Notes under the pieces: generated by a model
What the model was told of the DNA's origin: nothing
Database searches by the model: none
Seen by the model: only the letters and a program-made list of their open reading frames with translations
Program-made: the position numbers and the translations under genes
Shown here: positions 1-64,000 of the stretch, piece by piece
Numbering within the stretch: the stretch's first letter is position 1
Layout of the letters: every line of letters begins with the position of its first letter
Source of the DNA: Earliella scabrosa
Lineage: Eukaryota > Basidiomycota > Agaricomycetes > Polyporales > Polyporaceae
NCBI GenBank assembly: GCA_022605405.1
Contig: JABYQQ010000006.1
Location: forward strand, 1,922,001 to 1,986,000
Direction of reading: 5' to 3'
DNA length: 64,000 nt

Positions 1-737
1 GCGGGATCCATCCTAGATGAGCCAGACCGTCAGCGATTTCGTCCCATGTCCGCACATTGCAACGCTTGGGGGAGGACAGCGGTATGGACACACTCACCTC
101 TAGCGTACTCGAGCGCGAAGCAGCCCTTGTGCATCTTGTACTGCTTGACGTGCCCTCGGGGGAGATGGTGCACGTCACCAGGGCGGTAGACCTCCATCTC
201 AAGCTTGGGCGGATCGAAGGCCCACTGCTCGCCGACGAGGATGTTGAAGTAGTCGTCGGCGGTGTGCATGCCTGTGTGGCCCTCGGTGCCGACGGGGGTG
301 CCGAAGATGATGAGGTACTCGGTGATGCTGGCGTGGATGATGTACATGGCACCCATGGCGCCGCCGGCGTTGTTGAAGACCCACTCGGACGCGTCGGTGT
401 TGATTGCGATAGAGCGTGAGGAGTACTCGGAGGTGAGGTTGGAGACGATGTAGGGGATGATGGCGTTGATGTCGTCCGGGTGCGCCTGCACGGCGGATTG
501 GGCGAGCTCGTGGAGGTACTCGGGCGTGAAGACATACCACCGGTGCTGTGCGAACACAGGGATTGGCATACGTTCTAGTTTGAGGAGGAAAACACACACC
601 TTGACGCGGTCGAGGATACTGCAGACCGAGTAGACGAAGAAGATGAAGACGAGCCGCTTCATCCACTTCATGAGACACGCTGTCGGCGCGTCTGCTGCTG
701 GCGCTGCTGACTTTCCTCCCGACTTCTTTGCGGCCAT
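1..737 (-). CDS. ERG2: ERG2-like sterol C-8 isomerase (partial)
   Basis: ERG2/sigma-1 receptor family. The enzyme moves the C8-C9 double bond of fecosterol to C7-C8 in ergosterol synthesis in the ER membrane. Exons read 600-737, 98-545 and 12 to the left edge, so the C-terminus is missing. The chosen ATG at 737 begins MAAKKSGG; a longer frame upstream starts only at GTG. A single membrane segment (LVFIFFVYSVCSIL) follows the Lys/Ala-rich tail, then the typical FTPEYLHELAQ region and a luminal domain with GTEGHTGMHTADDYF. The first intron is 54 nt and has no stop in frame; the second (13-97) restores a Trp-Ile-Pro continuation expected for the family. Identification is confident from conserved blocks and order. 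Confidence 0.9.
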
Positions 738-1291
738 GTCGTCGCGGTCGTGCACGCCAGTCGAGGTTGTGACACGGAAGAGAGAGCGACGAGTGCTTTA
801 TACACGCAGTGGAAGGCGACCCTTCGTAACTAAGAGCGGCCCTTAGCGAGGTGGAACGATTTCCTAGGGGCGCTTGCACGCTCGTCAGCAGGAATGACAC
901 CGTGTTCGAGTCGATCCAGCTCAGTTCAGCTCGAGCTGAACCAAGCGCGTGTTTACCATGAGTCGAACCAAGGTGCCTGGACTAGCCCACAAAAGCGAAC
1001 CGGATGGCAGGCGCCCGGCCACGTTGCCCGCCTGGAGGAGCGCGTCTTTCCGGATTGGTGCGTGTACCGTCGTCGTCGTGTCCTCCGTCCCCTCTCCTCC
1101 TCCTCCTCTCCTCCACCTGCCACTCCCTCTCCCTGCTCTGCCGTAATATCGCTCGCTCCTCTTCACCGCGACACCGCGCCGCAGCTCATACAACAGTTAG
1201 CGTGCATCGACTACTCGACCACACACCCGCGGACGACGCCCGCCAAACCACCACCCCGAAAACTTACCACACGCACAGGCTCGAGAGCAGC

Positions 1292-2660
1292 ATGGCTCCG
1301 CGCACGCGCAAGGCTGCAGCCTCCTCGTCTCCCGCTCCCCAGAACGGCGACACTCCCCCGCCGCCCCCTCCCAAAGATGACGCGCCTGCGACCCCCTCGA
1401 TCGGCGTAGACGCGCTCCTGGTCCCTGTGACCGGAGAGGTGCGCGAGGTAGTCAAGGTCAACAACGCGAGTGCATCTGATATGAAGCACGCGTGCGACGA
1501 CGCCCTCAAACGAGTACGTGTTTCCTTCTTCCCCCTTCGCTGTATGCGCGTCCTTGGACGCGTCCTTGGGAACGGTGGGGGTTGCGGGGTGCTCCTCGTC
1601 CTGTCTAGGCACCGTGCTCCCCGCACCCATCACCGCCCCCTACGTCATGCAGTCATCGACAAACAGTCTCTCGTCCTCGTAGCTTGTGTGCTAGGCACTG
1701 CGCACTGGAGACTACATAGGTCGCGTGCCCTCTGTTGCGCGCCCCGCAAACCGCATACACCCATCCTCTTATCTTTGGCCTCTCAAAAGGGGTCATTCCC
1801 CTCGCATGCACAGCTCCAGCCGCGCTCGTTGGCCTAGTAAGGTCAAAGATAGCGTCTTGCACTCGCTGTAGATCGTCTCCTTCCTGCCTTCATTGTCACC
1901 AGCCGGTGCTCTCTGCCCCGTGGCTTGCCCCCATGTCAGCGCTAGACCACGACACTGACCCACACTCCCCTCCATAGTTCCTCTCACGACCCGAGCTCTT
2001 CAAGCAAATCCACACACATACCGACGTCCGACTCGCCCTCGGCTGGCTCTCCGTGCTCGTGGCCGGCGGCACCGGCCTCTACGGCTGGCGCGTCCCCTTT
2101 GAGCAGAGCAAACCTGGCGTGTGGGCAGGCGTGATCCTGTGGGTCTTCCCGATGCTGCCCATCTCCTTCTGGATGAACTCTGACGTGGCCCGTGACAGAT
2201 ACGTGATCCTGACGCTCGCGCAAACACTGTACGCGTACTTTGTCGAGGGCGACATCGTGTTCGTAGGGAAGCGGAAGACGTTTGACAAGCGCGTACGTGT
2301 CTTCCCTGCCCGTTCCCCTCTCCTTCCCCTCCCTTGCGCGTCTGGCCCATGCAAGAAAATGTCATTGACTGATCGCTGCCCCCCCCTCTATTCTGTTCCT
2401 CCGTGCAGATCGTCACCGAGCGGATAACGATCAACTCGCGCACGACGCCGTCCTCGCCGCAATCACCACCCGGCTACGCGCTCGGGCTCTCGTACGTGCG
2501 CTCCGCTGCGGGCGGCAAGACGCTGCTCGGGCGCGGGCGCACGAACGAGGAGCGGCCGTACACCGCGTTCTTCGACGCGGACGGCGTGATGGACCAGGAG
2601 CGGTTCGAGCGCTGGCTCGGCGAGGTCGTCGGCCGCGTCATGGACGGCAAGGCCGAGTAG
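1292..2660 (+). CDS. SPC2: Signal peptidase complex subunit 2 (SPC25 family)
   Basis: Non-catalytic subunit of the ER signal peptidase complex. Exons 1292-1513, 1978-2292 and 2409-2660 give 262 residues with all junctions in frame. An Ala/Pro-rich N-terminus is followed by VNNASASDMKHACDDALKR, the joined LSRPELFKQIHTHTDVRLAL, and two hydrophobic segments separated by a short turn (LGWLSVLVAGGTGLYGW; GVWAGVILWVFPMLPISFW), the hairpin typical of SPC2. The last exon carries a soluble C-terminal domain rich in YALGLSYV and ERWLGEVV. The first intron is 464 nt, far longer than other introns here, but the protein joins seamlessly across it, so no hidden exon is needed. The 3' end converges on the glutathione transferase gene. 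Confidence 0.88.
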
Positions 2661-3156
2661 GGCCTGCGGGATGGGGATGTTGGTGACGGGGAAGCGAGGA
2701 GGGAGGGCGCAAAACGAGTACTAGCGTCGGCGCCGGGGCCCCTGGGGTTGGATACGCTGCATATCTTATGGATCTTGTTTTGGGAGGGGCTGGGCGGAGT
2801 GGACGTGGACGTGGGCGGACAGACGGGCGTGGATGGCATTGGGGAACGGGGATGGGGATGGGGATGGGGTCTGTATGTATATGTAACTGTGCATGTTTTT
2901 ATCTCTCTACGCTCGGCTATGCGACGTGGACCGTTTCACTGGCTGAAGGGTTCAGGTCGGGTGCGTCAAGCGATGTGTGTGCTAGTACAGCGTGCGCTTG
3001 TACGTAGGTGAGTGGTTTGGTACATCTTTACGTTCGTCGGCTGATTTGAATTCCCTAGAATACGAAGTCCATCCAACTCGACACTCCTTCCAGTCTCCAG
3101 ACGTTTTGGTGCATACGCATATGCAACGAGCCGCCCCAACGTTGGGCAACCGGTTT
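2661..3156. other. Convergent intergenic region
   Basis: Space between the 3' ends of SPC2 and the GST gene. It contains G-rich short repeats (ggggatgg units near 2850) and presumably both 3' UTRs. No supported gene was seen. Confidence 0.6.
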
Positions 3157-4179
3157 TCACTCCTGCTCCTCCCCGTCAAGCTCCTCGTAGTGCCTGAAGA
3201 GGCCCATGCCAAACGGCCTCCTCCGGTCGCTCGCGAGGTACTCCTTGATGCCCTTCTCGCCCCGCACACGCTCGTGCAGCGCGAACACGTGCTTGTACGC
3301 CCCGCCCGCGCGCAGCTGCGCCATCCGGCGCGGGAACGCGAACAGCATCCCGTCGAGCACCTGGAACAGCACGAGGTCCGCCGCCGTCGTCTGCTTCCCG
3401 AAGAGGTACGTCCGCCCCTCCCCGGCCCTCTCTCCCTTCCCCTCGCCCTCTCCCGCCCCGGAGGTCGCGGGGTTCGAGACGAGGACGCTCTCAAAGTAGG
3501 CGAGCCAGCGCGGGACGCGCTCGCGGCGGAAGACGGCGGCGGCGCGCGCGGCCTCGTCGCGCTGGTCTTCGTAGTAGAGCGCGCTCGCGAGCGGGTGGTG
3601 CACGTTGTGCGCCTCGTCGCTCCAGTCGAGCGCGGTGAGCGTGAGCTGGCTCACCGCGCTCCGTTCCTCCTCTGCGCGCTCCACCGCCTCTGGTCCCCCC
3701 TCTCCCCCCTCTCCCCCTCCGTCTCTGTCTCTGTCTCCGTCGTGCTGGATGAGCGCGCGGAGGGCGGCGCGGCCGTCCGGGGTGAGCGAGTTGAGGAGGT
3801 TGCCGCGCGGGCCGGCGAGGCCGCAGCGGGGCGCGATGTGGTGGAGGATGGCGGCGGTCTGGGAGAGGACGCGGCCGGAGGGGAGCTGGAGCGCGGGCGG
3901 GGCAAAGTGCGGCGGGGGCCCGACCTTGGAGGCGTCGGCGAGCGTGGCGAGCAGGGTCGAGGGCGAGGACTTTTCGGTGTAGGGGATCCCGGCGTACTCG
4001 AGCGCGAGGCGGACGTATTCGCCGCGGCCGGGGATTTCGGGCCACTGTCATGTTGTGTGGGAGGAGGGAGGGGGTTAGTAGCATCGTGTTTAGATTGGAC
4101 TCGTGTACGACTGGGGAGAGGGACTGACGTAGTAGAGGATGTACTCCTCCGTGCGCGGTTTCTTTTCGGGGCGCGACAT
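3157..4179 (-). CDS. Glutathione S-transferase
   Basis: Exons 4129-4179 and 3157-4044 (84-nt intron) encode 312 residues. The N-terminal thioredoxin-like half has YYWPEIPGRGEYVRLALEY, where the early Tyr is a likely glutathione-activating residue as in sigma-like GSTs, then LPSGRVLSQTAAILHHIAP, the segment that binds the gamma-glutamyl part of glutathione. The C-terminal helical half ends with FGKQTTAADLVLFQVLDGML. Two low-complexity inserts (Asp/Arg/Gly/Glu-rich near residue 110, and Gly/Glu/Lys-rich in the C-terminal half) make it longer than the usual 210-250 residues. The inserts could be unspliced introns, but neither has convincing splice signals. Substrate class cannot be told from sequence. 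Confidence 0.82.
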
Positions 4180-4969
4180 TGTGTGTACGTGTGCGAGACG
4201 AGTATTCGTGTGCTTGAGATGCGCCCTTGATGGGATTTTGGTGCGTGTGATGCTGCCGCGAAGGGTGGGCAGCTGCAGGGAGAGCACGGACATGGCGCAC
4301 CGGTCGAGAGCGCGCTCTATATACGACCTGGGAGTGCGCGTGACGTCATCCTGCTGAGCTTGCTTACCTAGACAGCGTACCACAAGACCAAAACTCTGAG
4401 AACGCACCAGATCGCTGGCAGACGGTCGAGCTGCATGATGCAGCTGGCAGAGTCATTCACCATCGGCGCCGCGACTAGGAGGCTCGGTCCTGACCCCTCA
4501 ATACAAATTCAACAGTCCACCTCCTGCGTGATGACTAACAGTCACCAATGGCACCCACAGATTTTCCGGCGGTGAGCAACAATTGAGAGGAGCACGTAAG
4601 GTCGGTGCTGGACGATCTGAGTCTTACATATGCTCAATGCATTCATGCCTTCAGAGCGTTGGATCTTCCGCCAGCACTTTCCCAGAACCCTCAGGCTCGC
4701 GCGGCGGCGCGTGCATACAAGAGACGGGGAAGCATGAACCGAATACCTATTCCACTGTCCGAGAGCGCGTACATATGCAGGTTCAGGGCCCGGGAACAAC
4801 TGCACGAATATAGTACAGGTCCAACACAACGACGACCGATCCCCAACGCAACCACCAAGGCAACGCCAATTCGTGTCATGGCCGCCGAGACCCTCTTCGA
4901 AGGCTCCGAGGTCGCGACGAGTATCAATCACTCCCTCCACCTCCTCTCCACGGCCGAGCCGCTCATCAT
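4180..4969. other. Intergenic region upstream of the GST gene
   Basis: GST promoter side (TATA-like ctatatacg near 4317) and the decayed tail of the kinase pseudogene beyond 4970. Open frames here are short and mutually overlapping. I see no supported gene. Confidence 0.5.
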
Positions 4970-6050
4970 TCATACACTCGCCGCGTCGTGCTGCGAGTTC
5001 TCCTCCATGCGTCGACGTTTGTTCCGCCCCTGGCCCGCTATCGACACTCCGGGCATTCGAAGCGCCTCCAACGACCTCGTCCAGTGCGCATGGGAGCTCT
5101 CCTGGACGCACTGCCCGTCGATCCTGTCGCACGTACCCCACCCGTTCCCGAGCATCGCGTCGCAGAGGATGCGGAGCATGCCCGCATGGGAGACCACCTG
5201 CTGTGCCTTCCTCCGGTCTTCGTCAGACGGGGGCGGCGGGCGGGAAGGGAGAGTTGCGAATGGAGTTGAAGTCGACCTCCGCTTGTGGCAGTAGCATGGA
5301 CGGCGGGGACGAGGCGGCGAGTATAGGAGGGGGTGGGGGTGATGCAGGGAGGGCCTCTTGCCAGGAGTCGGTGACTACTCCCTTACGTCGTACAGTGCTT
5401 TGAACGCCTTCAAGAGGGACTTGTAGAGACCGTCCATCAGCTTTCCGAACGTGAGATCTTTACACGGCGGATACAGGCTGAAAAACTTCGGGTAGGCGGT
5501 CACGGCATCCCGCTTCATCTGTCCGGCGCAAGGTCGCAGGCGCGGATAGTCGGAGTGGAAGAACGCCTCCAGCCAATCGTCGACCCTGGTGCAATTGGAG
5601 CGGAGGTGTTGGACGGCGTTCTCGATGAGGATGTACGTGAACGGCTCGAGTTCGTCGGAGATCTCGACGGGCTTCGTGCGGTCTTTGAGAAGCGCGACCG
5701 ACATGTACCGATTCGTTCCCTGGAGGACAGAGCGCGCGTCAGTCAGAACGACGTCTTGAACAGGGATACACCGGTACAAAGACTCACTAAGGCTACGCGA
5801 TCCAGTGCTTCACCAAACCGGTCCAACCTCGTGGAGAGTTCCCAGTTCGAAAGCAGAGCGACCCATTGGAGGCACCTCTGGTCCGACGCGAGGTCGTCAC
5901 CGATGATTGCCATCGCCTTGGGACAGATCAAGAGATTCTGGGAACTGACATCGCGATGAAGGACTCCCTGCTACGCCGTCATGCAGTGAGCTATGCAGAG
6001 AACGACTCTGAGACAGTGGTGAGGAGAAACCTGGAGATGAGCGAAACTCG
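4970..6050 (-). pseudogene. 5'-truncated FunK1-type kinase pseudogene
   Basis: A diverged second copy of the FunK1 kinase at 6338-9154. It retains the catalytic-loop region (GVLHRDVSSQNLL), NWELS in place of the usual DFG-type motif, and after a plausible intron GTNRYMSVALLKD, which matches GTWQYMSVALLRD of the neighbour. A tail at 4970-5197 with NKRRRMEENSQH matches NKRRRLQEGSQH of the neighbour. Defects: an in-frame TAG at 5971-5973 just before the catalytic loop, where the neighbour has a Gln codon; no N-lobe exons between here and 6338; and a stop after LYDVRE unless an extra intron is used there. A spliced fragment could still be transcribed, but a working kinase is unlikely. Confidence 0.75.
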
Positions 6051-6337
6051 TGTGCGAAGGAAGTTAAGACGGTTCTTGTTAACTCGAGGCGCTCCAAGGC
6101 AGACTCGAAGTGCTTGAAGCGCACTTGAAAACCAAAACGTACTGTGCAAGGCGGTACCCACGCGTCTCGCAACTGATGGTTCGAGCGCTTACGTACACAA
6201 AGATGACCCAGTGAGTAGTCACCTGAAGCACAACAGAGGCCACTGTAACCCTTGAGCGTGTCAGAATACAAATCCGCGTTGCATTGACGACTACAGGAAT
6301 TAGAATGTAAAACAATACTAGGATACTATCGTAATAA

Positions 6338-9154
6338 TCACTGAGACGGCGGCGTGACGATTGTCTGTGTCGGTGTTGGTTCAGTCGTCCGAGGCGACTT
6401 CTTGAGCTGCATGCTGGAGACCTTGCTAGGGGCTCGCATCAACGAAGATGAGGAGGATGGCGCCGGCGACTCTGCACTGCTCATGACACCATGTTGTGAA
6501 CCCTCCTGTAAGCGTCGGCGTTTGTTCCGGGCAACCGTTGACACGACTGACGGTCCGATAGCCCTCTTCGGTTGCCAATCTATCGGGACACGGTCCTCCA
6601 CCTTATCGTGCTTCCATTGAGTGCTTCGCATCGCAGCCATGAGGAGACCGCACAGGCCCTGGTGGGAGGTAACTCGCTCCGCTGTCTCCCGGTCTGCTTC
6701 AGAGGGGGCGGACTCCGCTGTGTCCTGATCCAAGTCCGAGTCCGAGTCGAGCTTCGTGGTGGTCGTCAGCTCGAATGGTGAAAAGATCGCGGCTTCATTG
6801 AGCTTGAGGACTGGTTCAGAGGGTGCAACGGTGGGAGTTGTGGTGGCGGGAGTAGATTCTGGCAGTAACTTCGCCTTCGTGTCGTATGCTTTGACAGCAT
6901 AGTACGCTTTCAGTGACGTCAGGAGCGATTTGAGCAATGCGTCCATAGGCGACTTGAAGCGAAGCTCCTTCCCCTGAGCCATGAGCTTGGCAGTTTCCGT
7001 CACGGTCAACAATTTGAGGTCCCCACACGTGTACATGCCGTTCGAGTCCAAGCAGTAGGAATCGAAGAAGTCCTCTATCCAGTCACCAACGTTGGCGCAG
7101 TCAGAGCCGAGGTATCTGACAGCGTTGTAGATGATGATGTGGGTGAAGGATTCAAGGTCGTCCGCGCGTTCGACGATTTTGTGCGGATCCCTCAGGAGTG
7201 CCACCGACATGTACTGCCAAGTACCCTGGATCAAGGAATTTGTGTAAGCAGCTGTCAGTAATGAGGAGATGGGGCAACATACTGTGCGTTCGGGCTGTCG
7301 CGCTCCAGATGGCGCATCCACCCCCTTGGAGAGCTCCCAGTCGGTGAGGATCCCAACCCACTGCAAAGACCTAATCTCCTCCTTGGACTCCGGATCGACT
7401 GCCGACTGCACCGTTGGATAAATTAAGAGGTTCCCACCGCTGATGTCCCGGTGAAGGACCCCTTGCTGAACCGCCATATAGTGCGCTACACACGACAGAT
7501 GTGAGAACGAGCAGAACAAGACAGGGACAAATGGTGCTCACCCACAACCCCATCGTGGACGAGCTTCACGAGCTGATATCCGGTGCAGAACATGCTGAGC
7601 GGCATGCAGACTTCTTCAACGACGACGCGGTAATGGATGTGGCGACGTAACGGGCAGTCATCAAGGAGAGAATCCTCGCCAAGGCCGTTCGGTTTGGGAC
7701 CACCTGGCTCGTCTGTGTCATCGACGCGTTTCCGTTTGCTGCCTCCGGAGGTGGTCCCTTCAGGCTCAACCAGAGTGCGGGAAGATGACGCCGTGGAGGG
7801 AGTGATGGGATGCGAGGGAGGGTTCGCTGGCGGAGAGTCCTTCATGGCCCAGTACTCGTGAGATCTCGTCCTCTGGCCCAGTATGTCGCCGTGACAGACA
7901 AGAGTCGGGATGTTCCGGACTCCGGCCTTGTTGAGTCGTTCCAGTATGGTGCCCTCGGGCTCGACACCTTCGTAATCCACTCGCCATGCATCTTTGAGCC
8001 AGACGAAGCGACCAGTTCCCTTCTCAAGCTTCTCGAGCGTGACGTAACTACGCGTCCCACGGCCAGTCAGGCCTTTCGCCCTGAAGTAGGGGCGGCAGAC
8101 GAGGAACTCGCGTACCGTCTGGCCGTGCGGAACCTCCAGCCGATACCGTGGCCATGCGGCGTCCAATGATTCGTCCCAAGCTTTATGAATGTATTCGAAG
8201 ACGAAATTGCTGTCTTTTAACTCTTCGCCAGCGAGGGGGCGCTCCGCAGAACTGACGAGGGTGTTCTTCTTCACAGCGTCGTTCATTAGGACCCAATCAG
8301 GGTTGCCGGGGAAAATGCGAGTAGCGCTGGGGTCCTCGCCGAGTCTCTCGGGCGCAAAACGATGGAGGACGGAGATCTTCCAGAACACCTCGCACATGAA
8401 CTCCCATTCCGTGTAGTAGTCGAAGGCCGTTGAGACGACCACGGCAGCTCGGTCCCAGCAGAGAAGACGGCACTTCCGTCCGATGAAGAAGAACATGAAG
8501 AGGAAGGTCCGCTGTTGCACGGCGAAGTCGAGCTCGGCGTAGCTAATCGCCTGTCCTCTGGCGGCCTTGCGTTTCAGGGCGTCAGCTTCCACCTCGTCCT
8601 TCTTGTCGTCGAACGGGTCGAGCTTGGCCTTGAATTCAGCGGGAACGCTCTGATCGCACCAATGGGGGCGGCCGTCCTCGGGGTCCGGGCCTTGGGATAG
8701 AGGGCTCCGTCGATTCTCTGGGAAGATGGATCCACGAGGACTGGGTCGGGTGCATTCTCAGAAAGCGCCATCTTCAAACCAGGGGCGAGATTATGGGAGT
8801 TGACAGCGGTCAGCTGAGGGGCCAGTTAGTCATGTGTCACCACTGCGAAGAGCTGATACTCACCATACGGGAGGAGATGGTTGCCTCGACCATGTCGTGG
8901 GCATTCTTCAGTTTGGAGAACGGATTGGTCTTGATTTTTGGCATGGTGTGTTTCGCGAGGTCGCCATCAAGGCTGAGGAAGAGCTCGACCCACTTGCGTG
9001 CACCGAGACGGATTGCTTTGCGTGCCATATCTTCCGTGACCTTCGCGCGGTACTGGTCGGGACGTTCGAATCCGGGGGCACTCGAGAGGGCTTCGGCTTG
9101 AACTGTTCGATACTGCTTCACGCTTAGGGGCGAGGCCTGGAGATGAGAGGACAT
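6338..9154 (-). CDS. FunK1-type protein kinase with one frameshift
   Basis: Fungal-specific kinase family expanded in Agaricomycetes. Exons 8864-9154, 7542-8813, 7283-7485 and 6338-7225 use introns of 50, 56 and 57 nt. Motifs in order: N-terminal IDGALYPK, N-lobe to middle FVWLKDAWRVD, NIPTLVCHGDIL, catalytic loop GVLHRDISGGNLL, DWELSK in place of DFG, GTWQYMSVALL, then a long Ser/Thr/Pro-rich tail with basic NKRRR. Exon 2 has a frame break near 8660-8690: family-like text before it (IDGALYPK) and after it (EDGRPHWCDQSVPAEF) lie in different frames, and exon 2 is one base short of the length needed to join exon 3 in frame. No intron in that stretch fixes it. It may be a real 1-nt deletion or an assembly error. 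Confidence 0.8.
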
Positions 9155-9886
9155 CGTGAACGGAAGAGGTGAAGACGAACCTTGGGTGAAGTTGAGTTGT
9201 TTTATAGCAGACTCAACCGGTTAGCGGGCACGCGCTGGCCTGGATGCGGGATAGTGTGGCCGTGGACGATGAGTCACTGGACAGAGAGCGAATTGAGGCA
9301 ACAATGGGAGCTCGCGCAAAGGCGACAATGGGTGGTCGTGGTCGGAGATGAACACGTTAAGCGCGTTGCGGCCTGTCGTGGCTGGATGCCTAATCCGGAG
9401 CGTCGCTTAGGCTTGTACTCCGCTCAAGCGCCCGCTAACACCTCGCAGACAAGCTTCAACCAGCAATGCACTCCGCTATGAGAGCTTTAGACACACAGTA
9501 AAATGTGCTTAAGACTGAGAGTATAGGATGCCCTTGAAGTAACCCTAATCTCGAAAGTTATTCGTAACGAGAACCAAGTTGCACCAGTGCGGCAGGTGGT
9601 TAGTAGGACAGCACAGCCACGCTTAGGCCAAAGCTCAGCTGCAGCCTCATGGAATCCTCGCTTCTAAATTGATCCGCTGTTTCAGAGTAATCGCAGATGA
9701 TTTGTTTTTGTGGCCGCTGTCTGGGACGGCCAAATGATTTGAACAATAAGCTGCGGAATCCGTCCAACCATCACGACAAAGACGCATACTACGTGTGTTG
9801 GCAAGACAGCACTTGAATTGTAACTAGTGCGCGGAGTACTCGTTATCATGAATGCCACTATAGACGTGATACAGCCCTATCAAGAA
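9155..9886. other. Intergenic region
   Basis: Between the FunK1 start and the F-box gene 3' end. Only short overlapping frames. AT-richer than its surroundings around 9480-9800. No gene or recognisable repeat seen. Confidence 0.55.
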
Positions 9887-11521
9887 CTACGGACGACAAA
9901 CTCTACACTCACACACGTAGTAATGCTTCTGTCCGAACTGGTAATGAAACGTAGGAACAGCGTCCTTCATGCTAAGCAAAAGCTCTGCTGTCGCCTCTTC
10001 AGTCTCCCGCGTAAACTCCTCTACCCAGAGACGGTCGCTGATGGAGAGATTGAGTTCCTCTAGTGGTACGTCCGCGTCCGCGCGCGTCTTGACGCATCTG
10101 TCTAGCGCTTTGACCACTTCCTGGGCCGTCCGCGAGTACCCCTCAAGCACATACACAGTCAATGTCCGCAACTGCGGACACCGTGGAATGACAAGACGAT
10201 GGCCATCATCTTCATCGGTCTGTGGTGTGAGCGCCGTGAGCACGTCATGCTGCATACTGAGGACGCAGATCACGAGCTCCTCCAAGGACGGGATCGAGTC
10301 GAACACGCGCTCGTAGGTGTCAGTACCCTTGGGAACGGGAAGGTTATTGAGAACGAGGCGTCGGACGGGGATCCATCCGAGGACAGTAGTTAGACAGCGC
10401 AAGTTGTGATTGACGCCCTCCTCCAGGGCGTTTCCCTGACTGGCCACGAATGCGATGGACGTCACTCCGGGCGATATGTCGGGATCCACGGGAACGTTTG
10501 GAGGAGAACATAGCTGTACTGTGGAGCTTGATCTGTCCATGTAAGAGACGGCGGACATGCGTTCGAGAAGGAAAAGACAGTGAGGGGGGATCACGGTTGA
10601 AAGCGCATGCTCATACTGTTGAGCGGGGGAGTAGCAGCGGATGTCTGTGTATGGGATGTCCTGAGGTAGCACGAGGTATTGGAGAAGCTCTGCAATGAAC
10701 GCGTATGTGTTGTGCAGCGAAAGAAGGCGGAGCTTGGGTAGCCCGATGAGTCTTCGCCCCACGTCCCGCGCCGGGTCGTCTGGTGACTCCATCGTGTGTC
10801 CGTAACGAACAGTATTGCGAGAGTGCCAGATTGTCAACTCCTCGAGCGCGGCGTTTCGCCTGAGAATGGTAGCGATGTCCTGGATGAACAACGGGCCCGA
10901 GGCTGTCTCCGGGGGTTCGTACAGCTTCAGGACTCGCAGCGACCTCCAGAATGTGGCGGGTGGAGGCAAGCAGACTTGTTTAACGACCAGCGAGCGGAGG
11001 GAGGGCTGGCTCAAGGCCTGCAACCCGAGCTCAATGCGATCACGATTGGAGGCACCGATGTTGACAGGAACAATTTCGAGGTGCTCGAGTGCGGGGAAGC
11101 CGGTTCCAAGGAGTGGATATAGGACTTCAGCTGTGTGGTCCACTGATATATTCATGTACAACGAGTGAACGCGGTCTGGTTGTGATAGAGCCAGAAGAAT
11201 GGCGTCGCGATCAATGAGTCGCTCCTTGTTGTTGCAGGTGACTTTAGAGTAGAACACCCGGACATCAACGGTGCATCCGCTGGAGCGGTCAAGGAAGAGC
11301 GACACGGTGTGTACCGGCTCGACGGCGTCTATGCAGCGCCAGAAGATGGGTGTGACGCATACTACGTCATGCCAGTGTCGACAAACGAGCATGATTTGAG
11401 AGATTGCGCGACCGCGAAGACTTCCATGCCTGCTCCAGGATCCTAGGCAATCGGCGGCAGAGAAGACGTTGATCAAGAGCTCTACAGGGAGCCGTTGGAT
11501 AGAGGGGGGTTCCACAGGCAT
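9887..11521 (-). CDS. F-box-like protein with leucine-rich repeats
   Basis: Single-exon frame of 544 residues from an ATG at 11521. Residues about 5-60 read as an F-box-like motif (IQRLPVELLINVFSAADC followed by ISQIMLVCRHWHDVV and TPIFW), the Skp1-binding module of SCF ubiquitin ligases. The rest contains irregular leucine-rich segments such as FPALEHLEIVPV, SLRSLVVKQV, LRVLKLYEP and LEELTIWHS, the usual layout of the large F-box families of mushroom fungi. The C-terminus ends with a small Cys/Tyr-rich stretch (HYYVCECRVC). The substrate is unknown. Lineage-specific F-box genes of this kind are often not essential. Confidence 0.75.
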   Translation of the reverse strand: MPVEPPSIQRLPVELLINVFSAADCLGSWSRHGSLRGRAISQIMLVCRHWHDVVCVTPIFWRCIDAVEPVHTVSLFLDRSSGCTVDVRVFYSKVTCNNKERLIDRDAILLALSQPDRVHSLYMNISVDHTAEVLYPLLGTGFPALEHLEIVPVNIGASNRDRIELGLQALSQPSLRSLVVKQVCLPPPATFWRSLRVLKLYEPPETASGPLFIQDIATILRRNAALEELTIWHSRNTVRYGHTMESPDDPARDVGRRLIGLPKLRLLSLHNTYAFIAELLQYLVLPQDIPYTDIRCYSPAQQYEHALSTVIPPHCLFLLERMSAVSYMDRSSSTVQLCSPPNVPVDPDISPGVTSIAFVASQGNALEEGVNHNLRCLTTVLGWIPVRRLVLNNLPVPKGTDTYERVFDSIPSLEELVICVLSMQHDVLTALTPQTDEDDGHRLVIPRCPQLRTLTVYVLEGYSRTAQEVVKALDRCVKTRADADVPLEELNLSISDRLWVEEFTRETEEATAELLLSMKDAVPTFHYQFGQKHYYVCECRVCRP

Positions 11522-12484
11522 TCAAATGTCCTCAAAGTGTATATCAGAGGAGTCCAGTTACGATGGTGGGATGCTCGATGCGGCGTATTCAGAAATGCTG
11601 GATCCTGGATGTCTCCCGATCTTGCGAGATGCGCCGAGCTGGGGTTTGCGTAGAATGTGAGAGGAGAGTGTCCTATAAGCGCAGTTTGTTAGCTCCCTGA
11701 TATAAATCCTAAGAAGCCTATGTTCTCACCAGCGTCGAACGAGGGTCGGTGTCCTTCAGCAAACACGCGGAAGAGATTGTAGTAGTTCAAGTTGAAAGTG
11801 GCAGTGCGACGCCATCTAATGCATTCGAATGGCAATACTGCGTCAGATGTTAGCGATCACGTTAGCCGTCTTCCTCGCACTATCACCTACCCAGCGTAGA
11901 AGACCTAAGTCAGCTTTGACTCGCCGCCCTCGGTGTGGGCAGAGTCGTTGCTGGAAAACGGGAACAACACTCGACCTCTCGAAGCTTCAAAGCTGTGCCG
12001 TGATGCGGCCCGCGCCGCGACGTCTGGGGAAGCGCTCGGATCCAAGCAATCGGCGGCCCGGCCTCCGCTCGTCACCTTCTCACTCCTAGTGCGAGCTCAC
12101 CTAGGGCAGGGCCTGACCAGGACTACGACCAACCTCTCAGGTGGGATTCGTTGTAGATGGGAAACAGACCTTAGAGGACCCCCCATGTACCCGTTCCCAT
12201 GCTGTCACCCTATTAATAGCGTCCCCCTATTTGGCAATGACCCGCTGGGACGCTCCCCGGGACGTCCCCGGAGACCTCGTATGCGAGAGGATCCTCTCTG
12301 GGACGTTCGTGAGCAGCTCCTCTCGGGCGAGATCCTCCCCCTTGTAGCATCCGGCAATAACATGACCAAAAGCTTCACTCATCCTACGTGGCACTTGAAA
12401 ATAAAACACGCGGCGTCAGCGTCCGACGGCGTCAATGAATGCCTCTACGGCCCTGAACCAACCTTCATCTTCTTACTGTCCAGT
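11522..12484. other. Region upstream of the KDZ transposase
   Basis: Holds the F-box promoter and the 5' flank of the KDZ element. Open frames at 11829-12480 have no motif I recognise and no consistent splice pattern. The left terminal inverted repeat of the KDZ element should lie here but could not be found by eye. Confidence 0.4.
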
Positions 12485-15400
12485 ATGGACCCTAGGTATG
12501 TGTTACCACCTCCCCAAACTCCTCCTTGGCGACCGCCACGCCGCGATGAGCAACCTGTCGGCGAGCATTTTAGTACTCCCCAAGGACGACGCGCCCCTCG
12601 GAAGAATGCGGAAGTCGTCACCCGGACCAATGCACTTGTTCTGCGAGACCGACTTGCTCAAGAACTCGAGGATCTTCTCCATCCTCCTCCTACACCAATT
12701 CCGGAACTGTCAGACTTGGATCCGAGCTCCGTTCACGACGCCGCGGCGGATGACATCTCCGACTTGGAGATGGCTAGCGAACGTATTCCCGACTGCGACA
12801 TCCCCTCCACCATGCCTCCGGAGGATGACCCGATGGTGCAGGAAAACCATGTCGAGTTTACAGCCGAAGACGCCGCTTCAAAACGATCCCGAAGACTCCA
12901 GCCAGATGAGGCGGCGCACCGCCTGTATTCTACATGGCTGGCGCTGATTCCGACTCTGGTTCCGAACTATCTTACATATCTACAAGCAGTTCAGGGGCGG
13001 ACCGGCGGGGGATCTGGAAAACTCGATCCATGTGATTGCACAAACCGCTCGTGCATGCTAGAGGTGACAAGCGTCACCTGCCTCTACTTTGACCGTACGC
13101 TCGTTCTTGTCCGAGACGCCTACAACTTCCATTGACATCCGCTGTGTAATAGATCTAGCAACGTTTGAGATACAGTCATGCTCCTGCTCGCCTCTACCCC
13201 CTACGCTTGTCAAGAATGGCTTATTCCCCACAGCTCCCTCCCAGCCCCGCGTCGCCGTGTCAATAGACCTCCTCGATTTCTACTTCGCATTATTCGAACG
13301 GTCGGCAGACGCTGTCACTGCGCTGGCCGGAGCACTCAAGACTTTATATCAGAGACGTGGCTTCCCTGTCCTAAACGAGAAGGTAAGTCCAGCCGACCAT
13401 GTGTATCCGTTCTACTTTTTTATCCTCCAAGTCATCACAACCTCTTTTGAAATCTGTTTCACTAGGGAGAACCTATCCAAGACCCCTTCCGCCGCGGAAT
13501 TGGATACGCAATACAGTGGTACGACTGCCTCCGAAACCACGTTGATTCCCTCGTGGAGACCGCTGTGGACAACAGTTTGCATGCGGTCATGTCGTTCAAA
13601 GCCGCGAAAGGCTCGGGACCCGGAGAAGGGTCGCAGAACATAGGTACAACTTGACTCTAGCCCTCACACGTATTTCCACTACTTATCGACATATTCCAGG
13701 GGCGCAGCAGAGTGTACCTGAATGCGGACCTTCCAGAGGAGCTACAGGAGAACAGCCGGCAGGACCTCTTGGGGTAGGTACTCACAGTCGTCCTCCGGCT
13801 GTAGGCACTTGCGAGGGTTTCATGGGATCTCCCGGAGGACCTCTGCGGGAGGGCGCGCAGGGACATCATGCAGGAGCTGCGAGGGAGGGTGCCACAGAAT
13901 ATTCCCGCGGACGTCCGGCAGAACGTCTGGGCGTAGGTCTTCCGGGAGGTCTGCAGGAGGGTCCCAACGCACACTCCCCCGGAAGTCCGTGGGAGGGTTC
14001 CAACGCACACTCCGCCGGAGGTCCGTGGGAGGGTCCCAACTCCACGGGCGGTCCGAGGGAGGGTGCCACTGGACGTCTTATGGGAGGTCCGGAAGAGGGC
14101 TCCGTTGGACGTGCTACCGGAGGTCCGCGAGAGCACTCTCGCGGCCCTCCCTCTGACTTGCGACACCGAGAGCCAGGACCAGACGGTGCGGGACTCACTG
14201 CAGGGAGCTGCGACCGGATCCTCCAAAAAAGGTGTCCCGCATGTTTCGGAGGCACGAGATTCGGACGTGACTTCAAGAAGTAAGTAAATGGTGTGTATTT
14301 GGCTGCTCGTCTGACATTCTCTTGCAATACAGAGACGGTGGAGACGTCCATGTCGCAATCGACGCAACATTCAGCCAACGCCACAACCTTGCGGCTGGGG
14401 ATAGCCCCTGGTTTCACGAGCCCAAGTACTTCATCTCCAAGAACGCTGTGGACGCCGTCGGAACTCGTATTGAGGACGCCCGGAAGAAAAAGCCGCGTCC
14501 GCATACCAGCGAAGTACCACAGGACGCCTTGGACGAATGCGAGAAGTCGTTCGAGGCGGCAGACGAGCAGAAAGCAAAAACTCATGGCGTCAAGTTCGAC
14601 GATACTGGCCTTATGGCTCTCATGTGCCGCCACGACATTGTGCTCTTCCTAGCTAACGTCGACTCTCCGGGCGAGCAGCAAAAGTACGGTGTTGCCTTAG
14701 TGGAACATCTTATGTCATTCCTCCCTTGCGAGGCGACCGTCGCCGTGTTCTATGACATTGGTTGCGTCCTCGACCGTAGTCTTCACTTGGTACGTACTCT
14801 TCATTGGACTCTCCAGGCAGAGATGAACAAATCGTTCGCAGTACGACATTCTCCCGCAGTCAATCGTTGAGCGACTTGTCTTTGCCACTTCGGTGATGCA
14901 TGCCTACGGTCACCAATGGTCGTGCCAACTCGTCTACAACCCCCGGCTCAGGGAAGGGCTTGGTCTCAGTGAAGGGGAAGGAACCGAAAGGGTTTGGTCT
15001 AAGTTCCGCAAGCTTATAGGCGTAACGCGAACTTCCGGAGTGAGTACTATCGGAATCATTACCGTGCTCTTGCTTAATAGGGTTACATGTGTCATGCAGC
15101 GTTCACGTCGAATCTGGTACCTAGACCGCCACGCCGATTCTGTCAACGCAACTGCACGGGAAGACTTGGGAAACTGGCTCCGATCTCGCCTCAAGAACGG
15201 CGTGGAAGCTCGCACAGCCAAGGCGGATCAGGAACTCCACGAGCTTCAGATTCCGATGCCAATACTTCGCCAGCAATGGCAATCCCAGCGCACTGCTCAA
15301 CTCTCCGTCAGGAACCGTAAGGCGCCCAACATATCCTCAACTTTGTTGCGCACTAATGACGGTCTTTCAGATGCGCCTGCACGTTTGAAGAAAGAGCTCG

Positions 15401-16790
15401 ACAGCGTGCTCCACCTACAATCGGAGCTAGACGACATCAAGAAGTTTGTCAACGCGATGCAGACTCACATCGCAACCGAGAATACGAATCCGCAGGCCCA
15501 CCATTTCCTCAGGAGCTTGCAACAGTCGCATGCGCGCACGATCGAGCAGGTTGAAGCCCTCTATGCCTCTTTGAACGTCCCGGAAGAATTCCCTGAGGTT
15601 CTGGGACTGTCTCTGCCTTTTGTCCGAACGCTCGTCATGGCGCGCAACTTGAAAATCAACATCCGGAAGCGCGCAATTGGAAGCTTCTTTGAGTGGGATA
15701 AGCTCGACCGAGCCGCCGGTGGCCGGGATCAGCCTTTAGGTAGGTGTACGTCCCCGCTACTGACAACGCATGATGATTCCGACCTCAATTTTAGGGACCA
15801 AACTACATCAGCATACCCGGAAGGCCATAGCGAAGCGGACACCTGCCCTTCTGACCGCTATTCGGAAGTTCAACGGATACTGCGACACGTTGAAACGCGA
15901 ATACAAGAAGAGTTGGAAGATCCCCTTACCGAAGCATCTCCCGGTCGAACTCGGAGCCCTTCGGAACGATCCCAGCCTCCTCACAGACGTCTGGGTGACC
16001 CCTGTGACCTCCGAGTCTCCAACGCCCCGGTGGCTGGACGACCCAGACATGCGCCGCGGTATTCGCGTGATGCTCGCCAAAGACCGATGTCTCGAGGAGC
16101 GGAGACGACTCGGAGATGAGGCCGACAATCTTTGCAGGTGGTACGGCAACGAACTTGCGGCGGTGGAGCTGGCGCTTCGTACTTCATGCTGTGAGTCGCA
16201 CACTTCTGTCACCGTGATCATTCGCGCCGGTTAACCGCCGAATGTATCCAGATTCACCAATTGCATTTCTTCTTCAGCAACGGAAAGCGGAGCTGCTATT
16301 GCTCCAGGCACGCTGGCGGACTCCTTTGGCATCGGAGCTACGCTTCATATCGCGCACCGAAGAGGCCGCACGCATTGCTGAGCGGCTTTCGGGTACTTCC
16401 CAAACTCAGCCGTTGACATGGGTGCATCTCACCTTCTCCGACGGGCATGAGAATGAAGACCATGCGGAGCTAGAGGACTACTACTGCGACCCGGACACCG
16501 TGCTTGCTCAAGATACTATCGCGCAGCTCGTCGGCGACGACGCCGAGCCTGAGGAAGACGAGGACGCACCTGGACTGCACACAGACGCAATTCTTCCGAT
16601 TGTGGAGCACAACGTTGTTGGTTCACACGCCCCCGGGGTAGCGTTCTCCTTTCCGCCGCCCCCTTCGCTGCATCGCACCCCGCAGAACCCAATCAGGATC
16701 CCCGGACCGGCCGTTGCAGGCGTCTCCGACGATGAATGTACTTCCATCAGCAAAAATCCCCCCGGCCATTTAGTTATCATTGATACATAA
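12485..16790 (+). CDS. KDZ-family DNA transposase, apparently intact
   Basis: Kyakuja-Dileera-Zisupton transposase. Nine exons (12485-13094, 13153-13382, 13466-13643, 13700-14279, 14333-14789, 14842-15039, 15100-15739, 15795-16190, 16252-16790) join in frame to 1275 residues without a stop. An N-terminal Cys cluster (CDCTNRSC...SVTCLYFD, then IQSCSCSP) is the CxC element seen in front of KDZ cores. A zinc pair RCPACFGG precedes the catalytic core: VHVAIDATFSQRHN (first Asp), FYDIGCVLDRS (second Asp) and SEGEGTERVWSKF (Glu), with HAYGHQWSCQ between. A coiled-coil stretch follows, then a long C-terminal region with acidic and Pro-rich tail. The reading frame could still make an active enzyme; terminal repeats were not located. 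Confidence 0.88.
13718..14150 (+). repeat. In-frame degenerate repeat block in a KDZ exon
   Basis: Degenerate tandem units of roughly 39 bp encode Gly/Pro-rich motifs such as GPWEGSNAHSAG, GGPWEGPNSTG and GGPREGATGRL. The block lies between the CxC-containing N-terminus and the zinc pair before the catalytic core. It adds about 145 residues of probably disordered linker without breaking frame. Similar runs continue on either side in weaker form. Confidence 0.7.
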
Positions 16791-16975
16791 TAGGGCATAA
16801 TAGTAGCTACATCGCTATAGGACCGCCAATGATCTGTATTATAGCACTAATTACATGCCATTTGGTCGTCATCGTGTGAGGCCCTCTGCTACATGGACTA
16901 TCATACCATGGATTCAAACTATTTCGCATACATGAGGTCAGCCGGTTTCAAGTCATATAGCTAACTAGAAGTAGT

Positions 16976-19900
16976 CTAGAACATTGTCATGTACATATGC
17001 AAGTCGCTGAACGGATTGACAAAGAAATGATCACACGCATCGAGGACCGTACTACTACTCCAGTCTCGGGGTACAAAGCCGTTTCCAGGTGCGATGGGGT
17101 ACAGGTGGCAGCTGCGACGGAAATGCCTGACCTCTACAACGCTTGCTCGCAACGCTCCGTTCGCATCGCGACATCGGCTCACCTTGTAGAGGCCGTGTAC
17201 AGGGTCGGGCTGCGTGAAGGCGGTGAACCACTCAACGTAAGCGAGAGGCCCTGGCGCGATTACATCCGGCATGACTTGCTGGAGGACAGAGCGGGGCAGC
17301 TTGAAGATAAGACGCACTCGTCCTACGCGATAGCCTAGAATGGATAAGATCAGTCTAAGTGCACCAAGAGGACTCGGAGAGCAAAGGACGTACTTTGAAT
17401 GCCAGTTCCCGCGGCGTTAGGCTCCTGCACAAGTACCGTGTCAAAACGGGCAGGAACGTGACGGCCACGTCGGTCCCGACGCGATGGACGCGCATGCACG
17501 GTGTCCTTGACGGACTCCATAATTCCGAGCTGTTGTGCGTCGCCTAGAACAAATTTGACGCGATGAAAGACAGGAAACCTGTTGAATTGATGCAGCACGT
17601 TGAGGGACTCGTGCTCGATTTCGGCGTCGGTGAGAGAGGGATCGCGGTACGAGACAATGAAGCGGGCGAGGGCATCACGGAAATATGTCGCGCCGTAATC
17701 GTTGATGGCAGCACCCATGCGCAACGCCTTGACGTTCGGCCATTTTGCGAGCTTGATCTGCGTATGCGCAGCAGCTGTGAGGTCGTTGGAGCGTGAAGCC
17801 GAGGACTGTGTCGATGACCTTTGCGGGGCTGATGATGGGCCGGGATCGTGCTGAGGTTGGAGCTGGCTCTTCTGGGCCATGCGCTCGAGGCGCCATTTGA
17901 TGTAGGCCTCATGGCGAAGGATCTTCTCGCGCCGTTCGAGCCAGTCCGTCATCTGAGGGAGCTCGTCACGATGGTTCGTGGCGCGATAGGCGTCCTTTGC
18001 GAAGTCGATGTGGAGCCGCTCGGTGTATTGTGTGTCGTAGTTGTCGGTGGTTCCAAAGAGCTTGATTGAGTTGAGGTAGTGGTCCAGGGAATGCAGCTTG
18101 GGGAAGTGGAAATTGGTGCGGATGCCGAGGTCGATGAAGACGTTCTTATTGGCGTGGAACCGCTCCAGGGCATTGCGGAGCAGACCAAGGGAGTCGGAGG
18201 TGTGCGCGGGATACCGAGCGATGTAGAGGAAGTCGAGAATCGCACGCACCGATCGAACAAGTCGGACCGGTGACACGCCATCGGGAAGCAGAAGTCCTAT
18301 CACGAGGCTTAGAAGGAACCGGCAGATGTCCGCGTGCTCCTTGCCGGTCACCTTCTGCAGGGTGGTGACTCCTTTCAGGAAGAGCCGGATATGATGGTTG
18401 GGTGGCAGCCGGCGACAGCGAGCATCGAGTTCCTCAGGACCGTATGCTTGCTTGAGCCAGCTCAAGACGTGCTTGATGACACCTTGATAGAGCTGGTGAA
18501 GGATGTCGGGGGTGATGGAGCGGAAGATGTCGACGTATGGGAGGTTCTCCCAGAAGGGATGGCGTACCGGCTTGATGCCTACAGAGCGGCAGGCACGAGC
18601 GAAGGCGGTCGGTGACTCGTTGATGGATTCGAGCGCGTCGAGTATCTTCTCAAGATCACGGAGTGGCCGTTCGGGGTCTGTTGTGTTGCCGACCTCCGCA
18701 CGAGGGATGTCGCACTTCGGGCATGTGCCGTTCTTGCAGCAGGTCACCATCAGTTGCTCCAAGTAATCCCCTACATACATCGCTACAATAGGATGACCGC
18801 GGCGGACTACACCGTCACCGCTCGCGATCGCAATTCCGTGAATGCCTGCCTTGACGAGGGGCTTGAGGATCATTGTCATGCACGTGTGGAAGAGGTTCGC
18901 GACGACGCGGCGTCGAACTGTCTTGCTCGTGATGTGCTCGAGACGCGAGGCGGGGAGGTAGGCGAGGAGGATTTGGCCGCGGCGTGAGGTCTTACGGCGG
19001 ATGTCCTTTGGGAGATTGCCAATCGTGAGGTACACGGGATACGCCGTCTTGCTTCCAAACAGCGTGAGTTGGGTCTTGTCCGACGAGAGGATGACCGGAA
19101 TGATAGTTGCGCCCGGTTTGCGCTTCTCAATCTCCTTCTGCAGGAAACAGAATGGTGGATACAAGGGAGGGAATCACAGATGGAGGCGGAAAGCGTACCT
19201 GGGTGTCCCACCACCAGCGACCGGTGTGCATGTCGATGTACACTCGGATCGTGTGGTCAGGGTCGGCGTAGTGATGCTCTGGCGTGAACACCAGGATGCC
19301 GGTGAACTCGGGGTCTCTGTACAGTGCCCGGATGCACAGTATGACGTCGCGGTAGAAGACCTCAAACGCTTCCCCGGCAACGATGATCTCGCGGCGCGTG
19401 AAGCGCGGTCACCCGGACGACAACTTCTTGTCAATGATGTCGTTGAGTTCGCGAGAGTTGCTGAAGGAGAGGCCTAGCAGCGTGACAAGCTTTGCGGCGT
19501 TAGTCACTCGGAGACGAACACAGACGATACGGTCTTACCTCCTCGATCTCAAGCAACTCTGTGAGAGCTGTTGAACCGGGACCTCGCATCTTCGCCCAGC
19601 GTGCGATCTCCCAGTCCATGCGAGAGCGAAAGGGCGCGTAGGGATTGACACCGTCCGAGTCAATGACGTCTTGATATCGTTCATACTCGGAGGACATCGG
19701 CTGTTTGTTGATGGGGGCACCGGCGTGAACGCCCGGAAAACGAACGACGTGCGTCCGAGCTCGTAGGTGGTCGTGCGTGCGGCGCTGTGCGGCGCGCTGC
19801 TGCTCATTGTCGTGTGATGTGATGCCGTCGATGTCTTCTGCGAGTCCGGCGGTAGGCCCAGACGCATGTGGCGGGGGCGGAGGCTCCCAGCCAAGTTCTT

Positions 19901-20405
19901 CCTCGAAATGGTCGGCCTCCTGGGTGTCTTCTTCCCCGCTGTCAAACCCGTCATCCAATCCAACCTCCCCATCCCCATCCCCATCCAGCCCGTCGCCTTC
20001 CACCAACTCCTCTCCGTCCTCGTCGTCCGGTCCCTGATATTCGTCGTAGTCGTCCCAGTAGCCAGGCTGGTAGTCGCCAAAATAGTCGCCGTTGAACGGT
20101 TGCGGGGAAGTTGGGTGACCAGGAGTCGGCTCGTCGTCGCGGTCGCTCGAAGACGCGGAAGGAGGAGGATGGGGGGACCCGAGACGGGAGCCGGACCCGA
20201 GAGAGGCGTCCAGGAGTGGTGGGGTGCTGGCTCCGTCCGTCTCCAAGTCTTCGTCGGACACATAGAGGGCCTCTCGCAGCGGTGCGCAAGTAGCCTTTTT
20301 GGTCTGGAGGATGTGCTGGGGCAGTCCGCTCGGTGTGAACCAAAGTTTGCAGCCCGAGCATTGATGGGTAGCGCGTGGTGTCCGGTGACGAAGTCCGCGA
20401 GCCAT
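16976..20405 (-). pseudogene. Plavaka (CMC superfamily) transposase with one stop
   Basis: Exons 19539-20405, 19199-19489, 17394-19137 and 16976-17334 join in frame (introns 49, 61 and 59 nt) into about 1085 codons. The N-terminus has a C-x2-C plus His/Cys zinc-finger-like motif (CSGCKLWFTPSGLPQH) and a long acidic linker. The second exon has GEAFEVFYRD and DMHTGRWWW. The core has IIPVILSSDKTQLTLFGSK, AYPVYLTIGNLPKDIRR and KNGTCPKCDIPR, then PDILHQLYQGVIKH and DTQYTERLHIDF, all typical of Plavaka. Exon 2 contains an in-frame TGA at 19409-19411, where CGA (Arg) would restore the frame. The start is the ATG at 20405, since the frame above it begins only with GTG. Terminal inverted repeats were not identified. 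Confidence 0.85.
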
Positions 20406-20686
20406 GGTCACAGCGAGCAGTGAGGAGAGGAGCGTAAAGCTGAGTATCGAGCCCGATCGTGGAGGTCAAAGTGAGAATCTGAGATGGGTCGCGACCCTTA
20501 GTGACCGATGTCACGGAGAGGCTGAGTCACGGCTGGCGAGTACTTACGGGTTCGCCCAATTTCCACGTTTTTCTTCGCAACCACCACGTATACGTAGACC
20601 CACCTCCCTAATTCTTCCAACTATTCAGCTTCACCCTCTTCCTACTAGTCGTTCTCCTCACCTTCCCCTGCATACTTTTCACTTGT
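20406..20686. promoter_or_regulatory. Shared divergent promoter region
   Basis: 281 bp separates the start of the Plavaka gene (minus) from that of the DUF6532 gene (plus). Pyrimidine-rich runs lie just before the plus-strand ATG. No specific operator could be named. The head-to-head layout suggests the two may be co-expressed. Confidence 0.4.
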
Positions 20687-22914
20687 ATGGCTCGTAGTCA
20701 AGGTCGTCCGCGTGCAGCGAGCACGTCATCGCTTGAAGACAGCGAAGTTGTCGACAACCAGGGAACGACAACGAGTTCTCGAGGTCAGAACGTCCGAGTC
20801 GGTCTTCCTCTCGTCTGATTGCTGACATACTGGCGGGGACTCAGCTACACGCAAGGCAAAAGCCAAAGCCGGTGAAGGTTCGTCAGCCTGGATGACGTGG
20901 CATGGCATACTACTGACCTCGATTCACAGCATGGGCTGACCTGAAGCCCCGGGCTCGGCAGAAGAAGTCTCCTACTGAGTCGCGCGGTGGGCCTGACCCG
21001 GACGGAACCACTGGTAAGTGTTGCTCCGACAAACTCACCATTCTGAACGTTGAATGCTGGTGTCATAAGCCGTAAGCCCACCCAAGATCACCGTGAAGGC
21101 CTCGAAGTATCGTGCACCCGTCATGGACTCGGACGCGGAGGACTCAGACCCCGAGAACAATGCGGAGGACTTGTACTCTGCCGCTCGAGTCAAGTCCAAG
21201 TCCGAGTCTTCTCAGGGTAAGAAGCATCATGAGGTCAGTATCCATGCATCCATCCGTACTATGTCTTCATGTACTCACTCTTATTCCAGCCCACCACGCC
21301 CGGTCCGAACATGGGCAAGACAAACACTGTCAAGACCCTTCCCGAGCGCTCGAAGAAAGCCGCGGCGTCTGTCGGCTCTGAGGGCTCTGGTCCTAGTGGC
21401 GACAGTGGTAGCGACTCGGACTCCAAGGCCTCCGGTGACGACGACGACGACGAAGCCGCGCAGGACGAAGATGACGACAGCGATTTGCAGCAGTTGGAGA
21501 GCAACCCCCGCGCGCTCAAGGCGCAGTTCGATGCAGAGGTGAGTGATTTTCCCAAGCTCCCAAGGCTCGCGCATGTCTGTCATCACTCGCTCTGGGATTT
21601 CTCACACGCCCGCTCTTCCCATCTTTCTCCCATACAATACTAGGAACCCGAGTGGGTTGAACCCGACCACTCGGACAATGACCGCCCCTCCCTCAAGCGC
21701 CGATCCGAGTCCGGACCTGCCGCCTCGCGTCCCACTCAACCGCGTGTCTCGCCTCCTCTGAACAGCCCCGTCCACACGGCCTCTCGCTCTAAGAAGCGCG
21801 TGATCATGTCCGACGCCAGCGAGGATGAGTACTCACGCCCCCACGGGTCTGACGATGACGACAGCATTGAGCTTGTCCTCTCCAAGAATGGCGGACGCCT
21901 CAAGCTCAAGAAGCAGCGGCCCCGCGTTGCTCAAGTCGCGCGCCGCGCTGTGGACAACATCCAAGCAAGTGTCTGCCTCACGAACGCATTCCCCGACGGA
22001 GCTGAGAAGACCACCGACTTCGCGCGCAAGGCCCTTGTCAAGGCTGCCAAGGATCTCGGCGACCAGGAAATTGTGCGCCGCCTGAAGCGTGATGCACCCT
22101 ACTGCAAGAAGCTCACAAGCATTGTACATTTTTGCTCTTCGTTTGTGTGCAAATAAACTGACATACTCCTCAGCCCGTTCAACGCATTCCGAACTTCCGC
22201 GGAAAGGTTAAGAGGGTCACAGATGCCATTGCTGGCAACGTCTACAACCTCCGCCCGGGTGAAGTCCAAAACGTGAACTTCCTGCAGGAGGGCCTGCGCC
22301 ACATCTTTCCAATCAACCCAGCGGTACGTCACGATGTCTCGACTGTTCTTGTGCTCCGCATTCATCGAAACCGTTGCCAGCAACAATCGGTGGACGGCAC
22401 GAAGCCTTACGGGATCCCCGTCTTTGCTCAAGTCCTGCGCAACGCATTCTTCCGTGACGAACGAAGCTTCGGGTACCGCGTTGTCGACCGCTTCGAATCC
22501 AGTCTGGCCGATCAGCCTGACGAGAAGGAGATCCCAGCGGCGATGCTTGCATTGGTGTCTACAGCCGTACGTCAGTCTCTCTGCCAAATGACGTGTGACT
22601 CACTCATCACTGCTCAGCTCTACGCCTCGATCGGGGACTACCGGAACGTCCACTACAAAGCCGGCGAGTTCAAAGCCAATCTGTTCCTTGATGCCTATCG
22701 CCAGAACATGCAGACCCTATCGGAACTGAAGGCGGAGAGGCCGCGCAACTACCACAACCTCATGCATAATCTGTACACCGAAGTCTGGTGAGTTCGTCGT
22801 CGTTGAGAACCACATTCAAGTGCTCATGTTGGTGCTAGTGTTTTGTCTGGTGCCCCTGATGCCCGGGTTCCGGTCAAGAGCTTCCTGAACCTCAAGGACA
22901 TGGCCGACGAGTAG
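20687..22914 (+). CDS. DUF6532-domain protein
   Basis: Ten exons (20687-20783, 20845-20877, 20930-21013, 21070-21233, 21290-21538, 21644-22123, 22174-22323, 22381-22566, 22618-22787, 22839-22914) join to 562 residues. The first half is disordered: basic/Ser-rich, then strongly acidic runs (DDDDDEAAQDEDDDSD). The second half is the predicted globular domain, with FARKALVKAAKDLGDQEIV, VQRIPNFRGKVKRVTDAIAG and YASIGDYRNVHYKAGEFKAN, which I recognise as the DUF6532 type common in Agaricomycetes. Its function is unknown. The acidic plus basic tail would suit a chromatin or nucleic-acid partner, but that is inference. It sits back to back with the Plavaka transposase and just before a Ulp1 protease, so it may be transposon cargo. 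Confidence 0.75.
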
Positions 22915-23454
22915 TTCGCATTTATTCTCTGCACTCACTGGTACACATTCATACGCTCTTTCTCACTGCTTTCCCTCATCGTCCACCTCATACGCCTCTG
23001 TTAATCTCCACACAGTAGATACAGGTCTCGGTCTCTATTACTTGGTTCAGCATAGCGTAGACACTCGTTGATCCTCATCTAACCCCCGCTCAGTTGCCAT
23101 AGTGTCCTCTCTACCGTCGCATACATCTTACCATACGCCGTCAATAATAGTGGTTGCTTTCATAACAAGGGTGTGATAAGTATTAATATATCGAGCAACA
23201 GCTCGATCTAGTACTCGCAAATCGTCAGTTCATTGATCATCAAACGTTGACAATACAGTGCTTATAGAGCACAAAATGTTGCTCGTTGGGCTCATTGATC
23301 ACCCCACCTAGTCAATCTGTCCGATTATCTAGGTGGCGCATAATTATTAACATTCGGACAAATTAGTCACAAAATGCGCGCATATGTGCTAAGTGGCTGG
23401 GGGGATTTTCGCTGATGTTCAGACACTCTCACTGAATTGCAGCCCGACCCCGCC
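22915..23454. other. AT-rich intergenic region
   Basis: 3' flank of the DUF6532 gene and 5' flank of the protease. It is notably AT-richer than the genes, with short palindromic-looking stretches around 23190-23350 (for example atcgagcaacagctcgat near 23180, and caccccacctagtca against attatctaggtggcg). It could be a transposon end. No gene seen. Confidence 0.45.
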
Positions 23455-24412
23455 ATGTTCGTTCGAGTCTTGCAGCTTGCCGTGGACGCAGACCCGGTGA
23501 GTGTATTCATATGCCGAACGACCGTGTTGCTGATGTGTGGTAACGACAGTACGGTGCGACCCAGGATCTCTCGTTGGCGTCCGCGCTTCCTAAGGCATCC
23601 CAGCCCACGATGGGCGATCCGAACGCTACCCGGGTGCTACCGCACCCCGACCCAACCTGTAAAGACATCGCATTCCTGCCGGAGGATACGGCGCTGCTCC
23701 GGGACCCTTCGGGATGGCTCAACGACGATTGCCTCAATGGATGCGCGCAACTCCTCGCCGTCCATTTTGGCACCGCGAACGTCGACGGAGGGCGTCCGAC
23801 AATCATCTCCAGCTTCGCTATGTCTCAGCAGCGCGATGGACAGTCTCTTGACGAGGGAGTATGGCGCGTCAACCACCGAAGCCGATACTGGGAGAGTGAC
23901 GTCTGGATCATCCCGGTCCATCAGCCGGCGACGCATCACTGGGAGCTGGCTGTGGTATACTTCCAGGCACGTCAGATTGCTTGGTTCGACAGCTTCGCGA
24001 ACACGTCCTCTTGGGAGGTCGACGTGCAGGTAAGCGGCGGCCGGGCATTACTCCGCATTGCGTTCCAGTGGCTCATTATGGTTTAGACCGTCTTTGCTCT
24101 CGTGCACCGGCTTCTCCGCATTGCTGCGCAAATGAACTACGCTGTCCCGAGCATCCATGGCGAATGGTCAGCGCACCGGCTGGTGGTAAGTACTTGAACA
24201 TTGTTTTACGCGTTCTCAAACTTATCCCGATGTTTCTCGGGTCTTAGAAGACGCGACTGCAGACGAACGGCTACGATTGCGGGGTTTGGGTGCTTGCATG
24301 CATCGCGGCTCTGTTCCGGGGATACCAATGTGTTTCGATGTCCGAGGCGGAGATTGCACGATTCCGCCGGCGTCTTCTGACCCTTCTGTTGACGAGAACT
24401 GCACCTCTTTGA
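23455..24412 (+). CDS. Ulp1-like C48 cysteine protease
   Basis: Exons 23455-23496, 23550-24029, 24087-24185 and 24248-24412 join to 261 residues. The Ulp1/SENP fold is recognised from WLNDDCLNG, the catalytic His in THHWELAVV, Asp in AWFDSF, and the Gln-Cys pair in QTNGYDCGVWV, in the correct order and spacing, so the active site is complete. Cellular Ulp1 removes SUMO. Stand-alone copies like this, without the N-terminal targeting region, are commonly carried by plant and fungal DNA transposons. The start codon is a guess: the frame is open a little further upstream and an N-terminal exon could be missed. Confidence 0.8.
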
Positions 24413-24542
24413 CCTTTCTCATCTATCTGTTGCCACGCTTGTACTCAGACCGTAAACAGCGAATGTATTCTGACCGCGACGTTACATGATTCAACCTAAT
24501 TCTCTCACACGGTACTTCGGGACTGAGACTACAATCTAACAG

Positions 24543-25440
24543 TCAAGCAAACAACTCGTTCTCGAGGTCCGCGATGCGTGCGTGCAGCTGCCCAACTGCG
24601 ACCTCGTGCCCCTGCAGGATCCCGGCCAGCTCGGACTTGACGTGGTTGGAGTGATAGTGCAGATCGTCAAGGTCCGATGAATGCAAGGGCATGGGATGAG
24701 GCTGCCAGCACGATCTTAGGCGAACTGTATGGACTCGGTGTACGGCGGCACGCACCACAAACGCGCTAGGATGCGCCCACCATCCAGGCGCCCTGTTCTC
24801 TGGCGCGTAGTCAGACCCTGGCCCACAGTCGGACCAAGTCCACCACTTCGGATGGCTCCACACCAGATCCATGGAGGCTAGGTCTGGATCGTCCACCAGG
24901 TTGCCAATCTTCTCGAAGAACGGCGCGACGTCGAACGTCTGCACGTCGAATTTGAAGCTCCTGTCGTGTCGCCACTCAAGATGCCGGAGCAGGAGAACGA
25001 GAGCGCCGCATCGGCGGGTTTGAGGCTCTCCCAAAGCTTCGCTCGTGCAGCTATCGAGACCTGTAGCGGAAATAGCGGTCCACTGTCAATTGGAAGCTAA
25101 TGCGTTAGTCAAAGTGCAAGAGGGAGGGAGCGTAATACCGTACCAGCTCTCGTGCAATACCGTGCCCCCACCTCTGCCAGACTAAATCCGAAGGTTCCTT
25201 CGGGAGGGCTCTGAGTGCCTGCGCAATACGCCAGACACTCAGGAGGACCTCGAGCCGGGCTGACCATTGAACTTGTGGTAGCGGTTTGGCCGGGTGCTGC
25301 ACAAGAATGACCTGCTCGGGCGACCCAATAAGCGACATGGCAACGGTGGTGGGCTCTCTGGCACTGGACATGATAGAGGTGGGTTGTACAACTGACGCCT
25401 CGTGGCGACTCGGGCTCCTCCTTTTGGCATCGGACAACAT
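24543..25440 (-). CDS. Unknown protein, coiled-coil C-terminus
   Basis: Exons 25144-25440 and 24543-25082 (61-nt intron with a clear tgactaac branch site) encode 278 residues. I do not recognise the family. The N-terminus is basic and Ser-rich, the middle is Trp-rich (SHPKWWTWSDCG, PGWWAHPS), and the last 40 residues look like a coiled coil (QLHARIADLENELFA). The ATG lies only 17 bp from the end of the gypsy LTR, so the natural promoter and 5' UTR have been moved some 20 kb away. A different, longer start across the insertion site cannot be excluded. The consistent frame across the intron supports a real gene. Confidence 0.6.
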
Positions 25441-25457
25441 GGTAGTGACCTATCCAT

Positions 25458-26462
25458 TGATGGGTGTGCTCCGGCTCTGTGTGCGGAAAGAAACAACTAA
25501 ACCACACTAAGAAACCAAGAACTCGAGAAGGTGGTGCGAGGTAGGGGATCTGGTTCCCGGGTTCGCAGGACGCGGACGCGGAGTCGACTCTCGAAAGGCT
25601 CTTGCGAAGGATCGCAGAGACCGCGGGGGAAGACTATGGAAGAGAACTCGAAGAGGTGTGGCTAACTCAAGTTCTGCGGAGGGAACCCGCAGGACGGTGT
25701 CTCGAGATGGGAAGGACGCAAATCGCAGGCGCAAACGCAAGTCGCTGTCGCAGACGCAAACGCAGACGCAAACGCACGCGTATTCGCAGAGTCTCGATGG
25801 GTGGGGGATTCGATGATCCGGGGCTCCTGCCCTCGCACTACTCTAACTACACGGTCCTGCGACCGTCCGCAACTCCGGAACGCGACAACCGAAAAACTTC
25901 TCGTAGCAACCCTTCCACCGCCCGCACCGTCCGCCTGATCCTCTCCCAACTGCGCGTGCCTTCGCCACATCCCCGTCCCGTCACCCTCAAACGCGGTCTT
26001 CGATCGCAATCTCGCCTCTCGACGAATCAGCCTCGAGGCTACCGGACGGTGGCTGTGCCCTCGATCCTCGGCACGTCCCTCCGCACGATCGCGTCCTCGC
26101 GCTCCCAAGTCTCGTCCGTCGGTCGCGATAGCTCGCAAGCTCGTGAGTGGCCAGCTTCGCATGACTCGGCCGAATGCCGCGCTCGCGACCCCCGCGCGCG
26201 ATGTTCTTCCGCATCCTTGGCTCGCGGAACGTGCGTCCGAGGCTGCCTCGTCCCTCGCGTTGCGGAGCTCCGACCGGACCGTCGGGGAAATGAAGGGGTC
26301 TCGAAGTCGCGCGTGTTTTCGTGTGGTAGGGCCGCGCGCAGTCGGAAGGCTGGTGGGGCGCGGCTGCCGTCCGCGGGAAGGTCGCGCGAAGGGTTCGCGC
26401 GAAGGCGCGTCGCAGAGCGCGGGTCGACGAAATCGGGGCATGGCCGGTGCAGGTGCACAACA
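25458..26462 (-). repeat. Gypsy 3' LTR (1005 bp)
   Basis: Same length as the copy at 44245-45249 and the same frames on both strands; both run TG...CA. As the element reads on the minus strand, this is the 3' LTR. Its outer end abuts CCAT and the unknown gene at 24543-25440, which lies in the same orientation and could be reached by LTR-initiated transcripts. Confidence 0.93.
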
Positions 26463-26472
26463 TCTCCCCCCC
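26463..26472 (-). promoter_or_regulatory. Gypsy polypurine tract
   Basis: On the minus strand GGGGGGGAGA lies directly before the 3' LTR, the position and composition expected of the primer for plus-strand cDNA synthesis. Confidence 0.85.
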
Positions 26473-26514
26473 GCTAATATCGGGACTGTCCCCAGTCCCT
26501 CGAAGACGGACGGG

Positions 26515-26522
26515 GATAAAAG
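26515..26522 (+). promoter_or_regulatory. TATA-like element of first antisense gene
   Basis: gataaaag lies 36-43 bp before the ATG at 26558, within the 95 bp between LTR and gene. The promoter therefore belongs to the element or overlaps the LTR. Assigned by sequence only. Confidence 0.45.
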
Positions 26523-26557
26523 GGGGGAACGCGCAGAAAGGGTTTCCGCACCTAACC

Positions 26558-27144
26558 ATGTCTTCGCCGCTTCCTCCGGACCTTCGCGAACGCGCCATCT
26601 CCGTCGCGATCCAAGCTCTCGAGCGAGCCGTCTTCGACCTCGAAACGCTCGCAGACGCCAACACCGAGTCGGACGCGGGTCACATCGCGGACATGTACAT
26701 CGGGATCATCCAGCTCCTGGTATGTCCTGTCTGTATTCCGTCTCGCGTGCGCTAACCCCGCACTCGTAGCGTCCGCTCATAGTCTTCAACTCCTCGCTTA
26801 ACGCGGCGGCGCAATACGTGACTCGCACGCGCGACGCGCTTGAACGCGGTTGGCCCGACTTTGGGACGCGCTTCGCGAACGAGTTCTCGGACCAGGTTGT
26901 CGGGGTCCGCCGCAGCGCGCGTCTCGACAGCTTGATGACCGAGGTTGCCGCCGTCCGCGTTCGACTCCGCGAAGTTCGCCTCATCCGCCAGACCCTAGCC
27001 CGCGCCAACCAACACGACGTCCACTTCCTCATCCGCCTCGACGACGTCATCCTGGCCTTGGACCGCGAACAGACGGGGCTCGACTTCGAAATAGCGGCGT
27101 TGCGCGACCAGAACAGGCGGGCGCTCCTTGCCGCGGACTGCTGA
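26558..27144 (+). CDS. Antisense accessory gene A1 of the gypsy element
   Basis: Exons 26558-26719 and 26770-27144, with a clean 50-nt GT-AG intron, encode 178 residues. No family recognised. The protein is predicted almost wholly helical, with two Arg/Leu-rich heptad-like stretches (VRVRLREVRLIRQTLAR; LDDVILALDREQTGLDFEIA). It runs opposite to gag-pol and starts 96 bp inside the 3' LTR. Its intron would be read backwards in the genomic RNA of the element and so kept during retrotransposition. Layout and intron position resemble gene A2, suggesting an old duplication. Confidence 0.72.
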
Positions 27145-27322
27145 GGGATGTTCGCGATGGGCGGCCGCGGCATAGGGGTCGCGGGGAACGGTCCATAGAG
27201 GGAATAGGGTAGATCGCGATTGTCGTTGATACGGAAATTCTGTAGCCCTTGAGACGCCACCAGTGTCGAGGGATTTAAGTCGTCGAGCGTCGCAAAGACG
27301 TCCCGCAACATCCTCTCGCACC

Positions 27323-27967
27323 ATGCCTTCGCTGGGTTCCCAGATGGTTGAGCGCGCGATCTCGTACCGCGAAATGATCTCGCGGTTCTACCCTCTCGTC
27401 CGCCTTCGCACCGAGCACCTGCTTGACGCCATAGACACCCAAGTTGCCCGCGGCCCCGGTCCGGGTCCCGTTGGTGCCGGCACCGCTCTAGACTTCGCCC
27501 TTCTCGTCGACCAGCTTGCGGAGTGTTACGTGAGCGCTGCTTCCATTTATGATCGCCGGCGCCGCTTAATGAAATTGCAGATCATCCTCACCGCGCTCCT
27601 CGAGGGCGACGGCGAATTCCACTCCGGCGTCAAGGATCGACTCCGCCTCGCGTTCGCGTCGGTCGAGGGCGGCCCCACGCTCGTCGAGCAGTTCAACAAG
27701 ACCGTCGACGCCGCGCGCCCCGGTATCCGCTTGAGGTACCTCGAGGCGTATCGCGCTGTCTTCGCATACGAGCAGGCCACCGTCGCTTCCATTCAACAGA
27801 TCGCCGCGCGCCAGCTGTCGCACGTCGCCGGAGAAGCCCGCGCGCGCGTCAAATTGCTGCAGGACGACATCCACCGAATTGACCAGGAGACTGCCCGACT
27901 TGGAGGCGCAGTCCCTCAGCGCAGGTCCCTGATTGACCGCCTCGACACTGGTTCTGAGGAGTTCTGA
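27323..27967 (+). CDS. Antisense accessory gene A2 of the gypsy element
   Basis: An open frame of 214 codons from an ATG in good context (cacc before ATG). A stretch at 27530-27580 (gtgagc...ttgcag with a ttaatg branch-like site) is a likely 51-nt intron that happens to be in frame; spliced, the protein is 197 residues. No family recognised. Helical, with a C-terminal coiled-coil-like segment (RVKLLQDDIHRIDQETARL). Like A1 it opens with an ERAIS motif, has the probable intron at a similar place, and ends with a DD..I/L-D-x-E helix, so the two may be paralogues. Confidence 0.68.
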   Translation: MPSLGSQMVERAISYREMISRFYPLVRLRTEHLLDAIDTQVARGPGPGPVGAGTALDFALLVDQLAECYVSAASIYDRRRRLMKLQIILTALLEGDGEFHSGVKDRLRLAFASVEGGPTLVEQFNKTVDAARPGIRLRYLEAYRAVFAYEQATVASIQQIAARQLSHVAGEARARVKLLQDDIHRIDQETARLGGAVPQRRSLIDRLDTGSEEF

Positions 27968-28200
27968 GGAGGAAGGGGCGGCGATGTAGCGTAGAAGCCC
28001 GCGACCCTGTACTTCGCCGCTCGTCGAGTTGAAATTGTAGTGCGCGCGCGCAGCTCTTGTCCGCCGCGTCCGAGTTCATAACGCGTGCCTTCCGTCCGGT
28101 TCGCCCTTCAGCCCCTCTTCTCGTTCCGCCTTCCGCCCCTCGCCCAACTCGTCCCTCGTCTTCTTCGTCTCAGCCCATCCCGCACACCCGCCTCGCCACC

Positions 28201-30231
28201 ATGTCCTCGCCTCCGCCTCCCGAGTCCTCCAACACCATGGACACCCGCGCCGACGATCCCGCGACCGACGCCGCCAAAGTTGAGCTCCAGTCCAACGACG
28301 AAGACCTGCGCGTCGGCACTCCGTACGCGCCCGACGAGCTGCAAGAGCTCCTCCGCCTGTACACGCCCGAGGAGCTCCAGTCTGGCGGCGAGGAGGCCGC
28401 GAAAGACTTCGCGCGCCGTTTTGTCCACATCGCCGTAAGTCCCGCGCCCCTTCGCGACTCCTGTCCGCAGCCACTAACCGCTTCGCAGTACTCGCTCGAG
28501 GACCCGTTCCAGTCGGACGACCTCTTCCCGGAGTTTTGGGAGCGGTTCGCTCCGCACGCCTCCCCTCGCTTGCAGGAGGTCGTCCTCCTCGTCTTCTCGG
28601 TTCGCACTCGCGAGGCTCGGAGTGCCTCGCTCGAGGTGGAGCTCGCGGACTTGGAGACCAGCCGCCCGGACCACACGACCACGCCGCGCCAGGAGAAGGT
28701 GGTGAAGGCCCGCATATTGGTGACCGACTGGGAGCGTAAGTCCTCGCGCGCCCCTCCTCTCTTGTCTTCTTCAGCTAACCGTCCCTCTTTTTGTCCCCCA
28801 GTCAAGCGCATCCGGGAGATCAAAGACTTCCGCCTGCTCAGGTCGGAGCCCATTCCCCTCCCGGTCGGCCTTGCCATCCTCGCCGGCGGCCTCTCTCGCC
28901 ACTACCCTCGCCGCTCGACCGCGGAGCCGCCTAGCGCGCCCGTGACTCCCGGAGCGCCCTCGCGTGCACTGCTCCCTCCCGCGACGATCTCGACTCCGGT
29001 GCGCATCAAGAAGGAGAAGCCCGATCCCGTGCCGGCTAAGGGCAAGCGCCGCGCGGTCTCGCAAGATGTCTCCGCGGACGAGGCTGATGCGGCCGCTGAC
29101 TCCGATGTCGTCGAGGTGAGCGAGGTCGTCCGTCCCCCGCCTGCCCACGGCACGCGCGCGCAACGCAAGGAGAAGATCGCCGCGCGGCCCGAGTCCGTCC
29201 GCAAGAGGGCCAAGGTCGTTGAGGTCTTGGAGTCCGAAGAGGAGGAGCTCGCGACCGCCGCAAAGCCCGATGACGCCGCAGACGACCCGCCCGCCTCCAC
29301 TACGCCCGCCGCCCCCGTCGCCATCCTTCCCAACTCGAAGTACGCGCTCGAGTTCTTCGAGCCCTGCGACGAGTGCAAGACGCGCAAGTTCCCCATCTGC
29401 GTCCGTACGCACGACGAGCGCGGCCTCTCCTGCGACTTCTGCGGGCACCGCTCGCGGAACATGCAGTGCACCCGCCGCGGCCTGAACTCGTACGGCGAGT
29501 TGAAGACCAAGAGTAGGTCGACCTCCGTCGCGCTTCGTCGGTTCTACGCTGACTCGTCCCTTGTCGCAGAGAAGGGCGGTCGGCTTCTCGCGCAGTACAA
29601 CGGCATCGGTTTCGTCTTCCGATCCTTCAAGACTCAGCTGCCCGAGTACCGCGTGCAAGCTGTCCAGGCCGTCCGCGCGTTCGAGAACGACCCGCCCAAG
29701 ATTCGCGTCGCGCGCCCGAAGGAGCTGGCCGCGCGCGCTGGGCCTCCCGCTCCCACCGTCTACCCCATCATCGACCAGAACGGGTTCCTCCTTGAGGCCT
29801 ACGATGGCGCCGCGCCCGAGAAGTCCGCGAAGGGCCCGCCGCTCCCGGAGTGCTACCCGCCGGAGAAGACCCCCGAGCCGACGCCTGCGCCCGCGAAGAA
29901 GAAGAAGGCCAAGACGTCGTCGGAGGGCGCGTCGGCTTCGGCTTCGAAGTCGTCTCGCGAGGTCGCCCCGCCTGCGGACCTAAGCCCGGCCGTGTCGAAG
30001 AAGGTCGCCGCGTGCCGCAAGCGCGCGAACGTTTTGCTCGGCGAGATCGTCGAGCACGTCGAGGAACTCATTGCCGTCCGCGACCAGGAGGAGGAGTACA
30101 CCGGCCAGGACTTCGGTGAGGCCGACCTGGACGATTCGGTTCGCGTTCCCGACCTGCTGACCTTCGCGGAGGTCGTCGACTCTCGCGAGTCCGACGCGCG
30201 GGTGTGGACCGTGCTCTGCAAGAACCAGTAG
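28201..30231 (+). CDS. Antisense accessory gene A3, putative zinc-binding
   Basis: Exons 28201-28434, 28489-28735, 28802-29512 and 29570-30231 encode 617 residues. All three introns (54, 66, 57 nt) happen to be in-frame lengths without stops. Regions in order: acidic N-terminus with DELQELLRLYTPEELQ; a predicted helical domain (FPEFWERFAPHASPRLQEVV); a disordered Lys/Pro/Ser linker with nuclear-localisation-like runs (RKRAKVVEVL); a Cys-rich motif (CDECKTRKFPICV then CDFCGHRSRNMQC) that could bind zinc; a Lys-rich linker (AKKKKAKTSS); a helical end. No known family recognised. The basic linkers and Cys motif suggest a nuclear nucleic-acid binder, by inference only. Confidence 0.75.
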   Translation: MSSPPPPESSNTMDTRADDPATDAAKVELQSNDEDLRVGTPYAPDELQELLRLYTPEELQSGGEEAAKDFARRFVHIAVSPAPLRDSCPQPLTASQYSLEDPFQSDDLFPEFWERFAPHASPRLQEVVLLVFSVRTREARSASLEVELADLETSRPDHTTTPRQEKVVKARILVTDWERKSSRAPPLLSSSANRPSFCPPVKRIREIKDFRLLRSEPIPLPVGLAILAGGLSRHYPRRSTAEPPSAPVTPGAPSRALLPPATISTPVRIKKEKPDPVPAKGKRRAVSQDVSADEADAAADSDVVEVSEVVRPPPAHGTRAQRKEKIAARPESVRKRAKVVEVLESEEEELATAAKPDDAADDPPASTTPAAPVAILPNSKYALEFFEPCDECKTRKFPICVRTHDERGLSCDFCGHRSRNMQCTRRGLNSYGELKTKSRSTSVALRRFYADSSLVAEKGGRLLAQYNGIGFVFRSFKTQLPEYRVQAVQAVRAFENDPPKIRVARPKELAARAGPPAPTVYPIIDQNGFLLEAYDGAAPEKSAKGPPLPECYPPEKTPEPTPAPAKKKKAKTSSEGASASASKSSREVAPPADLSPAVSKKVAACRKRANVLLGEIVEHVEELIAVRDQEEEYTGQDFGEADLDDSVRVPDLLTFAEVVDSRESDARVWTVLCKNQ

Positions 30232-30902
30232 GGGCCTCGCACTCTCGTCGCGGGGCGCGCCTCAGTCGTGCCGCTATCGCAGCTCCGCTGTTGGCGCGCA
30301 CATTCCGCGATCCTGGAGCTCGTGAATGCTGAGGCCGGTCCTCGCAGTCGCGCTTCGCGGGTCGTGGTCGCAGGCCGCTCCGCCGTGGTTCCCGGGCTTC
30401 CCTTTCTCGTCGTCTTCGTCCTCGCGCTCGCCCGTCTCGCTCTCCCTTCGCATCCCGCTCTCGCCATCGCTCTCGCCCATCCCCCGCATCGCATCGCATC
30501 CCAGTCCCGTCCCGTCTCGAACTCGTGTCCCGTCGTCAAGTATCGTAAAAATGTATCGTAAAAGTAGTCGTAAGCTTCGTTTTGTGGCTGTTGTTTTGTA
30601 GTTTTTGTTTTCGTCGTTTGCTTTCTTGTTTTATCAATAAACTGTGTGATAGAAAGAGTGTGTGATTGACTTAAGTAAAAGTGTGACTGGTCTTCGAAGT
30701 AGTAAGTAAAGGAATGTCCCGCAGGGAAGTCCCGCGGGACGGTTCTGCGGAAAGAGTTCGCGAAATGGGTATATAGTAAGGAAAGTGTGTCGCAAAACAA
30801 GGCCGCGATAGGCGTTCGCGGGCTGTCGAAAGTCAGAGTTCGGAAATCGAAAAGAGCAAGTGATCGCAGGATAACCGTGTCCGAGTCATGTATCGTACCT
30901 CC
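30232..30902 (+). other. Non-coding stretch after gene A3
   Basis: Probable 3' UTR of A3, becoming AT-rich after 30540, with a polyadenylation signal. In the element's own sense this separates pol from the antisense module. No further gene seen. Confidence 0.5.
30636..30641 (+). terminator. Polyadenylation signal of gene A3
   Basis: AATAAA in a T-rich context about 400 bp after the A3 stop codon. Confidence 0.5.
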
Positions 30903-30916
30903 TCCCCCCCGCTAAT
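30903..30916 (-). repeat. Second polypurine-tract copy
   Basis: The 14 bases tcccccccgctaat occur here and at 26465-26478, next to the 3' LTR. The copy lies about 45 bp beyond the pol stop codon and marks the inner edge of the antisense module. It may work as a second plus-strand primer site or mark where the module was added. Confidence 0.7.
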
Positions 30917-30962
30917 GTTGTCGACGTCCTCGTCGACGTCCCATCTTCGCGCACAAGAGCGC

Positions 30963-32945
30963 CTAATCTTCTTCGGCCTCCTCGGGCTCTCCCAGCCCTT
31001 CGTCCTCAAACGTCTCCTCGCTCTCCTCCATCTCGCGGATTCGTCTCGCGTCGACATCTAAGTCCTCCATCCTAAAAGGTATGGGGCTCTTCCTCGCGAG
31101 ATACGGGATCAGTCGGAACGCGGCGATAGGGCGATCGTGCACGGCGCCGTCGAGTTCCGCGACGATGTAAGCGCCGCCCCGGTTGCGCGAGATGACCACC
31201 AGCGGACCCAAGTACCGCGCGCGCATTTTGCGGTTCAACGACTTCTCGATCGCAGTATTCCGCATGAGGACCAGACGACCGGGCTTGAAGTCGAAAGCCT
31301 TTGTCGTATGCGCGTGGTGTTCCTCGTACAGTTCCGCGGCGCGAACTCGGCTCGCGTAGACCTTCGAGCGCAGTCGCGACATTTGCTCGGGGCGCTTCTG
31401 CAGGGCGATCGCGCGCTGGGTGATGAGCTCGGTGGTCGAGATCATTTTGTTAGCCGTCGGCAAGAGGTAGGTTGCTTCCGCGATGTCGAGGGGCATGATC
31501 GGGTGCGTGCCTGTGACTGCATAGTATGGCGAGCAGCCCATTCAGCGTCGAACAGTGATCCGGTCCGCCCAGAGGACAGAGTAGACTCGCGAGACCCACT
31601 GACTCGGGTCTCCCTCGCAGGCCTTGTAGAGTGCGTCGCGTACGTGGAAGTGCGGGCGCTCGACGATTCCGTTCGCCTGCGAGTTGTAGCCTGAGATCCG
31701 AATGTGGTAGACGTGGTAGGTCTTCGCGATGTACTCGAGCGCGGCGACAAAGGGCGTCCCGTTGTCCGAGATGATCTCGCAGACGGCGCCCCAGCGACAA
31801 AGCAAGTCCTGGTAGATCCAGTCGCCGATCGCCTTCGCGGTCTGCGCCGTGCTCGCGCGTCCTTCACAGTAGGTCGTCATCGCGCAGCGCGCGTGGAAGA
31901 AGTATCGGTACCGCCCCGGCATCTCCATGCAGTCGACGTGCACACGCATCATCGGGGGCGCGGGGATGGGGACCGTTGGGGGAATACGAACTTTGGTGGT
32001 CTGTCGCACTTGGCACTGATGGCACGACCGCACGTACCACGCGATGTCCGCCTTCATCTCGGGCCACCAGAAGCGGTCCGCGAGGAAAGAGGTTGTCGCG
32101 GCAATCCCGCGGTGTCCGACATAGTCGTGCATCTCGACGAGCGCTTGAGGTCGCTTCTCCGCCTCGAGGACGCGACGATGGTGCCCATCGCGTCCTACTT
32201 TCCACAGGCGGTCGTCGCGGAGGAAAAACTGGGAAGCGTACTTCGCGAACTTATCTGCCTCGCGTGATTCCATCGCGGGTCGTTCGCCAGTCGCGAGCCA
32301 GTGTTTGACTTCTTCGATTCTGAAGTCGAAGTCGCGCGCGATCGCGGTTCGCGGAAAGTCGCTGTACGGCGGCGGCGCGATCACAGGGAGCTTCGCGGCG
32401 GTTCCGCTCGTCTGCTGCATGAGAGTCTCGACCTCGTCGATGCTTCGCGGGACTGAGAAGTCGATCGCAGCGTCCCCGAGTCGCGGAGGAGGGTTTATAA
32501 GGTGCATGAAGCCGTACATATTGTCGACCCAGTCCTCGAACTCCTCCCCGTCGTCCTCGTCGGGCTTGTCGTCTGGCTGCGCGGGTCGTCTGCTGAGTCC
32601 GTCCGGGGTATGGCGCTTTCCCGGAACGTGCACGAGGTCGAAGTGGAACATCTTGATCGCGATGATCCAGCGATTCATCACCGCAGATGGCGCGACGTCA
32701 GGGTTCGCGAGCATGTCCTTAATCGCGGTCGCGTCCGTCTCGACGACGAGCTTGCGCACGCCTACCAAATGGAAGCGGAGCGCGCGAAGCGCGCGGAAAA
32801 GACCGTAGAGTTCGAGTTTCGGCTGCGAGAACCTCGCTTCGCGATCGTTCAGGGTGATGGAACAGAACCTGCTGTAGTAGCGCTTCCTCGGGTCCTCTTG
32901 GTCCTCTTGACATAAGTGGAAGCCGACCGCGATCTTAGACGTATC
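30963..32945 (-). pseudogene. Gypsy pol, second part: RNase H and integrase
   Basis: Continuation of pol beyond the copia insertion. It begins inside RNase H (KLELYGLFRALRALRFHL; ETDATAIKDMLANPD; VPGKRHTPDGLSRR). The integrase has a His/Cys zinc domain (HDYVGHRGIAAT ... CHQCQVRQ), core residues in VDCMEMPGR, IISDNGTPF and IVERPHF, and a C-terminal LGPLVVISRNRGGAYIV segment. An in-frame TGA at 31542-31544 sits between RITVRR and MGCSPYYAV, where an Arg codon (CGA) would be expected. The frame then continues open to an acidic end at 30963. The 5-bp GTATC at 32941-32945 is the target duplication of the copia element. Confidence 0.88.
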
Positions 32946-33523
32946 TGATGAACTTCAGACCTGGAAGGCTGGGAGCCGACTGTAAGTCGAACAGAGAGAG
33001 ATCTTCAGTCAGTGAGCGAACGACTATATTGCATAGATAAGTACCTGTAAGTCGAACAGAGAGAGACTACAAGTACTTAGTCAGTAAGTAAGTAGAAGGC
33101 ATATGTATGTATGAGACTTACTCTTCAGTCAGTGAGCGAACGACTGAAGAGCAGAGGCGAAATGTGAGCTGCTTATATAGACGTAGGGAAGGTAGCTGAG
33201 TAAGCGTAGAAAGCAGTCACATGTTAGCCACAAGACGATGAGTAAGAGGCATACGAGGCTATGGTGCGAGGATGAGTCAGTATGACGCGAGGATGAGCAC
33301 CAAGTCTGAGTCAGACATAAGGTCTGGAACTATCCGGAACATCGTAGAACGCACTGGTACGTAGAGGTAAAGTCCGGAAAGAAAGAACTATCGTACAGAT
33401 GCAGAGTTATCTATATAGTAATGAAGAAGCATAGCCCATGCTGTGCGTCATGTGAACGCATAGCCACAAGTCCATATGGGGACATATCGGTCCGGATGCT
33501 GCCGGATAACCCTAAGTTCAACA
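32946..33523 (-). repeat. Copia 3' LTR (578 bp)
   Basis: Contains two internal direct repeats: ctgtaagtcgaacagagag at 32980 and 33045, and tcttcagtcagtgagcgaac at 33002 and 33122. The same repeats occur in the other LTR. Confidence 0.93.
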
Positions 33524-33534
33524 CTCCCACTCGT

Positions 33535-36500
33535 TCAAGATGTGACATAAGCAAGACCAATCTCTTGGACGAACTTCGACTGAATTGCCAAAGGCACATT
33601 CTTAGTCAGAGCGTCGGCGAGTTGATCCGCAGTCGCTACATAGAAGATCTCGGTCGATCCCAACTCCACCTGCTCTCGGATGAAGTGGTATCTAACCTCG
33701 ATGTGCTTGGTCCGGCGGTCGATCACGGGATTGACAGACAGGAAGATAGACCCCTGATTGTCAAGACACATGGGAGTTGGTCGAGACATGTCATCACCGA
33801 GTTCTTCACCGAACGTCCTCAGCCACACCAATTGACGACAAGTGTCAGAGGCCGCTTTATACTCCGCTTCGGTCGAGGAAAGCGAAATGGTAGGCTGACG
33901 CCTCGATGCCCACGATATAGCAGCACCTGCCATCAGAAAGATGAAGCCAGAGGTAGAGTGCCGATCATCACGGTCTTCAGCCCAGTCCGAATCGGAGTAC
34001 GAAATCAGACCGTCATTAGACGCTCCCTGGTAGCGCAGCCGGTACGCCTTAGTACCCTGAAGATACCGGAGAACATACTTGGCATAGTGAAGATGCGCGT
34101 CTGAGGGATTGGCATTGAACTTCGAAAGCCGCGTGACAGCAAAGGCTATGTCGGGCCGCGTACCGAGCATGGCGTACAGAAGACTGCCAATCAAGCTCTG
34201 ATAGCGCTGACGCGATGCATCGGTGGCGGTGTGCTCAGATGACTCTAGAACAGCACCAGCAGGGAGAGGGGTACGCGACGGCTTACAGTCGGCCATGTGA
34301 AAGCGCTCGAGAACGGACTGGATGTACTCTTCCTGGTCGATCTCGATGATCCGCGTAGCACGGTCACGAGTGATGCGAAGACCAAGGAAACGCTGAACTG
34401 GTCCCAAGTCCGTCATTTTGTACTGCTTAGAAAGCGAACGCTTCACGTGCTGTATGTGGCCAGGCTGATCGCCGAGGAGAAGTAGATCGTCGACATAAAG
34501 AACGACGATAGTGACGTGATCCCCCCCTTGTCGCCGATATACATAGATCCCGGCATCGGAATAGGTCCGTTTGAATCCCAGGCTAATAAGCGACTGGTGG
34601 ATTTTCACGTTCCACTGACGGGATGCCTGCTTAAGACCGTAGATAGCCTTTTTCAGCAGACACACGTGATCCTCCTTGCCAGGAACGATCCAACCTTCCG
34701 GCTGTTCCATGTAGATCTCCTCATCCAGATCGCCATTGAGGAACGCGGTCTTGACATCCATTGACTCGATGTCCCAGTCCTCAAGCGCTGCATGCGCGAG
34801 GAGGTACCGGATAGACTCGAACCGCGCCACAGGGGAGAAGGTCTCGTGATAGTCCTCGCCCCACACCTGAGTGAAACCCTTAGCGACTAGACGAGCTTTG
34901 TACCGCCCATCATGCTTGATGTCATAGACCCAGCGGTTAGAGACCACGTGCCGATCTTTCGGACGAGGGACAAGGACCCAAGTCTTATTCTCGAGCAACG
35001 AGTCATACTCCGCTTTCTCCGCATCGCGCCATTTCTCAGTTTCAGGCGACTTCATGGCTTCCTTGTGGGAGTTCGGAATGCCAGTTTTGTACTGAGACGC
35101 CATGAGAAACATGAGAAGCGCTTGGTCCTCTCGCTGCGTGCCATCCGGATCAGTCCGGGCATCGACTTTAGCCGGTGGCTCGTCGCCGTACACGTTATCA
35201 CGAGTCTTTGACTCGGACCGTTTACCCGCATTCTCACGCCGTGGTCTGTCACGCGCAAGGCTGGGAGGCTGTTCTCCCACTGGAGGGTGACGTCCTCGCT
35301 TGTGAGCAGGCTTAGGCGGTGGTACAGCAGGCGGTTGAGGCGGTTGCGGCGGTGGAGGAGCAGGGGCGTCAGCTGGAGGAGGCGCTTCAGCAGGAGGTGG
35401 CTGAGCATCCGCTGGAGGGTCAGGTGGTAGATCTGGGAGTTCAGGAACAATCTCGGGATGGAGGTCGTCCTCATGACCGTCGACATCGGCTTCGGAAGCC
35501 TTATCAGACTGATCATCTGGGAACGGATGGTCATCCGGGGTAACAGGATGGTTGCCGGGGAGTTTACGAGCAGGGAAAGACTCTTCATCAAATGTCACAT
35601 CGCGAGACACTACGATAGAGCGGTTGGCTGGATTCCAAAACTTATACCCCTTGGAACCAGACTCATACCCCACGAAGATCATCTCGACAGCCTTCTTGTC
35701 GAGTTTCCCTTCGCGCTTTGCCTTCTGCACGTGTACAAAGGCTTTGCACCCAAACACTCGGAAGTAGGAGACGTCCGGAACGGTTCCGTCCCACTTGGTG
35801 ATGGGGCATTGCCATTTGTGTCGACGCATCGGTTGACGATTGTAGATATGAACGGCTGCATCAACGGCGAGTTGCCAGAAACCGTGACTAAGACCTGCCT
35901 GATGGAGCATGGCCATGGCTTTTTCGACGATAGTACGGTTCCAGCGCTCAGCGCGTCCATTCTGCTGCGGAGAGCCAGGCATAGTCTTCTGGTGCTCGAT
36001 CCCGTGTGAACGAAGAAGCTCAGAGAACTCGGTAGAAGTGTATTCTCCCCCTCGGTCCGAGCGGACCTTCTTGATCTTTCGACCGGTCTGGGTCTCAGCC
36101 CACGCCTTGTAGTCGAGGAACGCTTGGAACGCATCCGACTTCGACTTAAGGTAGTAAGCACGGGCGAGTCCGGAGTAGTCATCAATGAAACCGGCGAAAT
36201 ACTTGTAACCTCCGATAGCTTGGGTGCGCATCGGGCCATCAAGATCGGTGTGAACGAGCTCGAGTGGTTCCGTAGCACGCTTATCAGAAGGTGGGAAGGG
36301 GAGACGAGTGGATTTGCCCCAGGCACATCCCTCACACGGTTCATCTTCGTCTTCAGGGGAATCAACAGAATCAACCCCTCGGACGTTCTTCGGGAGATGG
36401 CGCAGCGCGTCCTTGCCGAGATGACCAAAGCGGCGATGCAAGGTACGAAAACGGCTGACATTAAGATGAACACGCTGGCCATTGTGAAGTTCGAGCTTCG

Positions 36501-37839
36501 CCCAGTAGATATTGCTCAGGACATTGTACTCCGCCTCAAGGATCTTGCGACCCTTGATTCGAATCGTCGAACCAAATTTGACAGCGCCTTCTGGCAGCTT
36601 GTCAAAGATGCACATCTTCCCATCTCCTTGAACAAGGGAGTACCCATTGCGCTCAATGGTGCCTGTCGAGAAGATACGACCTCTCAACTTCGGGATGTAG
36701 TACACATGGGTGAGCGCGATCGGAACTTTGTCACCATCAACCCAAGTGTTACCACGGACCGTGCCCTTTCCGAGAGCAAGGATCATGTTGCTCGCATCAG
36801 CAGTATTGAAGCTGATGGGCGTATCAAACGGTTGATACTCGGAGAAGTCACTTAGGTCGCCCGTGATGTGTTGAGAGGCACCTGAGTCCATCAGCCATGC
36901 AGTCCAGTTCTCACTAGAGGCAACAAGGGCCTCGGGGTAGAAAGAACCAACAATGTTAGACGACGCGACTACATTTACAGACTGAGACTCGACGACGGTA
37001 TGCGCATGGGGCTGATTGTCCTTGTTATTCCCTTTGTCCTTGTCCTTATCCTTGTCCTTCGCCTTTCCCTTTCCCTTGCCTTTGCCCTTGGGCTTCTTCT
37101 CGGGATGCTTGTCCCAGCAGTTAGACTCATGATGATTAGAGCCACCGCAGTGAGAGCAAGGACCCTTAGGCTTAGGCTTGGTCTGCGAGACCCGGTTCGC
37201 AGATTGTCCGGCCTTGCGCAGCGACTCCTCGGCCAAGGTCTTGGACATGATGTCCTCGACGGTGACCTTGTCGACGTCGATGGTCGCCATGAGCGCAGAG
37301 ATCATAGACCGATAGGACTCCGGAATCTTCGACAAAAGGAGGAGGGCCTTCATCTGAGCAGAGAGCGTCACCTTGTTCTTGGTGATGTCATCCATGCGGT
37401 TGACGATACGCATCATCTGATCCTGGAGGGACTTCTGCTCGTTCATCCGAGGTTCAGCCACAAGGGTCTCGAACTGTCCCCAGACGTGAGCGCTGTTCGG
37501 CGTGCCAAACTTGTCCTTCAGGGACTTCCACATGTCCGCTGCGGTCTGTTCCCGAGATGTAGTGGTAGAGGACCCACTGGTTGTAACGGTGTCGAGAATT
37601 TCCGCATCGAGGATGTAATGGAAGCTCTGAGCGACCCGCATGTACATCATGCCGCGAGCCTGCCCGTCGAGCTTGTCCCAGGACTCCTGCTTGTCAGCAG
37701 CAGTTGGACGTTTGGTCTTGCCGTTGACGACGTCCCAACAGCCCATGAAGATGAAGTAGCCCTTCATCTTGGCAGACCAGTCGGTGTACTGGTTTGCCGA
37801 CGAAAGGGAAGGGATAGAGTCGAGCTTGACGTCTCCCAT
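33535..37839 (-). CDS. Copia gag-pol polyprotein, intact
   Basis: 1434 residues from the first ATG (37839, MGDVKLDSIPSL). Order: gag of the UBN2 type; zinc knuckle C-x2-C-x4-H-x4-C (CSHCGGSNHHESNC) between Lys-rich runs; protease WLMDSGASQHIT; pre-integrase HRRFGHLGKDAL; integrase with HTDLDGP, FIDDYSG, RSDRGGEY and NGRAERWN (DDE); reverse transcriptase with MDVKTAFLNGDL and the YVDDLLLLG catalytic pair; RNase H with SDSDWAEDRDDRHSTSG and SSTEAEYKA. Integrase precedes RT, the defining copia order. Gag and pol are in one frame, so no frameshift is needed. The stop lies 11 bp from the 3' LTR, so the end of pol and the PPT nearly overlap. Confidence 0.95.
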   Translation of the reverse strand: MGDVKLDSIPSLSSANQYTDWSAKMKGYFIFMGCWDVVNGKTKRPTAADKQESWDKLDGQARGMMYMRVAQSFHYILDAEILDTVTTSGSSTTTSREQTAADMWKSLKDKFGTPNSAHVWGQFETLVAEPRMNEQKSLQDQMMRIVNRMDDITKNKVTLSAQMKALLLLSKIPESYRSMISALMATIDVDKVTVEDIMSKTLAEESLRKAGQSANRVSQTKPKPKGPCSHCGGSNHHESNCWDKHPEKKPKGKGKGKGKAKDKDKDKDKGNNKDNQPHAHTVVESQSVNVVASSNIVGSFYPEALVASSENWTAWLMDSGASQHITGDLSDFSEYQPFDTPISFNTADASNMILALGKGTVRGNTWVDGDKVPIALTHVYYIPKLRGRIFSTGTIERNGYSLVQGDGKMCIFDKLPEGAVKFGSTIRIKGRKILEAEYNVLSNIYWAKLELHNGQRVHLNVSRFRTLHRRFGHLGKDALRHLPKNVRGVDSVDSPEDEDEPCEGCAWGKSTRLPFPPSDKRATEPLELVHTDLDGPMRTQAIGGYKYFAGFIDDYSGLARAYYLKSKSDAFQAFLDYKAWAETQTGRKIKKVRSDRGGEYTSTEFSELLRSHGIEHQKTMPGSPQQNGRAERWNRTIVEKAMAMLHQAGLSHGFWQLAVDAAVHIYNRQPMRRHKWQCPITKWDGTVPDVSYFRVFGCKAFVHVQKAKREGKLDKKAVEMIFVGYESGSKGYKFWNPANRSIVVSRDVTFDEESFPARKLPGNHPVTPDDHPFPDDQSDKASEADVDGHEDDLHPEIVPELPDLPPDPPADAQPPPAEAPPPADAPAPPPPQPPQPPAVPPPKPAHKRGRHPPVGEQPPSLARDRPRRENAGKRSESKTRDNVYGDEPPAKVDARTDPDGTQREDQALLMFLMASQYKTGIPNSHKEAMKSPETEKWRDAEKAEYDSLLENKTWVLVPRPKDRHVVSNRWVYDIKHDGRYKARLVAKGFTQVWGEDYHETFSPVARFESIRYLLAHAALEDWDIESMDVKTAFLNGDLDEEIYMEQPEGWIVPGKEDHVCLLKKAIYGLKQASRQWNVKIHQSLISLGFKRTYSDAGIYVYRRQGGDHVTIVVLYVDDLLLLGDQPGHIQHVKRSLSKQYKMTDLGPVQRFLGLRITRDRATRIIEIDQEEYIQSVLERFHMADCKPSRTPLPAGAVLESSEHTATDASRQRYQSLIGSLLYAMLGTRPDIAFAVTRLSKFNANPSDAHLHYAKYVLRYLQGTKAYRLRYQGASNDGLISYSDSDWAEDRDDRHSTSGFIFLMAGAAISWASRRQPTISLSSTEAEYKAASDTCRQLVWLRTFGEELGDDMSRPTPMCLDNQGSIFLSVNPVIDRRTKHIEVRYHFIREQVELGSTEIFYVATADQLADALTKNVPLAIQSKFVQEIGLAYVTS

Positions 37840-38376
37840 GATTGATAAGAGAAAGTGCGATGAGTCGAGATAGTCCTCCGAGAAGTCTACGGATGTTGTT
37901 ACCGGTGCGACCGGTGGAAGCGGTGTTGCAATAGGAGGAGGTAACTCGATGAGAGGAGGAGGGAGAGTCTCGATTGGCTCAGGGATAACCTCCGGAGTAG
38001 GAGGGATTAGGACGATGAAAGGAAGAGGAGTGGTATAGGGTGTGTCTGATGCGACTGGAAGGGCAGTGTTGACTCCAGCAAGGAAATCCTCTTGGTCAGG
38101 AGAGGGGAAAGCCCACTTGAATGTGTCAGGATAATCTTCGGGTTGAACGGGAACCCCGTTGTACCGATGAGGACAAGGACTCCGGTGACAGTTGTACCAG
38201 AAGCCGTCCTCCGGATGGAGATGAGAATCGGCAGGGTATTCCTCGTCGAGAACGTGTGGAAGTTCCTGACAAGAGTCGACGGTGGGTTTGTAGTCAGAGG
38301 AGTCAGACGACGACTGGGAGTCAATCAGATCCTCGACTTCCGCCTCAGAGGGAGGAGATGCTGGTGTCGGCTCCAA
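37840..38376 (-). other. Open frame upstream of the copia ATG
   Basis: The gag frame stays open for another 179 codons above the first ATG. The text looks coding (acidic, then PHRYNGVPVQPEDY, then Pro-rich repeats) but has no Met. It might be used through a non-AUG start or joined by splicing from an ATG in the leader. It could also be chance openness. Confidence 0.45.
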
Positions 38377-38880
38377 AACTGTGGTCTAGAAGGGTGCGAT
38401 GATTGACGATGCCACGTGCGAAACGGTAGATGGGGAACACCTATTGAGGCGAGCCAAGAAAGTCAGGAAGCTGGAGATCCCGACAATCTGGATAGAAGTT
38501 GCCAACTGTGCCCAGAAAGACTATAGTAGCTATACGAGAGCAAAGGGTACGGTAAGGAGGGTCCACACGGTTGTCCTCCGTCTCCAAAGGTGATAAGCAC
38601 CCCGGATACAACTGCTGGCGGGCGCAAGTGCGTGGCCTGGCAGAGGGATACCTGAAAGCCCAAATGCCTCGAGAGCACAACAGGCTGTACAACAGTACTA
38701 GCTACGCGACAACTATACAAAAGCGCTCAGGGCTGCGTCACGAGCGCAGGAATGTCCCCCTGGCAGCAGTGTCGGCGGGCACAGTCAAGAGGTGAGAAAA
38801 GATGGAGGGAGCACGGGCAGAGAGTCGACGAAGAGAGAGGTGTGCGCACGAAGATGTCGACGAAGTAGCAACCGGTCAGA

Positions 38881-38897
38881 GCGCAGGGCTCATAACC
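38881..38897 (-). promoter_or_regulatory. Copia primer binding site, tRNA-iMet anticodon arm
   Basis: gcgcagggctcataacc on the plus strand, directly beside the 5' LTR, reads like the anticodon arm of initiator tRNA-Met (loop with CAU). The element would thus be primed by a cleaved tRNA half, as known for Drosophila copia, not by the tRNA 3' end. Confidence 0.75.
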
Positions 38898-39477
38898 TGA
38901 TGAACTTCAGACCTGGAAGGCTGGGAGCCGACTGTAAGTCGAACAGAGAGAGATCTTCAGTCAGTGAGCGAACGACTATATTGCATAGATAAGTACCTGT
39001 AAGTCGAACAGAGAGAGACTACAAGTACTTAGTCAGTAAGTAAGTAGAAGGCATATGTATGTATGAGACTTACTCTTCAGTCAGTGAGCGAACGACTGAA
39101 GAGCAGAGGCGAAATGTGAGCTGCTTATATAGACGTAGGGAAGGTAGCTGAGTAAGCGTAGAAAGCAGTCACATGTTAGCCACAAGACGATGAGTAAGAG
39201 GCATACGAGGCTATGGTGCGAGGATGAGTCAGTATGACGCGAGGATGAGCACCAAGTCTGAGTCAGACATAAGGTCTGGAACTATCCGGAACATCGTAGA
39301 ACGCACTGGTACGTAGAGGTAAAGTCCGGAAAGAAAGAACTATCGTACAGATGCAGAGTTATCTATATATAGTAATGAAGAAGCATAGCCCATGCTGTGC
39401 GTCATGTGAACGCATAGCCACAAGTCCATATGGGGACATATCGGTCCGGATGCTGCCGGATAACCCTAAGTTCAACA
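38898..39477 (-). repeat. Copia 5' LTR (580 bp)
   Basis: Matches the left LTR except for an extra TA in a tatata run near 39366. Carries the same internal direct repeats. Confidence 0.93.
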
Positions 39478-41372
39478 GTATCGACGGACAGAATCACGGG
39501 AGCGTCGGACTCGTAGTCGATCGCGCGGAGCGCCGGGGACGCGAGGAGCGCGTCCTTGAGGGTCTGCATCGCAAGCTCTTGTTCCGGGCCCCACTCGAAC
39601 TGCGCGTCCTTTCGCAGAAGACGGTTGAGAGGGTGCGCCTTCGTTGCGTAGTCCTTGATAAAGATCCTCGCGACTCCGACGGTCCCTAGGAAAGCGCGAA
39701 CCTCAGACACATTGGCACACGGGCCCCAATTCAGGACAGCCTCGACGCCTTTCGGTTCCGGGACGCGACCTTCCGGGGTGCAGTGGTGTCCGACCGCGGT
39801 GAACTCCGGCGCTGCGCACCGAATCTTCTTCCCGCTGAAGGTGCCTCCTGCGTGCTTGACTCGCTGAACGATCCGATTGACGTCCTGCAGATGCTCCCAC
39901 ACGTAGCGCCGAACTCCGGGATTCTCGGGGATCGTCTCGTAGGTTCCGTCCTCGCGGCGGTATGCGCTCGCGGGACCGATCACCGTAACGTCGTCGATGT
40001 AGGGGATAGTGTACGCGGGGATCTCGGGTTGTAGGATGAAGGTTACGTCGTCGTGGAATATGGGAACTGAGTTCGCCCAGCCCATAGGAAGTGTGGTGAG
40101 GCGCATCGCGCCGAAGGGTGTTTGGAAGGTGGTAAGGTCTCGCGACTCTTCTTCGAGCTCGCGTTCGTCATAGCCGACGTAGAGATCGAGCGTGGTTCCG
40201 CAGGCGCGTCCCGCGAATCTCTCCGCCATATGGTCGGGGATCGGGGGCACGCCGCTGTGCTGAATCGTGACCTTGTTCAGCGGCTCGAGCGAATGGACGA
40301 TGCGGATGTTCCCGTCCTTCTTGAGCACGCAGAACCATCGCGAACGGTAGGACGCGTTTGACGGCTCGTAAACTCCGGAGTCGATCTTCTTGCGGATGAG
40401 CGCGATGACCTGATTGTAGATGCCGGGAGGGATGGGGAAGTTCTTCTCGATCCACGGAACATGCGGGATGACCGCGAGCTTAACCGGCGGGAACATGTCG
40501 CGACGGAAGTGCCCGCGCTCGGAGTCCTCCCAAGCGAAGCCCTCGTTCTGCTTGCACATCATGTCGTCGAAGATCGCGAGTTCCTCGGGCGTCAGCCACT
40601 CCGCGTGATCCTCGTGCAGCTTCTCGCGACGCTCCGCGGTGTAACGTCCGGTGGGTTCGAAAGGTTTGGGGTTGGGGTCTAGTGTAGGCATGTTCTCGAG
40701 AGGGTCGCCGATGTGGTTTCGGACGATGCGGAAGTGTTGTGGGAGCTCGGTCGGCATAGGGTTGACCTTGAGCGCTACCGGTTTGTACTTCTTTTTCGTC
40801 TTCAGCAGTACTTCGACCTCCTCCTCTTCGCATGTGGGAGTCGCAGGACGGCCGTCCGGCTTCGCTTCGCGGGGTCTCGAATACGAACCCGATCGTGAGC
40901 GCACCGGACGCCGTCCGAGAGATTTCGTAGGGTAGACAGGCCTGACGCGCCCACGTGATCGCGTCCCGCGGATCGCGTCTGTAGGCGCTCGGGTATCTGG
41001 TGTCGCGCGACCGCGCTCCGGCTCGGAAGTCGTCGCATGAGGGGTATCGGTCGCGCGGGTAGAGTCGAGGGAAACCGAAACTCGAGACTGAGAGTTGAGA
41101 TATGTATGGATTTCTGGTTTTACGCTGGGGTCGTCGCTCGCTAATAAATACGCTTCTTGGATCGCGGTAGCTGAGGTATCTTCGAGGGCTCTATGCGCGG
41201 TGACGTATATCTGCCTCGTTTTCGCGTCGTAGTCCAGGACGAGGGCCACCTCTCCCTGACCGGAAATCAGATCATCGAAGTCCGAAAACCCGCGCGCGAC
41301 GTCTGCGATTGTTTCGGGCCTTCGCCTCGCGCATACGTCGGTAGGGTGAGCTCGCGGCGCGAGTTCGGACAA
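39478..41372 (-). pseudogene. Gypsy pol, first part: reverse transcriptase
   Basis: Pol opens in the -1 frame relative to gag, overlaps its end, and is cut by the copia element at 39478. After a disordered Arg/Pro/Ser-rich lead, the RT shows FPIPPGIYNQVIALIRKKID, RWFCVLKKDGNIRIVHSLE, LDLYVGYDERELEEESRDLT, FQTPFGAMRLTTLPMGW and the catalytic YIDDVTV, followed by the connection domain (GVARIFIKDYATKAHPLNRL) and the start of RNase H. No internal stop was seen in this part. With the copia removed, the target duplication rejoins part two in frame. Confidence 0.9.
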
Positions 41373-43849
41373 CGAACGGTGATCGTCTGACGACCGTCTG
41401 GCTTATTGACTACGGTGCCGGAGACTAAGACGTCGAAGGGTCGACCGAGGAGGACGTCGTAAGAGGCGTTCCGCACGACGTGCATCTGTAGGTAGACGAC
41501 GACTCCGGGGCCGAGTTCGACTGCGACGTTCCTCGCGAGACCGAGCGTAGGGTCGACTGTGCCGTTCGCGCTGACCATCCGCAGACTAGAGGACGGGTCG
41601 TAAGGGATCTTGAGCTCGAAGCACTTCGCCTCGCTGATCGCGACAATCTGCGAGCCCGGGTCGAGAACGCATTCGGTCGGGACGTCCGAGTTGTTGACAT
41701 GCGCGAAGATAGACCTCAACTTGTGAGTCTTATCCCCGACGACGATGTCAGGTCCGACGTCCTCGTCCTCATCGCGCGAAAACGCTCCGCGGCGTACGCG
41801 GTACATCCCGCGGGGTAGCTCCTCGTCTTCATCATCCGACTCCGCCTCTTCGACCGTCTGGGACGCCTTCTTCTCCCGCGAAAGCTTGAAGGTCTCCGCT
41901 TCATCCCCGCTGTGCGTCCACACTGTCGGTTCGTCCTCCTCCGGGCAGTCCTGCACGAACGTCTTGTACGCCCGGCCCTTCCCCTTATCCTCGCCCTTCT
42001 TCTTCGTCCGCTCATCTCCCTCGTCTTCTTCGTCCTCTCCCGCAGCTTTCTCCCGCGCGGCGCGAATCGCAAACCGGCGCGAAGACGTCGCGTCGTTCAG
42101 CATCTTCCGGATCCCCGGAGACACGCTCAAGAGCTCGACCGGGGTCATCGTGACCGACTGCGCTTCGCCGAAGCTCCTCTGAAAGACTCGCTTCTCCGCG
42201 TTGGGGTCTACGATCGCGGCGGTGTGACGGTACGCGGGCTCGGTCCGCGAAGGAGCGTCGGCCGCGCTGTTCGCGCGCCTGTGGTTCCCGAAGGCGAAGT
42301 CGCGCGCGATAGGCTCAGCTGTGACTGGGGGCCGCGTCTTCGAGTATGGGTGGATCGGGATGTTCTCGTCGTCCTTGTCGCGCGAAGGGCCTTCATCCCG
42401 CGCGACCCGCTGCTTAGCCTCCGCCCGGTCTGACAGGTGCGGTGGCGCATCGCGCTTCCGCGGCTGCTCGCGATCCTTCTCAGACTCCTCCCGCGTGTGC
42501 TTCTTCGGACGCGTCGTGATCTCGACTCCGTCGAACCGGACCTTGCGCTTCTGCTTCTCGAGCTCCAGCTGACTCTTGAGCTCACCCGCGCGCTGCATCA
42601 AGACTGCGAGTTCCTCCTCGATCGTGCTCTCGCTCTCCTTCGCGCCGGCGTAGTACGGGTCTTCCTCGGGCTCGACGACTAGCATCATGTGGCCGACTTG
42701 GGTAGGGTTCTTCTTGCCGGGATTGAGGTCGTGCCAGACTAGGACGCGCTCGCGCATGCAAGTCCCGGGAAGGTTCCGAGGGACGAAGGTGCCTTTCGGA
42801 AGGAAGATACGTCCTCCATCGCCGCGTTCGATGAGACCGTTCGCGAGATCTTCGCGGGCCGCCGGGCAGGTCTTAGAGTGGCACCCAGCGGTCCCGCAGT
42901 AGAAACAGTTTTGGTCCTCGCCTGCGAAGCCCAGTCCCGCATTGCTCAGCCGGACGTTCGCAGGGGGTCCTCGCGGTATGTCGTTCCGCTGCCAGCCTCC
43001 TCCTCGCGGCGCGTCGTCGCGCGGGAACCCTCGCTGTCCTCCGTTCTCATTGCGGAACAGGGTACGAAAGGTCTCCGTCATCGCGCTCAGCATCTCTTGT
43101 TTGAAGGACTCCAAAGCCGGCTCCTGCTTGACTTCGCGCGCGGGCGTCTGCGCGCTCTGGGTCGCGAACGCCGAAGTGCCTAAGAGAGACGACCCCGCGC
43201 CGGACCGAAACCGATGGTCGGAGCCCTGAAGGAGTACGCCGAAAGGGCCTTGGTCTTCGAGGCAATAGGTCATAGCCTCGTGCACTTCTGCGACGGAAAA
43301 GGGGTCGCTCGGGTGCTTGTCGGGGACCTTGTTCGCGAGACGAGCGCTAACGGCTGCGGCCTTCTCGGGCGGGACAAGGCTGAGGAGCGCGGCTGCAGCG
43401 TCATCCTCTGCGATGCCGGGTCGCGGCTTCGTCGAAAGGTATCGGAACATAGGATAGAACTTCCGGTAGAACTCGGAGTATTCCTCGAGAGTGTGAATTC
43501 CCTTCTCGCGGGTGTCGTTGACTAACTTGTTAAGCTGTGCCCGTGACCAGATGTGACTAGAGTCCGATCCGACGTAGAACCCCAAGACTTCGTCGCGGAA
43601 CTTCTCGTAGGTGTCGGTAGGTCCCTTGTTCGTGAACGTCTGCAAGACCTTCCAGGTTTTCGCGACGTCGATAGGCACGTAGAGGAGCGCGGCCTTTTTC
43701 TTCTCTTCTTCGGATGTCACACCCTCGCGCGCGAGTAGGCGCTCGAGCTCCTCGAAGTACTCCGCGACGGCATCTCGCGAAGACGGATCGTACCGCGGAG
43801 CCTCCTTGCTTCGCTTCAGGGGTAGCTTGTCGAATCCGGTAGAAGCCAT
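41267..43849 (-). CDS. Gypsy gag with C-terminal protease
   Basis: 860 residues from the ATG at 43849 (MASTGFDKLPLKRS). Capsid-like helical region at about residues 20-200 (YFEELERLLAREG, WSRAQLNKLVNDT), a zinc knuckle-like C-x2-C-x5-H-x3-C (CFYCGTAGCHSKTC) near residue 315, a long Lys/Glu/Arg-rich linker, and a retropepsin-like domain at about 715-820 (TECVLDPGSQIVAIS ... YDVLLGRPFDVL). The active-site motif reads Asp-Pro-Gly-Ser instead of the usual Asp-Ser/Thr-Gly. Placing protease at the end of gag, before the frameshift, means it is made in gag-like amounts. Confidence 0.88.
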   Translation of the reverse strand: MASTGFDKLPLKRSKEAPRYDPSSRDAVAEYFEELERLLAREGVTSEEEKKKAALLYVPIDVAKTWKVLQTFTNKGPTDTYEKFRDEVLGFYVGSDSSHIWSRAQLNKLVNDTREKGIHTLEEYSEFYRKFYPMFRYLSTKPRPGIAEDDAAAALLSLVPPEKAAAVSARLANKVPDKHPSDPFSVAEVHEAMTYCLEDQGPFGVLLQGSDHRFRSGAGSSLLGTSAFATQSAQTPAREVKQEPALESFKQEMLSAMTETFRTLFRNENGGQRGFPRDDAPRGGGWQRNDIPRGPPANVRLSNAGLGFAGEDQNCFYCGTAGCHSKTCPAAREDLANGLIERGDGGRIFLPKGTFVPRNLPGTCMRERVLVWHDLNPGKKNPTQVGHMMLVVEPEEDPYYAGAKESESTIEEELAVLMQRAGELKSQLELEKQKRKVRFDGVEITTRPKKHTREESEKDREQPRKRDAPPHLSDRAEAKQRVARDEGPSRDKDDENIPIHPYSKTRPPVTAEPIARDFAFGNHRRANSAADAPSRTEPAYRHTAAIVDPNAEKRVFQRSFGEAQSVTMTPVELLSVSPGIRKMLNDATSSRRFAIRAAREKAAGEDEEDEGDERTKKKGEDKGKGRAYKTFVQDCPEEDEPTVWTHSGDEAETFKLSREKKASQTVEEAESDDEDEELPRGMYRVRRGAFSRDEDEDVGPDIVVGDKTHKLRSIFAHVNNSDVPTECVLDPGSQIVAISEAKCFELKIPYDPSSSLRMVSANGTVDPTLGLARNVAVELGPGVVVYLQMHVVRNASYDVLLGRPFDVLVSGTVVNKPDGRQTITVRCPNSRRELTLPTYARGEGPKQSQTSRAGFRTSMI
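41285..41291 (-). promoter_or_regulatory. Gag-pol -1 frameshift site GGGTTTT
   Basis: Minus strand G GGT TTT fits the X XXY YYZ slippery heptamer and lies in gag codon register, 15 nt before the gag stop. A one-base backward slip continues as Phe-Ser-Asp-Phe in the pol frame. A downstream pseudoknot or stem was not evaluated. Confidence 0.8.
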
Positions 43850-44244
43850 GGGTGGCGTAGTTGCGATAGGAAGTGGATTGAAAGGGATAGGGGGTGGGAT
43901 AGGGAAAGGGGGTAGAGATTGGGTTCGCGGGCTTGCTCGCGGAAGGATTTCGCGGAGAGGGGTATGGAACGAATCGCGGGGAGAGTCCTCGAGATCGGTA
44001 AGAGGGGACGAACCGAAGATGTCTAAATCGATCCGCGTTCTAGGTGTGCGGGGGACCTCCAGCTGACTTCCGCGGGGCGATGAGCCTGCGTCAGAGTCTT
44101 CGATGGGGGTTAATTCCGCGTCGAGTTCTTCGCGAAATTGTCGGAGGGCAGCGGCCGTCCTTTCGATGTAGATGTCGAGGGAATCGTCTAGGGACCTGTT
44201 ACCGGCGGTGGCAGATTTACTCCCCCTCGCGGTGGGCTCCAGAA
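43850..44244 (-). other. Gypsy 5' leader with primer binding site
   Basis: 395 bp between 5' LTR and gag. Three bases inside the LTR, minus-strand TGGAGCCCACCGCGAGG (44225-44241) has the form of a PBS complementary to a tRNA 3' end with CCA. The implied discriminator base is U, which would suit tRNA-Cys, but the tRNA was not verified. Confidence 0.7.
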
Positions 44245-45249
44245 TGATGGGTGTGCTCCGGCTCTGTGTGCGGAAAGAAACAACTAAACCACACTAAGAA
44301 ACCAAGAACTCGAGAAGGTGGTGCGAGGTAGGGGATCTGGTTCCCGGGTTCGCAGGACGCGGACGCGGAGTCGACTCTCGAAAGGCTCTTGCGAAGGATC
44401 GCAGAGACCGCGGGGGAAGACTATGGAAGAGAACTCGAAGAGGTGTGGCTAACTCAAGTTCTGCGGAGGGAACCCGCAGGACGGTGTCTCGAGATGGGAA
44501 GGACGCAAATCGCAGGCGCAAACGCAAGTCGCTGTCGCAGACGCAAACGCAGACGCAAACGCACGCGTATTCGCAGAGTCTCGATGGGTGGGGGATTCGA
44601 TGATCCGGGGCTCCTGCCCTCGCACTACTCTAACTACACGGTCCTGCGACCGTCCGCAACTCCGGAACGCGACAACCGAAAAACTTCTCGTAGCAACCCT
44701 TCCACCGCCCGCACCGTCCGCCTGATCCTCTCCCAACTGCGCGTGCCTTCGCCACATCCCCGTCCCGTCACCCTCAAACGCGGTCTTCGATCGCAATCTC
44801 GCCTCTCGACGAATCAGCCTCGAGGCTACCGGACGGTGGCTGTGCCCTCGATCCTCGGCACGTCCCTCCGCACGATCGCGTCCTCGCGCTCCCAAGTCTC
44901 GTCCGTCGGTCGCGATAGCTCGCAAGCTCGTGAGTGGCCAGCTTCGCATGACTCGGCCGAATGCCGCGCTCGCGACCCCCGCGCGCGATGTTCTTCCGCA
45001 TCCTTGGCTCGCGGAACGTGCGTCCGAGGCTGCCTCGTCCCTCGCGTTGCGGAGCTCCGACCGGACCGTCGGGGAAATGAAGGGGTCTCGAAGTCGCGCG
45101 TGTTTTCGTGTGGTAGGGCCGCGCGCAGTCGGAAGGCTGGTGGGGCGCGGCTGCCGTCCGCGGGAAGGTCGCGCGAAGGGTTCGCGCGAAGGCGCGTCGC
45201 AGAGCGCGGGTCGACGAAATCGGGGCATGGCCGGTGCAGGTGCACAACA
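44245..45249 (-). repeat. Gypsy 5' LTR (1005 bp)
   Basis: Copy of the LTR at 25458-26462 with no difference noticed by eye. It carries the promoter for gag-pol transcription in its minus-strand sense. Followed outward by the target duplicate CCAT. Confidence 0.93.
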
Positions 45250-45913
45250 CCATGTGCAGAAGACCTTATTGTAGCACTTTCGGTATACCTTGCTCAAGTA
45301 CTCCGCTGCTCACAAAACCCTCTCATGGCAGTCCGAGATGAGCCGAGAATATCTGCAAGCTGTTTTGCGGTATGAAGCGGTCGCCGGCCGGCGTCCCCGA
45401 CAAGATCAAAGCGCTCCAGATCAACCTGGTCTATGAGCATTTTTGCAGCAAAGGCAGTACTGAACGCAATTCACAGACGTTTACAGAGTCGGAGGAACGA
45501 TTCTGTAACCAGGTGCCAGACTCCGGACATGTCCCGGGGCTGAAGGCTCGGAGCACCCACAAGCGCGCAGGAGACTATGGGCTAGCGCAGCGATCTCAGT
45601 AGCCTCACATCTCGTACGCAAGGCTAGCGGAGCCACACCGGAGGTATTTTGAGAAGATCCGAGCGGACTCCGGCGTGTTTTTATGGTATTATTAGCAGTT
45701 CCGGAGCCTTGCAGCACCCATCTGTGTTTGGCCGGCACCAGCCAGGGCGTCTGAGTGAATGAGTATGATGCCGCCCCATCGGAAGGCCTCCGCAGATGGT
45801 CGGGGCAAAGTCGGAGGGGCCGGAGTTGGCTCACAGTTGCGAAACGAAGACCTAATTTATTATGGGGACACTCCGAGGCACGTGTAGTATGAGCACAAGA
45901 TGTAAGGAAGTAA
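45250..45913. other. Displaced flank of the gypsy target site
   Basis: Before insertion this sequence adjoined the unknown gene at 24543-25440 and probably held its promoter. Only short, overlapping frames lie here. No gene supported. Confidence 0.5.
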
Positions 45914-47253
45914 CTATTGCAGTGTAGTGTCGTCAGAACTGTCAAAGAGCTCGGAGCCTATGTATGACCATTCAGCACCATGGACACTATGATAATCAAG
46001 CACGATATCTCTCATAAGCCATGCAAAACAAACCCTAGTGTTGGGAACCGGGGGGACGCCATGCAGTACAATCCGGGAGCAGACCATAACAATGCTGCCG
46101 CTATCGTAGGGGACGCAGACGCCAAGCGACCTCATCGAGAACACTGCTTCCTCTCCATAGTCGCCAACAGACAGTAGCATATCGTACCAGCCCGGGAGTC
46201 CGTTCACGTCGCGGTGGTAAATGGTCTCGCGGTTGACGATGATGTGCACCGCGTGATAGACCGACGGCCACTGTTCCACAATAGCGCGTGACCGGGCGTT
46301 GTCTTGATAGAGGCGCTGCAATAATCGCCGTCCAGCATCGTACAGAACCGGATGTGTGACGGCCAGAATCCCGTCAAGGATTTGACAGGTTTCCTGCATT
46401 TCCGACATCCAGGCCGACGCCTCGGGTGTCTTCGTGGCTGAGAGCACAATGGGCGCGTACCTCGGAGGCTATAGCATCTGTCAGCGACGAAAAAACGGCG
46501 TCGTTCATACAGAGCTTACGAGGTGCCCCTGTTCGAACCACGCCGGTCCAAGGAACACTTGACCGGGCTTGAGAGAACCGCTCGGAGTGAAGTAGAAATC
46601 GGACGTGCGCCATTTCCGGCTCGTGGGCTCGTCTTGCTCCATACGGTCGTACGTGAGACGAGCTTCAAGTGCACGAACGGCCCCGAGAGCGATATTCTGG
46701 CGAACGTGTCAGCTTCGCCGTCACCCGCCGTACGACATGCCTTACCTGGTGCCGTTCAGACATGACTCCCGGAAGACTCCAGGAGATCCGTCGTCCAACA
46801 CGGTCGCAAAAGACACAGGGGTCGGGAATTACCGGCAACGGTTTGGTGTCGTCTATGACCACATCCACTGGTCCGAGGGGCGGGAACTGCTGAAGCAATG
46901 CGTTCTCGTACTCGACGGTGCCCACGGTAGCTCTCTGGAGAGATGCAGCGTAGTGCGCGGCGTCCCAGGTCAACGTATCTAGGCAGGGATTCAATAATGC
47001 TGGTAAAATGACGTGAGGCAAGATACTCACGAACATTGCTTGCGGCCTGAGCGAGAACTCTGGCAACATCGAGGCATTCAGCATGAAGCACAGAGCTGAC
47101 ATGAGCTGGTGCGTTAGGAAGCTGAGCGGAAGTGGTGCCCGGGGGATTGCCAGCGGCGATCTCTCGCATGTACACGTTGTAGACTGAGACAATGAAGGCC
47201 GCCGTCTCCGCACGACGATCGGCCATGGTATTGTCGTACACCGGATCCGCCAT
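45914..47253 (-). CDS. TET/JBP-like 2OG-Fe(II) oxygenase
   Basis: Exons 47031-47253, 46746-46978, 46520-46696 and 45914-46468 (introns 52, 49 and 51 nt) join in frame to 395 residues. An in-frame ATG at 47382 could add 43 residues. The C-terminal exon has the double-stranded beta-helix signature: IYHRDVNGLPGWYDML with the iron-binding His-x-Asp, SMRSLGVCVPYDSGSIVMV, the distal His in RIVLHGVPPV, and the 2OG-binding Arg near RVCFAWLMRD. This pattern matches the fungal TET/JBP family, oxidases of 5-methylcytosine that are expanded in mushroom fungi together with KDZ transposons. The N-terminal 200 residues lack a known motif. Family membership is from motifs only; activity on DNA is inference. 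Confidence 0.72.
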
Positions 47254-47503
47254 GGTGTTTCGAGGGAAATTGTGTCGCAGTAACAAAATGGAAGTGGGCA
47301 AGCACGTAGCGGTGGTGCCACTGTGCCAGCAAAGCAAAGTGAGAGTTTGATATCGCCTCCAGTGACCCTTGATGGCGCACATGTCGCATCATTCACACTG
47401 CCGAGCAGGACCGACTACTTCGAAATCTATTCGGCAACAGAGGACGTGATACTATGAGACTGGGGCACTATCTACTAAAGTCCCAAGACGACCCGGGGAA
47501 AGC

Positions 47504-50250
47504 TTACGTATTAGGCTGAGCAAGTGTCGTGGATGCTAGGCGGCGTAATGTATCGCTGTTCAGCCCAAGCCCTTCCAAATACTCCCGCACAACCAGGCTG
47601 CTGTCTTGAGAACCCTCCAGCCTCGTCACGCGCTTCCCAAGTTCAATGAGCGTCCTCTGCAAGTCTACCTCACCGGGCGGCGTAGCAAAGCTTGCGTCTA
47701 TGACGTCAGTGGCCGTGGATCCTGTGGCTCCGACGTCGGCCTGTGATACCTGCATGCCTTCGAGCGCCTCGATGCGTGCTCTGAGCACGTTGACCTCGCG
47801 CCAGAGTCCGACCGGTGCGTGGCGCGAGGTTGAAACAGAAACAGCGAGCGTTGAATCTTCTCCATCTGCGATGACGGTTGGTTGAGCTGGTTGGCAAGTT
47901 CGGTTGATATGATCATAGACGTGTCGAAGGAGGGGGTGAACGGCTGTAGATACGTCGTTCGGGACCTGGTCCAACCGGTCGATGATGACCTGCTGCTCCT
48001 CGCGAACCCTCTGTAGCTCCTCCTGGACTGGGCGTAGGCTCTCCTGATATGTATGAAACGCTGTTTGAATAGTGCCGTAGAGCTCGCGCAGTCGAGCGAC
48101 CAGCTCGAGCATCTCCAGCAACGCGCTGTCGTTCATCGGGATAGGCGGCAGGAGATCAAACACGCTGCAAATAGACGCTAGGGTACGGGATACTCTGCCG
48201 AGCACCTCTGCGCCCCTCCGAGCGTCGGCGTCCAGTTGCGCCTGCTGAGTCGCAAGTAGTTCCAGTGCCTCCGGGACGGCATCCGGGGTCCGGACGTCTG
48301 TCTGTGCGGCCAGGCATCTCAAACGGCTGTTCTCAGCGAGCGCCTCGGCTTCGGCTGCCGCGCGCGCAAGGGAGGATTGCAGGTCCCGGATGTATGCGAT
48401 CCGCCGTTGGGCTTCCTCCACTAGGTGGATGGTCGTGCGACCGGGCTGGAACGTGCTGGCGGGGGGTGTTTGGGGACGTGCGCTGGCGCTACTAGGAATG
48501 GTCAGGCGTTCCGCTTCGGAGACGCTAGCGGTCGGCCTCCAGGACTCGGGGAGGAAGGACTGGGTAGGTGGAGAATTGGATTCGGCGACGTCGGGGTCTT
48601 GGGTAGGAGCCCGCGTCAAAGTTGGGAGATCCCTCCAGGAACCTATGTAAGGGAAAGGTCAGCAGGAACCCTTGCCAGTGTTCGGCTCACTCACCGTTCA
48701 AACGCGGCACGCGCATTACTCCAGACGTGGACTTCGGTCGCACGTCAATCGCCGAGAGCGCCCCGCTGGTATCAGGCCCAGGATCATTGTTTGTATTCTG
48801 TTCAGCAGCGCGAGGCCGAGTCGCAGCGCTTCGAGACCGAAGAGTACGCCCGGAGGATGGAGGTGTGACGCGAGAGGGGGGACGGGTCCACGTCGCCTTA
48901 GGCATGGGAGTAGGGTTGCAGGAGGCAGCCGATGTGACTGCCGGAGCTGCGTGAGGAGCGAGAAGTGGGGGATCGGGTCCCTGATGCGAAACCGTGGCCG
49001 CATCTAGCGAAGGAGAATCTTCGCCATGAATCTCGCTGCGGGGGGCAGGTGCGATCCTCGAGCGGGCACGGCCGCGTGATGGCGGGGACACGGGTTTGCT
49101 GGGTGGCTCGGACGTCCGTGCACGCTTTCGGTCTCGGACCACGGGCGTCTGCGCTAGCCACCAGTCTGGTGGCAATGCCGAGTCCGACGCGTATTCCGGG
49201 GGTACGAAGATGGGGCTTGGGTGCTCATCAATGTGTTGGGACGCTCTCCAGAGTCGCCACACAAGGTAGCATCGCAGGGCTTTGGAGGGGACTTGCATGA
49301 AGCTGCATTTGACCTTGATCTTTCGGCACTGTTTACAGACTGTTCCAGCGAACGTATCCACCTGGCACACTGCTCCAACCTTCCTGCATCCTTCGCACCC
49401 GCATCCCAACGGCTGTCCCAGTTTCAATACTTGCCCGACCGCAATGTATTGATCCGAACTCACAAATGACAACGTTTGCGGGACGGTCTCCGCCTCATCG
49501 GGTTGAAATATGGTCTCCGGGCCCTGGGTTGCTGGGCGCTGGATGTCGCGCTCCTCGGAAGGCGACCGGGAGGCCTTACGCTTGCCTTTGCCAAGGAGCT
49601 GAGAAGATGGCGTTGGCGAGCGGTCGTCAAGACGCGGAGAGAGTGGTGGCTGGCGAGTGCCTTCGACGGACCCGACGGACTCGGATGCGCACCTGGTGGG
49701 ATCACTAGCGGGGACGTTGGAGACAGCTGTACTATGCGACAGAACGAGGGAGGCTAAAGATGAGATTTAATATGAGTACGCCGGCGACGGTAATTTGAGT
49801 GTGAAGTATGTACGCACCGTCCGTCTCCCACCAAGTATTACGCATCTCGGCGCGCGGCAGTATCACGAGCGGCCCATCCGTCGCCGGCTCATACCGCAGA
49901 TATCGAGCAGATGCTTGATTGAGAGCAGGATGGCTGCTGTCAGTAGCGTCCCGTATAGCGTCGGCATCCACAAAGGCTGTCCGGTTATGAAAATGTTTGT
50001 TGAACTCCCAGATGCAGCCGATAATGAAGGGGGGAAGAGCCCTGAACCGGTAACGCTTCAAAACCATACCGAGATCCTTGCAAGTTTTGGCGAAATGGAG
50101 GTCCCAGCTGCGACGGGCTGCGGACTCTTTGGGCGGTCGCTCCCTCCAGGCATGGTAGAGTTGACTACAATACTCTTGAGCCTCTTCAATGGCCTGGGAT
50201 GTCGGGGGCGGTCTTGTGGCAGAGTTAGAAGCGGACTGAGATCGAGACAT
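47504..50250 (-). CDS. Unknown 870-residue protein, Cys cluster and coiled coil
   Basis: Exons 49814-50250, 48695-49731 and 47504-48642 (introns 82 and 52 nt) join exactly in frame. The N-terminal third has a predicted helical domain (AWRERPPKESAARRSW; DLGMVLKRYRFRALPPF). The middle has a Cys cluster, CGCEGCRKVGAVC followed by CKQCRKIKVKC, reminiscent of fungal Zn2-Cys6 DNA-binding domains but with spacing I cannot match exactly. Next come a Pro/Ser/Arg-rich disordered stretch and a long Ala/Arg/Gln/Glu-rich coiled coil (RELYGTIQTAFHTYQESL; RVREEQQVIIDRLDQV). It might be a DNA-binding regulator. It lies in tandem with the oxygenase gene and diverges from the next gene. Confidence 0.65.
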
Positions 50251-50512
50251 GAGAAGAAAGCAGTGTTATTGAAGCCGAAGGGAGTGCAGGCTGAGGAATG
50301 GGTGCTCTATGACAATGGCGGCGGAGACTTGCGCATCTACGGTGGCATCACGAGCGCCTATGCCACGTGGACTCGGCCAGAAGATGGCGCAACCCGCTGA
50401 GCAAACGTTTTGGTCGTCGACGTCTACGAGCGCACCAAGGTCGAAGGTAGTCTCTGCACCTCACGAGTTTGAAACTGCCGACTGACGCACTAGGCATATC
50501 GCAGGGCTGATC
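50251..50512. promoter_or_regulatory. Bidirectional promoter region
   Basis: 262 bp between two divergent start codons (50250 minus, 50513 plus). No clear TATA box on either side. Shared regulation is possible but not shown. Confidence 0.4.
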
Positions 50513-51660
50513 ATGGTTGGAAAGCACTCCAGGGACCCGTCGCCGTCTTCAGAAGATGGTAAGCCGTCGCGTGGGCGGGCGGCGGAATCCTGCTAATGCA
50601 TGATAGTGTAGATAGGAACGCACGTCGACTGCGCATTCGCTCGCCGACCCCGGGCCCGCTATCCCCATTCGGTCCTATAGGGGAGGACTCCTCTTCACCT
50701 CCCAACCCACTCAGCGCCGCCAACGTCCCAGCAGACGGCCTGTGCGCCCCTCTCCCTCAGCCTGTCCACACCCCGGAGCCAGGCGTCTCGAGAGGCGCCG
50801 ACAACGCTGTCCCAACCGGCCGCGCCGATTCGCCTGACTTCGCGCCTATCGGAGAGTCCGGCAGCTCCGAGAACGACACCTCCGAAGACGAGGAGAACGT
50901 TCAGCTCCTCCCTGTCCCAACCAACCTCGGCGGCCTCACCGCCCGCTCCGACTCGCCTGACTTCGCGCCCATCGGAGAGTCCGGCAGCTCCGAGAACGAC
51001 AGTTCCGAAGAAGAGGAGAGCGTTCAGGTGGTCCCGGAATCTGCGACTATTGGCGGCCCCGGGGCACCCAGCATCAACCGGAGCGAGTCTGCTGCAGGTT
51101 CAGCAGGCGAGTATGACCGCATCCTCCACTGCGCTCCTATGTCAGACGTTGCTAACTGCCTTCCCATTGCTCCCACAGGCGAGCATGACGGCGACGACCG
51201 CCTCTCTTCTCCCATGGGTCCGGTGGACGAGGTGGACGTTTTTGGTTCCGACGAGACGGAACCTATCGGTGAGACTCCCGAGGGGTCCGATGGAGGCCTC
51301 CCATTGCCATCCCAGTCAACCACCGCTCCGTTCTTCGCTTGCCCCTACGGCATGGCGTCCCCGAGTGCCAGTCTCGATCTGATGGGAGCATCGTCGTCGG
51401 CCGGGGTTGGGGAAGATTATGCGCGCGTCCGGCTAGAATGGGAACGCGACAGATTGAGAAGCCGACTCGGCCAGTTCAGCGATGAGTTGCTCTCCCTTCG
51501 CCGCGCTGATCATTTGCTCGGCCTCTCGCCAGAGTCGCTCATCTCAGAGCGTTCACCATACTGGGAAAACTACAACGCGATTATTGATGCGCGCGGGGAA
51601 CTTTTTCAATACGTGTGGCTCGAGCACAGCGAGCCAGTAGAGTACGAAGAATGCTCCTAG
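50513..51660 (+). CDS. Unknown Ser/acidic protein with PIGE repeats
   Basis: Exons 50513-50558 and 50612-51660 (53-nt intron) encode 364 residues. No family recognised. It contains a near-perfect duplicated segment of about 30 residues built on DSPDFAPIGESGSSEND, plus looser relatives (FGPIGEDSS, EPIGETPEGSD), so PIGE-type motifs recur at least four times. The C-terminal 90 residues are less biased and predicted helical (RLEWERDRLRSRLGQFSDE, then LISERSPYWENYNAIID) and probably form the only folded part. Proteins of this layout are common near transposons in mushroom genomes, but that does not give a function. Confidence 0.6.
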
Positions 51661-52093
51661 ATACGGCTCTTCACGAATGTATGTGTCCTCCGCAATGTCC
51701 GCGTGTAACTGCTCAGATTTAGTGATTACTCATCAGGCATGGGTGAACATCACGCCGCAACGTCATGGCAATCCAAACCCGACTCTGACTTACCAAGTTC
51801 GGGGAGGAGGAGGTCTCTGCTGAGCTCCCGCCTCTGCTTTTAATCTCTCTGTTGCCGCGGAGGTCGCTGGGCACGCCGCTTGCGTCGACGCAGAGTAACA
51901 AGCTGCCATTGCCACAGCTTCCAAGGCTTGTGAGCCACGCGTGAGGCGACGCCGGCCAATCGTCCAGTTCCAGATGGTTCCTACGCTCCTCACGCCAACG
52001 CTCCTCACGCCAACTATCGTTCCTTCCACCACCACCACCACCACCACCACCGCCGCCAGCAGACCCGCGCCATAACACTTCACGCTACTTCAG
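51661..52093. other. Intergenic region with CAC simple repeat
   Basis: Lies between two plus-strand genes. A CAC trinucleotide run at about 52026-52050 and short direct repeats ctcctcacgccaac near 51990 precede the next start codon. No gene supported on either strand. Confidence 0.5.
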
Positions 52094-55000
52094 ATGTCCA
52101 AGGTATGCGCTTGACATCATCTGAGAAGTGCTAGAGCTGAGTGACACCAGCCACCGCCCGAAACAAGTCAAAACGCGTCGATGGACGTGTCGATGGACGC
52201 GTCAAAGGACGCGTCAATGGACGCGTCTGGACGCGAGGCATCCGGCACGCCGACTCCACGACCCTCACGACACGTCCTACCGACGGAGTGCCCTCCGCCT
52301 CCCACCCGCAAATCGTTGCGCAAGCGGACGCAGACCACGCCGTTGTCCTCCAAACCCTCCGGGACTCAGTCCGGCAACAAAGGTTCGCACTGATTCCTCC
52401 CTGAGTGTGACTTTGCAGCCATCTACTAATTGTCGCCCTTATAGCCGGAACGAAACAGTCCGGCATAGCGTCCGACGCCTCCCGCGACGCGTCAATCACC
52501 GCCTCCGACGAGTCCTTTTCTACAGCGGGCGCGTCGGCAAGTGCGCACAACGCGAGTTCCCGGCCGCTTAACACATTAACCCCCGGCTCCGGTACTTCCG
52601 CCCTCACCCCTACCCCCTCTTCTGCTGCAGACAGCAGCTCGTCAATCCCTTCCCGCTCACAGGACGCCGCCTCGGTTCCCATCTCTGACACACCCGCCGT
52701 CGACCAGGGCGAGCCTACGCCCGCATCCAAAAAAAGAGCTGTCAAGGCACCAAAGATTGTCACTTATGCGCGCGCCACTCGCTCACGTACGAAGGCCGAA
52801 GCCGCAAAAAAACCGATCGGTAAGTCTGTACATTCGTTCACCGCGGAGACTATGTTCCAAGACCATCGCACCAGAAACCGCCGCCACCTCAACGCATCCG
52901 AATCAAGTCCGTCGCAAGAAAAACGCGGCCGACGGGGACTTGGGTAAGTACTGTTCTCATGTACGCGGTTTCGGTCAGTCAATAGCTGCTTTCCATTTAG
53001 CCGATCGCGCATCGCAGCATCCGGGCGCGTCCATGCACGCCGATTCCATAGTCACTAGAGATGGTCAGGGTACGAAGGGTGGCGAGGCTGAGCTCCGCAA
53101 GGTTGGACCTGATGCCGAGGTTGTGTCTGCGATATATGTCGGGAACCGTCAGCGCCCTGACATACGAACCGAGTCGTCCGCGCCTCACCGGGACAATACC
53201 ACTCATGACATAGGATCTCGTGATACGCGCTCGGGCCCTGGTGTAGACCTCGATGAGAAGGTCCACGATGGTCCCGTGGAGGGTGCCACGGATGCCGACG
53301 CAGAACGCGCTGTTCCGCATGAAGCCAATCCAGTCACACCTAGAACGCTGCCCCAGTTCCACGCCTTCGGGGACCGCGCGAGTAGCCTACAGGAGGTTCC
53401 TCGGGAGGCTACGCCAGCGCACCGCGCAGGCTCCCGACTCCAGGCGAATGTGCGCGAACCTAACGTTGGCTACGGAGCAGTGTCTACAGACGTCTCTGCT
53501 GAGCGGGCTGCAACCGAGGGAGGTCTCCCCTCCGAACCCGCGGAGCTGCCTGTCCGTGTCCCCCGACTAGACAAGGGCAAGGGAAAGGCGATCCCTGACG
53601 GCCATATTCCCTACGAGGCTCGCGCGGAGCATATCGCCAACGTCGGAGGGATCACTCCCGCCGACCCGCACGCCGACCGCAGTCCCGTTTCTCCACACCA
53701 TGTCGTGCCGGACGTGCGCGACGACATCCGGATGTACGACGTTTCGGAGCGCCCGGGAGAAGGTGGAAGCGCCAAGGCTGGGGAGGTCGCACAGGAGGTC
53801 CGCGCTGCTGCAACTGAGCTCGCCGGTCAACAGGACGTCCCCGCCGACCCTCGTGAGGCGGGCAGGTACGACGCAGCTATCCCCGAAGTGCCTCAGCAGC
53901 CCTCCGACCACCAACCTCCTGCTTCTGCTGCGCCCGCCGCGCCACAAGACATTCATCGCATACACGACAATGTTCTACATCAGCAGCTCCCCGGGCAGCC
54001 TCCTCAGCCCTATCTACCGGACCTTGTGCCGGACGGCGCAGAGATGTTGGCTCGCGAGATACAGCGCGTGGCCCAAGGTTCCCACGGCTGGGGAACTATG
54101 GACGTCAACCAAGACATGGGCATGAACGGTCATGTTTGGTCCCAAGGTGAGCGTTTCCGATGCCCGCACATCCGACGGCATGTCTTCTGACTTTCCATTC
54201 AGACTTCGGTGGACAGGAGGGTTGGTGGGGTCCCATGCAACAAGGAACCCGCCCTTCCGCGTTCCCGCAACGCAACATTACCGGCGTATTCAACTACGAC
54301 GCGTATCAATCCACGAACAACTTCAACATGGCGGCGAGCGGCAGCGGGACAACGTACCCAACTCAACTCGATCACCGCCAACATCTCAATCCCCTGCATG
54401 GAGGCGCATACAACGAACAGGCGACATACGGTACCGACGGCTTTGCGCCTCGGGTCAACTATGGATACCTGCCTATCGTCAAAAACGACTTGGCGGCCGA
54501 CACTACCATGGACGGCCGTCTCAACGCTCCCACTCGTGTCCGCAAGGAGCTACACACGCACCCTTCCGCAGACCCTCCCGCAGACCCTCTCGTAGACCCT
54601 CTTGTAGACCCTCTCGTAGACCCTCTCGTGGCCCCTCCCGCGCACCCTCCCGTACACCCTCCCGCGCACCCTCCCGTACACCCTCCCGTGGCCCCTCCCG
54701 CGCACCCTCCCGCGCACCCTCCCGTACACCCTCCCGTACACCCTCCCGCGCACCCTCCCGCGCCCCCTCCCGCGCACCCTCCTGCGGACCCTCCCGCGCA
54801 CCCACGCGTCGACCAGCCTGCGGACCCTCATGTGTCCCCTCCCATAAACGCTCCCGGTAATGCTGCTCCCCACCCTCCCACCAGCCCTCTCGAAGACCCT
54901 CCTGCACGTCCTCCCGCGCACCCTCCCGCGCACCCTCCCGCGCACCCTCCCGCGCACCCTCCTGCGCACCCTCCCGTACACCCTCCCGCGCACCCTCCCG

Positions 55001-58000
55001 CGCACCCTCCCGTACACCCTCCCGCGCACACTCCCGCGAACCCTCCCGCGAACCCTCCCGCGCATCCTGCCGTACGACCACCAGCCAATTCGGTACACGC
55101 GCCTGTGCACTTCGCCGAGGACCTGCCTACCGACACTCCATGGGAGGCATCGGGAGGCGTGCCCCACGACCTCCCTGCGGCTCCCTCTCGCGTCCAGGAC
55201 ACCGCAGCCGGGACGTCCTCAAGGTCGTCAGCGACGCTGTCCTACGCCCCGCCGGAGGACGCCGCTAGCGCTCCGACGAAGTCAAACACGGCCGCTGACA
55301 AAGGGAAAGCTCGCGTATGTCCATATAACATACCACTGACCAGCACGTCTCTCGCTGACATAGCCTCATTGCAGGAGACGGACCAGAACCCGGATGGCGA
55401 GGACGATTACGACTATCTGGCGGACATCCTGGAGGACGATAGCAACATCTTCGACTTCGCCGATGACGGATGGGAGGATGAGGGCCCGAGGGCACCAGGG
55501 CGAGTCTCCAACGAGAATCGTCGCGCGCTGCAGGAGGGCTTTCAGGAGGTCATCGAGATTGCGAAGAAGGTCGCGGTGAACACAGGGCTTGCAGTCGGCC
55601 AGGTCTTCAATCAGTGGTCGGCAGCACGTTCGCGGAAACATCTGATCAACAACATGTGGAACCTGTATCTCCGGTTCTACAAGAAGAATGCCTTGGCTGA
55701 GATTGGGAGACTTTCGGAAGGTGCGCACCATTATTACGTCGGATTTCCATGTGTCATACTTACCGCTGACGTTGCAGGCGCATGCGAAGGTGAGCTATGG
55801 TTGCGAATGATTCAGACTCACTGTGCAAGCCTCACCCGCCACAGGTCCGATAACCGACATACAATTGCGCAGCGCCTGCTACAAGGAGTTCAAGACAGCC
55901 TACGGCAAGGACGCGAAGAAGATCCTGGAAAAGTTCCGCCTGCACGAAGACCTCCATGACACGAGTGTTGTCACCGTTGGCAGCCGCAAGAAGGAGTTCG
56001 CGGGAGTGTTTCGGAAGGTCACGCATATCGTGAGTACTTTGTCTGCTGCATTCCGGCCGACCACATAGCTGACTATCTTCGTGGATAGCTTCAGGAATCG
56101 GAGCTTCTGAACAGCTTCAGCGCCGCCCTGATCATTGCCGGTAACATCGTCAACTCCGACACGGGACTGGCCAAGATATACACCACCCCGAATGCAGCAG
56201 ACGTACGTCTGCGAATGTCTAGTAACATAGTTTGCGCAACCTGACGAGAGACTATGTAGTTCTTCCCTACCCGCCTCCGGATCCAAGACAGCGCCGTGCT
56301 TGCAGGGTTCAAAACCCATATCTAGTAGGTCCTACTGCTATGACGGCAAGCTGCGGACGAGTACTGACTAAAAGAATGCCGACCCGTAGCGACAACGTCG
56401 ATAGGGAACTCGGCGACATGCTGTACGAAGAGAATACCGATGTAGCGGACGAGAGATATGCGCGCGTCACCGCGGCGAAGCTCGGCAAGCCAGCCCCTCC
56501 CAGGCGTGCTCCGGCAGCCGACAAAGCTCCTGCAGAGGAAGCCAAGACCTCACCGGCCGCCGTGACCGTCGCGCAATACGTCCTTCCCGAGTCCATCGAC
56601 CCTCCAACCGCGACTGGCCGGTCCAAGTTCATCATCTCTCATCTCCGTCTGTTGGCTAGTGAGTACCGCAGTAGTCTTTGACAAACTTACGCTCACGCCT
56701 CGGACTTCAATAGAGATGCTCGGAGATTGCGCTAGGCCGTTGTGGGATTCCTCCAATTTCCCTTGCAAACAGCTGACAACGGTCCTTGCAAGTCTGGGGA
56801 TCCAACTCCACGGCCTCCCGTATCCGGTCACCCTACCTGACCCCAACCAAAAGGATCCCGCGAAGAAGAAGTCCAAGGGATTCCAGGGGCTAGGCGGAGC
56901 GGCGCTGACGGCACTAGTGAACGCTATTCTTGACTGAGAGAACCCACACCCTTTGCGATTCGTGGTCCACCAAGGGCCGAAGTCCGGTATGTATCCGTAC
57001 ATGTACTCTACGACCAACAACTGAGCTATCCGGCATCTTACTAGACCTAACGAAATCGTTGCACCCGGTCGTGTATGGTGCTCCGCCACCTGCAGGTGCC
57101 AGAGATCAGTGCGGAGTGCGTCAGTTCGCCAACGGCCGCATCGACTACGCCGGGGTTCCTTCCTTGGAGGATATCGATGACAAGTCACCGGCTACGACGA
57201 AGAAGGCCCGCAAGCACACCGAGTCCGATAGCGCCAGCGAGAACGACGGAGATGGTGAGGACAACGCAAATGAGGACGACAACGAGAGCGACAACGACGA
57301 TGCAAACACCGCCGCTCGCTCCGCCGCTCGCCCCGCCGCTCGCCCCGCCGCTCGCCCCGCCGCTCGCCCCGCCGCTCGCCCCGCCGCTCGCCCCGCCGCC
57401 CGCCCCGCTCCCTCTGGACGAAGCGCTGGGGTCGCACGAGCGGTATCTCCACCGACGCCTGGTCCTTCGAAGCCTCCTCAGCGTGCGGCTGCCCCCGTTC
57501 GGTTCCGCCCTGTGCCAGTCCGCATCCATGACACGCCTCGGAGGGAGGTCACTCACAAAGCGCACAATAGTGACGACTACTTTGTGTTGAGCTCGGACAG
57601 CTCCGACGCGCCTCGGGATCCTTCTTTGAATAGTCCGTCTCCCATCAGCTCCAGGAAACCCAAGGCCGGTGACAAGACAGCTATCAAGCGCAAGGCGACT
57701 GTGCTGGTTGACTCTGACCCCGATCTACCCGACGCAGAGGGTCTTCTGGCCATGACGAAATCGAAGGAGCGTAAGGAGACTAGGCCCAGCCCGGCATTGT
57801 TGGAGAAGCCTCAGTCGAAAGCTAGCAAGGTTGTCGCCGAGACGAACACTCGTCAGAATGCCGACGCGCAGGTGAGCCCTACCATTGCGTTCAGTCCGAT
57901 CCGTCTTGCTCACATACTCTATGCCTGGCTTCAAGGCTCAAGGAGATGGCAATCAACCTCCGCCGAAGCGCCGTCGACCGAACACGCCGTCGGGTGAAAT

Positions 58001-59170
58001 CACGCAACTCAACATCGGCGACAACAACAATCGCCCAAACGTTCATCCCAAGGTAGAACATACGCTGAATTGTTGTCTGAGGCTTCTCACTGATCCTCCA
58101 TAGCCTCTCAAACATCCGCAATCAACCTCGGAGCTCCCATCAGGGAATATGCGCGGTCGTCGAGGACGATCGCAAGGACGAACGTATGGTGGTTCGCGGG
58201 GGCGTACGCACCGAGGTCAGTGAGAATGTACCCCGACATAGTTGGCAACTCTGACCCTCGACTACAGGTCCGAAACATGTCCCACTCGCAAGCCATCCAG
58301 GATGTCCCCATGCAGGTCGACCAGGATGTCTCTATGCAGGTCGACCGGGATGTCCCTATGCAGGTCGACCGGGATGTCCAGATCGGCAAAGACGGCTCAA
58401 CGCAGGTCGGCGGGCACGTCGGCGAGCGCGTCGGCGAGCAGGTCGGCGAGCAGGTCGGAGCGCAGGTCGGAGCGCAGGTCGGCGGGCAGGTCGGCGCGCA
58501 GGTCGGCGCGCAGGTCGGCGAGCAGGTCGGAGCGCAGGTCGGCGGGCAGGTCGGCGGGAAGGTCGGCAGGAAGGTCGGCGAGCAGGTCGGCGGGCAGGTC
58601 GGCGGGCAGGTCGGCGGGAAGGTCGGCGAGCAGGTCGGCGGGCAGGTCGGCGGGCAGGTCGGCGGGCAGGTCGGCGCCCAGGTCGGAGCCCAGGTCGGAG
58701 CCCAGGTCGGAGCCCAGGTCGGCGGGCAGGTCGGCGGGCAGGTGCCCCGGAGCGTCCCACAGCCGCCTCCCACAGGCGTCCAGTGGCAAGCCTTGGCGGA
58801 CTTCGCTCAACATCCTCAGGCTCCCCCAGACGCGCAACGCCAGGCCGACGCGGCCAGGTCGCAGTACAGGATGTACGACACTGCGCCGTATGGTCAATAC
58901 CCCGGCGCATACGGATATCCCCCGCTCGGCCCAGCTTACTATCCGCCGCCGCCGTACGGTAACCCGCCGGGACCATACCCCCAATACCATATGTCCGGTG
59001 GCATGCCTCCCTACGCTGCGCAACACATGCCGCCCCCCTTCCGGCAGCCGTCTCATATGCATCCATATCAGCCGCAAGTTCAGCACTCTGGCCCGCCTCC
59101 GACTCCGCAGCAACAAGGACAAGGGCCGCACCCGCACCCGCAAAACGAGCCGCCATCGGAGAGTCGTTGA
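52094..59170 (+). CDS. Giant repeat-rich unknown gene with one in-frame stop
   Basis: Sixteen exons can be joined in frame to 2067 codons: 52094-52102, 52151-52382, 52445-52819, 52875-52943, 53001-54146, 54203-55720, 55778-55789, 55845-56029, 56089-56202, 56260-56324, 56390-56658, 56714-56986, 57045-57871, 57936-58052, 58104-58215, 58293-59170. The 9-nt first exon and 12-nt seventh exon are unusual. Most of the protein is low-complexity; a middle part at 55500-56900 looks folded (LINNMWNLYLRFYKKNALAE; ACYKEFKTAYGKDAKKI; CKQLTTVLASLGIQLHGL). The end is Pro/Tyr/Gly/Gln-rich. One TGA at 56935-56937 interrupts exon 12, where CGA would keep the frame. It may be a recent pseudogene, or two genes. 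No family recognised. Confidence 0.55.
52175..52229 (+). repeat. 12-bp repeats encoding DASM
   Basis: Four to five units of atggacgcgtcr in the second exon encode Asp-Ala/Val-Ser-Met/Lys tetrapeptides. Confidence 0.8.
54557..55074 (+). repeat. 12-bp minisatellite encoding HPPA/HPPV
   Basis: About 40 units of caccctcccgyr, in three stretches interrupted by variants (DPLV, NPPA), encode a His-Pro-Pro-Ala/Val tetrapeptide array. The longest repeat of this gene. Confidence 0.88.
57310..57410 (+). repeat. 12-bp minisatellite encoding AARP
   Basis: About eight units of gccgctcgcccc encode Ala-Ala-Arg-Pro directly after a strongly acidic segment. Confidence 0.88.
58300..58380 (+). repeat. 24-bp repeats encoding DVPMQVDR
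   Basis: Between three and four units of gatgtcyctatgcaggtcga in the last exon, directly before the QVGG array. Confidence 0.8.
58402..58742 (+). repeat. 12-bp minisatellite encoding QVGG
   Basis: About 28 units of caggtcggcggg with gag, gcg and ggg variants encode Gln-Val-Gly-Gly/Glu/Ala. Same 12-bp period as the other arrays of this gene but unrelated in sequence. Confidence 0.9.
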
Positions 59171-60257
59171 TCGATCGAGAGGCGCCAGGCCCCGGAGTGC
59201 CCTCCATGGTACGTCTTGATTCGTTGTAAAGCATAGCGCTTGTTTCTCGCCGTGTCGTGTATGTTATCAGGGGTAGACTCATTCACCATAGCCGCAGTAT
59301 CTGTAACGTATGCTCGTATTTCTTGCCTGACTCGGTCGTATACCGCAATCTGGACCTTTAGCCTCAATGTCTGTTCCTGTACCATTAGTAGCCGTTCCAA
59401 TGCGAAAGATGTGTGCATTCGGTCCGTCGCTGATGCCGAATGGTGCGATATTAGTACCGAGTTCTCATTTGTGGTACATGAACATGAACGGAAGGCCTGA
59501 CTGCAGCACACTTCCTTCAATGTAGTGATACATTACGAACGTCCTATCACATTCTCTCAACAATCAATCCTGCTGAACGACCCGCCGTGTCAGATGTTTA
59601 GACTTTATGAAGTCATATCAGCACAACATAAGCGAGGAGCTCTTCAGGGACATTCGCACTGGACATCTCTCGTAGGGTGCCGCAAGACGTGCGCGTGAAC
59701 CTCTTCGCAGACGTACTATGTAGTCTCCACCGGGAACACGCGCGAGGAGCTCGACGACCTGCCTCTAGAGTAGATCGTACGTCGCCGGAGGGAGGTACCT
59801 CCACGGAGATAACACAGCAGCTCGCCGCCGGGTTGCCTCCAGAGTACTTCACACGTTGGGAGGGAGGGTAATCATCCTACACCCGCCATCAGCAAAGTGG
59901 GGAAAAACGTGCAAGGCTATGCTACGTCTTGCGGACCTTGAAATCCAAATAAGGTAATGGAGACGCCTGTAATCATTGTCAAGACGGTGCAATGCAACCC
60001 TTGGGGCGCCGAGAGTTACAAGATCCCGCCTTGTAAGGCAGCTGATTGGCCGACTTTGAATGTGATTTACATACGCAGTCAGGGAGAGCATCACTTGCTG
60101 GGGGCCATCAATATGTAGAGTTGCAGGTGGGTCGGAAATCGCGCTCAGGCTGGCAACATCACGATGTTCGTCGCAGACTAGCATGGAATAGTCGTACAGA
60201 GCTCGTGTTACAAACGGCGTCCGTATTGTAGGGTACATAGGAATGCGTATACATATG
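59171..60257. other. Intergenic region
   Basis: Over 1 kb without a supported gene. A minus-strand open frame at 59849-60238 (starts MYPTIRTPFVTR) continues loosely into another at 59613-59852 and could be an unrecognised small gene, but neither shows a motif or convincing splice pair. Confidence 0.4.
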
Positions 60258-60871
60258 TCAGTTGTCCGCGCTCATGATCTCTCCAAACTTCCCAATCCCA
60301 TCAATAATGTTGCGCATGGCGGTGAGGATCTCCTGCTGGGACTCAGCTCGGTGGGCGGCGAGTTCCTGCGCGAGGTGGGGGATAGCGCAGGTGAGCATCA
60401 TAAGGAGATACTCTGTCTCCTTCTCGACGGACGATGGCCGGGCTCCAGCCCGTTGACGAGACGCTAGAGTTCGCCAATGGGTGACAAACGCGAGGAGTCC
60501 GCGTTCTTCCTCCCCGTCGCGGAAGTGGATGACGTCGTAGAGGTTGTCGAGGGGAAAGTCTGGCATAGTGCGGCGCAGGAGCGGACAGTCGTCGCGGTCG
60601 AGCTCTGTGGTCCCGCAGGGCGCATCGACGGCAGCCTGGGTGCGAGATTCGGAAGCCCGGGTGAGGTTCCAGAAGCGAGGAGGAGTGTCGCCTTGCGACC
60701 ATCCGCCATATCCGTCCTGTGACGGCTCGGGTGTGCTTGGGCGACACGAACTCAGGGTGAGATAGCCCGCTGGGGGAGGTCAGTTAGCTACCTGTCATGC
60801 GATGTGTCGAAGACAGACGTACCACCAGCAGGATTGCCTGAGTGCTGACTGGGATCGGCGGTGGTAGGCAT
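60258..60871 (-). CDS. Small unknown protein
   Basis: Exons 60823-60871 and 60258-60769 (53-nt intron) encode 186 residues from MPTTADPSQHSG. Residues 60-110 look globular (DFPLDNLYDVIHFRDGEEE; LLAFVTHWRTLASRQ); the end is helical (IPHLAQELAAHRAESQQEIL). No family recognised. It is in tandem with, and 185 bp downstream of, the Plavaka-like transposase on the same strand, so it may belong to that element. Confidence 0.6.
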
Positions 60872-61055
60872 GGTGTCACGGTGGTACGAAAGAGGGGACT
60901 GGGGTGTCCGATGTGAATATGCGAGAGGCCTTTATAGTCGGATGACAAGGCTTGATCTTGGCCTGGGTGCAAGCGTCGAAGGTCCGGCCACCTGTGAATA
61001 TGTGATCAGTGGCGAGTATTGCAAAAGCTCCCCATACTGACACTGACCTGAGGGC

Positions 61056-64000
61056 TTAGCTCAAGGTGGCGTATCCCTCTGCACCGTATTCATCCTCGGA
61101 CTCGTCGTCGGAGCCGTGTTCTCCACGGGCATCCAGCGGTGTGTCGTTGTCATCCTCGTCATCATCTTGGGCTTCCTCAGCGTCATCATCGTCCTCAGGC
61201 AGGTCGGCTTCATTGTCATCAGTTGCTTGCTCGTTCTCTTCAGTGCGAGAACCGGTCTGTGCAACGTCCCCGAGGTCGTTCACAAGACGGAGAAGATCGG
61301 CTTCTGGATCTGAGCTGGATCCGGATGTGTTGGCGTCACCAAGCAGTGCGGCCACCTCCGGGTCGACGTCTTCCCAATCAGACTCTCCGTCATCCGAATC
61401 AATTGATGTCTGCGTGTTGTGACCCATCCCCTTATGCCCCACACCCCCACCCAGATAGCGCATGAACATGTCCCTATCAACACACCTGTCGCGAGGTTGT
61501 TAGTAGAACTGAGCAGCCTGAGCAGCCATAATCGGAATGTCACGGTTACTGACATGTTTACATAGTAGTATTGGTAGTCGGTGTCGTGATGCTCGCGCTT
61601 CTCGTACGCATTTTGTCCTTGTCGAGCAATTGATGGAGGCAGAAGGCCGGGCGTGCGTTCGTATCCATCGATGGGCATTATATGACAGCCTCGTAAGACA
61701 ACCTGAGGGTCCAGGAACCCAAACGGGAGGCCTCCTTCATCATAAGGGACAAAACCAACACGAGGATGTCGTTTGGCCTTGAAGCCCCATTTGGCTGTCG
61801 GGTCGAGTCCGAACCAACGGACCCACAACACGTCCATGCGCCGCGGCACGGTTGAAATCCTTGAGACGGGATCGATGCGGGAGACATTGAGGTGAAAGAT
61901 ATGGATGACACGAGCGTACCAATATGGATGCGTGTTCTCGTCGGCACCATCCTCGTGCGAAAGAACCATCACATCAGGATGTGAGCTGGGTTTGATGACA
62001 TCCTGAGAACGACGCATGTCATATGTCGTGTAGTTGACGCGGAGGGTTCGGTGGTGATAGATTCGGTTGGCAAGGATGCGGAGGGAGCTGCGCTCAGCAA
62101 CTGAGCACTCGGGTTCTTCGCCTTCATAAACCTTGCCGGAGAGGCGTGCCAGGAGATGATCGTAGAGGAGGGGCAGAAACGACTGTAGAGCAGAGTTAAC
62201 TATAGGCTGTCCCAGGGCAAGCGGCTCTCATGACATACTTTGAATGCAGGGTCGTTGCGGTGATCTGAGACCCACGCTGAAAGGTCATCGTATGCGCGAT
62301 CTGATTCGGCAACGTGATAGGGCGCTGTCGGTGGTCCGGACTGTGTGCGACGTGTCTTAGGCATACCCTGTCCTGTTTCGACGTCGCGCGGGGTTGTCTT
62401 CCGGATCTGAGACGCCATGGTACGGATGTTCTGCCCAATTTGCACGTGTCGAGCAATCTGGCGGGCGTAGTTGTGCTTGTTCGTGCGTGCGTAGAAACGT
62501 TTGACGTGACGGTGTTCCAGCTCTCCCTGAAATGGTAGTAAGTATTTAGGTAGCTAAACTGGGTTATTGAACGCACAGTCTGGGTTGTCCAGTTGTCGCT
62601 GGGACCGAAACGTCGGATGGCTGAGACATAGTCACGGAGTGCGTGGTACTTGTAGGTCTTCATAGTGAACTGCTTGATTCTACGCCCGCTTGTTTTCGCT
62701 CTTGATGACGTGGGCGGTGCAGCTTGCCCTTTCTTAGCCAGGGCGGCTCGCCGACGCCCACGGGCTGCACTCTCCTTGGGGAGCTCATAGGTGACGTACT
62801 TTGCGCATGTCGTCCGCATGAAGCGACGGACCGACTGTCCAACGTGGACAGTCACCACCTCCAGAAGCTCGAGGGTGTCGTCGGTGTGGAGGCGGAGTTT
62901 CGCCAAGCAGTGCCAGCATTGGTAGTCGAAGATGAGGTCCAGGATCACCTCGTTGTCCTCTTCATCGTCGGAAATTTTGGCGAATACAGCGTGAGAGCAC
63001 TAGTTGTGCAGGGACATGTCGTCAATCTCGCTTCCGACACACCTCCCAAGCTACATACCTGAAGAGCATCTTCGAAATCACGAGCCGCCATTTTTTTGAG
63101 GTCCGCCATGTTGTCGACGAAACGACGAATGGTACTGCGTCCAAACGTTGGGATCTTGCGGAATCTGGTGACACAGAATCAGGTCGGATTGCATGAGGAA
63201 TAATGCGGCCCCACAGTCACAACAAACCTCTCATTAAAGACTTGAACCTTGCCACCTCCCATCGAGTGCAAAATGCGCACGAGATGAGTCAGCGTGTTCT
63301 TCCACACACCGAGCTCAAACTCGTGCAAGAGATCGGGCACGTAAAGTGAGTAGACGTCCAAACCGTAGTCCGAGAGTTTGGCGGATAAAGCCGGCTTCAA
63401 TGACTGTTCAGATTAGATTCCAGAGTGATCAATATTGCGACTGACCCGAGTGGGGGTTAGAGACAACGGATCGAGGATGCGCTTGAGCCATACGCTGGTA
63501 AGGGGGACACCATCTTCAAAGAGCCACTTCCGCGCGAGCTTGATACGTCCCTGGATATAAGCGTTGTCGGTACGAGTCTTCCTGCGTCGAAAGTGATCGG
63601 CTCGGGTGCCCATATCAGGTAGATGATCCTTTTCTATCAGGCATCGCGGACATGGACATTTTGCAAAATACTTGAGACACGTTGCCAGTATTCTACACAA
63701 CGCATCAGGTCACATTCACAGAGGTTAAGAACAACTTGAAGACGCACTTTTCGACATAGTCTGCAGAATGTATGAAGAATCTCGGGAACATGCGCCGACG
63801 AATTTGGTCGCCGCACTCGACTACATGGCCGTGAGCGTATGCGTACATGAAACGATCATCTAGAAGTAGTAACATGACAGCTTGGTACAGCTCCCGACGA
63901 CAGAACGTGAGCATTTCTGGGCGAGGCGTGTCGCCGCACTCCTGGACATACCAGTCCGTGAAAGAGTCTGGCAGCTACAACAGCATATGTGAGAAGCGGG
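61056..64000 (-). CDS. Plavaka-like (CMC) transposase, partial
   Basis: Eight exons traced from the right edge: 63748-63974, 63446-63692, 63228-63403, 63059-63164, 62577-62999, 62239-62526, 61554-62182 and 61056-61485. All join in frame without stops; the 5' part lies outside the window. Recognised features: CPCPRCLIEKDHLPDMGTR (Cys-rich, after the nuclease part), VPDLLHEFELGVWKN, HALRDYVSAIRRFGPSDNW and GELEHRHVKRFYARTNK, the pattern of a Plavaka/CMC clade different from that of the copy at 16976-20405, and a strongly acidic end (PEDDDDAEEAQDDDED). No defect was seen, so it may be functional if the missing exons are sound. Confidence 0.75.

Follow-up and report, generated by a model that had tools for sequence, protein, structure and literature searches.

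A three-gene, intron-bearing antisense module as an integral part of a Ty3/gypsy element in Earliella scabrosa

Between the pol stop codon and the 3' LTR of a Ty3/gypsy element of Earliella scabrosa, we identified three predicted intron-bearing genes, here called A1, A2 and A3, which are read in the direction opposite to gag-pol. Comparison among the family copies shows that, at the level of predicted genes, this module is integral to the element, coding, selected, intron-bearing and common to two lineages. We favor, with a confidence somewhat short of even, the reading that it represents a permanent set of accessory genes in a fungal Ty3/gypsy lineage, the proteins of which would be nuclear regulators of the element; on this view, the element may rely on regulator proteins of its own. 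The evidence base consists of one genome plus 17 database proteins, and copy counts are to be taken as lower bounds. Coordinates refer to the window, i.e., the whole 64,000-nt stretch of E. scabrosa DNA that was analyzed, in which the element reads on the minus strand.

The 3' LTR (25458..26462, minus strand) and the 5' LTR (44245..45249, minus strand), both of 1005 bp, are 100% identical, and a CCAT target duplication flanks the element on both sides. The open reading frame for gag and protease (41267..43849; gag-asp_proteas, 1e-6), the pol frame with the reverse transcriptase (39402..41372; RVT_1, 6.6e-8) and the 3' part of pol with the integrase (30963..32768; Integrase_H2C2, 1.3e-18; stop codon at 30963-30965) follow one another along the minus strand, in the order that defines Ty3/gypsy elements. 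The pol of the window copy is interrupted by a nested copia element (32945..~39369, minus strand), the two 473-bp LTRs of which are identical. The short target duplications of this group were also found, with a length of 4 bp in 14/14 copies tested (14 of the 17 copies; L025, L026 and L027 were left out). Coding genes placed between the pol stop and the 3' LTR, opposite to gag-pol and present in all or most copies, correspond to what has been termed an antisense additional ORF (aORF-3R); being antisense, A1 to A3 do not correspond to an env-like third ORF, which has the sense orientation.

A1 (26558..27144, plus strand; 178 amino acids) is predicted to contain one phase-0 intron (26720-26769), and A2 (27323..27967, plus strand; 197 amino acids) has the same layout, with one phase-0 intron at 27530-27580, while A3 (28201..30231, plus strand; 617 amino acids) would have three (28435-28488, 28736-28801 and 29513-29569). 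The preliminary description had already proposed three spliced plus-strand genes opposite to gag-pol, and the copies bear this out: GT-AG borders occur in 82/82 of the introns present in the 17 aligned copies, all three frames are kept in 14/17, and the exons differ from the window by one in-frame 36-nt loss and zero frameshifts (14 copies; L026 and L027 were left out), with the length of A3 intron 2 varying among 64, 65, 66, 67 and 68 nt. The dN/dS values in the predicted frames are 0.08 for A1, 0.14 for A2 and 0.18 for A3, so that selection on the module nearly matches that on pol, where five copies compared with the window gave 0.05-0.10 for the integrase end. Furthermore, a CTRAY branch-point motif was found in 12/15 introns when three module types were taken together, while shuffled sequences gave 1.3, with a maximum of 6; the A2 intron lacks it. 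An open frame requires splicing in two cases only, at the A1 intron (50 nt) and, given its changes in length, at A3 intron 2; the other three introns, that of A2 (51 nt) and the first and third of A3 (54 and 57 nt), are also readable through in frame. TATA-like boxes, a loose motif scanned without a chance control, lie 43-82 nt upstream of the ATG in 8/9 genes, and the same scan gave none before A3 of the window. Because of the GT-AG conservation, the kept frames, the dN/dS values and the excess of CTRAY, the predicted gene structures exceed chance, and A1, A2 and A3 behave, as far as genomic comparison can tell, as spliced coding genes under purifying selection.

The module was present in every one of the 17 family copies found that retain the 3' part of pol. 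Copies of the family without it, the occurrence of which would have spoken for a chance insertion according to the preliminary description, were searched for in the genome, and neither these nor solo modules were found, with the counts again being lower bounds. The search for module copies also listed a 39-nt match on C11. The target duplications found in 14/14 copies agree with the earlier proposal that the module travels with the element, and LTR pairs are identical in 8/14 copies. In the same way, the proposed survival of introns through retrotransposition is upheld by their retention as GT-AG introns across the copies (82/82), which fits an RNA template in the gag-pol sense. Searches with the A3, C3 and B2 proteins gave no match in the genome outside such modules, among the best candidates scored. 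As for other families, no module was seen in the single copy of the more distant family L031, tblastn gave no match for L032 and L033 (best E value, 0.021), and the L030 copy is too broken for the presence of a module in its family to be read.

A homologous module, which has paired tracts of its own, occurs in a second lineage (pol identity, 66%). The A3 counterpart is ~25% identical, and the comparison of A3 with the B3/C3 profile gave an E value of 2.4e-11 (probability, 97%). In the alignment of A3, B3 and C3, intron 2 interrupts one common Leu codon, always in phase 1, whereas intron 1 does not align between A3 and B3/C3 and intron 3 lies at another place and in another phase. A1 is homologous to the small proteins B1/B2 of the sister lineage (E value of 2e-4 and probability of 47% against the B/C small-protein profile); profile comparison showed no homology of A2 to the sister-lineage genes and did not support homology between A1 and A2. 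The A3-type protein diverges faster than its neighbors, with B3-C3 at a dN of 0.65 and the small proteins at 0.19 and 0.12. In the databases, B1, spliced as predicted, equals a deposited E. scabrosa protein, and one ENA protein matched by A3 is A3 read through its introns. The A3-type profile had no match among database proteins (7990 candidates scored); the small-protein profile matched 18, and each of the 16/18 inspected belongs to the W, B or C type, as a variant or as a fragment.

Both ends of the module are marked by a polypurine tract paired with a hairpin, an arrangement missing from the preliminary description. The external tract (26464..26478, minus strand; in sense, ATTAGCGGGGGGGAG) adjoins the 3' LTR and is the same in the 15 copies with an alignment reaching that end; just 5' of it, in element sense, lies a hairpin with a 7-bp stem and a 4-nt loop (26482..26499, minus strand), intact in 14/15 copies and lost in L025. 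Between the module and pol, the internal tract (30902..30916, minus strand) is identical to the external one over its 15 nt and unchanged in 14/16 copies, and its hairpin (30920..30937, minus strand; 7-bp stem and 4-nt loop) has all 7 pairs in 12/16. The hairpin covaries: across six typed sites, 42/42 cells are paired, with changes on both sides at 7/7 pairs. In the L009/L011 chimera the part of the LTR beside the tract and the module are exchanged as one block, with the switch point at or adjoining the internal hairpin-tract set. The LTR part beside the tract, which would be U3 by its position, and the module may thus be exchangeable together, perhaps because the hairpin and tract repeated after pol provide a matching template-switch site for the reverse transcriptase. 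It is possible to hypothesize, although at this single locus we consider it rather doubtful, that the promoter part of the LTR and the antisense genes form a self-contained, swappable regulatory cassette, which template switching at the hairpin-tract signals would transfer from one gag-pol backbone to another, and that the internal tract also primes the plus strand. With such priming, the module would become double-stranded at an early stage, and its genes could be transcribed from cDNA that is still unintegrated and otherwise unfinished. If this were true, a retrotransposon promoter and its trans-acting regulators would be inherited as one unit. The hairpin beside the polypurine tract is a candidate cis-acting signal for reverse transcription.

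No domain above threshold was found in A1, A2 or A3 by Pfam and profile searches. A3 contains a six-Cys motif (29365..29469, plus strand; C-x2-C-x7-C-x10-C-x2-C-x8-C), which aligns with B3/C3, and the six cysteines of C3 all fall within it. The spacing of Zn(2)Cys(6) clusters is C-x2-C-x6-C-x5 to 12-C-x2-C-x6 to 8-C; A3 and B3/C3 depart from it in the second gap, which has 7 and 8 residues, respectively, and fit it in the remaining ones. The Pfam Zn_clus cut-off of 21 bits was reached neither by B3 (14.8) nor by C3 (11.3), and A3 had no match. The single-sequence structure prediction of the motif was poor (pLDDT, 70; best PDB match at an E value of 3), and the A3-type profile had no match among solved structures. 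Thus, the earlier suggestion of nucleic-acid binding stands in that the Cys motif and the basic runs fit it, but no domain passes the threshold. Six matches of the small proteins to solved structures (E values of 0.05-0.5), five of them to SH3-containing GRB2-like protein 2, were taken as coiled-coil noise, and a weak FliX match in Pfam (0.012), in 1/5 small proteins, as chance.

In the reading that we favor, each of A1 to A3 would give rise to a transcript antisense to gag-pol, probably started at a promoter of its own, and this transcript would then be spliced and translated. Reverse transcription of the sense genomic RNA would copy the genes intact, with their introns unrecognized; the opposite orientation of the genes to the genomic RNA would be what allows the introns to persist. 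The most likely action of the proteins would be a nuclear one, exerted in trans on their own element, with A3 as a putative DNA- or chromatin-binding factor for activation or anti-silencing and A1 and A2 as its small partner proteins. The LTR motifs considered as candidate binding sites were chosen post hoc, and only one beat shuffles; moreover, most are located away from the tract, outside U3 (4/5 occurrences of ACGGACGA in the sister LTR and 6/7 of CTGCGA in the window LTR). This position weakens the regulator reading, and we treat the link between LTR motifs and A3 as a lead, itself weakened for the same reason.

It is also possible, with clearly lower probability, that the task of A1 to A3 lies in replication and not in transcription, namely in particle assembly, nuclear import of the cDNA or the choice of integration site. 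The presence of the module in all 17 copies found, the selection almost equal to that on pol and the basic runs, which would also fit nuclear import, are consistent with this, and target sites centered on CG in 13/14 cases imply that some targeting factor exists, be it encoded by the module or not. Proteins of the replication cycle, however, are as a rule expressed together with gag-pol, in the sense direction, while separate antisense intron-bearing genes fit independent expression. We regard as unlikely that the proteins counter host defense without contacting the element DNA, for instance by blocking RNA silencing or another host factor. Since antisense transcripts would form double-stranded RNA with the genomic RNA, a counter-measure would be called for, and the fast divergence of the A3-type protein resembles that of arms races; yet A3 is under purifying selection within the window family (0.18), and profile searches gave no similarity to a known suppressor.

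Multi-gene inserts do occur in transposons, and the two 15-nt end tracts resemble terminal repeats at first sight, as if host genes or another mobile element had been nested by chance and passively carried. We judge this highly improbable, and for the window family it is refuted by the 17/17 copies, the homologous module with its own paired tracts in the second lineage and the selection on the module; the lack of genomic matches to the A3, C3 and B2 proteins outside modules, among the best candidates scored, argues in the same direction. Antisense transcription by itself can regulate a retrotransposon, as discussed in PMC7264820, but an action of the antisense RNA alone, rather than of the proteins, appears the least probable of all; as a sole role it is refuted by the dN/dS values, and the conserved exon frames and the protein homology at ~25% identity also stand against it.

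The family offers many recent, nearly identical copies, three selected intron-bearing genes, a second lineage and a natural chimera, which make the role of antisense accessory genes directly testable. It is also an example of introns persisting within a retrotransposon through backward gene orientation. The preliminary description had given an intron-bearing three-gene cargo as not known from fungal gypsy elements. An antisense gene as such does have a precedent there, since the Boty-like gypsy elements of Botrytis carry brtn between pol and the 3' LTR (as cited in PMC7264820 and PMC8365987); compared by description rather than by sequence, Boty has one named gene versus three here. What stands is that the literature searched, which covered few subscription journals, gave no report of three antisense genes with introns in each of them, nor of intron-bearing antisense gene sets in a basidiomycete element.

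Other systems resemble the module in single aspects, as far as the accessible parts of the sources describe them. HBZ of HTLV-1 is a spliced antisense gene, one exon of which lies within the 3' LTR, and its protein suppresses the viral activator Tax (PMC2386809, PMC5797633, PMC3736048); it is one gene of a human retrovirus encoding an unrelated protein, and the likeness is an analogy only. The VANC anti-silencing proteins, encoded by the Arabidopsis VANDAL DNA transposons themselves, are accessory proteins for which an action on the noncoding DNA of their own element has been proposed (PMC10398659), with binding and loss of silencing reported, whereas here there are genes and a weak post hoc motif enrichment, mostly outside U3. 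The sugar beet chromovirus Bongo3 has, as here, an additional polypurine tract, located at the pol stop codon, and its description in PMC3605345, as available, includes no hairpin pair or antisense module. In LTR elements of bdelloid rotifers, extra ORF3 genes come from separate spliced messages (PMC5408684), but they encode other protein types, and no antisense placement is described in that portion of the source.

The closest parallels are found in plants, from which antisense genes of LTR elements are mostly known, with their function given as undetermined in the accessible text of PMC7264820 and PMC11963269. According to the same sources, the aORF-3R elements Retand and Grande share with the E. 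scabrosa family the place, the antisense direction and the presence in all or most copies. The Retand antisense ORF has a predicted DNA-binding product, and in Grande a separate promoter serves gene23, the product of which is called nuclear in a paper title. The word "intron" is absent from the available text of the Retand paper (PMC11963269). The antisense ORF of the Retand lineage is characterized by a TRP28 domain; here no Pfam family was above the cut-off, which need not speak against TRP28, as Pfam may have no model of it. Different from Retand and Grande, the module described here belongs to a fungal host and combines three intron-bearing genes, with no Pfam domain above the cut-off, with a hairpin and tract at both of its ends.

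The gypsy element in the window lies on the minus strand between two identical LTRs of 1005 bp (25458-26462 and 44245-45249), presents the domain order gag and protease, reverse transcriptase, integrase, and has its pol interrupted by a copia element. Between the pol stop codon (30963-30965, minus strand) and the 3' LTR are placed three plus-strand genes, A1, A2 and A3, here called the module. A candidate primer-binding site, TGGAGCCCACCGCGAG, lies 3 nt past the 5' LTR in element sense (window 44190-44250), and no tRNA matching it was found within the 64-kb window. Near the 5' LTR we could also notice a TET/JBP-type oxygenase ORF (45914-46447, minus strand; Tet_JBP 1.2e-17) and, on the same strand at 48687-49472, an ORF whose Zn_clus match stays below threshold, and the window further holds an ORF with a partial KDZ transposase (14893-16119, plus strand) and a Plavaka transposase (17350-19164, minus strand).

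The genome searched amounts to 51.7 Mb, and the locus counts are lower bounds. With the module as query, at least 21 matches were obtained, corresponding to 17 loci including the window once pieces of one element were merged, and to one match of only 39 nt on contig C11. The 3' part of pol recovered at least 17 loci of the window family (16 nearly whole and 1 partial) and, at 71-77% identity, a sister lineage. The preliminary description had held that family copies lacking the module, with target duplications or terminal repeats around 26463-30902, would mark it as a chance nested insertion; no copy lacking it was present among the 17 loci found with 3' pol, and all 17 hold both module and pol, with a direct junction in 16 and, in locus L024, about 2.6 kb of other sequence in place of the junction. 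Furthermore, all 14 copies tested of the 17 (L025, L026 and L027 were left out) are flanked by a 4-bp target duplication, and their LTR pairs are identical in 8 cases and differ by 1-6 mismatches in the rest, one with a 13-column gap. Thus, the module moves with the element, and this transposition is recent and repeated. The target duplications are CG-centred in 13 of these 14 copies, the exception being the window copy (CCAT); compared with the CG frequency of 0.096 within the window, this suggests a targeting preference of the element.

The description of three plus-strand, intron-bearing genes opposite to gag-pol was confirmed across the family, since GT-AG borders occur in all 82 introns present in the 17 copies and the A1-A3 frames are all open from ATG to stop in 14 of them, the damaged ones being L025 (where A2 has a stop close to its end), L026 and L027 (broken). 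Compared to the window, 14 copies (L026 and L027 dropped) show a single exon indel, an in-frame loss of 36 nt, three frame-breaking indels in A3 intron 2, and many indels in the noncoding parts, among which the truncated copy L024 probably accounts for the long ones close to the 3' end. The dN/dS values of the predicted frames (Nei-Gojobori, pooled over all pairs of the window copy and L022-L025, which are not independent) are 0.08 for A1, 0.14 for A2 and 0.18 for A3. One antisense frame per gene is also low (0.15, 0.18 and 0.29, respectively, each above the predicted frame), probably owing to coinciding degenerate positions. For the integrase end of pol, five copies compared with the window gave 0.05-0.10. 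Of the 15 introns of the three module types, 12 contain a CTRAY branch-point motif within their final 45 nt (shuffled control: mean 1.3, maximum 6 of 15), and all 15 start with GTRNG, although intron ends were among the criteria by which they were chosen. The A2 and A3 introns of the window copy have lengths divisible by three and are open to reading through, and an ENA protein corresponds to A3 with its introns read through; splicing is therefore less well proven for the intron of A2 and for introns 1 and 3 of A3 than for the A1 intron and A3 intron 2.

In the sister lineage, the loci L009, L010 and L011 (on contigs C1, C11 and C23), whose integrase ends are 66%, 65% and, in two pieces, 61% and 75% identical to that of the window element, each carry two A1-like genes and one A3-like gene (B1-B3, or C1-C3 in L011) at the same place and in the same direction as the window module; a fourth locus, L048, is cut off by a contig end. 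Against the B3/C3 profile, A3 scores E 2.4e-11 in a match that spans the C-terminal half together with the Cys motif, A1 fits the profile of the small B and C proteins with E 2e-4 and a probability of 47% (BLASTP 3e-5), and A2 gave no match outside its own family in the same comparison. Intron 2 interrupts one and the same aligned Leu codon, in phase 1, in A3, B3 and C3; intron 1 is in phase 0 in all three, its A3 position being 25 columns off where the alignment is weak, whereas intron 3 of A3 has neither the position nor the phase of that in B3/C3. Between L009 and L010, dN/dS is about 0.14 for B2 and 0.10 for B3, indicating purifying selection, B1 is identical, and one splice donor is lost in L010; the spliced B1 of L009 is identical to a deposited E. 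scabrosa protein. C3 has diverged fast from B3 (dN 0.65, dS about 1), different from C1 and C2. Two gypsy families that are further removed, L031 (51% identity over an integrase fragment) and L029 (36%), showed no module in the one copy examined of each.

The polypurine tract of 15 nt beside the LTR recurs where the module meets pol; 14 of 16 copies retain this internal tract unchanged, and all 15 copies that extend to the LTR side retain the external one. L009, L010 and L011 have a different tract sequence, again equal at both module ends. Each tract is preceded, in element sense, by a 7-bp hairpin with a 4-nt loop. Six distinct sites, five of them in module-bearing lineages and one in L031, were entered manually in register: pairing holds in 42 of 42 cells, and each of the 7 pairs varies on both sides; these pairing and covariation scores were reached by 0 of 500 shuffles, and pairing falls to 7-38% when the partner is slid by 1-3 columns. 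For one measure, that of further pair types, 110 of 500 shuffles did reach the observed value. Folding against plain shuffles is modest at six module-lineage sites (z -2.0 to -2.7), with z -0.9 for the L031 site at the LTR. Among window-family copies, 14 of 15 retain the complete external stem, L025 having lost it; 12 of 16 retain every pair of the internal stem, three have 6 pairs and L025 has 5. L031 presents two similar tracts in the interval from pol stop to LTR (L031:1020-1140), spaced by about 80 bp with nothing in between, only the LTR tract having the hairpin; the doubling of the tract may therefore predate the module, or L031 may have lost the module.

The comparison of L009 with L011 in 100-nt steps revealed a natural chimera: L011 combines a pol and an LTR part that are both of B type with a tract-side LTR part and module of the diverged C type. 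Beyond the stop codon, identity in pol is 94-100%, except for 81% in the final step, which lies at the edge, and the tract-distal LTR part reaches 96-99%, versus 36-82%, with one gap-rich step of 17%, over the module, the external tract and the tract-side LTR part, a putative U3 by position. The internal hairpin and tract are the same in both loci, and the short stretch from hairpin to pol stop shows several differences; the switch point therefore lies at the hairpin-tract or the adjoining pol stop. Two template switches would yield L011: a transfer of the first strand to another RNA within the LTR, followed by a switch back near the internal hairpin-tract. Other kinds of recombination are possible explanations of this exchange, which concerns one locus.

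As to function, no domain above threshold was found in any of the proteins. A six-cysteine motif common to A3, B3 and C3 resembles the fungal Zn2Cys6 cluster, although one gap is too long and Pfam scores are below the cut-off. A single-sequence structure model of the motif is weak and without structural match, so a zinc ribbon and a Zn2Cys6 cluster would be equally possible. The nucleic-acid binding earlier proposed for A3 would agree with its Cys motif and basic runs. We tentatively consider an element-specific nuclear regulator the likeliest role of A1-A3, because the genes are separate from gag-pol with their own starts, the Cys motif falls within the A3 part best kept across lineages, and the module was swapped together with an LTR part. 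Roles in nuclear import, integration or against host defence are possible as well, and the lysine/arginine-rich runs seen by eye in A3, B3 and C3 would suit nuclear import. As regards possible targets of such a regulator, the 8-mer ACGGACGA occurs five times in the 745-bp sister LTR (L009:2032-2776), about 100-fold denser than its background of 0.07 per kb, and CTGCGA seven times in the 1005-bp window LTR (background 0.64 per kb); only ACGGACGA beats the top shuffle 8-mer (7 versus at most 5, all noncoding parts counted). Most copies within the LTR (4 of 5 and 6 of 7, respectively) lie away from the tract, which counts against a role in U3.

Our literature search found no report of a basidiomycete gypsy element in which three antisense genes with introns are accompanied by a paired hairpin-tract. 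An antisense gene in a fungal element has a precedent in brtn of Boty (cited in PMC7264820 and PMC8365987), and Bongo3, like the window family, is reported to have a second polypurine tract at the pol stop (PMC3605345). Likewise, rotifer LTR elements carry additional spliced genes (PMC5408684), and HTLV-1 has a gene that, like A1-A3, is both antisense and spliced (PMC2386809).
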